This document shows, one piece after another, positions 1-64,000 of a stretch of 64,000 bases of DNA. The notes under the pieces are model-generated. The model was not told the origin of the DNA. It did no database searches and saw only the letters and a program-made list of their open reading frames with translations. A program made the translations under genes and the position numbers. Location: NCBI GenBank assembly GCA_943736015.1, contig OX031066.1, positions 12,156,245 through 12,220,244 of the forward strand. The letters run 5' to 3'. Each line of letters begins with the position of its first letter. The stretch's first letter is position 1. Source of the DNA: Tridacna crocea (Eukaryota; Mollusca; Bivalvia; Cardiida; Cardiidae).

Positions 1-72
1 TTCTCTCTCAGGGTCGTTGAAGCACTGGATTGTATGTTTATCTGTTAATGTATCTGCAAAAAGTATATACTC

Positions 73-263
73 AGAGCTCCAGATAAGAAGGAGTGATGGT
101 ATTCTAAAATCATTATTTCTCCTCAAAACCCTATGTTGTGGGTACTCATTAGAATCGTCTCGATGAGACGATTCCAATGAGTATCAACAAAATAGGGTTT
201 AGTGTAGAATGATAAATATTTTCAATTTTGAAATCAAAATCACTCCCTCTATCTGGAGTTCTG
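73..263. mobile_element. G-family MITE, copy 1
   Basis: Ends agagctccagataag and ctatctggagttct are inverted. The centre (~128-203) is a long hairpin around cgtctcgatgagacg. Other copies are at 24821, 25010 and 54643. Confidence 0.75.
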
Positions 264-335
264 TATACTGTGGTAAGCTTGCAGAACCCTCATGGCTGAC
301 ACAGGTCAAAACTTTTTGCTTTAGTTTAAGTAAAG

Positions 336-559
336 CCTTTACTTAACAACAAACTTTTAGACTAGCTCAAATTCCAGACTAACATTTCCAGAAGACCACA
401 GAAATGTGAATAAAAACATGACATGTGATTGCGAAAGGTTTGAAAATATTGTGTGAAAAGGAGAAAATGTTGGTAACCAGCATTTTCTCCTTTTCCCACA
501 ATGTTTTTCAAAGGCCTCTCTCCCAGGGTAGTTAAAAGTCAGCATTGTGTGGTAAAGGA
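336..559 (-). mobile_element. T1 hairpin MITE
   Basis: Long arm left, hairpin aaaatgttggtaaccagcat at ~467-500, short arm ending gtggtaaagg. Edges are degraded. Confidence 0.7.
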
Positions 560-671
560 CCAACATGCCTCCATATCTAAGAAATCATCAGACTAAATGG
601 ATTTTTTGGAGCCATAGTTATACTATGACTTGGTTTATACATGTATAATAGATCCACATCAAAGAGATGTA

Positions 672-899
672 TTAACCCATTACCACACAATCCCTACTTT
701 TAACGACCCTGTGAAAGAAGCCTTTGGAAAACATTGTGGGAAAAAGAGAAAATGCTGGTAACCAGCATTTTCTCCTTTTCCCACAATGTTTTCTACCATT
801 CACAAAACAAATTTCAAATTTTCAGTCACATTTATTTTGTCGTCTGCAATGCTTTCAATTTGGAGCAGTCTAAAATTTTGTCGCTTGGTAAAGATTTAA
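672..899 (+). mobile_element. T1 hairpin MITE, full length
   Basis: TTAACCCATTACC... to ...GGTAAAGATTTAA, with short arm, central hairpin and long arm. Confidence 0.85.
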
Positions 900-1169
900 A
901 TGCTCTCCTGCCCAAGTATGGTTTATATGTTACCCGTCTTTCAAAAATGGACCTTCTGGAAACTGCAAAACTTGTCAACCCTGGTCAGACTGCGCAGATT
1001 GCGCATGCTGACCAGGGTTGACACTTTTAGCTTTAATGTTTGTATGAAAAAGTTCTGTATGAAAAGTTGTCATTGTACCTTATCATACAATCATTTTTGA
1101 ACTTGAACTTGGATTTCACCCATGTACTTGTCTCCAGCTCAAGAGTCAGTCTCTCACATCGGAAGTTCC

Positions 1170-1270
1170 TACCTTCAGTCTGAAGGTGTCTGCTCCGATG
1201 CTATTTTTGTGACGAGCCTTCGCATTGAAAATAGCATCAGAGCAGACACCTTCAGACTGAAGTGGAGGTA
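1170..1270. mobile_element. S-family mini foldback, 101 bp
   Basis: Arms cttcagtctgaaggtgtctg and its complement enclose a short loop. It is flanked by 9-bp direct repeats ggaagttcc at 1161-1169 and 1271-1279. Confidence 0.7.
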
Positions 1271-1367
1271 GGAAGTTCCAAGTTAAGGTTCCAAAATGAG
1301 AACAGCTGGACAAAACAGAGTAAGAGTCTTTTCCGATACTGTTTCAGATTTTAAAATCAAAATTTCC

Positions 1368-1596
1368 TTAACTCTTTACCGTACAAGAAAATTTTAGATC
1401 AGTCCAAATTGAAAGCATTTGCAGATGACAAGACAAATGTGACTGTAAAACTGTAATTTGGTTTGGAAACGACAGAAAACATTGTGAGCAATGGAGAAAC
1501 TGCTGGTTACCAGCATTTTCTCCTTTCCCCACAATGTTTTCAAAAGGCTTCTTTCTCAAGGTCGTTAAAATTCGCGAGTGTGTGGTAAAGAGTTGA
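1368..1596 (-). mobile_element. T1 hairpin MITE, full length
   Basis: TTAACTCTTTACC ... GGTAAAGAGTTGA; the hairpin left arm is degraded (gtgagcaatggagaaactgc). Confidence 0.75.
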
Positions 1597-2961
1597 TAAG
1601 GAGGTATAATGCATAAAGGCTAGCGGCCGATCATTTTTTTAATGAGTTTCGCTATATTCCGGTCGTATCCGGTAAATATACCCATCTGTATTGTGCAATA
1701 CCATGGGTTACCGTGTCATAGCGTTCCGAGTTGATAATAAACATGCGTATCTGACGCGATTAAGCGATTAAAATAAGATAAAACATAAAAATGAATCATA
1801 AATAAGCCTAAACAGTCATTAACTCAATGAATTTGCTAATTACTCACGATTATTTATTATCTTGTTACGAGATCCATTGAAATTTCTGCATCCCGATGTT
1901 CCTATTGGCCGAATCGAAAAACCCTAATTTACCCAAAAACAGAACTCAATGTCGGACACACCATGAAACTGCTTCATGCTTAGATTCTTGAACGAATCTG
2001 TACATTGCAAAGAGTAACAAAATAGATGAAAAGTGTATGTATTTTTTTTAAATGGATCCAAGTCGCGTAACTAATCTTTATGTAACGGAATTCTGAAGAG
2101 GTGCATGACAGAGGCACTTGTAGTATAACCGTTGTGTAGTCTAAGGGAGAATACTCGTACAGTATTGAGCCATTTTTCAGAGTAATCTCCCATGATGTGA
2201 TGGGTGTTGAAGCAGCAACACTGCCCTCCGCTTTTCCTATTACCATGACAGAAGTCAATACATGGATCCGTGGCGAAAAGATAAACCGACTACCTTAGTT
2301 ACTGTTGCCAAGGTCTCACAAACAAACGTAGTCAATAGATATACAGTAAAGCAGATAGGCTACTTAAATCATGCTTTCATGACTGTTTCTCTCAATAAAA
2401 TTCCGGAAAAAGTATTTTAATCATATATTTCTATCGATGATAAATTCTCAGTGAGAAATTTAAAAATGCTTTACTAATTTACATACGGAGATGTATTAAA
2501 AGGGCGAATTACGGGGGCGACGTACAATGTAACAGATTTACATGTTTAAACAAAAATTTGAACATATAAAAAACATCAACAAATCTCCGTTTTGCCACAG
2601 AATAATAGAATTAACGATACTTATTGCTTTCGTTGGGCTAGTAAAGTCATCTCAGCATCAAATCAAATTAAAGAAACCTTTTGAAAAGTTTATAGAATGT
2701 CTGAATGTACAGAGAGGTTTAAGTTAATGAAAAATTTTAATATCAGGTTAAGGGGAAAAGCGTTGTCTGATAGATTATAAAATGCGTTTAGTTTGTTGTC
2801 AATTAAGAAAATTGTTAATATCATTGACGGTAGTATATGATATACTTATGACAACGGGTGGTCAAGTTGATTGGAGCGGCAAATTGTGTTGCAATCAAAC
2901 ACACTTCTTATCAAATTAACAGTTTACCAACACACCCTTTGTGCTAATGTGCTAATCCATT
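1597..2961. other. No gene or repeat recognised
   Basis: AT-rich unique-looking sequence. A 92-codon minus-strand frame at 1980-2258 has no family resemblance I can name. Confidence 0.4.
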
Positions 2962-3181
2962 TTAACTCGTCACCAAATGACAAAATTTTTAGAGCAATCC
3001 AAATTCAAATATTTGCAGACAACAAAATAAATGATTAAAAAATTGAAATTTGTTTTTGAAAGAGCGCAAAACACAGTGAGAAAAGGATAAAATGAATGTT
3101 ACAAGCATTTTCTCCTTTCTCGGCATTGCTTTTAAAAGCTTTCTACGGGTCGTTAAAACCCGTTATGTGGTAAACGGTTAA
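2962..3181 (-). mobile_element. T1 hairpin MITE, diverged
   Basis: TTAACTCGTCACC ... TAAACGGTTAA with a decayed hairpin (aatgaatgttacaagcattt). Confidence 0.7.
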
Positions 3182-4317
3182 AACAGATAAGTCAAGAGAA
3201 AAATTTCCATGTTCCACCAGGTCAGAAGTTACACTTTTTTTAAAAATTGAAATATACTCCTAGTGAGGAAGAACTACGCGTCAAAGTGCTTATTGTAATC
3301 AGTAGGTACTTTAAATCCATGAATAAACATCATGTAATTTGCAATCTGATCTATATCTACACATCAGAGATCGTATATACGATCCCAGTACACATTCAGC
3401 ATATTTTTCATGCACCATGGGTTAAAATTAATGTCAAATTGAAACATTGGTAACAAGTAACGCGGCCACTTTTTGGATGTGCATAGGTTATTGAACAAGG
3501 TTAATATTCAAGTAAAAGTATTTTCTTTTTATTAATACTTCATATAGGTCTGCTTTTACGTTTGTTTTCCAGTTTTCTCTTTCAGAGAGGAAAAATTACA
3601 GAATACTTTAAATTAATCTATTATGCAGCGATGATTAGCTCTTTGCACAAGTTCAAATTTTCAGTAATCATCACAATTTAAACTTTTCTATAGCCTCTGC
3701 GTGATCTCACGTCATCGGTACACGTTCGCAAAGCACATTTTGTAAGTTTTTTTTTTTAAATTCAAACGTCAAAAACACAACATAAATAAAGAGGATTGCA
3801 TTCTTCTAACGTTAACAGTCGTTTATTTGTGAGCCGAAATAGCAGAAACCAAGGTAGGACATCGGGTAGAATAAATGCGATGTCCTGATTGGTCAAATAT
3901 CGATTTCCACGGATCCATGTATTAAGTATGAATCCCTCACTTTAAATTTCCATTACTTACAGACCAGGCAATTAGATGCATGTTTTTTAAGTGGTCCTAA
4001 GTCCTTAACATTTTTTACGTTTTATGACAGAATCCATGAAAACGACAACTCGATCATATTTGTCTATATTTGTGGATAACTGAAGCAATCAAACATTGTC
4101 TTCAAATCTAAACTTCTGGCAGTCTGTGTCTATATAAATGTGATGACAAGGAAGGCTTTCGCCCGATTACAAAACCATATTTGACTTTACATTGCCCTGT
4201 CTGATTTCACTATATTCTCGGAATTATTGATTAACATGTCTTTACTTGATCCTTTTCGTGACTTGTAATTGAAATCAGCAAGACGTGTCAGACTGAAATC
4301 ATTTTTACACCGATCGA
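3182..4317. other. No gene recognised
   Basis: AT-rich sequence. I see no coding signal and no repeat that recurs in the window. Confidence 0.4.
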
Positions 4318-4539
4318 CTCTTTTCCCAAAGGACAAATTTTATATTCTTCCAAACTGAAAAAGCTTTCAGACGACAACTGTATATACGATAGATATGAGG
4401 AAAAGTTCTCCAAAAGGGTAGAAAACTCTGTGGGAAAGGAGAAAATGCTCATTACTAGTAATTTGTCCTTTTCCCACAGTTTTCAAAAGACTTGTACTGC
4501 AGACACGTAAAAACAAGGGCCTGTTTGGGAAAGGGTTAA
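4318..4539 (-). mobile_element. T3 hairpin MITE, diverged
   Basis: Ends ctcttttcccaaagg and tttgggaaagggttaa; hairpin core ctcattactagtaatttg. Confidence 0.7.
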
Positions 4540-4924
4540 ATATTATTGAGTTAGGACGAGCAAGTGTACCATCTTTCCATCTCGCAGCGAGAAGGGACGT
4601 TACTCTTGGTTACGTAATATAGTAGAAATTATATGAATTGTTCCCCTTTGGCCAGAAATCGTTCGCAATGTTCTACCAAATCATAACTGAAAGCAGAAGA
4701 AAAGCAAACGTGAAAGTTTACGAAGGAAAAAGATTGAAAAATTGACTGAGTACTTAAAGTTGATATCTTTTTCCATAATATTTTCCTATCTTCTGTATTA
4801 TGGATGTAATAATGGATAATAGGATAACAAGGTTGTTGTTGTCTCCGGTATTATCCCACACCAGCACTGCGGCACTCCTTCTTTTGAAGGATGTTTTTCT
4901 CGCGGATGAGAATTTCTTTTACAG

Positions 4925-5282
4925 GGTTAATAAGTTAGTAATGTAACAGTCATCCTTCACCTTCAAACTTTGTGTGTGTGTGACAATTGTGTGCATGTGC
5001 ATATCTGACAGGCGCAGATTGGAGTAGAGAGAGTCGGATACGTGGAAATTCGGGTACCAGACTCTAGCTCTTTTTCGAATAGATTTCCTTGATTCTTTTA
5101 CATGCTCAGTGTATAGCACCGATACATGCGAGGCGACCTCTGGGTTTCTAACCGGTTCCCCACTTGTTTGGTGGGAGACACGAGGTGTCTCTAAAAAAAA
5201 CATCCTACCAGACTGCGATTCGGACCCCAGACCTTCGGATTGGTAGTCCAACGTGTTAACCACTAGGCCACCGATCCACCCT
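4925..5282 (-). repeat. tRNA-derived SINE
   Basis: On the minus strand the 5' part carries an A-box-like tggcctagtggttaac and a B-box-like ggtccgaatc about 45 nt apart, in a body that continues ~330 bp. The acceptor stem does not pair, so this is a tRNA-derived repeat, not a tRNA gene. Confidence 0.55.
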
Positions 5283-5340
5283 TTACCACAAAATCCCGAC
5301 TTTTAACGACCCTGAGAGTAAGGCCTTTTGAAAAGATATT
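5278..5340 (+). mobile_element. T1 left-arm fragment
   Basis: ccctttaccacaaaatcccg to ccttttgaaaag, then broken off before the hairpin. Confidence 0.6.
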
Positions 5341-5411
5341 TTAGAAAGATATACAAGAAAGATCCTTGTCTAGCTGCACAGAAAAGTGCACTTTTGGGAC
5401 GTGTACTTTTT

Positions 5412-5615
5412 TTAACCTTTTACCAGATAATCCCTGAAATAAAAGCCTTTTGAAAACATTGTTGGAAAAGGAGAAAATGCTGGTAACCAGCATTTTCTCC
5501 TTTTCCCACAATGTTTTCTGCTCTGCTGGAAACAAGTCTTAACTTTTGGGTCGCGTTTATTTTGTTACCTGCAAGTGCTTTCAAGTTGGACCAGTCTAAA
5601 TGTTGTTTGGTAAAC
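5412..5615 (+). mobile_element. T1 hairpin MITE
   Basis: TTAACCTTTTACC at left; intact hairpin; right end tgtttggtaaac is decayed. The short arm has a deletion. Confidence 0.75.
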
Positions 5616-5644
5616 ATTCTCACATGTTTCATCTGTGAAAGGTC

Positions 5645-5725
5645 GGAAACTTTGCATTAACTGGGTATCGAACTCGCAGTCACAAGTCAGATGCGCTAAT
5701 TACTTATCTACCTGGGCAGGCTTGA
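5645..5725 (-). repeat. tRNA-like (SINE head) sequence
   Basis: The minus strand reads ...gcccaggtagataagtaatt ... gagttcgatacc, resembling A and B boxes. No closed acceptor stem. Confidence 0.4.
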
Positions 5726-5967
5726 CGACTTTAAAAGGATTTAGAATTTGAACAATAAATAGAGTGATTGTTGATTTCAGATAGTCGTGATGTTTGATGT
5801 TTCATATCGAAATTGGCATCTACATCAGCAAATATGGATGGTTTCCGGTACATGTACGTATAAGCAATGCCTCCCGTGATTCCATTGGGTCGCTTGGGTC
5901 TCTTATAAGGTTGAAATGTAGATCAGTGCAAATTTACCAGCCGATATATATAGGTCGGTAAGTATAC

Positions 5968-6044
5968 CAGCATTTTCTCCTTTTTCCATGTTTTCAAAAG
6001 GCTTCTATCTCAGGGTCGTACAATCCTATTTGGTAAAGGGTTAA
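5968..6044 (-). mobile_element. T1 right-half fragment
   Basis: Hairpin right arm plus short arm, ending tttggtaaagggttaa. Confidence 0.65.
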
Positions 6045-7085
6045 TTTATGACCCCAAAGTGACCAAATTTTGAACTCGCTGAACATGATGTGGTCACGTA
6101 GTCAAAGAATAGGTTCACTACATACCAAATTAAAGCTCTATGCCTCCAAGTTTTTAGAGAAGAGAGTTTTTAAGATTTCCTCCTTTGTTCCTATGCTCAA
6201 ACTTGTGTGCTCAAACTTGTGTGCTATGGAGCTGGGGCAGTTCTGACCCCACAGGCATGGCATGAAAAAAACTTGGTGGGGGTCCACTACGAGATGCTAC
6301 CTACCAAATATCAAAGCCCTACGCCTTCTAGATTCATACATGAAGAAGTTTAAAGTTTTCATGTTTTGTTCTTCTGTTCAAACTTGTGACTTCCCAAGCG
6401 GGACCAGTTTTGACCCCAGGGCCATCATATTACTTAACTTGGTAAAGATCCACTAGGATAATTATGCTACATTACAACTATCAAAGCTCTATGCCTTCCA
6501 GTTTTAGAGGAAAAGAATTTTAGAGTTTTCCATCTTTGATCCTACATTTGAACTTGTAATCCCCATGACAGGGCCAATTTTGACACCAGGGATTGATATG
6601 AACAAACTTGGAATAGGTCCTCTGGGAGATGCTACATACCAAATATCAAAGAAGAATTTTAAAGTTTCCTTCTTTGTTCCTATGTTCAACATTGTGATTT
6701 GGGGGCAGGGCCAGTTATGTCTTTAAGTGCATCATATGAACAAACTTGGTACAGGACCAATAGCAGATGCTACATACCAAATGTCAAAGCCCTATGCTTT
6801 TAAGTTACAGAGAAGAAGATTTTCAAAGATTTTTGCTACTTTGTTCTTTTTGGTTGCCATGACAACCAAAGTTATGGGTGGAATTCAATATCTTGATTTT
6901 GAACAATTTTGGTAGATCTTTACCCAAGGAGCATCCCTGCCAAGTTTCATCGAGATTGGACCTTTGATTTAGAAGGAAAGATGCTTAAAGAAATTGTGAA
7001 CGACAACACACAACAGAAGCAAGACATTGGGCGATCACAAAAGCTCATCAGCAGCACTTGGTGCCCAGGTGAGCTAAAAACAACC
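6045..7085. repeat. Core-repeat element, about five diverged ~140-bp units
   Basis: Units repeat a pattern of gagatgctacataccaaata / caaagctctatgccttc / ttctttgttcctatgttc / cagggccaattttgacccca. The copy ends gggcgatcacaaaagctcat ... cccaggtgagctaaaaa, an end I associate with abundant bivalve interspersed elements. Open frames at 6262-6456, 6504-6692, 6727-6915 and 6909-7163 are byproducts. Confidence 0.65.
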
Positions 7086-7189
7086 ATAACCATTGAAGAT
7101 CTAATCTTTTTATTTACAAGAAAGAAAAAATCCAACTGTATATGTATATCCTGCACTTCATAAAAATATTTCTCTCTAATTCATCATGA

Positions 7190-7370
7190 TTCCTACCTTT
7201 AACAAAAAAATCTGATGTTCAAACAACACTAAAGAAGGATGTCATTTGAAAACATGGTTGAAAAGGAAATAATGCTGGTAACCAGTATTTTCTCCATGTC
7301 CCACAATGTTTTCTACCCTTTTAGAGATCAATCCAATCACTTGAGCTATATCTGTTTTATTGTCTACTGA
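7190..7370 (+). mobile_element. T1, diverged and truncated on the right
   Basis: Decayed short arm (cctacctttaac) and hairpin aatgctggtaaccagtattt. Confidence 0.55.
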
Positions 7371-7464
7371 ATCACTGAAATACGGTACCACTGGAACTCT
7401 GAAATACCCCAATTTTTTTGCTATCGAGTTCAGATTACTGATAAAAGTCCGAATTATGTGATAT

Positions 7465-7660
7465 TTGACACAAAATTTTAGCCTTGACAGAATTGAAAAC
7501 ATTTGCAGATGGCAATTTTAGTGTGGTACAAATGGTGCTATTTCTCTATGATAGGGTATAAAATATTGTGGAAAAAGGAGAAAATGCTGGTTACCAGCAC
7601 TTTCTCCTTTTCCAACAATATTTTCAAAAGGATTCTTACCCTGGGTCATTAAAATTTTTC
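7465..7660 (-). mobile_element. T1, truncated
   Basis: Long arm left (gcctt..gaaaacatttgcagatgg) and hairpin core aaaatgctggttaccagc. The right terminus was lost into an AT-rich stretch. Confidence 0.6.
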
Positions 7661-8339
7661 TTCTGTCATAATGTTTTAAACTTACCATCAATCAACAATA
7701 ATTCACTCGAGTATCACGAAAAAAGACTATTATTTCAAACTGTTCATAGTTATCTAAACTCGAAAGAAAAAAATTGGGGTATTTCGGTGGTATTTCGGTA
7801 CAGACGTTTTCAATATCCATGATTCTAAACTGTTGTCATCTGGTAAAAAGTTACCGCTAACGAAATACTAGTATAAGGGGTTTCATACATTACACTTTCA
7901 AATATTCCTATATCATTTTGAACAGTGATGTAAATCAGTGTGTGTTTCTAAAGGGTGTAAGCCATCTTAACAAAAGGAGCTTCAGCTGCACATTTGGAAT
8001 TGTTAAAACTTTTACCAGATGACAAAGTGTTATACTTGTCTTAAAGTAACAATAAAGCCAGAAAGTAAACAAAGCAGGTATCAAAATGTACCAAAATTTA
8101 TATCATACCATTCAAAAATATGGAAATTATTGTGAAGATGGTAATCTGTCATTGTATAGTGAGTTTAAGTGATAATTGCTAACAGAAATTGATTTCAAAA
8201 CTAGGTTAAAACCTGCCAAGTACATGTAGATTTTTTACTTTTTGTCCAATTTCATTTTTTTTTTCTGCCAACGACTAACAAATACTAGTAACATACTGTC
8301 ATATTCACAATATTTTCCAGACTTTGGCCCCTGCTGGGC

Positions 8340-8571
8340 TTAAACTCTACCAAACAACAAAATTTTGGACTCAACCAATATTGGAAGCATTTGCAGAAGA
8401 CAATATAAATATAGCTCAAATGACCATTCATTTTTGTCTTGTATAAGGTAGAAAACATTGTGGGAAAAGGAGAAAATGCTGGTTACAAGCATTCTCTCCT
8501 TTTCCCACAATATTTTCAAAGGCTTCTTTCTCAGGGTCATTAAAACTCGGGATTGTGTGGTAAAGGGTTCA
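8340..8571 (-). mobile_element. T1 hairpin MITE, full length
   Basis: TTAAACTCTACC ... GGTAAAGGGTTCA. The hairpin is intact with a small loop difference. Confidence 0.8.
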
Positions 8572-8677
8572 ACTGAAGGCATTTGCAGATTACAAATTTT
8601 ATTGGGATTCAAATAATGTGATTTGTCATAGGGGACTAGAAAACATTCAGAGTAGTTTCTCCTTTCTCAAAATGTTT
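8572..8677 (-). mobile_element. T1 remnant
   Basis: gaaggcatttgcagattaca and cctttctcaaaatg are recognisable T1 pieces abutting the next T2 element. Confidence 0.45.
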
Positions 8678-8906
8678 TTAACCCTTTACTCCATAGATAC
8701 TCATTTCTACGCAACGCTTGTAGGAGCCTTTGGAAAACACTGTGGCAAAAGGTGAAATTACTCGTGACGAGCAATTTCACCTTTTGTCACAATGTTTTCT
8801 ATCCTATCAAAAGGTGTCATATACACATAAGAAACGGCTTCATCCTAGTTGTTATTTAGGGTCAATTACAGATACCATAGAAATGCCCTATGGGGTAAAG
8901 GGTTAA
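8678..8906 (+). mobile_element. T2 hairpin MITE, full length
   Basis: TTAACCCTTTACTCC ... GGGGTAAAGGGTTAA. Hairpin core aaattactcgtgacgagcaa. Arms differ from T1 but the architecture is the same. Confidence 0.85.
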
Positions 8907-9094
8907 AAGCTTTCTTCCTTAAGAGTTGTATGGACATGACATTATGTGGTACAGGGTTAATCTATAAGATAAGATTTGGATACTCAAAACTAAATAAAGT
9001 AAAACATGTGACACTTACTTCATTAAATTTTAGACTTACCCAAATTGACCATTTGCAGATGACAGATGTGGTCTAACTTATAAAATTCATCCTC

Positions 9095-9347
9095 TTAACC
9101 ATTTCCCAAACAATCCCTGGTTTTACGGGTCTGGAATAGTGGAATAGAAGCCTTATGAAAACATTGTGGGAAAAGGAGAAAATGCTGGTAAGGAGAAAAT
9201 GCTGGTAACCAGCATTTTCTCCTTTTCCCACAATGTTTTCTACCCTAACATAGACAGAAATCATCTTTTCAGCAAGAGTTGAATTGTCGTCTGCAAATAC
9301 TTTCAATTTGGTCTAGTCCGAAAGTTTGTTGGTTGGGAAAGGGTTAA
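9095..9347 (+). mobile_element. T1x hairpin MITE with internal duplication
   Basis: TTAACCATTTCCC ... GGGAAAGGGTTAA. The left hairpin arm carries a tandem duplication of aaggagaaaatgctggt, so the hairpin has one surplus half-arm. Confidence 0.82.
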
Positions 9348-9594
9348 CAGTAGGAAAGATCATTGTTGGTGACCATTTCATCCATTCCTTCTTCCATATT
9401 ATCTTCAAAAGAGATACTCTATTTATCTTCAATATCAAAATCTTCAGTATCACAAATTTTGATTAATTTGCCTTCAACACATTACTGTACCAAGACTTCT
9501 TCTCTTGCCGAGAACATTATGGCAGTGGAGAAATTACTCATTTGAAGTACATGTACTTATTCCTGGCAGAATCTTCATGTATTCATGTACTCAC

Positions 9595-9819
9595 TTAACC
9601 CTTCCCAAACGACAAATTTTGGACTCTTCCAAACCGAAAGAGTTTGCAGAAGACACTTTTAAATTTTAAGAAAATAGCAGAAAGTTCTCAAAAAGGGTAG
9701 AAAACACTGTGGGAAAAGGAGAAATTGCTCGTTATGAGCAATTTCTCCTTTTCCCAGTGTTTTCCAAAGACTTTTACAGCAGACACATAAAAACCAGGGC
9801 TTGTTTGGGAAAGAGTTAA
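9595..9819 (-). mobile_element. T3 hairpin MITE, full length
   Basis: TTAACCCTTCCCAAACG ... GGGAAAGAGTTAA; core gctcgttatgagc. Confidence 0.85.
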
Positions 9820-9870
9820 AAGCCATGCTGTTTTTTCAGTTTTCACTTATTGTCTTTACAGTAGTTTATT

Positions 9871-10532
9871 GCTTTACTCCATAGATACTCATTTCTACGC
9901 ATTGCTTGTAGGAGCCTTTGGAAAACATTGTGGCAAAAGGTGAAATTGCTCGTGATGAGCAATTTCACTTTTTGTCACAATGTTTTCTGTGCTATCAAAA
10001 GGTGTCATATATATGTCGTAGTCCAAACTGGAATCCAGGCAGATCCGGAATCTGCCTAGACCAAACTGGAATTTGTCTATAACAAATCAGGATACCAGTT
10101 TAGCTTTGCAGCTCTACAATCTGCCTAAACCAAATTTTATAGGGCGTCTACATATGAATCATCTTACTTTTATACGTAAACTCAAAAATAAAAGAAGTTT
10201 TAGTCAGAAATTCAGAGTAAATATAAATTTTGAATGTTTTGTTCTAATAAAAAAGGTGGAAAAAATAGCGATTGTGGAAAAAAATCATATAAAATGCTTT
10301 GAATGAAAATACCTCTCAATTGTAAACATAATTAAATCAATATATTTAAATGAAATATTAGAAAACGATGCATTTTGGTCTACACAAAATTTGAATTCTA
10401 ATTTGGTCTAGGCAGATTCCGGATCTGCCTAGATTCCAATCTGGCCTACGACATATACATAAAAAACAGCTTCATCCTTGCTGTTATTTAGGATCAATTA
10501 GAGATTCCAAAGAATTTCCTTAAAAGGGTTAA
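9871..10532 (+). mobile_element. T2 hairpin MITE interrupted by an R element
   Basis: T2 sequence runs to ggtgtcatata (~10012) and resumes at tacataaaaaacagc (~10456), ending GGGTTAA. Confidence 0.8.
10013..10455. mobile_element. R-family element, ~443 bp, nested in T2
   Basis: Inverted ends of about 50 bp: tatgtcgtagtccaaactgg and the complement of ctggcctacgacata, continuing through aggcagatccggaatctgcc, which is itself a palindrome. The interior is AT-rich. The duplicated target is short and AT-rich (TA, perhaps TATA). The frame at 10073-10306 is a byproduct. Confidence 0.75.
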
Positions 10533-10696
10533 CACCGTGGTTTAAAGAGCTCCATGGGTAACATATCTTGCTTTTGACAGATTTGGATGAGAAAGCAATA
10601 AAAATCAAAACTATCTTGAACTTACTATACACATATATGATTGTATGTGACATTCGGACACAAAAACACCCCAAAAACCACAGTATCATTCTGTTG

Positions 10697-10926
10697 TTTC
10701 ACTCATTACCAAACGACAAAATTTTAGGTTTGTCCAAATCAAAAGTATTTGCAGACGACAAAATAAAAGTGACTGAAAATTTGAAATTTGTTTTGTAAAG
10801 GGTAGAAAACATTGTGGAAAAAGGAGAAAATGCTGGTTACCAGCATTTTCTCCTTTTACCACAATGTTTTCTAAAGGCTTCTTTCTCAGGGGTGTCAAAA
10901 GTAGGGATTGCATGGAAATGGGTTAA
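10697..10926 (-). mobile_element. T1 hairpin MITE, full length
   Basis: TTCACTCATTACC ... AATGGGTTAA with an intact hairpin. Confidence 0.82.
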
Positions 10927-10958
10927 CTGACAGAAATTGTTTATTACAAATACTAGTA

Positions 10959-11190
10959 ACCCTTTGTAATATGACAAAAATTCTTCGCCAAATCAAAAGC
11001 ACCAGACAGCAATATCAGTATAGCTCAAAAGATGATTCTGTCTTTGAAAAGGTAGTAGACATACAAAAAGTAGAAAATGTTAACATTAGTCTGTTTCCTT
11101 TTTCCAAGGTGTTTTCAAAATCCTTCCTCCTCAGGATTCCTTCAACACAGGACTGCTTCGTAATGGAATCTACTATAAAGTGCTTTGTCA
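10959..11190 (-). mobile_element. T1, old diverged copy
   Basis: aaccctttgtaatatgac at left and decayed hairpin aaatgttaacattag; homologous order of parts throughout. Confidence 0.5.
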
Positions 11191-12136
11191 GATGGCCATT
11201 ATTACTGCTCCTTACCTTTATCAAATAGATTTACTGGTATATCTGAGACAACATTTAATGGAAGACCGCTTTAATACAGAAACAATAACAATACAGAACA
11301 AAACCTAATTCCTATCACCAGAATCACTGTCAATACTGAAACTCACAACACTATTTTCAGTTTCATTACATAATTCCTTCACAACTGAATTTTAGCTGTA
11401 CTTAGACATGCTCTTAGATTTGTGAAATAATGATCATGACAAAACAAGGTTTTCTCTTGACCTCCTCTGACACACTTATAATGAATAAAAGAAGGCAAAC
11501 ATTGAAATTTTCGGGGTTATATAGAAAATTTAGGGGGGGGGGGGGGGTCCACACTCAATGAAACAGGTGGTCAGGGAAAACCCTGCCAAAATATAGAAGC
11601 ATTTGAGCAGGCAATAAATACTGACATGATGAAAGGTGCAAAGAAAAATCTTAGTTTAATGTTCTACCTTATTATTCCTCACAATCTCTGAAATATTTTT
11701 AACTTAACCCTTTACCACATAAAGTATTGTTTCTTTCAATACCATCTACAGGCAACAGACCCACAATTTTGGCATAACCAAAATCAGAATGGATGGATGA
11801 AGAAGTATGCAAGACCTGTCTTGGTATTTTCTGTACTCTCTGAATGCAAATTAGGATGATAAAACTCAGAAGTTACAATAGAGTTGTGTTTAACCATTTA
11901 CATTAAATTACGACAAGTTTTATTTTCAGCCTAGGAGAAAAAGAGAGGTGTATCTATTTAACATAAATTATGATAAGCTCTTCAAAGTAAGACAAATTGC
12001 AAAGTGTTAATGAAAAAAAAAAAAATTGAGTCAAACTTGTTTTATAAAACTAATGCATATCACTAGCTTTGAATTTTGCAAATCCAGAGAAAATAAATCT
12101 CAAATAAATTACCCTCTACCTTAATGTAAATATTTC
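11191..12136. other. 3' flank of GATAD2, no other gene seen
   Basis: AT-rich; contains a G homopolymer (~11533), a T left-end scrap (ttaaccctttaccacataaa at ~11704) and the probable GATAD2 3'UTR at the right. Confidence 0.4.
11918..11923 (-). promoter_or_regulatory. Candidate polyadenylation signal of GATAD2
   Basis: AATAAA on the minus strand about 214 nt downstream of the GATAD2 stop codon. It is the nearest canonical hexamer I noticed. Use is inferred only. Confidence 0.35.
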
Positions 12137-13910
12137 CTATGAAGTCCAAGGCAAACCCCCCTTGGGAATCATGTCTAATAAATATTGCCTTTGTAGGTCA
12201 GAGGCGCGGGCTGCAAACGGCAACTGATATGGAAATGGAGCTCTTGGATTGAACCCTTGCATGCCCAGGGGCTGGCCCATACGCAGGGCAGCAGCCTGAT
12301 GGGCTTGCAACAAGTTCTGGTGCTGTCTTATAGTCTCTGCCATAGACTCTTTGTAAGCTTGAGTTGCATTTCTTGATGCAGTTACGGGGGAGTCCCTTGG
12401 GGATTCCCTGTCCCTGGATTCTGATTTCTCCTTCATACTACTTGAAGACGAAGAACTAGACTTAGGTTCTTGGGACTGCATTCTCTCAATCTCTTGCTCC
12501 TGTTGCAGAGCTTTCACAAAAGCACTTTTCAACCTGTTAGTGTGTTCCTGTTTTAATGCCTTCTTTTGATTGGTAGTTACACATTGCTCACATATTACAT
12601 TTTTAGATCCAGGCTTTTCGCGTTTCCAGACGGGTGTGAAGTCTGTGCCACACTGAACACATGTGAAAGGATTACATACCATTTTTTCATCCGGATTTTT
12701 ACGTCCTTTTGAAATCAGATTTACATCAATTATGAAATTTACAGCCTCCTCTAATCCTAGGAGATAAACAAAATCTGGACTAGTTAAGTTTGGAATGAAA
12801 TTCATCTCTGGCGGGGGAGGTTTAGGAGGTGGAATCTGAAGAAGTGTTTTCTCTAGCTGTTTCCTCAGAGCCAGTTTAGCTGCAGCTTGTCGTTGTGCTG
12901 GAGTTTCTTCAGGTGCTCTATTCTGAGCCTGTTGCATTTGTCTTAGGGCCTCATTCTGGGACTGAGAGCCCCTGTAATTAGCAACATTATTACTTGAAGA
13001 TCGATTATTTGGCATTTGTTGTTGCTGCTGTTGTTGTTGCAACATTTTCATCTGATTTTGTAAAATTTGTCTTTGATCCACACGAGGGGCCATCACAAGA
13101 GGAGGAGGTCCTTGTGATTTGTTTCCATTCTGTGACGGCTGACTACCGGGTCTAGTTAACTGAGGAGGCTGACTATGGGCAGGCTTTGCTGGCTGCTGTG
13201 GAACTTGATTGCCTCCCCTCACCAGAGGTGGGGGTTGTGACTGATGTTGGTTGGACTGTTGGGGCTTACCAGGCATGTTGTTCTGCATATGATGTGACAT
13301 CTGGCTTACCCGCAATTTTTTTAAGAGCACCAACTTTGCCTCTTCATTTCTGAGTTCAGCTTGCAACTTTTTTATCATTTTCTGCCTGATTTTGATTTCA
13401 TCCATGTGTATTTTCTTCTGACCATTTTGCCGCAACCCAAGTTCATCTATGTCTGACTCATCGGATAACATCACAAGATCTTGTGCAGGTGTTGAAGATT
13501 TTGATGACTTAGTGCTTAAATCCATAGGCACATCTAGATTCATATTTTCTTTCTCACTATCCTCTGAATGCACAGATCCCTCGTCACTTTTGATATTTCT
13601 GTCTTCTCTCTTAACACCAAGATCAACAGGTTGATCAGAACTGTTACTAACAGTAGACTCACCCTCCTTATCTTTATCATTATCAAAAGTATCATCATCA
13701 ACTTCCATTTTCTCCACATCATAACTTTTCTCCGCCTTAATGTCTGTTATGTGACTTGAGTTTTGATTTTTGTCTTCTCCACTAAATGAGGAACCATGAG
13801 TTTCAGTTGTATTGCTCTTCTTGTCGTCAAGCTCTTTCTTTACATCAGGTGAGTGTTTGGCATCACTTTCATCTACCTTTAAATCTTCTGTCTCATTCAC
13901 TTTCTTTGAC
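12137..13910 (-). CDS. GATAD2: GATAD2 coding exon 3 (most of the protein)
   Basis: A 1774-nt terminal coding exon. The acceptor cccaaaatag|GTCAAAG fixes its start at 13910. An apparent start at 13900 is a GTG inside the exon, not an initiator. It contains the PxDL motifs, CR1 coiled coil, Gln run, GATA finger and C-terminus up to the stop at 12139-12137. Confidence 0.92.
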
Positions 13911-15563
13911 CTATTTTGGGAATATGTTGGGTATAAAATAGATGATCCTTAAACCCTTTACCAAACAATTTCTCATTTTTACGACCCTGAGATGGATGCA
14001 TTTTGAAAACATCTTGGGAAAAGGAGAAAATGCTGATAACTAGCATTTTCTCCTTTTCCCACAATGTTTTCTATCCTGCTGGAAACAAATTTCAAAAGCC
14101 CTATAGCAGCAAAAATATCATTCAAACCATACCATTTAAGTGTATGAAAAACATTGTGGAGATGACAATCTGTTACAGTGTGGTCAGTCCAGACAGAAAA
14201 AATGCCGGAGACTAATACTGAGACTGACCGTAACATGTCAGATTGCCATCTTCACGATAATTTCCATACTTTTCAATAGGTCAATTCAAACTGAAATACA
14301 ATTAAGATTTTTTTGAGGGTTGAGATTGTAAGCACTGTTTTAGGAATTGTATGATCCCTTAACTTTAATAAAATGCTGATATTATCACTATACTGAAATG
14401 ACAAGTGTAACAGGTGGTGAAAAAATATCGCGGCTCAACCAGGATTCGAACCCAGGGCCTCGGGAATACCGTTCCTGCACTCTAACCAACTGAGCTACCG
14501 AACCACCTGTCGATACTGCCGCACGATATATCACCAAATACCTGTACTACATTATACCTTTACATCTATCTATGGGATAGACCAGTATACTACACAAGCA
14601 TAATTACCGTTTCTCAGGTTGCCCCTCTTCTTCCTTAGCATCTTCCTCCACGTAAGGTCTTTTTCTAGCAGCGATGTCACTTCCTTCCTTATCAATCCTA
14701 TCAAAAAAGATAACTAAATCATTTTGACCAGTTCTTAATGCTCTAAACTGCTGCAAAAAACCTTCTACAAGGCAAAATCACAGTTGCTGAATACCACCTA
14801 TAGAATTATTCAAATTAGAAATTGTTTAAATCTCAGAACAATAAATACCGTACATGGAATTGACATTTTTAAGTTTGTGGAAAAAACAGTTTAAAATTAT
14901 TTTAATGCCTTACCAATAAAACCCAAGTGTCAACGACCCTGAGGGAGAAGCCTTTGCGAACGAAGAAAAAGGAGAAAATGTAGTTCCTAGCATTTTCTCT
15001 TTTTTCGAAATGTATTATACTCTTTTGCCGACAAACTCCATCATTTGAACCATTTATGTTTGTTATCCACAAATGCTTTCAAATTGAGTAAGTCTGTTGT
15101 ATTTTCATTTGGAAAAGGGTTAACTTTTTCCATGCTATAAACAACAAAAGAAGCTTTTGTACATGTAGATAGTGTAGACCGAGATCTGACGGGGAATAAG
15201 CTGCACTCTGATCTTTGATCTGTAACAATCACTGCTTTATTTGAGATTACCAATGAGTCATCTTTTGATCTAGCAGAAGAAATAGATTTGTAGCCACAGA
15301 GAAAATGCACTTCATTTTCTACTTTTTCCAACTATGCATATTACCCTATCCCTAACCTGCAACTTTGTATCTATTTACATTTTGCAATAGACGGCGGATC
15401 TCTGTTTTTTTTTTTTTTTTTAATTTGTAGTTATCTAGTTAACCATTTGTTTGGGCCACGTTCGAACCAAACGTTTTTATAAAAAAAAAACATACCTCAC
15501 AGCTGATTTTTCCTCCCCACTAACTGTACCACTGTCTTCTTCTGTTATCTCTTTTGACGCCAT
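12137..15563 (-). CDS. GATAD2: Transcriptional repressor p66 (GATAD2), complete, three coding exons
   Basis: p66 proteins are subunits of the NuRD chromatin-remodelling and deacetylase complex. They bridge MBD2/MBD3 to CHD4 in the nucleus. The spliced protein (join of 15563-15496, 14697-14608 and 13910-12137) is 643 aa; human GATAD2A and GATAD2B are 633 and 593. In order I see: an acidic, Ser-rich N-terminus; two PxDL motifs (PVDLG ~147, PMDLS ~181); a SUMO-interaction-like DLVMLSDESD (~197-206); the CR1 coiled coil (~220-256, with EEAKLVLLKKLR) that binds MBD2/3 in this family; a Gln/Pro-rich linker with a Gln run (~344-351); the CR2 GATA zinc finger with Cys470, 473, 493 and 496; an eight-Ser run (~537); and the conserved C-terminal YLLDMIP. 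The start is MASKEITEEDS. A pyrimidine-rich tract plus CAG ends 3 nt before the ATG, so a 5'UTR exon probably lies further upstream. Everything after residue 53 sits in one exon, fewer introns than I recall for vertebrate orthologues. Confidence 0.9.
13951..14096 (+). mobile_element. T1, right part lost; in GATAD2 intron 2
   Basis: aaaccctttaccaaacaatt, short arm, hairpin gctgataactagc, then non-T sequence. Confidence 0.65.
14437..14512 (-). repeat. tRNA-derived SINE head in GATAD2 intron 2
   Basis: The minus strand has a clear A box (tagctcagttggttagagt) and B box (gggttcgaatcctgg), but the acceptor-stem halves ggtggtt and ttgagcc do not pair. It is a tRNA-derived repeat or pseudogene. Confidence 0.6.
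14608..14697 (-). CDS. GATAD2: GATAD2 coding exon 2
   Basis: A 90-nt exon with acceptor ttttttgatag|GATTG and donor AAACG|gtaatt. It enters and leaves in phase 2, joining exon 1 (AG|G, Arg) and exon 3 (CG|G, Arg) without a stop. It encodes a basic then acidic stretch with AARKRPYVEEDAKEEE, similar in character to the N-terminus of vertebrate p66. Confidence 0.8.
14902..15123 (+). mobile_element. T1, diverged; in GATAD2 intron 1
   Basis: TTAATGCCTTACC ... GGAAAAGGGTTAA, with a weakened hairpin (aatgtagttcctagcattt). Confidence 0.72.
15496..15563 (-). CDS. GATAD2: GATAD2 coding exon 1
   Basis: Encodes residues 1-22 plus two bases of codon 23. The ATG is at 15563-15561. The donor reads GTGAG|gtatgt at 15496/15495. 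A likely acceptor (tcttcttttcag) at 15568-15567 suggests the exon begins at 15566 and that an untranslated exon precedes it. Confidence 0.8.
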
Positions 15564-15839
15564 TTTCTGAAAAGAAGATGACACACTTCAGCCACAGTTT
15601 AAATTTCCCATATATTTCCTCACTAGTCAGAATTGGAAAATGCGATCTGAACTTTCAAGCACAAAATTACTGAAGGTCAACTATACAAATGAAATGACTT
15701 GAACGTAGGAATACAAAATAGAGCTGTCACTGAATGTGACCTAACCCGCCAGCGCTTTGACAGAAACAGGCAATTACTAGTATTTTGTACGACACACGGA
15801 CGAACACATGGACAGACAGGCTGATTCCAGTATACCCTA

Positions 15840-16015
15840 GAAAACATTCGTACTGTGGGAGTATCCAAGATTTTCTTAATTTGTAAGTAACATAACTTCT
15901 GATTGGCTATACCGAAAGGTTTAGCCAATCAGAAGTTGCATTACTTTCAAATATAGAAAATTCTGGTGAAGAAGGCAAAGAATGTTCTTAACAATGGTTG
16001 GTGAATACAGGCCCT
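15840..16015. mobile_element. Q-family MITE, left end uncertain
   Basis: Inner palindrome cttctgattggct / agccaatcagaag and right end aatggttggtgaatacaggc match copies at 25828 and 53187. Confidence 0.6.
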
Positions 16016-16067
16016 GGATATACTTGGACTGTAAAACCATGACAGTATGAGGAATAGACAAATATTA

Positions 16068-16855
16068 CCTTCAGTCTGAAGGTCTGCTCTGATGCTATTT
16101 TTGTTTCTGGCCTTCGCAGGCCTTCATTCAGCCCTCTTTAAATACTTCTGGAATTAATACAATTTTACCCACATCTTTTCAAACGGCTCTATGCAACAAA
16201 TTTTCCAATGACAGCTAATAAAATGGGCATGGATTGTTAGATAAATGATTAATCTTTAACAGCACACAAAATGTGCTGCAAAATACCAATTAAATCAATG
16301 GAAATTTACCCTTTTTCACAATGCAAATAAATCCAGTGTAATTTGTAAACAACTAACACTGCAACTTCCATTAAACAGGTATGCGCACTCAACGGAATTT
16401 GAATTTCGTACAGTCTGGTTCCCTAACCCGAAACACCCGAAACAAGTTCGTTCATTCAAGGTGCGTTTGTTTAAAGCAAAATTCACAACTAAACCGTACC
16501 GTAGCGTGTCAGAGATACTGCGATTTCTGCCGAGACATGCGCATTGATGACATCACCGAGTTTTGATTTCTGGTGAAGAGATTCAACGGTTATTTACATT
16601 GAAAAGTACAGATTTGCACAAAGGTAAGAGTTGGATATCAAGTAACATCAATTTTTTGGTAAAGATTAATAATTTATCTAACGATCCATGCCCATTTTAT
16701 TAGCCGTCATTGGAAATTTTGTCGCATGGAGCATTTCGAAAAGATGCGGGTAAAATCGTATTTTTTCCAGATACTTTAAATGAAGGTTGGTCTGAAGATG
16801 TATGCGAAGAACCGTAACAAAAATAGCTTCAGAGCAGACACCTTCAGACTGAATG
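16068..16855. mobile_element. S-family foldback element, ~790 bp
   Basis: Ends ccttcagtctgaagg and ccttcagactgaatg continue into ~190-bp inverted arms (for example ttttattagccgtcattgg near 16700 against its complement near 16210). They enclose ~400 bp of unique sequence. Direct repeats tagacaaatatt flank it (16055-16066, 16856-16867). Confidence 0.75.
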
Positions 16856-17069
16856 TAGACAAATATTTAAGCTTTCTCAACTGCTTTAGCACAGTTAACA
16901 AAGAAAGAACTGATCCCAGTATGCAAGTAAATGCAGTAATTCTTCCAGCTTCAAACCAAAACATGTACAAGCTACTATAGATAACTGGCAAGTCAACCAC
17001 ATACCATAAGATTAGGACATGGGTTAAATATGTACTTGGTTAGCCTAATTGGATCTACAGTTATTCTTC

Positions 17070-17281
17070 TTAACCCTTTACCAAATGGCAAAATTTTGGA
17101 CTAGTCCAAATTGAAAGCATTTGCAGACAAACAAAATAAATGTTAATCAAAAATTAAAAAATGATTTGGGAGGTGTAGAAAACATTGCTAGTTACCAGCA
17201 TTTTCTCCTTCTTCCACAATGTTTTCAAAGGCTTTCTTTCTCTGGGTCGTTAAAAGTCGGGATTGTGTGATAAAGAGTTAA
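17070..17281 (-). mobile_element. T1 with left hairpin arm deleted
   Basis: TTAACCCTTTACC ... ATAAAGAGTTAA. The left arm jumps from aaaacattg to ctagttaccagc. Confidence 0.8.
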
Positions 17282-17999
17282 GTTGTCATGCAACCTGTGC
17301 AATAATGATGGGAAAATGGTTCAACAGACAGCTTTTGCCGTTTCGGACTCGCATCTGGCTTCTATGACCTAATTAACAGTCAAGCATGTTGACACTTGAC
17401 GACCTCATGAAAACAGATTCATAATAACCATATACCAATAAATACTCTCAAATTGCTACCGAGTTGAACAACCAGTATTTAAAACATCAATTATTTCACA
17501 AAGTAAGAAAAAGATAACATGCATTTGCGGGTTTAAACCACGTGAAAAAGTCTTCCGAAAAAAAAAAAAGCTCACAGATATTCGACCAACTTCCGGTTGA
17601 TGCTGAAATTTGCATATTATCCGAAAAAGGACACCGGTCCCTTTGTTGTCCAACATCAGAAAATTCTATTAACATTTATCTACTTATAGTAATCTAACTC
17701 AAATCAAAGTTTAAAGGCAAAAGGAAATCTTACTTGCATAGCAAAGACATTCTCTCATTCATATATAGCACAGCTGATTGATTTTCATATCTATCTTCAA
17801 TATTTTCAAAATTGCTGATAAGAGGGTAAAAATCGATAAAATTTGCAGAATCTTCCACAACTCATTAAGAAAATTTGTGACAATCACCATATAAGTCACT
17901 TCAAATTGATAAAAACAGAAGAGGAATAAACTTAAATATTCGTAATTTAAGTTACTATAATTAACCCCATTCAATAATCACTTGCCTATTCGTTTACAT

Positions 18000-18060
18000 C
18001 ATTTTTCCCTGACCGGTCGTTCTTTCGATCTGTCTATCTAAGATGGCTGCTTGTCTTCAG
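18000..18060 (-). promoter_or_regulatory. Possible upstream GATAD2 5' exon or promoter region
   Basis: A less AT-rich patch with CpGs (gaccggtcgttctttcgatc) upstream of GATAD2. The first coding exon seems to need an upstream untranslated exon. The link is a guess. Confidence 0.15.
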
Positions 18061-18390
18061 GGGTTCACCTTTAGTGTATCATGGAGCAAACAAACAATTT
18101 GTTTACCGATAAATAACATCTTAACTAATGATTGGATTGAAACGGTCACGTGACTATTTCAGGAATCTATTACCACATGTACATTACTCTGATGACCCGA
18201 TCTCAAAATAGAACCGTCTGTCACAGTCACGTGTGAGCATATGTATATAGAGACGTAAGTAGTTAAAGTCGTAATCAATAAACGCTGCTAACACACCGTG
18301 CGCATAGGTGAAATGCGAGGAAAATGCTCATAACTTTAATAACGGTATCTTAATTGATGTTTTAATAATTAACTGAATTTATTTAAATCC

Positions 18391-18650
18391 TTAACAAACA
18401 CCAAAAGTTTAGACTGACCCAAGTTCAAAGCGATTGCAGACAACAACTGAGTTATACGATACGTACCTGGTTAGATCTAGATCTGCATTTCTGTACATAG
18501 AAAATTAATTTTCTCTCAACCATGGACCGTATACTCACTTATACATAAGATCCCATGTCTAAAGGGGCAGGTGGAAATGCCAAAAAGGAGAAAATACTGG
18601 TAGACAGCATTAATTCTTTCATTTTGCCACAATGTTTTTATTCTAAGCCA
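18391..18650 (-). mobile_element. T1, old diverged copy
   Basis: ccttaacaaacaccaaaagt at left and aaaaaggagaaaatactggt at the hairpin; an insertion separates them. Confidence 0.45.
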
Positions 18651-19624
18651 TAGGGCTGTCCAAGTGATTAGAATTAGGAAATCGTGTTATAAAAGTTGTA
18701 ATGATAATATTTCTCTGCAATACTTTAATCCCATTGCTCATGAGTTATAAAGATCTAGATCTACCAGGAAAATGTAGATCTTTATTTTATTCAGGGATCT
18801 TATATATGTAGGCTATATAAGATCCCTGTTTTATTCAACGGTATCCGGCAGAAAAGCTAAATGTAAAATTCTACCTAAAACACAGCTATACGGTAGAGCC
18901 TACAGATAAGTCAAATGAAATGAATATACACCAATCGTTCGAACTGATTGAGAAGATTTCAGGGGATGACATCAAGAAAAGAAGTATTGAAGAAATAAAT
19001 AAATGTAGGTGTAAATTGTCCAATATACCGTGGGCTCATTAGCTGCATAGGCCTAACAACTGACACATCATGAAAAGCGCATTAGATCTAAAAATTCACA
19101 TAAATTTATCTGTTTGTCAATGAGCAATCAAAAACGCTATGGAAATTCTGTACTCATGGGGGTGGAGTGGGGGTGGGATGGTCTAAGTGCCATTGCTATG
19201 CCCAATAAAGTTCGACTGATTTAGTCCTACTGACAGGAAGAATAAACTAGTCTTAGATCTAGGTAATAAAAGTAACTGCCCCTTAATCGAAATCCGCCAA
19301 TCGTCCCCGGACAAGAACCATAGAGCTGAAAGCGGAACTCGTCGGTGAAAAATAATCCATTCCTGTCTGGACTCATTAATCTCAAGTGATTTTGGTTAAA
19401 CCATGTTTACATAGCCTTACAAAATGAAGTCATTTGTCAAACAAACAAACTATATGTGAAGCAAGACGTCGGACCTTACAGTACCGGGGTGTCATACAGA
19501 TGAAAGAAACTATTTTAAACATGTTTTATTCGACAGAATTACAATATACATGTACATGAAAAATACAAATACTTTAAATTGACAAAAAAATAATCCTGCA
19601 GAAATGGGTTGGAACGGAAGCAAA

Positions 19625-19765
19625 CTATGTGCAAAGGTGTTGTCTGCGCATGTCATATTCTTCAAGGATTCGACCTGTCTTATATGACACATCAAGTGCT
19701 ATCCCTGATATCAGGCTGATTGTAGTAATACGCGCTATATAAATTAGCAATGGAGAAAATGGTTT
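19625..19765 (-). repeat. V-family repeat fragment
   Basis: gcatgtcatattcttc ... cttatatgacacatc followed by an acgcgctatataa segment matches the end of the 22470 and 38746 copies. Confidence 0.55.
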
Positions 19766-21124
19766 GATGTATAGGCCCACATTAAAAAAAAACAGGATCA
19801 TGGGGAAAAAGCTAAATATGTATGTAAGAAATAAACTTTCCAAAGAGGTCCATAAAGCGGTTCTTCAGCTTATAATGGCTATGCTGCTCTATGTCTTCAT
19901 ATCCTCAGTTTTTTTTACCATGTTTTTCCTTTTTTTGTGGTATTTGTCGAAGACAATACCACTTTAAGCTCAATATTGAAGTTTGAAGACCGTATATCGT
20001 ATTTTGTTGAAAGCATAAGGAAATAAACCCGATTGAAATAATTTTTTCTCAGACAAATGAATTTTATCGGTCATTCATATATAATTGGGAATGGCATATC
20101 AAAATACACTGCGTGAGGTCATCAATCGTGGAAATACATTTTTTAGGCCAGGGAATCCCTTGCCTATAGGGATCGTAAGCTGCCTATTCAGACAAAAATG
20201 TTGGACGGTGTGTCCACTCTATATCGCTGAGTCCGCCAAAACAACTAGTTTCCCAAGTATATACAGAGATTGCTTATCACACGGTCTGAATGCTTTCCTT
20301 TCCTCAAAACTTTCATCTGCAAAATGCCATGGAATTGCAAGGGTATTATCCTTTAATAACTGACCAGTGTGTGTTTTTTATCCCGTTTTTGTCATTAACA
20401 CTGACCTAATAAAGGCGTAACCCAATGAACTTGGCTTTATCCGGCAGCTGTGTATTCTTACGCGCTATATACGGTTAATATCTATAACGCTCTCTCTTGC
20501 ACTCCGGATCATTCACATTCAGGTATGGTGAGATTAACGAACGACGACTCTGCTCGGAGTTTGTCTATAGATAACGTTGCGTTGACATTTGAACATGTGT
20601 GTCACAAAACACGTCTCCGCTAAAATGCGATTGTAAATAAAGCAAACTACATATAGAATATTGGCCCGTGTTATGTTTATCACTTTTTCTTATGTTTATC
20701 GACTAAATCTAGGGTACTTCAGCGGAATGCTGGAGAAATCGGCCCCTGGAGAAATCGTCCCCAAACTGCTTCTTTGGTGAAATCGTCCCCAAATAAAATT
20801 TTAGAAAAATCGACCCAAACATCAAATTTCATTCATATCGTTAATCAAGTTGTCTATAAAAATATTTTTGAAATTTCGTTGGCTTTAGTATGTACATTAT
20901 GTGTATTATTTACCTTTATCCAAGAGTTATTTGGTAGTTTTGTCATTGTTTATATTGCCTATTTCACACTGATAGGATGTATTTCACACCTTTTACACCT
21001 GTCATAAATAGATTACACCTGTGTGATTCTTAAAAATGTCTTTGATTGACTTTGATTTGAAACCAAATAAATGCTTATAATTTTTTTCTGTAGTCGTTCG
21101 CTTGTCATTTAATGTATGTTTTTT

Positions 21125-21126
<2 letters not shown>

Positions 21127-21160
<34 letters not shown>

Positions 21161-21168
21161 CTCTCTCC
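21127..21168. repeat. (TC)n microsatellite
   Basis: About 20 TC units with one CG interruption. Confidence 0.9.
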
Positions 21169-22469
21169 TAGTGTCATATGACATACCTGTGACCATACCT
21201 GTGACCAATACCATTTAGTAGGGGCATCAGTGTCTCTGACACACATATTTCTAGTGTTCACTAGGGCTTGTGTGCATCCAAATATTTCCGGTCCATAACT
21301 TCTACAATTGTGGATGGATTTCAAAATAATTTGACACAATTGACCTCCATCACGGTTAGATGTGCCATTTGAAACATCTGTTCAAGTAAGTTCAAGATTA
21401 AGGCCACACTGAAGGCCAATTTTTCGTCCGAACCATAACTCCTACATTTTGGGATAGATTCCGATATAAATTAGCATAATGCATTGTTCTCCATCATGAG
21501 CAGAAGTTCCCTTTGAAACATTTATTCAGGTCCAGGGTCTAGGTCAAGCTTGAGAGTCAAATGTTCGCGGGCTTGACACAAGTTGTCCTTGGACAACGAT
21601 TATGAATTAGGATTAACGTCTTTTTAAATTATGTAGATATAAGTATCAAAGCTCAAGTCACAGTGACTTGTCCGAAAATAGGCAAGTAAAATAGGAAAAC
21701 CGAGCCTAATCGTTTTCCTAAAACAATCCGACCTTTTCACAGTATTTTATTGAGAAAATATTTTGGCTAAAAGAGAATTTGCTTGTAACAAGGAATTCCT
21801 CCCAATTTCCCCAAAACCTTACTTTTCAATATACACGAAGAACTACTTTGGATTTTTCATCTACAACTTCCTTCAAATATGACCATTTCAAAATTTCGTC
21901 GACTTGTGGAAGGTAGAGGCAACATGACCAACTGCCATATCACTCCAATCTTTGTTATTCATTACATTTTACCTTGATATCTTTCTTACATGTATTTTCA
22001 TTGAAACCAATAAAAATAAATATGTTCTTGCGTCATAAATGTTAAAAAATAAAGTCATTCAGGACTACAAGACATCACATGTCTCAAAAAATTTATATAA
22101 TAAAAGTTGGTATTGCGCCGATTGAATGCGGTTCAATTTTTACTTGGGATTGTTTACAAGCACGACAAATTACTAAGTATTCTAAGCCATTATCAAGCAC
22201 CCCATAACTGTGAGCACATGCCTAGCTCTGGCTTAATTAGTTTCTGGCTGGTGCTTTCTAGTATAAGTTCAAAATTTCCTGATAAAACCAAGAATTCCAG
22301 GGGCTTAGTGGAATCCGCTTGTATCCCTGTCCGTCTACCTGTTTGTATTAATTAAAATTGACCTTATGTGTTGTTTGGTATCCTCAATTTCCTGGCCTTC
22401 AGTACTATCAGTACTTTGATTTTTTATTGAAACTAGCTTCACTGGCTCATACCCTTCTGTTGGCGCAAT

Positions 22470-22830
22470 GATTGCATGTCATATTCTTCGAAGATTCGAC
22501 TCTCTTATATGACGCATCACTAGCCCCGAAAGCGGGCAGACTGTAATATTACGCTCTACAAAGTAGCAATGTAGAAAATAACTTTTATCAATACATTTGA
22601 GGAGAAACGAGACCTGCTTTAGCTCCAGATTTCTCTAAACTGCTGATTATAGCTGAGTGAATTGTACGAGGTATAGTGTTTTATTAAGTAAATTTTTATT
22701 TTAGTTTGAAATTCAAAGTAACGGTTGTCGCGTAGGAAAGTGGTTCCGCTCTGAACCCAGGATGCCCAAATTAGATAAATGAGTATTTATAGAATGCCAT
22801 CTAGCGGGAGATAATGTACTGATCGCTTGT
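22470..22830 (-). repeat. V-family interspersed repeat
   Basis: Reverse orientation of the 38746-39280 copy: shares gacgcatcactagcc, agagcgtaatattac (complement), gtaacggttgtcgcgtagg and gcatcctgggt (complement). No coding frame. Confidence 0.6.
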
Positions 22831-23663
22831 TCCTTGGCCTTTTCGTTCCAAAAACCAGTTCGTTCCATGGGTTGTTCATTCTAAGATTGCGCGATATTCC
22901 ATTTGATTGGGCATGAATGTTCATAGATCTAAATAACTTATTGTAATATTTGGAATTAAATGCTTACGACCAAAGATGTTTCGAATCATAGTTTTAGAAC
23001 AGGCACAAATTTGGTTATATTCCATAATATTCACATGGTTGCTTTTCATTATCCATCATGCATCCTACTGTCATAAGTACTCTCCCTTCAACCACAAAAA
23101 AAATATCTATTTCCTCAGCAGGTTGACTTTCAAGCCAATATTTGGATAATATTTCTCTTATTCTTTCAAATTATTAACTCCGCACAATGGCTTCCGTCAC
23201 AAAAACCACTTCAGCGCTCTCAACGCTTTGATTATACACGTAAAAGCCTCATATGGGAGATTTTCACGAATTTTGTACACATTAGGTCGAGGCATAGGAT
23301 AAAAAAAAATGTTATGCAGAGGACAACATGTGCCACTTATGCTCTGACAGTATATATGATCTAATCCCTTTTTTTTCTGCGAATTGGATCTAGGTCAAGC
23401 CCTATCGATAACCTCCAATTTACAGACACGATGCTCTAAAAGCCCCAATAGCGACCAAAAGTAAACAATGCAGGTCATAAAAGGCAGATAGATTTAGAAG
23501 TTACTAGTTAAAAGATAGTAAATAAATGTGAAGATGACGAATGTACAGATGGCTGCAGTATTAGTCACTGAGAAAGAAATGAATTACTGAGATACATCAA
23601 AAGTTGCTAGGTCGCTCTGTTGCCAAAAGGTTAAGTTTGAAGTAGCATTATTCGGGTTCTTTC

Positions 23664-23892
23664 TTAACCCTTTACTCCATAGATACTCATTTCTACACAT
23701 TGCTTGTCGGAGCCTTTGGAAAACATTGTGGCTAAAGGTGAAATTGCTCGTGACGAGCAATTTCACCTTTTGCAACAATGTTTTCTACACTATCTAAAGG
23801 TGTCATATACACATAAGAAACGGCTTCATCCTTGGTGTTATTTAGGGTCATTTAGAGATACCATAGAAATGCTTTATGGTGTAAAAGGTTAA
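23664..23892 (+). mobile_element. T2 hairpin MITE, full length
   Basis: TTAACCCTTTACTCC ... GGTGTAAAAGGTTAA; core ctcgtgacgag. Confidence 0.85.
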
Positions 23893-23984
23893 GATCGACT
23901 CGAAAAGTTTCGTTTAAGCTATGTAGAAGGACAAAGGTTAAGTTTGATTCGAGTTCTACATTAAGTAGGCACCTATCATAAGAG

Positions 23985-24380
23985 CATCTTCGCTAGCCAA
24001 GTTTACGATCACTACGAGGATCTTACCTTGGCGGATTGAGCCCGATTTCGAGATTCCTGTGATGCGCCCTCTATTGGATGCTGGTTATTACTCCCTTTTA
24101 CATCATGTTTCTAAAATCAAATGAAATATCGTTTTACAAACCGCTTACGAATACACACGAAGCGATAAGCAGACATCCACGTGTTTTACCTATTATTCGA
24201 AAGGTAGAGACCGTGTTCTATTTTTATCAAAGGTGAAATGCTACGAGCGATTTTATTCGATGCAGCTAGAGCTGGCTGCATCCAATGAAAAGGCGTATGG
24301 GGGGGGGGGTTTGTAAAAATCAAGCTCAATCCGCCAAGGTAAGATCCACGTAGTGATCGTAAACTTGGCTCGCGAAGATG
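23985..24380. mobile_element. M-family element with 57-bp ends and 9-bp target duplication
   Basis: catcttcgctagccaagttt at left and its near-perfect complement at right, continuing to ttggcggattgagc. Flanked by identical tcataagag (23976-23984 and 24381-24389). The 9-bp duplication is typical of Mutator-like elements. Non-coding; the interior has a C10-like G run. Confidence 0.82.
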
Positions 24381-24529
24381 TCATAAGAGATAGTTCTCGG
24401 ATTATTGTTATTCACATGCTCAGGCCTGTAACTTACGGGTCAACCCTCTTGGCATATTTGTAGTCGAGTCTAGGTCTTTAAACTTACATAGATAAGTTAA
24501 GAAAGAGTTCGACCTAGTATTGTTACAGC

Positions 24530-24608
24530 ATGGCCTTTCATGACACAATAGTACTGACAGTTTTGGTGCTGGTCGTTATGACCTCAGGATTTCGCTGGAA
24601 GGACTGTG
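24530..24608 (+). CDS. GM2A: GM2A-like 1 exon 1 (signal peptide)
   Basis: Starts at ATG 24530 (MAFHDTIVLTVLVLV...) and ends TGTG|gtaggt in phase 1. It is followed by a 604-bp intron holding two tandem G-family elements. Confidence 0.8.
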
Positions 24609-27600
24609 GTAGGTCTTTCACAAAAACCGTTGAAATATCAATGTATGGGTTCTCACCATAGAAATAAAAATCTTTTTTTAGTTATTTAGCAGGTTAAGAG
24701 TTAAACATTAATAAAACGATTTGCATGGTACTGTGCATCTCGAAGATGCATTCCCTTTTGCAAGGCATTGCTCAGCCATTTACCTTAATGCCGATTTCTA
24801 CATTTATTATAACCATTATCAGAGCTCTGAAAAGGTAAGGAGTGATGGTATTCTAAATCCTTCATTTCTTTTTCAAACCCTATGTTGTGGGTACTCATTA
24901 GAATCGTCTCGATGAGACGATTCTAATGAGTACCCATAACATAGGGTTTAAGGAAGAATTATTAATATTTTCAACTTTGAAATCAAAATCACTGCCTCCA
25001 TCTGGAGCATTATCTGACAGATAAGGAGTGATGGTATTCTAAATCCTTTATTTCTTTTTCAAACCCTATGTTGTGGGTACTCATTAGAATCCTCTCGATG
25101 AGACGATTCTAATGAGTACCCATAACATAGGGTTTAGAGAAGAATTATTATTATTTTCAACTTTGAAATCAAAATCACCCCCTCTATTTGGAGCTCTGCA
25201 ATATGATTTCAGCAAACGATCCCTACAATGCAGCCTTTACATTCAGCACCTTTAATGTGTGGCCTATACCAGCGGTAATACCAGGAGAGTTACATTTCTC
25301 CGCGGCCCTTACCGTCAACAGACGGCTCCACAATCTCTATATTGACGAAGATGTCAATCACAGCATGTTTGGAGACATTCTTCAGTTGCCTTGCCTTGGT
25401 GTGGGGATCGGAACATGGTAAAATTCATTTGATTGTCTGACTTGGCGTTTTTTTGGATCGTTTTCAGCATTATTTCGTTTTTGTTATGGGGACCAGGAAT
25501 GCTTATGACCTAAAGCCAAGAAGCCTTTCTGCAGTAATAGCGTCTCTAGCCGGCATCAGATTCAAGAATATCTGGATTGCAAATTCAAGGCTTCAACCAT
25601 TTTTCAAGGCAGTAAACTACACATTACCCAGAAAATAGCCAAAGGGTTATGCCCTGGCCTACAAGTGCTCAATAAATACAGTTCGAGTTCCATATTCTGG
25701 GACTAACGATCTGACTGAAACCATCAGATAGCACTTGGCCTTTTATATGGGTATTGATCTAGCACTGTGATGCATTAAATCAAGCACGCTATCATAAATT
25801 ATGATTGTGATTCCATAAAGGCATCATGGGTCTGTATTCACAAACAATTCTAAAGAAAGTTTTGTCAATTTCTCCAGGTTTTTTCCAAACGTGAAAGTAA
25901 CACACCTTACGATTGGCCAAACCCAATTTGGCTTAACCCTTTCCCAAACGACAAATTTTAGACTCTTCCAAACTGAAAGAGTTTGCAGACGACAATATTA
26001 ACTTTCATAACAATGGCGGAAAATTATCCGAAGGGGCAGAAAACATTGTGGGAAAAGGAGAAATTGCTCGTTACGAGCAATTTCTCCTTTTCCCACAGTG
26101 TTTTCAAAAGACTTGTACTGCATACACGTAAAAACAAGGGCTTGTTTGGGAAAGGGTTAACCACTTGGTTTAACCGATCAGAAGTTGTGTTACTTTTAAA
26201 TTTGGAAGTTCTTGTAGAATAAGACAAATAATGTTCTTAAGAATGGTTGGTGAATACATACACTAGTCTAATAATCGACTGGATCTAGAAGTCGGCTGGT
26301 CCTTTGACATGCAAAAAATTGACAAATAGTAAAAAGTATCGACGGTTGTCAGCCTGTGCTGACACGCGCCGATACGTTTTACACAGGCACTATGCCTCCC
26401 CACCTCCGAACTACAGAGCATTTCCTCATTTATATATCATTTATATAAAGGTTTCAGAGCCCTAAAATTAGAGAAAAATGAAATAGTGATCATGTTCTTT
26501 TGCTCAGAAAGTGTAACAGTATTTTTCTTTTGGGCAGCAATAACATCGACTGTTGTCGATACCAGGAACTCAACATACCACAACTTTGGGAAAGGTTTAT
26601 GTATTATATCCTTGGCAATGAAACTGTTTGCCCTGTAGAATCGAAGTCCGTCCTTATACAAGATGAGATGGTATATTTCCCAGCTATACCAAAACCTTTA
26701 AGAACCTTAGCTAAGGTAGGTCATAGTTCATGGTAAACATGCCTGTCCTCGGTTCCTGTAACATGGATTTTTTTTACTGTATACGTTATTGAACTCCGCA
26801 AATGTAATTACAGCTACATAATACAATTCAAAATTCACCTTCTAATTATCGACGTTATGAATGACTCAGGATTAAATAATATTTGGTGTAAGTAATGTCA
26901 TGAACGCATGATAGAAGTTAAAATCATTATGCTATGCCCCCAACCCTTCCTCCATCTCTCTGTTTCTCCTGTCTTACTTTTCGTGTTGACTTAAACTGCA
27001 CATTTAAGTTTCTATATCGCAATTTTTCCCCAATATTTCGATTTTTTTCCTTGACCTAAAGGAGAAACATATATCGTCTATATGGCCCATTGAAAGATGG
27101 AAGTAAAGTTATTTCAGTTGTCTTTTGAACATTAACTTTATTGAATGATGCTTACAGAAAAGGTTTTGTATCCTAAAGCGCTTTTCACCAACGAAGTTGA
27201 GCATGTGTTCGCTGTAGATCAAGATAGGATTATTTTCATAAAGGCGCTGCAAGCATTAAATTTTGTTTTTAGTCTTTCATTGCATGATACCATGTTTTTG
27301 GCTTCCCGAAGAAAAAGACAATCCTAGTAGAAACATTAATAATATGGGTCATATTGTATTTATCGTTCCAAATGCTCTCAACTTGAACAAGTGTAAGATA
27401 TTGTTTAATACAGAGTTAAATCGAGTTATAATCTTGTATATTGTGTTGTTTTTTCAGAACAATTACACGGTCAGACTCCATTTTAAGGATGACTTGTCCA
27501 GACAGAAGCAAATAGGATGTCTAGAATTTGACTTTGAATTTATTGTGCAACCACAGCTCCCCGTAACTGCTATTGTAGGACGGCGAGACCTAGATGAGCA

Positions 27601-27616
27601 TGTTGATAACACTTAA
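24530..27616 (+). CDS. GM2A: GM2 ganglioside activator-like protein 1 (ML-type lipid-binding), complete
   Basis: GM2 activators are secreted or lysosomal lipid-transfer proteins of the ML family that lift glycolipids from membranes for hydrolases. Exons 24530-24608, 25213-25417, 26538-26715 and 27458-27616 join in phases 1, 2 and 0 to 206 codons; human GM2A is 193 aa. Seen: a signal peptide (residues ~1-20, hydrophobic VLTVLVLVVM), then FRWKDC, an IPAVIPGELHFSA segment matching the family's PxxVPG strand, LPCLGVGIGTC matching the IPC...SC disulfide, an ETVCP segment, and a final exon with NYTVRL...IGCLEFDF matching NYR...LGCIKI. The outer Cys pair and the PC/TC pair are present. The family's downstream CxC pair seems missing, so one vertebrate disulfide is probably lost or re-paired. 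A second, paralogous gene follows 950 bp downstream on the same strand. Confidence 0.85.
24821..25009. mobile_element. G-family MITE, copy 2 (tandem with next)
   Basis: agagctctgaaaagg start; hairpin cgtctcgatgagacg; end ccatctggagcat. In GM2A-like 1 intron 1. Confidence 0.75.
25010..25198. mobile_element. G-family MITE, copy 3, abutting a splice acceptor
   Basis: Directly follows copy 2 and ends ctatttggagctctg 14 nt before GM2A-like 1 exon 2. Near-identical hairpin. Confidence 0.75.
25213..25417 (+). CDS. GM2A: GM2A-like 1 exon 2
   Basis: Acceptor atgatttcag|CAAACG, donor GAACATG|gtaaaa. It is 205 nt, the same length as exon 2 of the neighbouring paralogue. The acceptor lies only 14 nt after the end of a G-family inverted-repeat element. 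Confidence 0.85.
25828..26259. mobile_element. Q-family MITE interrupted by a T3 element
   Basis: gggtctgtattcaca ... and ...aatggttggtgaataca are its ends. The T3 copy sits at a TTAA in the middle. In GM2A-like 1 intron 2. Confidence 0.75.
25933..26160 (-). mobile_element. T3 hairpin MITE, nested in Q
   Basis: TTAACCCTTTCCCAAACG ... GGGAAAGGGTTAA; perfect hairpin core ctcgttacgag. Confidence 0.88.
26538..26715 (+). CDS. GM2A: GM2A-like 1 exon 3
   Basis: Acceptor ttttgggcag|CAATAAC completes a Cys codon (TG|C) at the junction, as expected for the family's conserved Cys. Donor GCTAAG|gtaggt, phase 0. Confidence 0.85.
27458..27616 (+). CDS. GM2A: GM2A-like 1 exon 4 (terminal)
   Basis: Acceptor gttttttcag|AACAATTAC; stop TAA at 27614-27616. 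It encodes the last beta strands (NYTVRL, IGCLEFDF) and a ~25-residue tail (ending HVDNT) longer than in vertebrate GM2A. Confidence 0.85.
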   Translation, partial: NNYTVRLHFKDDLSRQKQIGCLEFDFEFIVQPQLPVTAIVGRRDLDEHVDNT

Positions 27617-28566
27617 TTTATTATATAATGTGATCTTTGTTGTTTTGTTTTTCTTTTCCTACAATCATTTTAGGTATCAAAGTTGACTTTTAAAAGACGT
27701 TTTCGATAAATTATACAATTGTGGTTCAGATAGACCTACTTACTGACGTGCCTGTCCACTTTTTAAATTCTATTATTCTACCTATTAAGAGGGAATAGCC
27801 CATTTCTGATCTTGTTGATTTCATAGTTAGTCTCCTAAATCATGTGAAAAAAAATCATGTATTCTACAGCATTCCTTGTCAGGAACTAATGCCATATAAA
27901 GTGAAAGAAACCCGTCGATAAGTATGGAGAGCTGATGCTAATGTTCAACTTAAAACACAATGGGCGTAAACTGACTCTTTCTTTGTCAAAGATGAGGTCT
28001 CTAGATATATACGTGTCTGCACTAAAATATCATTGTTTTAATTATCAGCTAGAGTAAATATATAGTTTTGCAAAAAGTCAATCAGTGAAAAAAATGGCAG
28101 TGCACGTTGAAAACACGTCTCATATAAAATATACTTTTCAAAAGTTTCTTTTGGTCGTGTTCACTGACTTCTTAAAGTTAAGTTCACCACTAAATTTCAA
28201 GAGTAACAGTCTGATATGCTAAGACAGACCGTGTCATCCAGTGAGTTCGTCACTCTTGGAATTCAGATATAGACTTATTTAACTTCCATTTTGTGCCATA
28301 ACGGACTTGATTACACCACAAAACTGATAGCACTTTTATAGAGCCTACAACGTCTCATATCTCCTGCCCTTATCTGTCTATCAATTGTGAATGCAATGGT
28401 AGTCAAAGATAAGAGACCAAACAAGTCCTGTGGAATCTACTAAACATGGTTGTTATTTGAATTCGTGGTGCATGTCTGTCCAATTTTCTGATCGGATTGT
28501 AAGACAAGTGTCTGTAATGCACTCATTCGTCTTGGAGTACTTGTCACAGACGTAATAGCATCTAGG
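27617..28566. other. Spacer between the two GM2A-like genes
   Basis: AT-rich, no repeat or open frame of note. Must contain the 3' end of gene 1 and the promoter of gene 2, but I see no clear signal for either. Confidence 0.4.
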
Positions 28567-28654
28567 ATGTGGAATAGTGTGTACGTTTTGGCATTCATCT
28601 GTTTGGGTTGCAGCACTGTTTTTGTCCAGCGACAACAAGCTTGGACAGACTGTG
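28567..28654 (+). CDS. GM2A: GM2A-like 2 exon 1 (signal peptide)
   Basis: ATG at 28567; donor TGTG|gtatgt in phase 1. The layout (signal peptide, then W-x-D-C, then the split codon) is the same as in gene 1. Confidence 0.75.
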
Positions 28655-31600
28655 GTATGTACTGCAAAAATAATACGTTTAACTTATGTATTCTTTAGTC
28701 AATCTTTTCGCCTGCACCGAACTTGTACAACAGTCGTTTCTATAGAGTTTGTTACTCTGATTTGTTACCATCAATGTCATGGAACTCACCAGGTTCCTGT
28801 GGAGTAACATGGTGCTTATGATATTTCAAAGTCTACTTCGTCTCATTTTTTAAAACTGTTTAAAGCAGACAATATCTTCTTTTTTTGGGGCGGGAAAAGG
28901 ACTATCTATATAACTTCCATTGCAAGGTTGCTACTGACCGGAAAGGGTCAACACAATAAACTGTGTGGACATGTCCGACATTTTTTTTTGTGCAGCCTGA
29001 CTTTGATCTACCCATGCATCAATAACTACTATCATTGTGACAGGCACTCAAAGCTTAAGACTGCAGAAGGTTTTCTTTCTCGTGAAGACTGAAACGGATC
29101 AACAAATGTTTGTTAATCATTAGCCTGCAAAATAACTAATATGTGTGTATATTTTGATTGGTAAAACTAATGGTCGAGCTGTCGTCGAGAATTTGAAATT
29201 GCTAATATATGCACCAACTTAATTGGCACCCAAGGAATATTTATATTTTCAGTTTTATTTACCCTTTACCATACGTTCTAAAGACCTTGTAAGAGAAGGC
29301 TTTTTTGGAATGGTAGAAAACACCGATAATCCGAATTATCTCATTTTTCACCACAATGATTTCTACCCTATCAAATACAGAAGATCAGTATTTAAACTGC
29401 ATCTGCTTTGTTGTCTACAAATGCTATTGATTTGATCCAGTCTACAAATTTTGTCATTTTGTAAAGATTTAAGTATAACTCCATTTTTATTTCAGTCCCT
29501 GACGAGTTTTCTGATCCTATTTATGTACACTCATTCGTCATCGAACCACTTCCTATCGTATTACCCGGAACGTTTAATATATCGTTTGATGCCGTCATTG
29601 ACAGGGACGTAGATGAGCTGGTAATTGATGTAGAGGTTGGACTACGGAATGCTACTACAGGGCAAATGGAAAAGGTGTATCCGTTGGATAGGGACTACTG
29701 GTAAAGGCGGTTTATTGTCCCAACTCACTAATTCAAAAAATAAATAGGCAGCAAACGACTTTGGATATGTTTTGTGTGGAAAAAGGATAATCAAATGTCA
29801 TTACTGTGTAATTTGTGATACTGCAAAGAAACTTCTCGCAATCTGATTGGATAATATGCCCCAAACATATACATGTATATCATGCACACTAGCAAGACCA
29901 ACATCAAATAGATCTGTAGAAAGGCGTCATTACTATTACTATGCAAAGTTATTCAGTTTGAGGTGTTTACGGCCATCAGTGGACAATTTTTGAAATTTAA
30001 AGGAGAATACAGAAAATTTGCTGTAGATCTATTTGCTCCTATTTGACACAAACGTTTCCGTGCAAGAGGAGGTGTATCTTTAATTCGCCATGCAATGAAT
30101 AATGGCACACCTCTTTGGGAGACAGTGCAGGTCAACACCACTTTACACACTTTACACAAAAGTTCAGTATCACCCCCCCCCCCAAAAAAAACTAATTTTG
30201 AATCTACACTGTATGACATTTTATGTGATATAAATAATGCAAACATAGCTTTGAAACTGCAGCAACATGGTCTTTTAACCGCTTGAAAACACCCGGACCA
30301 TTTATCAACCATTGTGAAACAGTGATGATGACGATGATGATGATGATGATTATGCTGTTACACCTGTCATTTTTGCTCTTTTTCAGGCGAGTTTTTACGG
30401 CATGCTTAATGATCGACAAGACTTTGTTTAGAAATATTTCTGAGACACAATATGACTTGGATATACAGATAAACAGACTGATGTTAGAGGCCTTGAGCTA
30501 TATGCCAGGATGTCCACTATTACAAGGACGAATCCATTTCTATCAGCGGCCACTTGTCCTTCCATTAGACACTATTGAAATAAATGCTTTAAGGCTGGTG
30601 AGTATCAGACACAATCCACAGTGAAATGTGGATATCTATATCAAAACTGCAACCGTCTTTTGGCGACTTATTGCTGTCTAAAACATTTTATTTGAAACAC
30701 TCTTACAAAGTCACCTGTTTCCAGACCTAACCAAACTTGCTATGTGCAGACTACTGAAAAAGAAACAGACTTGTAAAACACATATCAGTGCTTAACCCAT
30801 TACCATACAATCCCTACTTTTGACGACCTTGAGAAAGAAGGCTTTGGAAAACATTGTGGGAAAAGGAGAAAATGCTGATAACCAGCATTTTCTCCTTTTG
30901 CCACAATGTTTTCTACCCTTCCCAAACCAAATTTCAATTTTTCAGTCACTTTTGTTTTGTCGTCTGCAAATGCTTTCGATTTAGACAAGCCTAAAATATT
31001 GTCGTTTGGTAATGAGTTAATGCACTAATAGCACGAATTCACGTAGAAAAATTTCTACAAAAGGAAAAAATATACATGAAGAGTAAAATCTAGGAGACGC
31101 AAAAATTCGTCAGCATGTTCTTGTTTGATAACCGATCAATTTTACCGCAGTGGCAACGGTGCTTTGATTTTTCCTGTCCAGTTTGAATAAATTTCATACA
31201 GAATATTATGTTGTCACATTCCTGGGGCTGGGAGGAATAAAAAAGAGTAAAGTGTCAACATTTTCTAAGGCAGAGTACAGCAAATAAAAGCCGAGAGAAA
31301 AGATACTTTAAAATAATTATTACTTAATCAAAGCAAAACCCGAAGTGAAAGTAGTCCGCACGCATCATACCTCTTTGGAACCGTATTGTCATTCATCAAA
31401 TTATCAAGGCATCTAGGTGGGGCAGGGTGCTCACAGCACACATAGTATATCTACGTGTTCCTGATGTTGTTTATAATAATAATAATAAAAAACCTGGATA
31501 TGAGGATTTTATAATAACCATCAAAATAGATGGAAAATAACTAGTTTGACTGACCGCATGAACATAGTTTTATCATTCAAGTTACATACAACCACTGTAC

Positions 31601-32054
31601 AGATTCCCATGTCACTTGGAATCCGAAATACTGTACACTTCCGGTCCTGCACTGTGATTGTATATAAAAAAATATTATGTATTTATATATAACCTTTTTT
31701 TCTTTTCCTTCATGTCCGCTTTTATCCTCGTTCCGAATGTACATAAATTACAGCCATAAAATTTATATATGTAAAATATACAAGTCAAGGCAATTCAATG
31801 CGACACGATAAATGAGCTTTTCTTTGAAATGCTCATGTACACTGGTTACGAACATTTTCTCCTTTCCACACAATGTTTTCGAATGCCTCCATACTAGCAG
31901 ACTGGACTGTCTTGGCTTGGAGTTAATATGAATGTTTTTTTTTTTTATTTCAAAGGGACAGTATGTGGTCAAAATTACCTACAAAAATTCGGCAAATATG
32001 TATCTCGGGTGTCTCCAGGTACATCTCAATTATGGCGGACAGATTCTACACTGA
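28567..32054 (+). CDS. GM2A: GM2 ganglioside activator-like protein 2, tandem paralogue, complete
   Basis: Second ML-family, GM2-activator-type gene. Exons 28567-28654, 29496-29700, 30387-30597 and 31956-32054 join in phases 1, 2, 0 to 200 codons. Seen: a signal peptide (MWNSVYVLAFICLGCSTVFV), AWTDC matching the first gene's RWKDC, FVIEPLPIVLPGTFNISFDA matching the PxxVPG strand, TACLMID, PGCPLLQGRIHF, and a last exon GQYVVKI...YLGCLQVHL. The outer Cys pair (WTDC with LGC) is kept. The IPC/SC pair seen in gene 1 and in vertebrates is absent: the junction codon is TG|G, Trp. Same strand, same exon plan and identical exon 2 length (205 nt) indicate tandem duplication followed by strong divergence. 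Ligand unknown. It could equally be annotated as a generic ML-domain secreted protein. Confidence 0.8.
29258..29474 (+). mobile_element. T1, diverged; directly upstream of GM2A-like 2 exon 2
   Basis: TTACCCTTTACC ... TGTAAAGATTTAA; the hairpin is eroded (accgataatccgaattatc). Confidence 0.65.
29496..29700 (+). CDS. GM2A: GM2A-like 2 exon 2
   Basis: Acceptor tttttatttcag|TCCCTG; donor ACTACTG|gtaaag. A diverged T element ends about 22 nt before the acceptor. Confidence 0.8.
30387..30597 (+). CDS. GM2A: GM2A-like 2 exon 3
   Basis: Acceptor tgctctttttcag|GCGAG; donor AGGCTG|gtgagt, phase 0. Encodes RVFTACLMIDKT through INALRL. Confidence 0.8.
30792..31020 (+). mobile_element. T1 hairpin MITE, full length
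   Basis: TTAACCCATTACC ... GGTAATGAGTTAA. In GM2A-like 2 intron 3. Confidence 0.88.
31840..31925 (-). mobile_element. T1 right-half fragment
   Basis: ggttacgaacattttctcct and cacaatgttttcgaatgcct, ending gagttaat. Confidence 0.5.
31956..32054 (+). CDS. GM2A: GM2A-like 2 exon 4 (terminal)
   Basis: Acceptor ttttatttcaaag|GGACAG; stop TGA at 32052-32054. 33 codons including the stop, with the conserved YLGCLQV. No long tail. Confidence 0.78.
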   Translation, partial: GQYVVKITYKNSANMYLGCLQVHLNYGGQILH

Positions 32055-32096
32055 GCGACAACAGCAACCGAGGGAAACTTCGATCCACCACGTTAT

Positions 32097-32322
32097 TTAA
32101 CTCTTTACCAAACGACAAAATTTTAGACTAGTCCAAATTGAAAGTACTTGCAGACAACAAAATAAATGCAACTCAAAAATTTAAATTTGTTTCCAGATGG
32201 GTAGGAAACATTATGGGAAAAGGAGAAAATGCTGGGTACCAGCATTTTCTCCTTTTCCCACAATGTTTTCAAAAGCTTTCTCAGGGTCGTAAAAAAACAA
32301 GAATTGTTTAGTAAAGGATTCA
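32097..32322 (-). mobile_element. T1 hairpin MITE just after the GM2A-like 2 stop
   Basis: TTAACTCTTTACC ... AGTAAAGGATTCA, intact hairpin, starting 43 bp after the stop codon. Probably part of the 3'UTR. Confidence 0.85.
32161..32166 (+). promoter_or_regulatory. Candidate polyadenylation signal supplied by a T element
   Basis: AATAAA 107 nt after the GM2A-like 2 stop codon, inside the T1 element at 32097-32322. I see no earlier AATAAA after the stop. Use is inferred. Confidence 0.35.
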
Positions 32323-32526
32323 CATTGTCGCTGAATATCCATTATTCATATATTTTTTGTTTTTTATTATTACAAAAAAAAAAGAATCGTATGTCCTTCA
32401 TGATGAAATTTGTCGATAAATAGTAATAAAAATTAAAAATTTAGTTCCACAGATTTTGTATTGCATTTTGTATCCTTTATCATTCTATATGATAAAAATA
32501 AGAGATAAAGAGATATACATGTACAA

Positions 32527-32608
32527 ATCGTCGGTTTACTTCCAAACCCTCGTAACTGCAGCTTAAAACAAGCTGTAGTTACGAGGTTTTGGAAGTAAAC
32601 CGACGATA
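32527..32608. repeat. Isolated ~80-bp inverted repeat
   Basis: atcgtcggtttacttccaaa ... complement, with a 5-nt loop. No other copy seen in the window. Confidence 0.7.
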
Positions 32609-32779
32609 TTACACCAACCTCTCTCTTTGTTGACCATGCCCTACAGGGACATGTAACCAGTTTTCCTTTTGCAGGTTCTTCGCAAAATCTTAACCATTTT
32701 CCTGTAAATAAAGGAAAGGAAACCCTCAAGCCAGTAGTCAAAAGCAAAACTTTCCTATTTCAAAGGTTTTATTTAGGAA

Positions 32780-33056
32780 ACATATCTCCCTATCGGAGAT
32801 CTTCTCTGCATTACGCCGGTGTAATGCAGAGAAATGACTCCATTACAAATGACCCACGGTCATTTCTCGACGTAGAGGAATGACCCATTAGTCATTTCTC
32901 TACGTCGAAAAATGACCCATGGGTCATATCTCGACGTAGAATAATGACCCGGGTCATTTCTCTACGTCCAGAAATGACCCATGGGTCATTCCTCTACGTA
33001 GAGAAATGACACATGGGTCATTTTGTAAGGGACGGTCATTTTTCTGCATTACACCT
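32780..33056. repeat. Array of short palindromes (AATGACCCATGGGTCATT type)
   Basis: About seven palindromic units around aatgacc..ggtcattt, separated by tctcgacgtaga or its complement. It is bracketed by ctctgcattac at the left and ttctgcattacacctg at the right. Confidence 0.75.
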
Positions 33057-33720
33057 GCCCAAAATGCTGATTTCATCCTATTAACAAGAAATGGAAATTT
33101 TCAATATCAAATGGCTACTTTTCCCATACTGATTGTCAGATTTTTTTCAGGATCAATAAAGTTTAAGCTATTGATAAGACAAAGCAACTGTGTAAGTTTC
33201 ATGAAAATCTGACCTCGAATGCTGACTTCATCGCATAAACTGAGGAAACGGAAATTTTCATAGGCAAAAAGCTTCTTTTCCCATACTGTTTGCTGATTTT
33301 TTTCCCCAAATTCAAAAGGGTTCAAGTTATTTATGAGATTTACAAACTGTGTAACGTTTTACAAAAATCCGATAAAAAAATGCAGACTTAATCGCATTAA
33401 CAAGAAATGGAAATTTTCAACTTAAAATGGCTACTTTTCCCATATTGTCGGTTGGATTTTTTTCAAAATCAGTAGGGCTAAAGCTATTGATAAGATAAAG
33501 AAACTGTCTAAGTTTCACTGAAACCTGACGACAAATTTATAATTTATGGCATAAACAAGAAATGAAAATTTCAAACTTAAATGGCTACTTTTCCCATACT
33601 CTTTGTTGGAATTTTGTCAAAATCGATAGGTTTCAAGCTGTTAATGAGATAAACAAATTATGTAAGTTTCACGAAAATCTGATGGGAAATGCAGACTTTA
33701 TCGCGTAAACAACAAAATGA
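33057..33720. repeat. Core-repeat element, ~4 units of ~165 bp
   Basis: Units share acaagaaatggaaattttca, atggctacttttcccatact and aagctattgataagat. Continues into a GGACAGACGGA-rich tract (33724-33772). Confidence 0.7.
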
Positions 33721-34044
33721 TTAATGGATGGACAGACAAACAGACGGACAAGCAGACGGACGGACAGATGGCGGAAACCCCACAATGACATAAACAGTGC
33801 AATTAAAAAAAGGAAGAAAGTTTCTAAATATCGCTGTGCATCGGTCTCATGTCTGTCCCAGATACGTGCACTATCAGAGTCCATTGTGATTTTATTGTCA
33901 AAGGGAAAAAACTCGAACAATCTGGTACCCATTAATTATGAAGAGTACTCTCCCTTATTTTTACCCCCCCTTTTTGGAATAGTTTTTTATTTTGAACTAT
34001 TACAAACAGTCACACCGAAACTTCAAGAACCGATGCGGGGTTAA

Positions 34045-36102
34045 TTTACGGTCTGTTGAAAACCCGGACCCTCTGTTGAAACTATTTCTGCTAAATAAGT
34101 AAAATGAGACTTTCAAGCCGATTTTGAAACCCAATCTTCGCTATTTCAAAGGAGTTTTCTTTTGGAAAAATGTTCTGAATGGACCGTGTAGATTCAAGAT
34201 CAGCCTGCACGTTCATTTATATGTATACGTCCAAGTAAAGTCTGTACTGATGTTTTCTCTGCTGGCATTTTTCAGTCAAGGGCAGGATGCTGAACATTGC
34301 GTTATTTTAATTAAATCAGTTTATTCACTCGGGGATTAAGTGTTCAAATTAATAGAGCGTGACCTCCAAATTAAAAACCCACTTCCATTGAAAAAAGGGG
34401 GGGGGGGGTCTAAACTGGGATCAGCATTTATAAAATCGGGAAAAAGCATGGCTTTCATCTCGATTTATTAGCTTGGAAGATTCAGACCTGTATGCTTTCA
34501 CTATCTATGAATCCCTGTTCCTTACGGTCAATGATCAAAGAAATGATTGGAACCCGATGATTCAGCCCATATTAACAATTAATACTTATTAATAGCATCG
34601 AAAATCTAATTAAACGAAAACATGTCGTTTGAACATAAGTTTAAATATTGTAACATAATATAGTTTATTTATCGTATACATTCATCAGTTGATAAATTTA
34701 ACGGTAAAAGTTACATTTAGATTCTGCGTGAGCATGGTGAGGTCTTACTTTGATAGCCGAATTGTAACTTCCATGTTTAAATTTCGGCGGTCACCTTGTT
34801 TAAAAATGTCACGAAATACAAGGGAGACTACCTACTGTTTACAAAGTAGTAACCGGGTCTGCAATTTGTTTTTTCTTTCTTTTGTCTTCTGTCATGATGT
34901 TTTCAGAAGTAGCAGTATCTGCATTCCTGTCTTAAACTTTACCAGGAATAATGAGAGCTCTACGAGCATTTTTTTTCTTTTCTTTCGATATGGATCGTCT
35001 TCACAAGCTTCAATGATGTTTATTCGTCTTCGGTTTTATGCTGTCTACAAATGTATGGGAAGTAACTCTGCCATGAAAAGTGGTGTCAGTAAAGACGAGT
35101 TTTCTCCCTTTGACCATAAAATTACTCCTAATTTTGGTACGTGCCACACACTTGTAACTTCCCATTGACGGAAATCAATGTAAATAGAGTGGAGACAAAG
35201 TAAAAGTCTTAATGAAATACTGGAACTTTTAAAAGTCGCAAAAGTCAGTATGAAAATAGGCAAAGCTTAGAAACGGATGAAAGAGACTTTTTTTGTAAGA
35301 CATATAGGCCTGTGTGTACAACCATAATCCATACAACAACGAATCTGTGCAGATAAGTTTATTTGACACTGCGCACAGTGTTTTCTTTTAGGCTTCTTTG
35401 TCAGGGTCGTCAAAAGGTAGGGATCGTGTGGTAATTACATGTTGTTAAAAAGATTTATTATGACTAGTTGACGCCTTACAGAAATAATGCTCAGGTGTTA
35501 TTTTCAACAGAATATGTGAGAGGGTATTGTTCATGTCAAAGTATTCTTTGATAGTGTGATACATCTGTCTAAAAACGTTGCTCATTCTTCTACTTTTCCA
35601 GTTTATCGCTAGTAATGCAATTGAAGACAAAAATCAACAATAATCTGAAAATATTAAGGAAAGTTAAAAAAAAAATAGTCAGGAACTTAAACACCCCATT
35701 CCCAGTGTATCATTTAAAGTGTAAGGTATTGTACTCTTATCCCTTTGATTTTAAAGATCTTCTGCTTTTGTAAGAGTGGTCTCCCATGAGAGATTTCCAA
35801 TATTAGAGGTATAAAGTGTCTACGGGTCAAAACAAGCAGAGGATATGGACGTGTAACGTCAAATTTAAAGCTGGAACAACATTACCGTATTGTTTGTTTT
35901 GTGAAAGTCTAATTAGTATGTGTTTTGAAAGAAATGTAGGGTAGAAGGTAGACTATATCGAAGACTACTCGTATCCTTAACTTAGATGTAATCATACAAG
36001 AAAAATAAATCATAAACTGAGGCAGGATTTTACTATTGAAAGATAGAGTAACCATTCAATGAATTATTAAAGTTCTTCCTTGTTAACAAATTACTAGAAA
36101 CG
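34045..36102. other. Intergenic upstream of PCSK1, no gene recognised
   Basis: A T1 right-half fragment lies at 35380-35437 (ttttcttttaggcttcttt, cgtcaaaaggtagg). The 159-codon frame at 34689-35168 has no recognisable composition or homology. Confidence 0.4.
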
Positions 36103-36276
36103 ATGCAGGAAGGTTTAAGTCTTGTTAGTTTGTTCATTGTCATGCTGATTATATCACCATTGTATGGGAGAGAGGGACATTCAATGTACGTAAACAAGTT
36201 TGCTGTTGAATTTTACGGTGACATTGGGGAGCTGGAAAGTTTTGCTCGGGACCACGGTTATGTTTTACATGGACAG
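36103..36276 (+). CDS. PCSK1: PCSK1-like exon 1 (signal peptide, start of prodomain)
   Basis: ATG at 36103 (MQEGLSLVSLFIVMLII...), 58 codons, donor GGACAG|gtgtgt, phase 0. Confidence 0.83.
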
Positions 36277-39200
36277 GTGTGTGTTTTCATTATCACTACT
36301 TTCTTGTTGTATAAACTCCTTTGCTGTAAATCCGTAGTAGTCTTTGAGGTCAGTGCATATTCAGATCAGGCAGCACAACATGCAGTCTGATCTTGTATCT
36401 ACAGTGTTGCATGATACCATACTATGACCATGAATATGCCACACAGCTTTTCACGTCATAAAGTCTTAACCCTCTTTAGTAGATGCCAACAAGGCATTGA
36501 GGAGTATCATATTTACCAAACGGCAAAATTTTAGACTGGTCAAAATTGAAAGCACTTGCAGAGGACAAAATAATTGTAACCCCTGTTTCAAGCAGGGAGA
36601 AAACACTGTGAGAAAATGCTGGTAACCAGCATTTTCTCCTGTTCCCACAATGTTTTCTAAATGCTTCTTTCTCAGGGTCATCAAAAGTAAGGATTGTGTG
36701 ATAATGGGTTGAGTGAACTATCTTTGCGCTGGAAATCTTACAAAGATTAGTTGATATTGGCTTGGTTTGTATTGGAGTTTAATGCCATTTCAACAGTTTA
36801 GGTCATATCGTGGTAATCAGTGATGCACCCGTGTTTCCTGGTTTTCTTACACTAGTACCAACACAGCTTTCTTTCCAAAGCTACTGATTACTTTTCTAAT
36901 ATGCACAAGAAGTGAGGGGCAAAAATTCACCAGAAAGAAAGCTTGCTGCAGCCGGATATCAAACTGGCAGCCTTCAGGTCACATAAGCTAACCACTGAGC
37001 TAACCATCCGGGCAATATTGGATAAAGTGGAATCTGTTACAGTGGTGGTAAAAAAAGGTTACAAGATCCTGTGAAGCACAGTAAAACCAGAATAGGAGTC
37101 TTTCTCTTCAGTGAGCTAAAGAGTTTTCTAAGTGTTTTCCAAGCTCCTGTAACTATTTATTGTAAACTTTCATTAGAGTGCCCTACTAATCTAACTGTCA
37201 ATTTAAGTTAAAAAATGCAATCTCAACACTGTACCAAAAGACAGAATCTTAGACTTGACCAAATTGCAGACCACAAAATAAAGATGACTCAAAAATTGAA
37301 ATTAGGCTTTAGAATATTAGAAAACATTGTGGGGAAAAAGAGAAAATGCTGGTTACCAGCTAAGCATTTTCTCCTTTTCCCATAGTGTATTCAAAAGGCT
37401 TCTTCCTTGTGGCCGTTAAAACCAGGGATTGTTTGGCAAAGGGTTTTAAGTAAAGTAAACAGTCTAGATCAAATATTGGGTGTCATGCTTTCTGCAGTAT
37501 GATTTTGTTCTTCAGTAGCAACAATAAGAACATAAGATTTGAAAGGGGTGAAAAGCCTTTACAAAACATAGTTTGATCATGATCTCTACTTATCATAAGG
37601 TAGGTATGGTTGTGAAAGGAGCTTTAATCTTTTACTTCACTACCCTGAGCTTTAATGACCTTGAGCGAGACTTCTGAAAACATTGTGACAAAGGTGACCA
37701 GTATTTACAACAATAGTGTTTCAAACTGATTAAAGACAAATCCAGCCTTCTAAGTCTTGACACAATTTTGGAAAGCATTTTGCAGGTGACTTATCAAATG
37801 TGGTTCAAATTTTGAAATTTTTCTCTACACGGGTGGAAAACATTTGATTTTAAAAAGCTCTTCTGAAGAAACAAAGTCATAAATTGGATCCGCATGTATC
37901 CAATTTTGAAATTTTCTTTTTTCACAGGTATTCACAGTCTTTACATTTCCTCTCCTTACTAAAAAACAAATTAGCAGATGCTGAGAAATCGTATTGAAAC
38001 AGTCTAACCTCTTGAATTTGTGGGAGGGAAAAGAAATGATCCCCTCTGAGAATCAGAGTGAAGATCAGAAGTATGGGACCCCTAAAGTTAGGGCTTGGAC
38101 ACCTGATTTATTAGATTGTGTCCTGTAGACCAGCAGTTTTCAACAGCTCTATATAACACTTTCTAGTTCTCAGTCAGCCAGATCTCTAGTCTTTGACTTA
38201 AAAATAAATTTGAATTTAGGATGGTATTGGTAGGTGAATAAAACAGCAGACATGTGGACTGGGAAAGCTATAACCTGCTCGGGTAATCCTTTACCAGGCA
38301 CCAAACTTTTAGCCTTGTCCAAATTGAAAGCATTTGCGCATGACAATTTCAGTGTGGTTCAAATGGTGTAATTTTTCTTTGATAGAGTAGAAAACATTGT
38401 GGGAAAAGGAGAAAATGCTGGTTACCAGCATTTTCTTCTTTTTCCACTATGTTTTCTAAAGGCCTCTTTTCCAGGAGCATCAAAATTTGGCATTCTGTGG
38501 TAAAGGGTTAAGCTGCAACTGCCATGTCACTCACACAAATGATATTACTTTATTCCTGACTCATTTTTCTACTTGTTTTACTTTCAGATTGGATCACTTG
38601 AAAACCATTATCTGTTAGAACATCCCCATGTACACAGACGATCAGTACAGCACAGCGAGCTTCATCACATCAACCTGAGGTCACACCCAAAGGTAAGTAA
38701 TTGAGCAAAGTCAAACGCATCATTAAATCTGTCTCAAAATACACAAACAACCCATTATCTCCTGCTAGATGGCATTCTATAAATACTCATCTATCTAATT
38801 TGGGCATCCTGGGTACAGAGCCGAATCACTTTCCTACGCGACAACCGTTACTTTTGAATTTCAAACTGAAACAAAGATTTACCCAATAAAACGCTACCTC
38901 GTGCAATTCACTCAACTATGATCACCAGTTTAGAGAAATCTGTTGCTAAAGAAGGTCTCATTTCTCATATGACATGCGCAGACAAGGCTCTGATAATTGA
39001 TTGGTCACATTGAAACTTTATGTAAACTTTGAATTTCAAACTAAAATAAACGTTTACTCAAAAGAATGCTACCTCATGCAATTCACTCAGCTATGATCAG
39101 CAGTTTAGAGAAATCTGGAGCTAAAGCAAGTCTCATTTCTCCTCAAACGTATAGATAAAAGCTATTTTCTACACTGCTACTTTATAGAGCGTAATATTAC

Positions 39201-42200
39201 AGTCAGCCAACTTTCAGGGCTAGTGATGTGTCATATAAGACAGTCGAATCTTCGAAGAATATGGCATGCGCAGACAACGCAAACAACCAAACAAACTCGA
39301 GTCCAAGTTCCTTTTTGAAAATACATTTTGAGAAGGATGATTTGATGGTGATGATATTTTCTCTCATTTAATTGTAGACTTCCATCTTGGTAAGATTTGT
39401 GAATTGCCAAACTTTTCTTCTGATTGTATGAGGAATAGGGGAAATGCTGTATGCTAGTATATTCTGCTTTTCCCACAGAGTTTTTAGAAGCCTTCTTCCA
39501 GAGTGGTTCAAATACTGGATTTTAACACATAATGCCAACTTTTGACACTCCTGGAAAAGAAGCCTTTTGAAAACTTTGTGGTAAAAGAAGAAAATGCTGG
39601 TAACCAGCATTTTCTCCTTTTCACACAATGTTTCCTACTCTGTCATGAATAATTACACCATTTGAGCCACACTGAAATTGTCGTCTGCAAATGCTTTCAA
39701 TTTGGACAAGGCTTAAATTTTGCCGTCTGGTAAAGGGTTAATATTATGTAGTAAATGTTTTATATGGCTTGTTAAAAAAAAAGGATAAGCTGTTGATCTT
39801 ATTTATTTCAGATTTGGGATAATATTGAATTTCATCTAAACGGGTTAAATGACCTTAAGATTAAAGCCTTTAAGGCTACCAGTTAAAAACTTATGTTTGA
39901 GTGTAATTTAACATAACAATATGTAAGAAAGCAGCAATTAGGATTACATCTACTTGAAACAGTTTCCTGTTACTAAACACTTTTCTCTGTACCTTTCACC
40001 TCATAGCACATTAATTTTTCACTATCTACGAGGAATGTTGTGATTAACAAAGTTGACCATTTTTTTGAAAACTGGACAGATGAAGATGTTGAAATATTAT
40101 CTGCTAGGATGCTCATCGCAAAATAAGTTGCTCCTGACTGTGTATGGAATGCAACACACAAAAAGGTACATTAGGACATTTGTGTAAAGTGTCATCCCGG
40201 ATTAGCCTGCGCAGTCCGGGATGACACTTTACGACTACATTAGATTTTGTGCTACAGTAGACATGTGCAAAACAGAAAATTGCATTGAATTGGAAAGTAT
40301 CGTCTCGGTTTAGCCTGCGCGGACTTTACGCAAATGTCCGGATGTCCTTTTTCGCGTATTGCAGACCATATGGTGTCAATAAAGATTAGACTAAACACCT
40401 TTCATATTCTGAATGTTTATACATGTATACTCTTCTAATATCTTGTAAAGCACTCTGACAAATTATGCCTGGAAATTGTATTACATTTTGAAATTTTTTG
40501 ACTCAAAAAATGAAATATGTTTTGGAAAGCATAGAAAACATTGTGGGAAAAGCAGAAAATGCTGCATACCAGCATTTTCTCCTTTTCTTACGGGGTCTTC
40601 AGAAGACTTCTGTCACAGGGTCATGAAAACCAGGGATTGTTTGGTAAAGGGTAGATAAAGAATATATCATACTTGTATTGACTAATGCATTATCTCTGAA
40701 CAATGTACATGCATAGCTTTGGGTATTTTTTTTTAAGTGCTTTGAAGATCACATGATCATGTTGCAGTCATCAGTCTAATGTTCCGTATTAAATGGCAGT
40801 CCTGGACCTTGAGCTTTTTGATATGCAAATGAGATAAACAAGTTCAAAGTAATGTTGGACTCATACAAAGACGTAAAGTTGAGGTTGAAAGAGTAATTTT
40901 GAAACATTTTATTTCCCACCCAATTAGAGGTCATTTTCACGAGCCAAGATCACGATCACTACATGGATCTTACCCTGGCGGATGGAGCCAGATTTTGAGA
41001 TTTCCGCGATACGCCCCCTATTGGATGCTGCTTATTATCTCCCTTTACATCAATGATTATATTTCCTATAGCCAATGAAAAATCGTTTTACAGACCACAT
41101 ACAAATACAATAATTTAACATGAAGCAATAACCACAAACATACCCGGTACTTCGACTTTCCATAGTCAGGTGCTGGGATATACCCTAAAACCTCTGATAA
41201 TTGATTGGTCGCATTGAAACTTTATGTAAATATTGTTCATCTATGTTTTTTTCAGTAATAAATCATAATAGATCCTGCACACATCCATGGAGGTATTCAT
41301 GTTTACCTTCCATTTTTATCCGAAAGGTCGCACCCTTGTTTTTTTGTCAAAGATGAAATGCTACGAGCGATTTGATTAGTGCAGTTAGAGCTAACTGCAA
41401 CCAGTGAAAATGCAAATGTCAGAATCAAGCTTGATCCGCCAAGGGTAGAGTAGCGTATTGGATCATCATCCTTGGCTTGCGAAGATGATTAGAGGTGAAC
41501 TGGTTTGGAACCCAGAGGTAGCCTTGTGTATCGGTGCTTTACAAAGGACTATAGGGGTCCATTGTTTGACTCATCTCATCCATAGACTATAATAATATTA
41601 TAATATATAGTATGGATAGCCAGCATTTTCTCCTTTTTCCACAATGCTTCCTTACCCTAACTAATACAAAAATCATTATTTGAGGTACTTTTGTCATTTG
41701 CAAATGCTTTTGATTTGGTCCAGTCCAAAACATTGCATGGTAAAAGGTACCCTGGAAAGGGGCTTACAAAAACATTGTGGGAAGGAAGCATTATCTGCAA
41801 ATCTGATAGTAGCATCACTTGTGCTAAAATCAGTTAGTAATCTGCAAATACATTCAATTTTCAATCTTTATCATTTGGGACAGTGTTAAGTGTTTACTGT
41901 ACTGCCTCAGAGGACCCAAAAATAACTCAGAGTGGGTCTATATGCTCATTCCCAGTGGCCTTGACATAATAAGAACTTGCTTGTGAAAATAGGCAAGAAA
42001 TAAGTTGCATGAATATTTTATGACCTTGGAGATTAGATGGTAATAGGGGGTTGTCAAATATTCCGAGTACTGTTAGATGAGAATCTATGGCACAGATGCG
42101 AACTTGACAACTTGTTACAGTACAGTGATGAAAGAGGAAAATATATGGTGGATTTTGGCAATGTTTTTAACTCTTTATTCCACAGATATTCATTTCTACG

Positions 42201-45200
42201 CATTGCTTGTAGGAGCCTTTGGAAAGCATTGTGGCAAAAGGTGAAATTGCTCGTAATGAGCAATTTCACCTTTTGTCACAAAGTTTTCTATGCTATCAAA
42301 ATGTGTCATATACACATAAGAAACAGCTTCATCCTTGCTGTTTTTTAGCGTCAATTAGAGATACTATAGAAATGCCTTATGGGGTAAAGGGTTAACTCTC
42401 TACCAGTTAACAAGATTTTAGGCTTGTTCAAATTGAAAGCATTCACATATGACAAAATTAACCCTTTACCACACAATCCCTACTTTTGACGACCCTTAGA
42501 AAGAAGCCTTTAGAAAACATTGTGAGAAAAGGAGAAAATGCTGGTAAGCAGCATTTTCTCCTTTTCCCACAATGTTTTCTACCCTTCTCAAAACAGATCT
42601 CAAATTTTCAGTCACTTTTATTTTGTCGTCTGCAAATGCTCTCGATTTGGACAAATCTGAAACTCTGTTGTTTGGTAATGAGTTAAGGTGACTGAAAATG
42701 CAAAATTTCTTTTGGGAAAGGTAGAAAACATAGTGGGAAAAGGAGAAAATGCTGGTTACCAGCATTTTCTCCATTGCCCACTATGTTTTCAAGAGGCCTT
42801 TCTCTCAGTGTCATTAAAACTCGGGATTGTGTGGTAAAGGCTTAACTCTTCACCACACAATCCCGACTTTTAACGACCCTGAGCAAGAAGCTTTTTGAAA
42901 ACACTGTGGGAAAAGGAGAAAATGCTGGTAACCAGCATTTTCTCCTTTTCCCACCGTGTTTTCTACCCTTTGCAAACCAAATTTTAATTTTTCAGTCACC
43001 TTTATTTTGTTGTCTACAAATGCTTTCAACTTGGACCAGTCTAAAATTTTCTTGTGTGGTAAAGAGTTAAAAATGAACTTTGGATATTAATGCTTGACTT
43101 TTGGTTTCAAATCTGGGCTTGGCTGAAATTCTCATGAAATGTCATCTTATGGTCAATGAAAGTCACTGCATTAGTAGGAATTTTTTCTCATCCCAGAACC
43201 TAGATGACCTCAGTCTGAGAAAGAGATAGATCTTTGGCTTGGAAAGGTTGCTCTGCACAATTTCTATTGACCTTGAGAAAGGAGGCTTTTGAAAACATGG
43301 TGGGAAATGGAGAAAATGCTGGTTACCAGCATTTTCTCCTTTTCCCACAGTGTTTTTTGCCTTTCAAAGACAAATCCCATCATTGGTGCTTTGTCTCATA
43401 AATTCTGTCATCTGCAAATTTTTCAATTTGACCATGTTGTATTTTTTTTTTCTGTTAAATAATGTTTACTTATAAAACAGCACAATTTTAGATTTGTCCA
43501 AGTTAAAAGCATTTACAGACAAAAAGTTTGAAAATGGCTTAACCCATTACCACACAATCCCTACTTTTGACATCCCTGAGAAAGAAGCCTTTACAAAACC
43601 TTGTGGTCACCAGCATTTTCTCCTTTTCCCACAAGGTTTTCTACCATTAACAAAACAAATATCAAATTTTCAGTCACTTTTATTTTGTCGTCTGCAAATG
43701 TTTTCAATTTTGACAAGCCTAAAATATTGTCGTATGGTAATGAGTTAAATAATAGTGGGAAATCAGGAAAATACTGGTTACCAGCATCTTCTTCTCCCAC
43801 CTTGTTTTCAAAAGCCATCTTCCACAGATATTTTAAAACTCAGGCAGGATTTTGTGATATAGGGTTGAGAAACTTCAGATGGTCCATCCTATCTTGGTGT
43901 CTGCCAGCTGTAAAAGCCAAATGCACCTAGGACATAGAAAGGGTTTAGGATGACAGAACTCATTTTCTCAACAGATGACTGTTGACACAATTGCCAACTA
44001 TCATCCTCATGTCCTGTGGGAAAAACCTTGAATAAACAGTATGACAAATGGAGGGATCCCTTGGTTTTTCACAATGGCTTCAACTTATTACCAAATTACC
44101 AGACTCTTTCCAAATTCCCAGAACACTTTACCAAACTATCCTAACTTTTAATGACCCTGTGAAAGAAAGCTTTTGAAAACATTGTAGGAAAAGGAGAAAA
44201 TGCTGGACACAAGCATTTTCTCCTTTTCCCACAATGTTTTCTACCCATCCCAAATCAAATTTCGATTTTGGAGTCACATTATTTCAGTCTGTCATCTGCA
44301 AATGCTTTCAATTTGGACTAGTCCAACATTTTGTCGTTTGGTAAAGAGTTAAATATGCTCCATAAGCATTAACTCTTTACCAAACAATCCTGACTTTTAA
44401 TGACCCTGAGAAAGAAAGCTTTTGAAAACATTGTAGAAAAAGGAGAAAATGCTGGTTACAACTTACAAGCATTTTCTCCTTTTCCCACAATGTTTTCTAC
44501 CCATCCCAAATCAAATTTCGATTTTCGAGTCATATTATTTTAGTCTGTGGTCTGCAAATGCTTTGAATTTGGACTAGTCCAACATTTTGTTGTTTGGTAA
44601 AGAGTTAAATATGCTCCATAAGCATTAACTCTTTACCAAACAATCCTGACTTTTAATGACCCTGAGAAAGAAAGCTTTTGAAAACATTGTAGGAAAAGGA
44701 GAAAATGCTGGTTACAAGAATTTTCTCCTTTTCTCATAATGCTTTCTACCCATCCCAAATCAAATTTCGATTTTCGAGTCATTACTTTAGTCTGTCGTCT
44801 GCAAATGCTTTGAATTTGGACTAGTCCAACATTTTGTTGTTTGGTAAAGAGTTAAATATGCTCCATAAGCATTAACTCTTTACCAAACAATCCTGACTTT
44901 TAACGACCCTGAGAAAGAAAGCTTTTGAAAACATTGTAGAAAAAGGAGAAAATGGTGGTAACCAGCATTTTCTCCTTTTCCTTAAAGTTTTCTACCCTTC
45001 CCAAATCAAATTTCAATTCTGGATTTACATTATTTTAGTCTGTGGTCTGCAAATGCTTTCGATTTGGACTAGTCTGAAATTTTGTTGTTTGGTAAAGAGT
45101 TTACAGACAACAAAAGATATGTCGCTAAATTGATAAGAGCTGTCTTTGAAAATCTTTGAAACATAATAGGAAACAAAGAAAATGTTGGGTTAACAGCATA

Positions 45201-48200
45201 ATATACTTTTCCCACAATGTAATATTTTTTTGAAACTTTTGTTCCTCAGCAAACAATAAATCTGGAGATTATTTGGTAACAGGTTATGGTAACTCTCTAT
45301 GTGTCGAAAGATTTTAAAGATACACTTTATTATTATCTTTTTTTCACAATAACTTTTTGGACCCTGAGTTTCCAAAGGGAAGTGAGATCAAGCCATCTGG
45401 TCATTAACCCTTTCCCAAACAATCCCTGGTTTTTACGGGTCTTGAATAGTAGCCTTTTGAAAACATTGTGGGAAAAGGAGAAAATGCTGGTAACCAGCAT
45501 TTTCTCCTTTTCCCACAATGTTTTCTACCCTATCATAGACAGAAATCATCTTTTCAGCAATAGTTGAATTGTCGTCTGCAAATGATTTCAATTTGGTATA
45601 GTCCAAAAGTTTGTCGTTTAGGAAAGGGTTAAAGATACACTTTATTATTATCTTTTTTTCACAATAACTTTTTGGACCCTGAGTTTCCAAAGGGAAGTGA
45701 GATCAAGCCATCTGGTCATTGATCATGAATAGCACACTGTCTATGGCAGTATAAACCCTGAGATACAGAGGGACATTTTTAGTTCCTTGACATACAGGGT
45801 GACCCAGTAGAATATTTAGAATAATTTTGCTTTATTTTTGTGGGGGTAATTAGAAGGTCATGAGTTCTGATTTTCATTTGGTCACCTGTACTACTCATGC
45901 CTGAATGAACCCTGAGATACACAAGGACAGTTTTAGGTCCTTGGCACACTGTCCATGGCATTATGTACCCTGAGATAAACAAGGATATTTTGAATGCATT
46001 GACGGACATACAGGGTGACGCAGTAGAATACAGTAATTAGAATAATTTTGCTTAATTTTTGTGGGAGTAATTAAGAAGTTTATAAGTTCTTATTTTTTAT
46101 TAGATCACCCTGTACTATGCATGGCTGCATGAACCGTGACATACATGAATACATTTTTAGGTCCTTGGCAAACTGTCCATGGCATTATGAACCCCGAGAT
46201 ACACAGGGTCATTTTTATTTCCTTGATATACATTGTATAGGATTACTCTGTAGAATAATGTGGATAATTTTGGTTTATTTTTGTGGGAGTTATTTAGAAG
46301 TTTACGAGGTCTGATTTTTATTTGTTCACCTGTACTTAACCCATGCTGAATGAGCCCTGAGATACACAAGGACATTTTTAGGTCTTTGGCACACTGTTCA
46401 TGGCATTATGAACCCAGGGACATAATTATGAAGTGCAGAATACCTAGTCTGGTCTTTGATTTTCATTTGTAAATGCATTCAGTTTGGTTGAGTCAAAATT
46501 TTAATTGTTTGGCCTTGAAGAGTTTACAGACTTGGATCAGATAAGTTTCAGTTATTTTGGAGATTAAGAGCTAAATTGATCGTCCAGGTTGTCATGATAA
46601 TATTGTGACCTGTATTATCATACTGAATCCTTTTTAACCCTTTACCACACAACAAAATTTTATACTGGACCAAATTGAAAGCATTTGCAGATGACAAAAT
46701 GAATGTGGCTGAAAAATTGAAATTTGTTCTGGGAAGGGTAGAAAACACTGTGGGAAAAGGAGAAAATGCTGGTTACCAGCATTTTCTCCTTTTCCCACAG
46801 TGTTTTCAAAAGACTTTTTTCTCAGGGGCGTCAAAAGTAGGGATTGTGTGGTAATGGGTTAAACTTGTAGATCAAGGTCTGCTGCAAGTACAGATGAAGA
46901 TTAGACTCAACAAAACATGAATTATGATACTTTATCTACACTCTCTGCTCTATGGAGACATTCCAAACAAAAGCAGACTGAAAACACTTGGTCCCCAAAG
47001 AAGGGTTGAAAAAACAGAACACCATATTTTTGATGCAGGAATGTATGTTATATAATTATATTGGACAAAAGAAAAGAAACAGCAACAACAAATGAAGGTT
47101 ATTGTCTGGATACCTGGTGAGGTTAGAGATTATTGGTCTATAAAAAATGCAATTTGTCTGTGTCAAGATTGAATGAATATTTCATAACCCTCTGGACTGC
47201 AGACTGAATGGTTAGGACAGTTTGTTAACCCTTTACCACATAGTCCTGACTTGTCAAGACCCTTAGCATAAAGACTTGTGAAAAAAGTTGTGGAGAAATA
47301 GAGAAAATGCTGGTAACTAAGCATTTTCTCCTTTTTCCCAATTTTTTTTCTTTCTTTTATACCTTTACCACACAATACCAACTTTGAGCAACGTTGAGGA
47401 GGTGGCTTTTTAGAACATTGTGGGAAAAGGAGAAAATGCTGGTTACCAGCATTATCTCCTTTTCCCAAAGTTTTCTACCCTATGAAAGGCAAAATTTATT
47501 TTGAGTAACTTCATTGTTGGCCACCAGGGTTAATCCCATCTTTTTAGCCACACATGTATCTCTTCCACAAAAGCTTTCAATTAAGACAATTCTAAAATTT
47601 ATTGTCAGTCTCAGTTAAACAAAGAGCAAAAGTCTCAGTTTAAGTAATAATACCCCCGTCACACCAAACTCATTCTCACTATGTTCCAAAAAGTTTTGCC
47701 GAACGGACTTTAACTGTATTCAGACAAGGTAGACGTATAAGTAGCCTGTTTCAATCTGTTTACTAACTTAGTGATTATTCTAGACCAGACAAAAGGGCAG
47801 GGAGGCAGGAAAAAGGGGCAGGGAGGCAGGAAAAAGGGACAGGGAGGAACATTGCCTTGTTGAATGACTTCTCATATCAGATAAAGGCAAATCAGTGTCC
47901 TTCACTCTTTTCGAAACAAGTTCTAACTATAACTTTGGATATGAATTGCATATTAAAGAAAAGAATAAGAAAAGATTCTTATCAACCCATAGACTCAAAG
48001 CAACACAATCTGACTCCACAGGTTTTGATTGCCATGTAATTTATGATCCCATGATGCACTGTCACACTTAGCTTTAATGTAGTAGACCCATAACACTTCT
48101 GGTGTAGCATGGAATAAAAGTTCTTGATAGCTGACAAATACAGATTTATTTATACAGATAAAATACTTATGCATATTTTTGACCCACTAGAAATGCCTTT

Positions 48201-51200
48201 GATGTCTCTTAAAAACAATTGTTGATACTTTTGTTAGTTTTCAGAAAAGGGAGGTAATTATTAATTTGCTTTGTAATGAGAACACAATGGTTTTGGATTT
48301 ATAAATAATAATTCTAGGAAGGAAAAAAAGGAAAAATTGGCTCGGTTAAAGTACTGCAATAATACTCATTTTAGCAAATTTTGTAGGATAATAATATTGT
48401 GGAAATAGCTGTTTTCTATTACAGGTCCACTACCTAACTTCTTGTCAGATAACAAAAAATGTCCAGAGTAATTATAAAAAAAAAAAACCCTTCTTCTCAG
48501 CTGTTTTACGAAATGACAATAATTTTGATTAAAAAAAAAACAAAGAAAATTTAATTATTACATAGAAAGAATTACAAAATGTGTAGGCAGGCCTACTAAT
48601 GGAGTAGTGTACTACTGCATAGCCATTCTATAAATAGACTGCTAAAAATAGAACACTGCAATGCAGATTTTTGCTTTAAAAAAATTGCCGATGCTTGAAT
48701 AGCAAACATCGAGTACTTTCAAGATAGTTGGCAACTTTGGTTTACCATCTATACTTGTAATTTATGCAAAAAAAAAAATACGAAATGATAATCTCCAGCT
48801 GCAATAAGAGTTAATTCAGCCTTATTTTAAAACTATTCAAGTATTGATAAATTTCACTGATTGTGTGGCGTCATTTACAGAAATTAGCAGATGTTAAAGT
48901 ACCTGTGGGGGAAAAAAGTCAGGGTTTCGAGGGATAAAGGGATTGTTTAGCAAGTTAATGACAGAGAAGGATTATAACACCCTGCTGTCCTGTCTTAACT
49001 GACGAAGTTGATAAAGGATAATTTGTGTCACCCTTAGTCTTAGATTGGCTGTATTTCATGAATATAGTCAGGTCGGAAGAAATTTATGGCGAACTTTTGT
49101 GACTGTGCAAGCTTTACGAGACGGAGCCAAGACACTGAAGGCGAGTTTTTTGCCCATGTAGCCCGGTGGTTTGTTCTGAAACCAAAACAATACACAAACA
49201 AGTTTTGTATGTATTTGATAAGGGCAACAGGGCGGGTTGTTCACAGATTCGAGGGCAGAAGGGCGGAGTGAAAAAGGGGCAGGGCGGCGCGCCCTGCTAT
49301 TCCGCTCTAGAATAAACTCTATAACTTAATGGACGGGTTAGGACAGGAAGGCGCTCCAGAACTTTGGGCCTGCTCAAAATTTCATGCTGTCCATCCCATC
49401 CTGTAATTAGACGGAGTGACACAACAAACTTCGAATGAGATGGACATACTACAAATGGAACTGCCGTGCTTCGGTTTTAATAAAGATGTGGGGCAGCCAG
49501 GCATCAATCGACACCGTGTTTGCATATTACAGGCGGAAAATTCACATCCCATCCGGACTGCAGCCAATTTTACGATTTTGTTGAGTGGGTAAGACTGTCT
49601 AGGAACAGGATTGGTGAGACGGGGGCTTCAGCAATTATCAGGCCAAAATTGCATATTCTGTCCAGACTGCAACCCATTATTATACGCCCGTCGAAGATGG
49701 GACGTATTATGGGATCACCCGTGGTGGCGGGCGGGTGGGCGGGTGGTGTCCAGTTCTTTGTCCGGGGCATATCTCCAAAACTATTCTAGCTAGGGTTATG
49801 AAATTTCATGAGTGGATAGATCTCATAGAGGGGGAGTGCAGTGTGCAGGAATCATAACTCTTGCTTGCTTAATTTCTGAGTTATTGCCCTTTGTTGTTTT
49901 TCATACTTGAATTTTGTCCAGGGCATATCTCAAAAACTATACTAGCTAGGATTATGAAATTTCATGGGTGGATAGATCTCATGGAGGGGGAGTGCAGTAC
50001 ACAGTAATCATAACTCTTGCTTGCTTAATTTTTGAGTCATTGCCCTTTGTTGTTTTTCATACTTGAATTTTGTCTGGAGCATATCTCCAAAACTATACTA
50101 GCAAGGGTTATGAAATTTCATGGGTGGATAGATCTCATGGAGGGGGAGTGCAGTACACAGGAATCATAACTCTTGCTTGCTTAATTTTTGAGTTATTGCC
50201 CTTTGTTGTTTTTCATACTTGAATTTTGTCCGGAGCATATCTCCAAAACTATACTAGCAAGGGTTATGAAATTTCATGGGTGGATAGATCTCATGGAGGG
50301 GGAGTGCAGTGTACAGGAATCATAACTGTTGCTTGTTTAATTTTTGAGTTATTGCCCTTTGTTGCTTTTCATACTTGAATTTTGTCCGGGGCATATCTCC
50401 AAAACTATACTAGCTAGGGTTATGAAATTTCATGGGTGGATAGATCTCATGGAGGGGGAGTCCAGTGCACAGGAATCATAACTTGCTTGCTTAATTTTTG
50501 AGTTATTGCCCTTTGTTGTTTTTCATACTTGAATTTTGTCCGGAGCATATCTCCAAAACTATATTAGCTAGGGTTATGAAATTTCATGGGTGGATAGATC
50601 TCATCAGGAATCATAACTCTTGCTGGCTTAATTTTTGAGTTATTGCCCTTTGTTGTTTTTCATACTTGAATTTTGTCCGGGGCATATCTCAAAAAGTATT
50701 CTAGCAAGGATTATGAAATTTCATGGGTGGATAGATCTCATTAAGGGGGAGTGCAGTGCACAGGAATCATAACTCTTGCTTGCTTAATTTTCGAGTTAGT
50801 GCCCTTTGTTGTTTTTCATACTTGAATTTTGTCAGGTGAATATTTCCAAAATTATACTAGCTAGGGTTATGAAATTTCATGGGTGGATAGATCTCACCAA
50901 AGGGGAGTGCAGTGCTTAGGAATCATAACTCTTGCTTGGTTAATTTTTGAGTTATTGCCCTTTGTTGTTTTTCATACTTGAATTTTGTCCGGAGCATATC
51001 TCCAAAACTATACTAGCTAGGGTTATGAAATTTCATGGGTGGATAGTTCTCACTGAATGGGAGTGCAGTGCACAGGAATCATAACTCTTGCTCGCTTTAT
51101 TTTTTCGTTTGTCGTTTTTCATACTTGAATTTTGTCCGGAGCATGCCCCAGCTTTACAACTTGGGGTAAGACGTGCGTATCTTGCGACAGTTTGCCGCTC

Positions 51201-54200
51201 TTGTTTGATCATGTCAGGATGGGGAAAGACATTCTAAGATCTAGTTTGGTGTGACTGGGGCTTTAACCATATTCACTGCTGTTTTTCCCTTTTCCTCTGC
51301 AGCCTAACCCAGCCCATAACAGTCTGATATTGGTTTGCATTGTGGGTGAAAGCGACCCAGTTTGATTCTATGAGAAGAGACAAAAAGCACCAATAATTTG
51401 TTTGATTTTCCTGTAAAGTGGCTGTAATGACCAGTAAATCATTTCTTGATGAGTTTTTGATGTCCTTTTGTCTGGATAAACTACTAATCTTCTTCTTCAA
51501 GATTGTTATATAATGTTCAAGCACGTAGCTAGACAGAAACCATGTAGCCCTGGCATAGCTCTATACCATACAGTCCCATTATAAGCCTTTTGAAAACATT
51601 GTGAGAAAAAAGAAAATACTCTTAACCTGTATTTTCTTCTTTTTTCTTAATTGTCACTCCCCAATCAAAGACAAGCTCAATTGTTTCAGCTACATTTAAG
51701 TTGCTGCCTGCAGATGCTTTCAATTTTGACAAGTCTGCATTTTTGTTGTCTCAAGTTAGCCTTTTGAAGAAAAAAAGGGTGAACAAAACACACATATATA
51801 TGTGGATGCATGGCCAAAGCCTTGGACTTAATCTTAGCTTCATTCATGGCTATGCCCAATATGTATCTCGATGATAATGCGACACAAATCTCTTTACCAA
51901 ACCACAAAAATTTGGACCGGTCCAAACTGAAAGCATTTGCAGACAACAAAATTAATGTGAATCAAAAATTGAATTTTGAATTGGAAAGGCTAGAAAACAT
52001 TGTGGGAAAAGGAGAAAATGCTGTTTACCAGCATTTTCTCCTTTTCCCACAATATTTTCAAAAGCTTTCTGTCTCAGGGTTGTTAAATGTCTAGATTGTG
52101 TGGTAAAGAGTTGAAGAAACTTTAAAAAGGCAATGCTACTGATGTCAGTGGCTTTGGAAAGAAAGTTGTGTTAGTACTGGTGTGAGAAAGCCAGGAAACA
52201 CATGTGCGTCACCAACGGCCATGATATGACCTCATCTGTTAAAGTGGGGTTAAAAACAAATACAACCAACCAACCAACTGGTATGTACTTTCTCAAAACA
52301 TAATTATTGTCATGATGTTGATACTCACAGGTGTAGAATGCCATGCTCCGAAAATATGGGGCTTAATGCATTCTGCATATAGTATCAACCCGACCTAAGT
52401 CAAAACTTTTTGCATTTCGTAGATTTTCTGTGTGTTCATGCACAATTCTACCTCATGATTCAGTTGGTTTTAGACAAAATTGATTCTATAGGTCCATATA
52501 ATGTGATGACTTACGTGGTATAATGCATCAAGCAGATGCATTGAACTCCCTTTTGTCTGATTGAGATATATAGGATTGGAGATATATAGGATTTGACGTG
52601 ATTGGGCTTTTGAGATAAGATTTTAAGACTCGCTTAACCCATTACCACATGCAAAATTTAAGACCTATCCAAATTGAAAACATTTGCAGATGGCAATTTC
52701 AAAGAGGCTCAAATGGTGCGATCTTGCTGTGATAGGGTAGAAAACTTTGTGGAAAAAGGAGAAAATGCTGTTTACCAGCATTTTCTCCTTTTTCCATAAT
52801 GTTTTCAAAACGGTTCTTCCTCAGTCGTCATTGTGTGGTAAAGGGTTAAGACTTTATTACACAAGCAAATAATAGACTTTTCTAAATTGAAAGCATTTGC
52901 AGATGATAAAATAAATGGGAATCGAAAATTGAAAATTGGTTTTGAAAGGGTAAAAACATTGTGAAAAAAGGAGAAAATGTTGGTTACCACAATGTTTTCA
53001 AAGGCTTGCTTTCTCGGGGGTGTCAAAAGTCGGGATTGTGTAGTAAAGAGTTAATAACATCTTTCTTTGACGATTTTGATAAGATTTTATCTCAAATGTG
53101 TATAAGACAAGAAAATGCATAATGGGTATATTACTCTGAAAACAAGGGAGGTTATGTGATAAATTAGTATGACTTGTAATCTGCCAGGGTCTGTATTCAC
53201 CAACCATTCTTAAGAACATTCTTTGTCTTACTCTTCAAGATTTCCTGACTGTGAAAATAACAGAAATTCTGATTTCTTAAACCAAATGGTTTAGCCAATC
53301 AGAAGTTCTGTACACGTTACTTTGACAAAATTTTGAAGAATAAGACTAAGAATATTCTTAAGAATGGTTGGTGAATACACATCCAGACTACATAAACAGA
53401 TTAGGTCTTTACTGGTAGACAAAATTATAGGCTGATGATTGATTGAATAAAGTTAAGCGCTGTGCTTCAATTTTATTTCAGTTATATTGCGGGGACCAGT
53501 GCACATATCCGTACTTTCCTGGAGTTTCTTTTGCCAGTACACCACAGGCCCATAGGAACCAATTTTGGAGGGGGGGGGGGGCAAAATCTTCATAATCGGC
53601 TGGTCCCGATTTGACATATATTGCATTTGGTTATGCACTGAGAAATAGCCCACCTACTAATACTAGGAACTGAAATAGAATGAAATTTGTTCAACAATGT
53701 GGCCGAAATATGAGATTTGGAGAAAAAATAAAGCCGAAAATCACACTGAATGAAATGTGACATCAGAAATTGCTTGGTGTCTGTCATCTAGATAACAAAA
53801 GTAGATGAAAAATTTGTTTGTTAAGAACTTTTTTAATACATTTGAAATTTTCTGTCAGCGGTATGGTCAATAAGCAATTCTGAAATATTGTTTCATCTTC
53901 TTTATATACGATGATTGTCCAAACACTGACAGTTATTTTATTGATGATCAAATTATTGGGGGGGGGGGGGGGAACCTGGGCCTCCCCCCCCCCCCCCCTC
54001 CCAAATGACCATTCTTGAAACATTGGTTAGCAGTGAGAGAAGAATGAATCCTGTAACAGCAACTATCATCAATCCTCTGAAAGAAATTTGCGGAGTCAGG
54101 AATTGAATCAGTGACCTCGTATTTCAAAAACTGTACTTTAGATTGATTAACTCATTACTGAACGACATTATTTTAGGTTTGTCTAAATCAAAAGCATTTG

Positions 54201-57200
54201 CAGACGACAAAATACATGTGAATCAAGCAACAAAAATTGATTTGGGAAGGGTAGAAAACATTGTGGGAAAAGGAGAAAATGCTGGTTACCAGCATTTTCT
54301 CCTTTTGCTACAAAGTTTTCTAATAGCCTCTTTCTCAGGGTCGTCAAAAGTAGGGATTGTGTGGTAATGGATTAAAAGATGACGGACTTTGTCTTCCATG
54401 CAGTGTAAAAAATTGTTGAAAATGAAGAAAAAGGTAGTCATTTTAGAAGAATCGTATAAATGATAAATACAGGTAGATGACATATTGTCAAACAAGCTGG
54501 TGCAAATTATTGTTACTCTTTATCTAAATGACAAAATAGACTTGGAAGCATACACAGACAACATATTAAAAGTGGCCTAAAAATTAATGGTGGTAATGGT
54601 CTTTGAAAGGTAAAGAAAACATAGTTGGAAAGGAGAGAGAGCAGAGCTCCAGATAAGAGGGAGTGATGACATTCTAAATCCGTTATTTCTCTTCCAAACC
54701 CTATGTTATGGGTACTCATTAGAATTGTCTCAATGAGATGATTCTCATGAATACCATAAAATAAGGTATGGAGAATAACTTTTATTTTCAATTTTGAAAT
54801 CAAAATGACTCCTTTTATCTGAAGCTCTGAGAGAGTATTTTATTTTCTTTCCTCTGATCATGATGTGATATTTGCCATGGTTGTTAATACATGGAATTGT
54901 TTAGCAAAGGTAAACCTTTCAGTAGACAATCCCGACCTACAGCAACCCTCAGTAAGAAGTCTTTTTTGGAATATGAGAAAATGCTGGTCACAGGCATTTT
55001 CTCTGTTTCTAACAACGTTTCCAACCCTATCAATGACAAATCCAAATACTCTAGTAGAATTTAAAATGTTGTCTTTAAATCCTTTGATTTGGACTTGTCT
55101 AAAATTTTGTCATTTGGTAAAGAGTTAATGCATGTAGCAACCTGGAAGTGGGTTGGAGCTGAACATTTTTATGTGACAATTATGGACATCTGTTGCTCAC
55201 ACCTGGCACTTGGCTTAATGTGTTATTAACCACAGACCTTGTGGCATGTTTTGACAAGTTTACTTAATGGTTGAATTGTGCTTAATGGCACTTTTAACAT
55301 TATATGTTATCATATCACAGGCCAGTGGCAGCTCTCTTATTAATTCTTCACTAAGCAGTCCCTGGTTTTAACCCATTACCACACAATCCCTACTTTTGAT
55401 GCCCCTGAGAAAGTAGCCTTTTGAAAACACTGTGGGAAAAGGAGAAAATGCTGGTAACCAGCATTTTCTCCTTTTCCCACAGTGTTTTCTACCCTTTCCA
55501 GAACAAATTTCTATTTTTCAGTCACCTTTATTTTGTCGTCTGCAAATGCTTTCAATTTGGACCAGTCCAAAATTGTCTCATGTGGTAATGAGTTAATGGT
55601 TGAATCGTGCTTAATGGCACTTTTAACATTATATGTTATCACATCACAGGCCAGTGGCAGCTCTCTTATTAATTCTTCACTAAGCAGTCCCTTAGGTTTT
55701 AAGGACCCTGAAAAGAGAGCCTATTGAAAACCTTGTAGTTAAAAAGGAGAAAATGCTGGTTACCAGCATTTTCTCCTTTTACCACAAAGTTTTCAACACT
55801 TTCACTGACAATTTGCATCCTTTCAGCTACAATTAATATGACCCCTGCAAATGCATTCAATTTGGATCAGTCTAAAATTTTGTGGTTTGATATAGAGTCA
55901 ATCAAATCTTTCATTTCATCAGCACATGGCAGGGGCTTTGAAGTGATACTCCTTAGAAAATAAACAATATAGGGTTGGTATAAGAACCAACCAGAGGCCT
56001 CAAACTTCACATAACCACACTCTTACACCCCACAGATATGTTGGTTGGTTGGTATTTTCGTTTATTTATCGTCACTACTGGTTGCCCATCTGAGCGACGC
56101 TTCCAGAAGAAGGTTAGTTATTACTGGGGATAGTGCAAGGATACAGGTCAAAACTACTGAGAGCTTCACCTGGTTCTTTAATGTGCTTGGCGAATAGCAC
56201 CGTCACACGGGACCTCGGTTTAATGTCTCATCTGAAAGACTATTAATGATTTTAGTTGGCAAGCTGGGGATACGAACTCATAACCTGTAGTGACCCGAAA
56301 CATTGTGTTGAAAAAGACTGCAATCCCCGGATATTGGGGGGGGGGGGGGGGGGGAGTGATGCATCATATAAGATAGGTTGAATCTTCGAAGTATATGACA
56401 TGCTCAGAGGACGACAGAATCTGTTCATTTCATTTTTTACCCAAAAATATTTATCAAGAGCAACTAAATAAGTTAAATTATCCCCTGCTTCTTGGAATAC
56501 TGGTTCTCCTCCCATATTACAAAACAAAATTATAAGCATGGAGACAAAGTGAGTCAAGGAATTGTGGGATATGTAGGACAAGAATGAAATGGTTGCAAAA
56601 CATGGTTTTCATGATAGAACAATCATGTTTTTCTCTTTTATCTGATGGTTATCTTAGGTGATAATCATCTCAAGGCCGTCTACTTCCCTGTCGTTTTACA
56701 TATATTTAAATACTTGTCCCTTTTTACATCCTTAACTGTTTACCAAACGACAAAAATTTAGACTAGTCCATATTGAAAGCACTTGCAGACGACAAAATAA
56801 ATGCAACTCCTAGATTGAAATTTATTTCTAGCAAGGTAGAAAACACTCTGGGAAAAGGAGAAAATGCTGTTAACCAGCATTTTCTCCTTTTCCTACAATG
56901 TTTTCAAAAGCCTTCTATATCGGGGTTGTAAAAACCAGGGATTGTTTGGTAAAGGGTTAAGAAAAAAAAAAAACGCCTTTGAAATCATTTTGAGAATAGG
57001 AACAAATTTAGTAGCTAACATTTTATTCTTGTTCCACAGTTGCCTTGACCCTTTCATAGATATTTGTACTTGTTTTAGCAATATTAGAGATTTTGTTCAC
57101 AAAAATCTTTAGCAAAGTGACATTTTAATAAAATATGGATACAAGCGTTCGCCATAGTGATACATGTATAACTGAAACATTATGTTGAACTGTATTAATC

Positions 57201-60200
57201 CATTACCACACAATCCCGACTTAACAACATTGTGGGAAAAGGAGAAAATGCTGATAACCAGCATTTTCTCCTTTTCCCACGATGTTTTCTACTCTTCCCA
57301 ACCCAAGTTCAATTTTTTCAGTCATATTCATTTTGTCGTCTGCAAATGCTTTCAATTTGGACCAGTCCAAAATTTTGTGGATTGGTAAAGAGTTAACCCA
57401 TTACCACACATTATCCCTACTTTTGACGCCCCTGAGAAAGAAGGCTTTAGAAAACATTGTGGGAAAAGGAGAAAATGCTGGTAACCTGACGATGTTTTCT
57501 ACCCTTCACAAAACAAATAAAAGTGATTGAAAATTTGTAATTTGTTTTGTGAAGGGTAGAAAACATTGTGGGAAAAGGAGAAAATGCTGGTTACCACCAG
57601 CATTTTTCTCCTTTTCCCACAATGTTTTCTAAAGGCTTCTTTCTCAGGGGCGTCAAAAGTAAGGATTATATGGTAATTGGTTAAGCCAATAGTAGATACC
57701 TGATGTTGCTAGGTCTATTGCAATATTTTTACCGAGAAAAAAATGTTTTCTTATCAGGTAGTGTAGATCAAAGATCAGACCAGACATTCTGTGCAGCCTG
57801 ATCTTGATCTTCACTGCCTGCAAAAGATAATAGAGTCAAGCTTAGCAATGTCCTGGTTAATTCAGTCCCAGTTTTGATGTTAGTTTTGGATACAGCACGA
57901 AATACAGGTTGTTACAGATAGGTTGTACAAGCAGGTTTACATGGTCTCTGTCCTTGTTTGCTGTCTTGTTGGGAATTAACCCATTACCGCACAATTCCAA
58001 CTTCGTACACCCCTTTGAAAGAAGCGTTCAGAAAACATTGTGGGAAAAGGAGAAAATGCTGGTAACATTTTCTCCTTTTCCCACAATGTTTTCTACCCTT
58101 TACAAAACAAATTTCAAATTTTTCAGTCACTTACATTTTGTTGTGAGGAAATGATGTCAATTTGGACAAACCTAAAATTTTGTTGTTTAAACCTGTTGTA
58201 CTCTTCTCCAGACATCAAGATTTTAGGCTTGTATGATTCACTGTATTTGCAGACAACATTTAAAGTGTTGCACAAAACAGGAAATTCAACTTTGAAAAGG
58301 GTAGAAAACATTGTGGAATAGGAGAAAATGATGGTATCAGCATTTTCTCCCCTTTTTTCAGCAATGTTTCTCAGCAAAAATCCATTGTTTAACCCATTAT
58401 CACACAATCCTTACTTTTGACGACCTCGAGAAAGAAGCTTATAAAGAACATCGTGGAAAAAGGAGAAAATGCTGGTAACCAGCATTTTCTGCTTTTCCCA
58501 AAATGTTTTCTACTCTTCCCGAACCAAATTTCAACTTTTTCAGTCAAGATTTGTCATGCTCTGTGAAAATGGTGTTTAACACATTTAGAAAAAGTTTTGA
58601 TTCATTTCAGTCTGCTCAATCAGCACAGGCTAAGATGGGTCAAAACTAGTGCTATTTGTAAATTTTTGCATGTCCATGGACCAAATTACTTCATGATTCA
58701 CTGTTGGTTATAAGATTAACCGATTATCACACAATCCCTGATTTTGACGACCCTGAGAAAGAAGCCTTTGGAAAACATTGTGGGAAAAGCAGAAAATGCT
58801 GGTAACCAGCATTTTCTGCTTTTCCCACAATGTTTTCTACCCTTCACAAAACAAATTACAAAGTTTTAGTCACTTTCATTTTGTTGTCTGCAAATGCTTT
58901 CAATTTGGACAAGTCTAAAATTTTGTTGTTTGCTAATGAGTTAAAGTTTTTAGCTCCACTGGCCGAAGGCCAGCGGGCTTATGTCATGGCCCGGTGTCCG
59001 GCGTCCGTCCGTCCGTCTGTGCGTGCGTGCGGTCGTCCGTCCGTCCGTGTGTGCGTTAACTTTTATTTCAAATATCTTCTTCTCTGAAACTACCCATCCA
59101 ATTTTGATGAAACTTCACAGAAATGATCCTGCCATGGTCCTCTTCAGAATTCCTTGAAAGAATTTTATTCCTTCAAAAACTCTGGTTGCCATGGCAACAA
59201 AACTGAAAAATATTGAAAATTTTTAAAAACCTTCTTCTCTGAAACCATAAGGCCTAGGGCTTCCAAATTTGGCATGTAGCTTTATCTAGTGAACCTCTAC
59301 CAAGGTCCTTCAAATGATAGCCCTGGGGTCAAAATTGGCCCCGCTCCGAGGGTCACAAGTTTTATATGGGCTTATATAGGGAAAACTTTGAAATCCTTCT
59401 GGTACCTAGCCATAGGGCCTAGGGCTACCAAATTTGGCATGTAGCTTTATCTAATGGACCTCTACCCAGAGTGCCCAAATGATAGCCCAGAGGCCAAATT
59501 TGGCCCGGCCCCAGGGGTCACAAGTTTTATATGGGCTTATATAGTGAAAACTATAAAAATCTGTACGTACCAAGCCATAAGGCCTAGGGCTGCATAATTT
59601 TGCATCTAGCTTTATCAAGTAGTTGTCCACCAAAGGTGCCCAAATTGTAGCCCTGGGGTCAAATTTGGTCCTGTCCTGGGGGTCACAAGTTTTACATGGG
59701 CTCATATTGGGAATTTTTTAAAAATCTACTTGTACCTAGCCATAAGGCCTAGAGCTACCAAATTTTGCATGTAGCTTTATCTAGTGGGCCTCTACCAGGA
59801 GGGCCCAAATTATAGCCTTAGGGTGAAGTTTGGGGTCACAAGTTTTACATGCGCTTTTGTGGTGAAAACTTTCTAAGTCATCTTGTTACTAACCATAATA
59901 AAGACTAGGACCACTAAATTTAGCCCTGTCTCATGGGTTTTATGTTTTACAGGGCTTTTTATTGAGAAAACTTTGAAAATCTTCTTGTTTATAACCACAC
60001 ATTCTAAACCTGTATTATTTGGTATGGGGCTTTATCTTGTAGACTTCCACCAGGATTTAAGTAATTATAGCTTTGTGGTCAAAATTGGATTTGCCCAGGG
60101 GTCACAACTTTTTTGTAGGTTTTTATGGAAAAAAATTGTATGCCCTCAAGTTTGAAACCAGTTGGCCAAATAATGTAATGTTTGGCATGTAGTGTTTTTA

Positions 60201-61092
60201 CGAATTAGCCAGTGGAGCGATACAGGGCCATCATAGCCCTCTTGTTTTGTATCTACATGTATAACTATGTGATATGATAATTTGCTGGTTATAACGTATT
60301 ATTGAGATGTATTTTATCCCCTTTGGCTCTTTTATAAGTTTAAAAGTTTGTTTACAGTTGATAGGAAAGTTCATTTCATGCATGCTTTCTGGTAGGTAAT
60401 CAAGAAATATTGGTGAAATATTTTATGCTAAATCATGGTTCCGACCAATACCATTTTTTTTACATTCTGACTTTTCAATTGAAGGCAAAAACAGTTGTTC
60501 CCACATACTAGTTACCTAGGCAAAATACGAATAGCTCAAAACCTTGACGTGATGTAATGCGTTGCTATTCGAAGGGGTTACGCCACAGGGAATATCCAAA
60601 AAGAACTGTACTGGATTTCAATTAAGTTACCCCCAGAAAGGGTAAAAAGCATGAAATAAATAGAATATTTGTTTTTAACAGTGAAAGATGAAAATTTATT
60701 TCATCTCAGGAACATGATCGGTAATATTTTCATTTGTGGCTTTGCCACTTGTGAAAATATTACTTATGAAGTTCACTCAATGAAATAAATTTCAATCTGT
60801 TATTGAAAAAAAAACAAAATATCCTCTATATAATTATCTAGTAACAGTCTATGTGAAATACCTTTTTTTTTTCTTATTTCAGATAATTTGGTTTGAACAG
60901 CAAAAACTTCTATCCAGGAAAAAGCGAGACTTCATAGACATACCACTAGATTTGTCTGCGGCTGACAGTGACTTGCTCCATACAGAACATAGATCTAAAA
61001 GGGAAAACAAACACCAGCTGAAACTTGAATCTAAAAGGGAAATGCCCGACTTAGATTTTAATGACCCTCTATATCCCAGAATGTGGTACTAT
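36103..61092 (+). CDS. PCSK1: Proprotein convertase 1-like (PC1/3), N-terminal part; gene continues beyond the window
   Basis: PC1/3 is a calcium-dependent, subtilisin-like endoprotease that cuts prohormones at paired basic residues in regulated secretory granules. Only exons 1-3 are present (36103-36276, 38588-38692, 60883-61092; all joins phase 0), giving residues 1-163 of an expected ~750. Seen: a signal peptide (~1-23), the prodomain with FAVEFYGDIGELESFARDHG, then GQIGSLENHYLLEH, which matches PC1/3 better than furin or PC2; a secondary basic site HRRS (75-76); IIWFEQQ; the primary activation site RKKR (105-108); and the catalytic-domain start FNDPLYPRMWYY. Between RKKR and FNDP lie about 43 residues with two further basic sites, RSKR (130-133) and ESKR (142-145). 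Vertebrate PC1/3 has a much shorter link. The Asp/His/Ser triad lies off the right edge. Intron 2 is 22 kb and full of repeats. Confidence 0.85.
36512..36711 (-). mobile_element. T1, in PCSK1 intron 1
   Basis: tttaccaaacggcaaaattt ... gataatgggttga; left hairpin arm shortened. Confidence 0.75.
36945..37015 (-). repeat. tRNA-derived SINE head
   Basis: The minus strand has ggttagctcagtggttagct and a degenerate B box; no closed cloverleaf. Confidence 0.45.
37222..37446 (-). mobile_element. T1 hairpin MITE, in PCSK1 intron 1
   Basis: ctcaacactgtaccaaaaga ... ggcaaagggtttta; hairpin loop has 4 extra bases (ctaa). Confidence 0.78.
37630..37850 (+). mobile_element. T1, strongly diverged
   Basis: cttttacttcactaccctga, aatgaccttgag and gaaaacattgtgacaaaggt are in T1 order. 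Confidence 0.4.
38283..38511 (-). mobile_element. T1 hairpin MITE upstream of PCSK1 exon 2
   Basis: ggtaatcctttaccaggcac ... GTGGTAAAGGGTTAA. 76 bp from the exon 2 acceptor. Confidence 0.82.
38588..38692 (+). CDS. PCSK1: PCSK1-like exon 2 (prodomain)
   Basis: Acceptor tttactttcag|ATTGG; donor CCAAAG|gtaagt; 35 codons. Encodes IGSLENHYLLEHPHVHRRS, highly characteristic of PC1/3 prodomains. A T element ends 76 bp upstream and a V-family repeat begins about 55 bp downstream. Confidence 0.88.
38746..39280 (+). repeat. V-family repeat with internal duplication
   Basis: tctcctgctagatggcattc ... gacagtcgaatcttcgaaga. A ~115-bp block (tttgaatttcaaact to ctcatttctc) occurs twice, at ~38854 and ~39028. 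Confidence 0.6.
39522..39741 (+). mobile_element. T1 hairpin MITE
   Basis: TTAACACATAATGCC ... TGGTAAAGGGTTAA; preceded by a further decayed T scrap (39405-39520). Confidence 0.78.
40178..40235. repeat. Short palindromic repeat (gtcatcccggattagcctgc type)
   Basis: taaagtgtcatcccgg and ccgggatgacacttta form a stem around attagcctgcgcagt. A second related stretch is at ~40300 (cggtttagcctgcgcgg). Confidence 0.6.
40485..40652 (-). mobile_element. T1, left end lost
   Basis: Hairpin left arm gcagaaaatgctgcatacc, short arm to tttggtaaaggg. Confidence 0.65.
40932..41487. mobile_element. M-family element, copy 2, exact 9-bp target duplication
   Basis: cattttcacgagccaagatc at left, tggcttgcgaagatg at right. 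attagaggt repeats exactly at 40923-40931 and 41488-41496. In PCSK1 intron 2. Confidence 0.82.
41617..41889 (+). mobile_element. Two truncated T1 pieces
   Basis: 41617-41752: hairpin right arm and long arm to catggtaaaaggta. 41753-41889: partial arm to catttgggacagtgttaa. Confidence 0.5.
42167..42395 (+). mobile_element. T2 hairpin MITE, full length
   Basis: TTAACTCTTTATTCC ... GGGGTAAAGGGTTAA. Its right TTAA is also the left TTAA of the next element. Confidence 0.88.
42392..42845 (-). mobile_element. T1 interrupted by another T1
   Basis: Left part 42392-42457, right part 42687-42845. The break falls in the long arm at gacaaaa/ggtgactgaaaat, where intact copies read gacaaaataaaagtgactg. Confidence 0.88.
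42458..42686 (+). mobile_element. T1 inserted into T1 at TTAA
   Basis: TTAACCCTTTACC ... GGTAATGAGTTAA, with TTAA on both sides. Full length. Confidence 0.9.
42842..43070 (+). mobile_element. T1 hairpin MITE sharing its left TTAA
   Basis: TTAACTCTTCACC ... GGTAAAGAGTTAA. Arms carry paired changes (aaaacactgtggg / cccaccgtgtttt). Confidence 0.87.
43250..43460 (+). mobile_element. T1, diverged ends
   Basis: caatttctattgaccttgag, intact hairpin, then catctgcaaatttttcaatt. Confidence 0.68.
43468..43870 (-). mobile_element. T1 interrupted by another T1
   Basis: Left long arm to ttgaaaatggc, right part from ataatagtgggaaatcagg to gatatagggttga. Confidence 0.72.
43539..43748 (+). mobile_element. 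Nested T1 lacking most of the left hairpin arm
   Basis: TTAACCCATTACC ... GGTAATGAGTTAA; aaaaccttgtgg joins tcaccagcattttctcc. Confidence 0.82.
44084..45290 (-). mobile_element. T1 host element split by a four-copy T1 array
   Basis: Left scrap ttattaccaaattaccagac (44084-44124) and right part tttacagacaacaaaagata to tggtaacaggtta (45103-45290) look like one older copy. Confidence 0.5.
44125..45102 (+). repeat. Tandem array of four T1 elements with a 16-bp spacer
   Basis: Copies at 44125-44352, 44369-44608, 44625-44855 and 44872-45102. All are in one orientation, and each spacer is atatgctccataagca between TTAA sites. Copies share private features (aacattttgt, gaaagaaagctttt). Confidence 0.88.
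45404..45632 (+). mobile_element. T1x MITE flanked by identical ~90-bp direct repeats
   Basis: TTAACCCTTTCCC ... GGAAAGGGTTAA, perfect hairpin. The 86 bp starting agatacactttattattatc occur on both sides (45318-45403, 45633-45718). Confidence 0.9.
45735..46415. repeat. Minisatellite, ~3 units of ~220 bp
   Basis: Unit landmarks catggcattatgaaccc (45742 variant, 45957, 46178, 46399), gagatacacaaggacatttt and tttatttttgtgggagt. Confidence 0.8.
46634..46862 (-). mobile_element. T1 hairpin MITE, full length
   Basis: TTAACCCTTTACC ... GGTAATGGGTTAA; paired arm changes aaaacactgtggg / cccacagtgtttt. Confidence 0.88.
47225..47610 (+). mobile_element. Two adjacent T1 copies, first truncated
   Basis: 47225-47360 (ttaaccctttaccacatagt to ccaattttttttc) and 47361-47610 (tttaccacacaataccaact, hairpin, decayed long arm). 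Confidence 0.65.
47796..47848. repeat. 22-bp minisatellite
   Basis: aaaaaggggcagggaggcagg repeated about 2.5 times. Confidence 0.8.
47850..49674. other. PCSK1 intron 2 segment, nothing recognised
   Basis: AT-rich with A-runs. The patch 49020-49320 is less AT-rich but has no recognisable product. Confidence 0.4.
49675..51208. repeat. Core-repeat element, ~9 units of ~155 bp
   Basis: Begins tattatacgcccgtcgaaga and a GGCGGGCGGGTGG tract. Units contain ggcatatctccaaaactata, tcatgggtggatagatctca and gagttattgccctttgttg. It ends gacagtttgccgctcttgttt. The layout (unique 5' part, tandem core, unique 3' end) recalls the pearl/HINE elements described from oysters; the assignment is inference. No credible coding. 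Confidence 0.78.
51565..51760 (+). mobile_element. T1, strongly diverged
   Basis: accatacagtcccattataa, ccttttgaaaacattgtgag and a recognisable long arm. Confidence 0.5.
51889..52112 (-). mobile_element. T1 hairpin MITE
   Basis: atctctttaccaaaccacaa ... GTGGTAAAGAGTTGA, hairpin intact. Confidence 0.82.
52634..52849 (-). mobile_element. T1 hairpin MITE, shares right TTAA with next
   Basis: TTAACCCATTACC ... GGTAAAGGGTTAA. Confidence 0.83.
52846..53054 (-). mobile_element. T1 with right hairpin arm deleted
   Basis: TTAAGACTTTATTACAC ... AGTAAAGAGTTAA; aaaatgttggttacc jumps to acaatgttttc. Confidence 0.8.
53187..53383. mobile_element. Q-family MITE, uninterrupted copy
   Basis: gggtctgtattcaccaacca at left, gaatggttggtgaatacac at right, inner ggtttagccaatcagaa. 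Confidence 0.8.
53958..54002. repeat. G-run / C-run pair
   Basis: A ~15-nt G run then ~15-nt C run 16 nt apart; self-complementary low-complexity DNA. Similar single G runs occur at 11533, 34398, 53569 and 56336. Confidence 0.8.
54147..54375 (-). mobile_element. T1 hairpin MITE, full length
   Basis: TTAACTCATTACTG ... GGTAATGGATTAA. Confidence 0.86.
54512..54850 (-). mobile_element. T1 remnant interrupted by a G element
   Basis: ttactctttatctaaatgac to ttggaaaggagaga, then a G element, then tttcctctga. Confidence 0.5.
54643..54829. mobile_element. G-family MITE, copy 4
   Basis: agagctccagataagaggga ... cttttatctgaagctct; hairpin partly decayed. Confidence 0.7.
54914..55127 (+). mobile_element. 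T1, diverged
   Basis: taaacctttcagtagacaat ... TTTGGTAAAGAGTTAA. Confidence 0.72.
55368..55596 (+). mobile_element. T1 MITE flanked by ~100-bp direct repeats
   Basis: TTAACCCATTACC ... GGTAATGAGTTAA. 55268-55367 recurs at 55597-55698 with a few differences. Arms carry the paired cactgtggg / cccacagtg variant. Confidence 0.9.
55669..55901 (+). mobile_element. Older T1 copy entered at its own TTAA
   Basis: ttaattcttcactaagcagt is its left end; hairpin aaaatgctggttaccagc; decayed right end tttgatatagagtca. Its left arm is duplicated at 55340-55367. Confidence 0.7.
56030..56310. repeat. Interspersed repeat (SINE-like)
   Basis: ttggttggtattttcgttta ... gcaccgtcacacgggacctc ... ctggggatacgaactcataa. 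The last part resembles a tRNA B-box region in reverse. Identity uncertain. Confidence 0.4.
56732..56960 (-). mobile_element. T1 hairpin MITE, full length
   Basis: TTAACTGTTTACC ... GGTAAAGGGTTAA. Confidence 0.86.
57195..57396 (+). mobile_element. T1 with short arm shortened
   Basis: TTAATCCATTACC ... GGTAAAGAGTTAA; cgacttaacaacattgtggg shows the deletion. Shares its right TTAA with the next element. Confidence 0.83.
57393..57684. mobile_element. Head-to-head T1 dimer
   Basis: A T1 short arm and hairpin at each end in opposite orientation (TTAACCCATTACC ... GGTAATTGGTTAA). Between them is an inner inverted repeat, ctacccttcacaaaacaaat and its complement around gtgattgaaaatttg. Confidence 0.8.
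57976..58195 (+). mobile_element. T1 with shortened hairpin
   Basis: TTAACCCATTACCGC; aaaatgctggtaacattttc shows loss of the loop; right end decayed. Confidence 0.78.
58195..58388 (-). mobile_element. T1, diverged
   Basis: ctccagacatcaagatttta, gaaaagggtagaaaacattg and a weakened hairpin. Confidence 0.6.
58390..58555 (+). mobile_element. T1, right half lost
   Basis: TTAACCCATTATC, hairpin with one-sided change (left ggagaaaatg, right cattttctgc), then unrelated sequence. Confidence 0.72.
58716..58944 (+). mobile_element. T1 with compensated arm substitution
   Basis: TTAACCGATTATC ... GCTAATGAGTTAA. Both arms carry the same change: gcagaaaatgc and gcattttctgc. Confidence 0.87.
58955..60245. 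repeat. Core-repeat element ending in inverted agctccactggc / gccagtggagc
   Basis: Begins agctccactggccgaaggcc, a GTCCGTCCGTC tract, then ~5 units of ~140 bp (ccataaggcctagggctacc, aaatttggcatgtagcttta, ggggtcacaagttttatatg). It ends tagccagtggagcgataca ... gccctcttgttttg. Short frames within are byproducts. Confidence 0.78.
60883..61092 (+). CDS. PCSK1: PCSK1-like exon 3 (activation segment, start of catalytic domain)
   Basis: Acceptor ttttcttatttcag|ATAATTTGG; donor TACTAT|gtaagt; 70 codons. Contains RKKR, RSKR and ESKR and the FNDP motif. A T1 element starts 40 bp after the donor. Confidence 0.88.
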
Positions 61093-61131
61093 GTAAGTGC
61101 ATTTGTATTTTTACTAAGTGTAATTGGATAT

Positions 61132-61366
61132 TTAATTTATTACCACACAATCCCTACTTTTGAAGACCCTGAGAAAGAAGCCTTTAGAAAACATTGTGTG
61201 AAAAGGAGAAAATGCTGGTAAGCAGCATTTCCTTCTTTTCCCATAATGTTTTCTTCCATTCACGAAACAAATTTTTTAAATTTTCAGTCATGTACTTTCG
61301 TTTGGTTGTCTGCAAGTGCTTTCCATTTTGACGAGCCTAAAATATTATTGTTAGGTAAAGAGTTAA
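61132..61366 (+). mobile_element. T1 hairpin MITE, 40 bp after PCSK1 exon 3
   Basis: TTAATTTATTACC ... GGTAAAGAGTTAA. Confidence 0.83.
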
Positions 61367-61439
61367 ATGGTTTAGACCCTTCAGGTCTATAGCAAAAGGT
61401 TAACTTTTTGCCTTCAGAGGTATTTTTAGTTGATAAAAA

Positions 61440-61774
61440 CAAATGTTAATCAGGTGATGAGAGTACTGATTTTAAAAATATAGAATGCATTGTGGGTAAG
61501 GAGAAATTGCTACAGATCTGCATTTCCTACTTTTCCTACAATCTGGTCAAAATTTCTTTTCTTCTGGGTCTAAAAATCATGAGGCCAATTAAAAAGGAAT
61601 TAACTCTTCACCAAACTGCTCTTTAGCAACCCTGAAGAAAAAAGTCTTCAAGACAGTGATGGGAATATGGAGAAAATGAAAATCGAGAAACTGCTAGGTG
61701 CCTCCATTTTCTCCATTTCCCATTGTGCTTTCTACTCTGTCAGAGAACTTCTGTTCATTTTCACAAATATGTTA
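61440..61774 (+). mobile_element. Two old T scraps
   Basis: 61470-61590 (aatgcattgtgggtaaggag) and 61597-61774 (ttaactcttcaccaaactgc, decayed hairpin). Confidence 0.45.
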
Positions 61775-62002
61775 TTAACCCATTACCACACAATCCCTAC
61801 TTTTGACGCCCCTGAGAAAGAAGCCTTTTGAAAACACTGTAGGAAAAGGAGAAAATGCTGGTAACCAGCATTTTCTCCTTTTTCCACAGTGTTTTCTACC
61901 CTTCCCAGAACAACTTTAAATTTTTCAGTCGCCTTTATTTTGTCGTCTGCAATGCTTTCAATTTGGACCAGTCTAAAATTGTCTCATGTGGTAAAGAGTT
62001 AA
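61775..62002 (+). mobile_element. T1 hairpin MITE, full length
   Basis: TTAACCCATTACC ... GGTAAAGAGTTAA; close to the 55368 copy. Confidence 0.88.
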
Positions 62003-62219
62003 GTGCTGTGAGTTTTGAAGTGGCTAAAAAATTACTATTTTGGAATGAAGAAAGAAGAAAATAAGTCATTGCTGTACAGGCTATTTTTGGATCAGTGAAG
62101 CATTCATTAACAATAACAAGTGACTTTATAGAGAAAGGAAACGACCAAAGGAGAAACTAGAAATTATATTTTTCTATTTTGATTCAAACCTTTACCAAAC
62201 AATCCCGTCTTTAACTCTT

Positions 62220-62440
62220 TTAACTCATTACCAAACATCAAAATTGTAGGTTTGTCCAAATTGAAAGCATTTGCAGACAACAAAATAAAAGTGACTGAAA
62301 GATAGAAATTTGTTTTGTGAAGGATAGGAACATTGTTGGAAAAGGAGAAAATGCTGGCTCCCAGTATTTTCTCCCTTTCCCACATTGTGTTCTAAAGGCT
62401 TCTTTCTCAGGGTTGTCAAAAGGGATTGTCTGGAATTGTC
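62220..62440 (-). mobile_element. T1 hairpin MITE, right end decayed
   Basis: TTAACTCATTACC; hairpin aaaatgctggctcccagtat; a left-arm scrap of another copy precedes it (62187-62215). Confidence 0.74.
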
Positions 62441-62738
62441 CTTAGTACTGCAGGATTTACACTTTACCAAATACTTCAAAGCTCAAACCTTTACTGCAAG
62501 TCCTGACTTTTAATGATCTTGAAACATTGACGGATGGCTTCTTTGGTTCAATTTAAGGACAAGTGTTAATATAAAAACAGTTCGATTCAGTATACATGTA
62601 TTGATGAATCCAAACCATAAATCTTCCTTGGTTTCAATATAAGGACATTAATATAAACACAGTTTGCTGTCAATGTATGCATGAATCTGTAAAGACAGTT
62701 GGTTCAGTGCATGATTTGAATGGTTTCATACACAGGAG

Positions 62739-63103
62739 CATCTTCGCGAGCCAAGTTTACGATCACTACGTGGATCTTACCTTGGTTGATTGAGCCCGAT
62801 TTCGAGATTCCTGCGATGCGCCCTCTATTGGATGCTGGTTATTACCCCCTTTACATCATATTTCTAAATGCCAATGAAATATCCTTTTACAAATCGCTTA
62901 CATGAAGCGATAAGCAGACATCCATATGGGTTTCCATGTTTACCTTCTATACAAAAGGTAGCGACCTTGTTCAATTTTTATCAAAGATGAAATGCTACGA
63001 GCGATTTCATTCGTTGCAGTTGGCTGCATCTAATGAAAAAGCGTATCAGGTGAATGTAAAGCTTGATCCGCCAAGGGTAGACTAACGAAGTGAATCGTCA
63101 GAT
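62739..63103. mobile_element. M-family element, copy 3, right end damaged
   Basis: catcttcgcgagccaagttt at left; right arm gcttgatccgccaagggtag then divergent. Flanked by a 37-bp direct repeat (62701-62737 and 63104-63140, one mismatch) instead of a 9-bp duplication. Confidence 0.75.
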
Positions 63104-63483
63104 GGTTCAATGCATGATTTGAATGGTTTCATACACAGGACTTGCCGTTTACAAAATTGTTCAAATGATATTATATAATACAACCTCAGATTAATGCATG
63201 GACTATTCCATTCATTATATTGAAGTTATGGAGTTATGGATTGATATAATAACAGTTGGTTCCATGATCAACATGTTTTCATATATATATAGTTAGTTAG
63301 TTAGTTGTAATGAAGCCACACATTACAATAAGGGTGCAATGAACTATAAAAGAATGATATTTAAGACAGCCATGGCTTTCCATATCTAAACATGTAACAG
63401 GTGGTGTGTTCCTAAATCTTCATTTACCCATTTCTGCCTGGAAAAGATGTGCCGCAAACAGCTTCTAAAACATTGTTGTATAG

Positions 63484-63691
63484 TTAACCCTTTCCAAAAC
63501 AAGCCCTTGTTTTTACGTGGAAACAATGCGGGAAAAGGAGAAATTGTTTTTAACAAGCAATTTCTCCTTTTCCCACAGTATTTTCTGCTTGTTCCGAAAA
63601 TCTTCTGCCATTGTGGTGAAAGTTAAAATTGTCGTCTGCAAACTCTTTCAGTTTGGAAGAGTCAAAAATTCATCATTTGGGAAAGGGTTAA
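63484..63691 (+). mobile_element. T3 hairpin MITE
   Basis: TTAACCCTTTCCAAAAC ... GGGAAAGGGTTAA; core tttttaacaagcaattt, with a short-arm deletion. Confidence 0.82.
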
Positions 63692-64000
63692 GGAAAATCA
63701 TCAGTGGATCATTTACTCAAAAATGCTTGTTACAAGAATTTTTTTCTATGTTAATATGCTCGGTAGTCTCAATAATGAGACGCCCTGGTGATCTTTTTCA
63801 TATTTGGATATTTACTGTACACCGTACCGTCTCAAGTCCATCGTAAATTTTCCGCTAGCAAATATAGAGCGCTATACCTACTTTCGGTTTCGTCGGTTTT
63901 ATCTGTATTGCAGTGAAATGCAATTAAATTTTAGTACTAATCATGACCAGAAACAAATTGTTAAACCATTCATTACATAAAAAGCTTGTAGAAGTCATTT
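63692..64000. other. PCSK1 intron 3, nothing recognised
   Basis: AT-rich; no exon, repeat or signal identified. Confidence 0.4.

Follow-up and report, generated by a model that had tools for sequence, protein, structure and literature searches.

TTAA-bounded duplications of flanking DNA on both sides of a MITE at two loci, tentatively ascribed to hybrid element insertion

At two loci, designated A and B, in the window (the whole stretch of DNA that was analysed, 64,000 bp), a single copy of a TTAA MITE is situated between two copies of a flanking segment, and the outer edges of those segments coincide with TTAA sites or, in one case, with TTGA. The family name E is used below for this MITE, which is dense in the 64-kb window, and x for the flank segment repeated on both sides of it; the arrangement TTAA-x-TTAA-E-TTAA-x-TTAA is abbreviated as x-E-x. 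These loci suggest that the mobility or recombination of E occasionally duplicates neighbouring DNA. The architecture has a close precedent, a very similar arrangement having been published from corals in 2010 (PMC2872659; here and below, the portion of that article consulted). Our leading but tentative reading, drawn from the structure of the loci, is that A and B would have arisen by hybrid element insertion, with the two ends of E supplied by two chromatids.

The E family was delimited by iterated nhmmer searches of the 64-kb window, which returned 84 non-overlapping matches with a summed length of 15,507 bp; 44 of them are near full length. The consensus, obtained from 48 aligned copies, is 229 bp long. 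It starts with TTAACCCTTTACCACACAATCCC, its end is a near-inverse of that start, and a long palindrome occupies its centre. The copy at 55368-55596, folded as single-stranded DNA, reaches -55 kcal/mol, as compared with -19.0 +/- 3.5 for shuffled sequences (z -10.4). When the aligned copies were scored for mismatches between the palindrome arms, the best-preserved class comprised 5 of the 48.

TTAA was scored at those match ends (115 of 168) that are no more than 6 model positions from a terminus, and it was present in the 8 bp around the terminus at 83 of the 115. E therefore has TTAA, the target site of a piggyBac-type TTAA MITE, at its ends. The terminal motif of such MITEs is CC[C/T]T at both ends, adjoining TTAA (PMC2872659). 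The left end of the E consensus is CCCT, and its right end, inverted, reads CTCT; CCCT is found at both ends in individual copies, e.g. those at 45404 and 25934. The TTAA sites and the CCCT left terminus point to E being a non-autonomous TTAA MITE of piggyBac type, the CTCT of the consensus right end notwithstanding. Matches to E elsewhere numbered 0 in viral_contigs and 0 in genome_contigs. Six of the 26 listed ORFs were scanned against Pfam (E values up to 0.001), and no transposase match was obtained from these six. One of them carries P66_CC and GATA domains, and is presumably a GATAD2-like protein, from which an animal origin of the window is most likely.

The features of loci A and B, and of an array of E copies, are as follows (positions in the window; strand is given for E copies).

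44122-45101, + strand: array E-s-E-s-E-s-E, with four E copies and three 16-bp spacers (s)
44122-44351, 44369-44607, 44625-44854 and 44872-45101, + strand: the E copies of the array
45314-45317: TTAA, left edge of locus A
45318-45403: left x copy of locus A, 86 bp, identical to 45633-45718
45404-45632, + strand: the E of locus A, running from TTAA to TTAA (nhmmer score 216.7 bits over model positions 1-228)
45633-45718: right x copy of locus A, followed by TTGA at 45719-45722
55264-55267: TTAA, left edge of locus B
55268-55367: left x copy of locus B, from alignment with the right copy
55368-55596, + strand: the E of locus B, running from TTAA to TTAA (nhmmer score 232.3 bits over model positions 1-228)
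55597-55698: right x copy of locus B, ending at the TTAA at 55699
55669-55898, + strand: more diverged E copy, its left end inside the right x of locus B (nhmmer 171.1 bits, model 1-226; 79% to the consensus)

The x copies of locus A are 86 bp each, identical to one another and exactly abutting E. Those of locus B measure 100 and 102 bp, with 2 substitutions and a single 2-bp indel between them, and also abut E exactly; the TTAA sites bounding them are at 55264, 55368, 55593 and 55699. These alignments agree with the initial annotation, which had described an 86-bp repeat around 45404-45632, beginning after a TTAA on the left and ending at TTGA on the right, and a repeat of approximately 100 bp around 55368-55596 with true TTAA bounds (55264 and 55699). 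It is evident from the two loci together that the outer edges are TTAA in 3 of 4 instances and TTGA in the fourth, and that sequence identity ends at these points. Since there are 498 TTAA sites in the 64,000 bp of the window, the chance of an arbitrary edge falling on one is approximately 0.8% (about 1 in 128). The left edge of locus A was also considered as the end of a degenerate E copy, a minus-strand match being located at 45063-45286, but the TTAA is at 45314 and this explanation was rejected. No further match to either x was found in the window by blastn (E values up to 0.1).

Locus B has an additional feature. Each of its x copies contains three TTAA sites, one of which (55340 in the left copy, 55669 in the right) is the left terminus of the diverged E copy. 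From 55340 onwards, the final 28 bp of the left x correspond to that copy's left end at 55669; the E at 55368 is therefore situated at an internal TTAA of the diverged copy. The duplicated segment accordingly consists of 72 bp of flank and the first 28-30 bp of the diverged E. The E copies of both loci are well preserved. That of locus A has a palindrome arm mismatch score of 1, the lowest among the 48 copies, and both loci have their E in the best-preserved class of 5 among 48, for which the chance is about 0.9% (10/1128). This links the duplications to young E copies; the palindrome score is a rough clock, since the arms may correct each other.

The frequency of x-E-x in the window was determined by comparing the flanks of all 84 E matches with each other, using 500-bp flanks. 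Outside the array, abutting x-E-x was observed at 2 of the 84, both among the 44 near full length. The flank repeats of A and B have their outer edges at TTAA or, in one instance, at TTGA, one change from TTAA; they represent 2 of 44. A second test for abutting repeats (at least 25 bp, 85%, with 8 bp of slack at each end) was positive at 5 of the 84 matches, namely loci A and B, two inner copies of the array, and 42684-42845. The last is a minus-strand E with a plus-strand E copy on either side; these two are 85% alike, a degree of likeness common among unrelated members of the family, and the match was not counted. Four weak matches in a masked test (copies 672, 23664, 42842 and 56733; 15-43 bp) were non-abutting and were also left out. 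An ungapped scan of the window for direct repeats with E between the copies (at least 25 bp, at least 85%, starts within 1200 bp, the repeats not themselves E) returned loci A and B only.

A sensitivity trial with mutated 86-bp repeats (substitutions only) gave recovery of 30/30 up to 25% divergence and 28/30 at 30%. Given recovery up to approximately 30% divergence, x-E-x is infrequent in the window, and cases of moderate age would be expected to have been detected. The tests on all 84 matches rule out x-E-x as a general feature of E in the window. As a control, random intervals were examined. When the arrays were included, an abutting repeat was found in 64 of 4000 intervals. Outside the arrays the figure was 14 of 6000: locus B itself accounted for 6 of these, and the other 8, at 495-503 and 42611-42663, are within E copies; locus A is inside the excluded zone of this second control.

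The closest published counterpart of these loci is CMITE-IN from Acropora (Wang et al. 2010), a TTAA MITE of piggyBac type with direct repeats and an outer TTAA at both ends (PMC2872659). The CMITE-IN prototype consists of two 23-bp repeats, and the unit is dispersed, with approximately 70 copies in A. millepora by the authors' estimate; the same Acropora genomes also carry MITEs in tandem arrays, the copies being separated by closely similar sequence. Those authors proposed that the MITE entered a repeat already present, and they ascribed the arrays to slippage (PMC2872659). The likeness resides in a MITE between direct repeats with outer TTAA sites, and it is exact for locus B, whereas one side of locus A ends in TTGA. 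The differences are that x here is 86-102 bp long and matches only its own locus in the window, whereas the coral repeat is 23 bp and dispersed, and that the 60-bp CMITE core has only chance-level matches in the window (best 13 bp, E value 0.10), so that the internal region of CMITE is not shared with E by this comparison.

Any mechanism for x-E-x must place both outer x edges at TTAA, and a single step of hybrid element insertion suffices for this. At each of loci A and B, the process would have started from one E copy at one TTAA. A transposase complex would then have taken the left E end from one chromatid and the right E end from the sister or the homologue, and the hybrid ends would have been joined to another TTAA nearby, at a distance of about 86-100 bp. 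In one product, a single E would gain the segment between the old and the new site on either flank; in the reciprocal product, x would be lost. One of the products of hybrid element insertion carries the flank in duplicate, once on each side of one element, as can also be derived from the steps just given, and a single element between two x copies is the structure present at A and B. This mechanism is favoured; both TTAA edges and a non-chimeric E are predicted by it, and aberrant transposition of this kind explains x-E-x at least as well as crossover does. The initial annotation had offered two routes, recombination through the element or a transposition reaction that itself copies the segment between TTAA sites. 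The two may hold at different places: a moderate recombination signature is found in the array, and aberrant transposition fits A and B; the copying is better described as the joining of chromatid ends at a nearby TTAA, which needs no copying of the segment.

A serious rival, albeit a rather unlikely one, is a crossover in trans, in which E was inserted at one TTAA (s1) on one haplotype and a similar E at another (s2) on the other, and exchange inside E generated x-E-x. The TTAA edges would follow automatically. E is dense, with its 84 matches in 64 kb, and 30 pairs of neighbouring matches are no more than 110 bp apart, 16 of them in the same orientation (both counts including overlaps and split fragments). 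E is also longer than x, so pairing through E would presumably be favoured; good preservation and similarity of E copies also count in its favour, and the neighbouring array suggests that E copies do recombine. The crossover does, however, require two similar insertions in the same orientation within approximately 100 bp, and with a best-preserved class of 5 in 48 a rough estimate gives well under one such pair per window.

A crossover in trans further predicts a chimeric E, unless both copies belonged to one close subfamily. A study of Galileo inversions used the corresponding criterion, that copies are identical under hybrid insertion and chimeric under ectopic recombination (PMC2775673, in the portion consulted). 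The E of locus B was compared in five blocks with its best relative, the copy at 61775, to which it is identical at 48/50, 39/40, 47/50, 39/42 and 44/46 positions; the central two blocks are slightly nearer another relative, at 46635 (40/40 and 49/50). No clear subfamily switch is apparent, which counts against the crossover, although the test is weak, as separate insertions from a single young subfamily would look alike. The best relative of the locus A copy among the aligned copies is only 80% identical, too distant for this comparison. Matching of the TIRs was tried as a further test of chimerism and was uninformative, mismatches over 14 positions averaging 4.3 within a copy and 4.9 between copies. 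The divergence between the x copies at B (2 substitutions in approximately 100 bp) is no larger than that allowed by the private changes of its E (6 in 228 in a three-way comparison).

It is improbable that a tandem duplication, TTAA-x-TTAA-x-TTAA, came first and that E then entered the middle TTAA, as has been proposed for the CMITE-IN prototype. The coral does have a MITE-less form, with two 23-bp direct repeats around a TTAA and a TTAA at both ends (PMC2872659), but this prototype could equally be the residue of precise MITE excision. Two TTAA-bounded duplications would be required by coincidence, and empty TTAA-x-TTAA-x-TTAA arrangements (x of 14-400 bp, ungapped scan of the window) were found only within a 156-bp satellite. 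At locus B, moreover, the three internal TTAA sites of each x would make the middle site one of nine, a chance of about 1/9. Most doubtful of all is the loss of the outer E copies from a former array (e.g. E-x-E-x-E) by seamless piggyBac-type excision. In its favour, the E-s-E-s-E-s-E array ends approximately 300 bp short of the E copy at locus A, and excision by piggyBac transposases is usually precise (PMC2872659). Several steps would, however, be required at each of two loci, and, seamless excision being traceless, the window evidence is silent either way.

Hybrid element insertion, the preferred reading for A and B, is known in P elements (PMC3744419, PMC2775673; in the portions of these articles consulted), where ends from copies on the sister or homologue join in one insertion and the flanks are rearranged, as envisaged here. 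The difference is that the present case is deduced from structure, and that a limited literature search returned no report of it for piggyBac or another TTAA element; in the one article containing both terms, the portion consulted treats them separately. Reversed-ends transposition of maize Ac/dhAT elements also yields tandem duplications, three of which are small, with repeats of 116-118, 147-148 and 1257-1262 bp (PMC3744419). The likeness to A and B is in the production of small tandem duplications by alternative transposition; the duplicated segment in maize, however, begins with the element (E-x-E-x), whereas at A and B the two x copies enclose a single E.

On a more speculative level, natural piggyBac-type transposases might act on ends from two chromatids, so that a few per cent of TTAA MITE copies come to have short duplications of single-copy flanking sequence with TTAA bounds; CMITE-IN would then have arisen by this reaction and become mobile, and its prototype would be the outcome of excision. 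If loci A and B were made by a transposase, they would preserve natural instances of alternative transposition by a TTAA element, and small tandem duplications of single-copy DNA would have a source in such events; their TTAA edges would lend themselves to automatic scoring wherever a genome has many MITEs of this kind.

The array at 44.1-45.1 kb requires a different explanation. Its three 16-bp spacers lie between TTAA sites, as had been noted initially, and all are identical, but the view that it shares one structure with loci A and B does not hold, as the array starts and finishes with E and has no outer spacer. Every spacer is internal, which rules out x-E-x for the array. The outer TTAA at both of its ends is degenerate, and no copy of the spacer was found outside it. 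The suggestion that a MITE seeds tandem arrays by way of x-E-x was likewise not borne out, in that neither A nor B became an array and the sole array is without outer spacers. The array probably arose separately: two diverged E copies, inserted at TTAA sites 20 bp from each other, would have undergone unequal crossover. Routes from transposon to satellite include reinsertion at target-site duplications and unequal exchange (reviewed in PMC12628747, in the portion consulted), and the array is a separate, readable case of MITE array growth, seemingly by unequal crossover of two neighbouring insertions.

The hybrid-like inner copies of the array match the product expected from unequal crossover of E-s-E. 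Before column 106 of the alignment, the inner copies agree with the last copy at 7 of 9 informative sites, and in the 3' part they agree with the first copy at 14 of 17. A single breakpoint fits 21 of the 26 informative sites, columns 26 (the script's choice) and 106 being equally good. A permutation with a free breakpoint gave p = 0.022, and Fisher's test for the split at column 106, which was picked after the table had been seen, gave p = 0.0085; sites 36, 94, 191, 201 and 248 conflict with that split. Private changes in the outer copies feed part of the signal, some of the 5' signal being private change in the first copy. Taken together, these sites give moderate support to the inner copies being crossover-like hybrids of the outer two, whether made by crossover or by gene conversion. 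When polarity was assigned with an outgroup, no clear shared-derived site was found for the 5' part, shared-derived sites 36 and 248 contradict the hybrid pattern, and in the 3' part five shared-derived sites unite array copies 1-3.

It is apparent that both arms of the palindrome in E, the ~229-bp TTAA MITE, are changed in matching fashion in three of its copies (55368-55596, 61775-62001 and 46635-46862), which carry the arm motif CACTGTG/CACAGTG, as opposed to CATTGTG/CACAATG in the consensus. Therefore, the two arms may have been corrected against each other, or the matched changes may represent a subfamily mark. Additional changes in the copy at 61775-62001 each affect one arm only. The copy at 9095-9346 contains a 17-bp tandem duplication (9173-9208), situated within one arm.

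TTAA ends that are already present seem to serve again as targets. Three abutting E copies, in the orientations +, - and +, were observed at 42458-43069, with single TTAA sites common to neighbours, and the pair at 52635-53054 has one TTAA common to both members.

A TTAA subfamily related to E has left ends that resemble TTAACCCTTTACTCCATAGATAC; the copies beginning at 8678 and 42167 show 90% likeness. These and other features are as follows.

8678-8905, 9872-10002, 23664-23818, 42167-42394: related TTAA subfamily
12137-13945, minus strand: ORF with P66_CC and GATA domains, presumably GATAD2-like
Near 71-263 and 54642-54829: additional copies of an inverted-repeat element distinct from E
49757-51104: 156-bp satellite, ~8.8 copies

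The distinct inverted-repeat element also forms a tandem dimer with a 186-bp period at 24836-25194, where the repeat edges are not TTAA. Seven TTAA sites, at monomer-related spacing, were found in the satellite.
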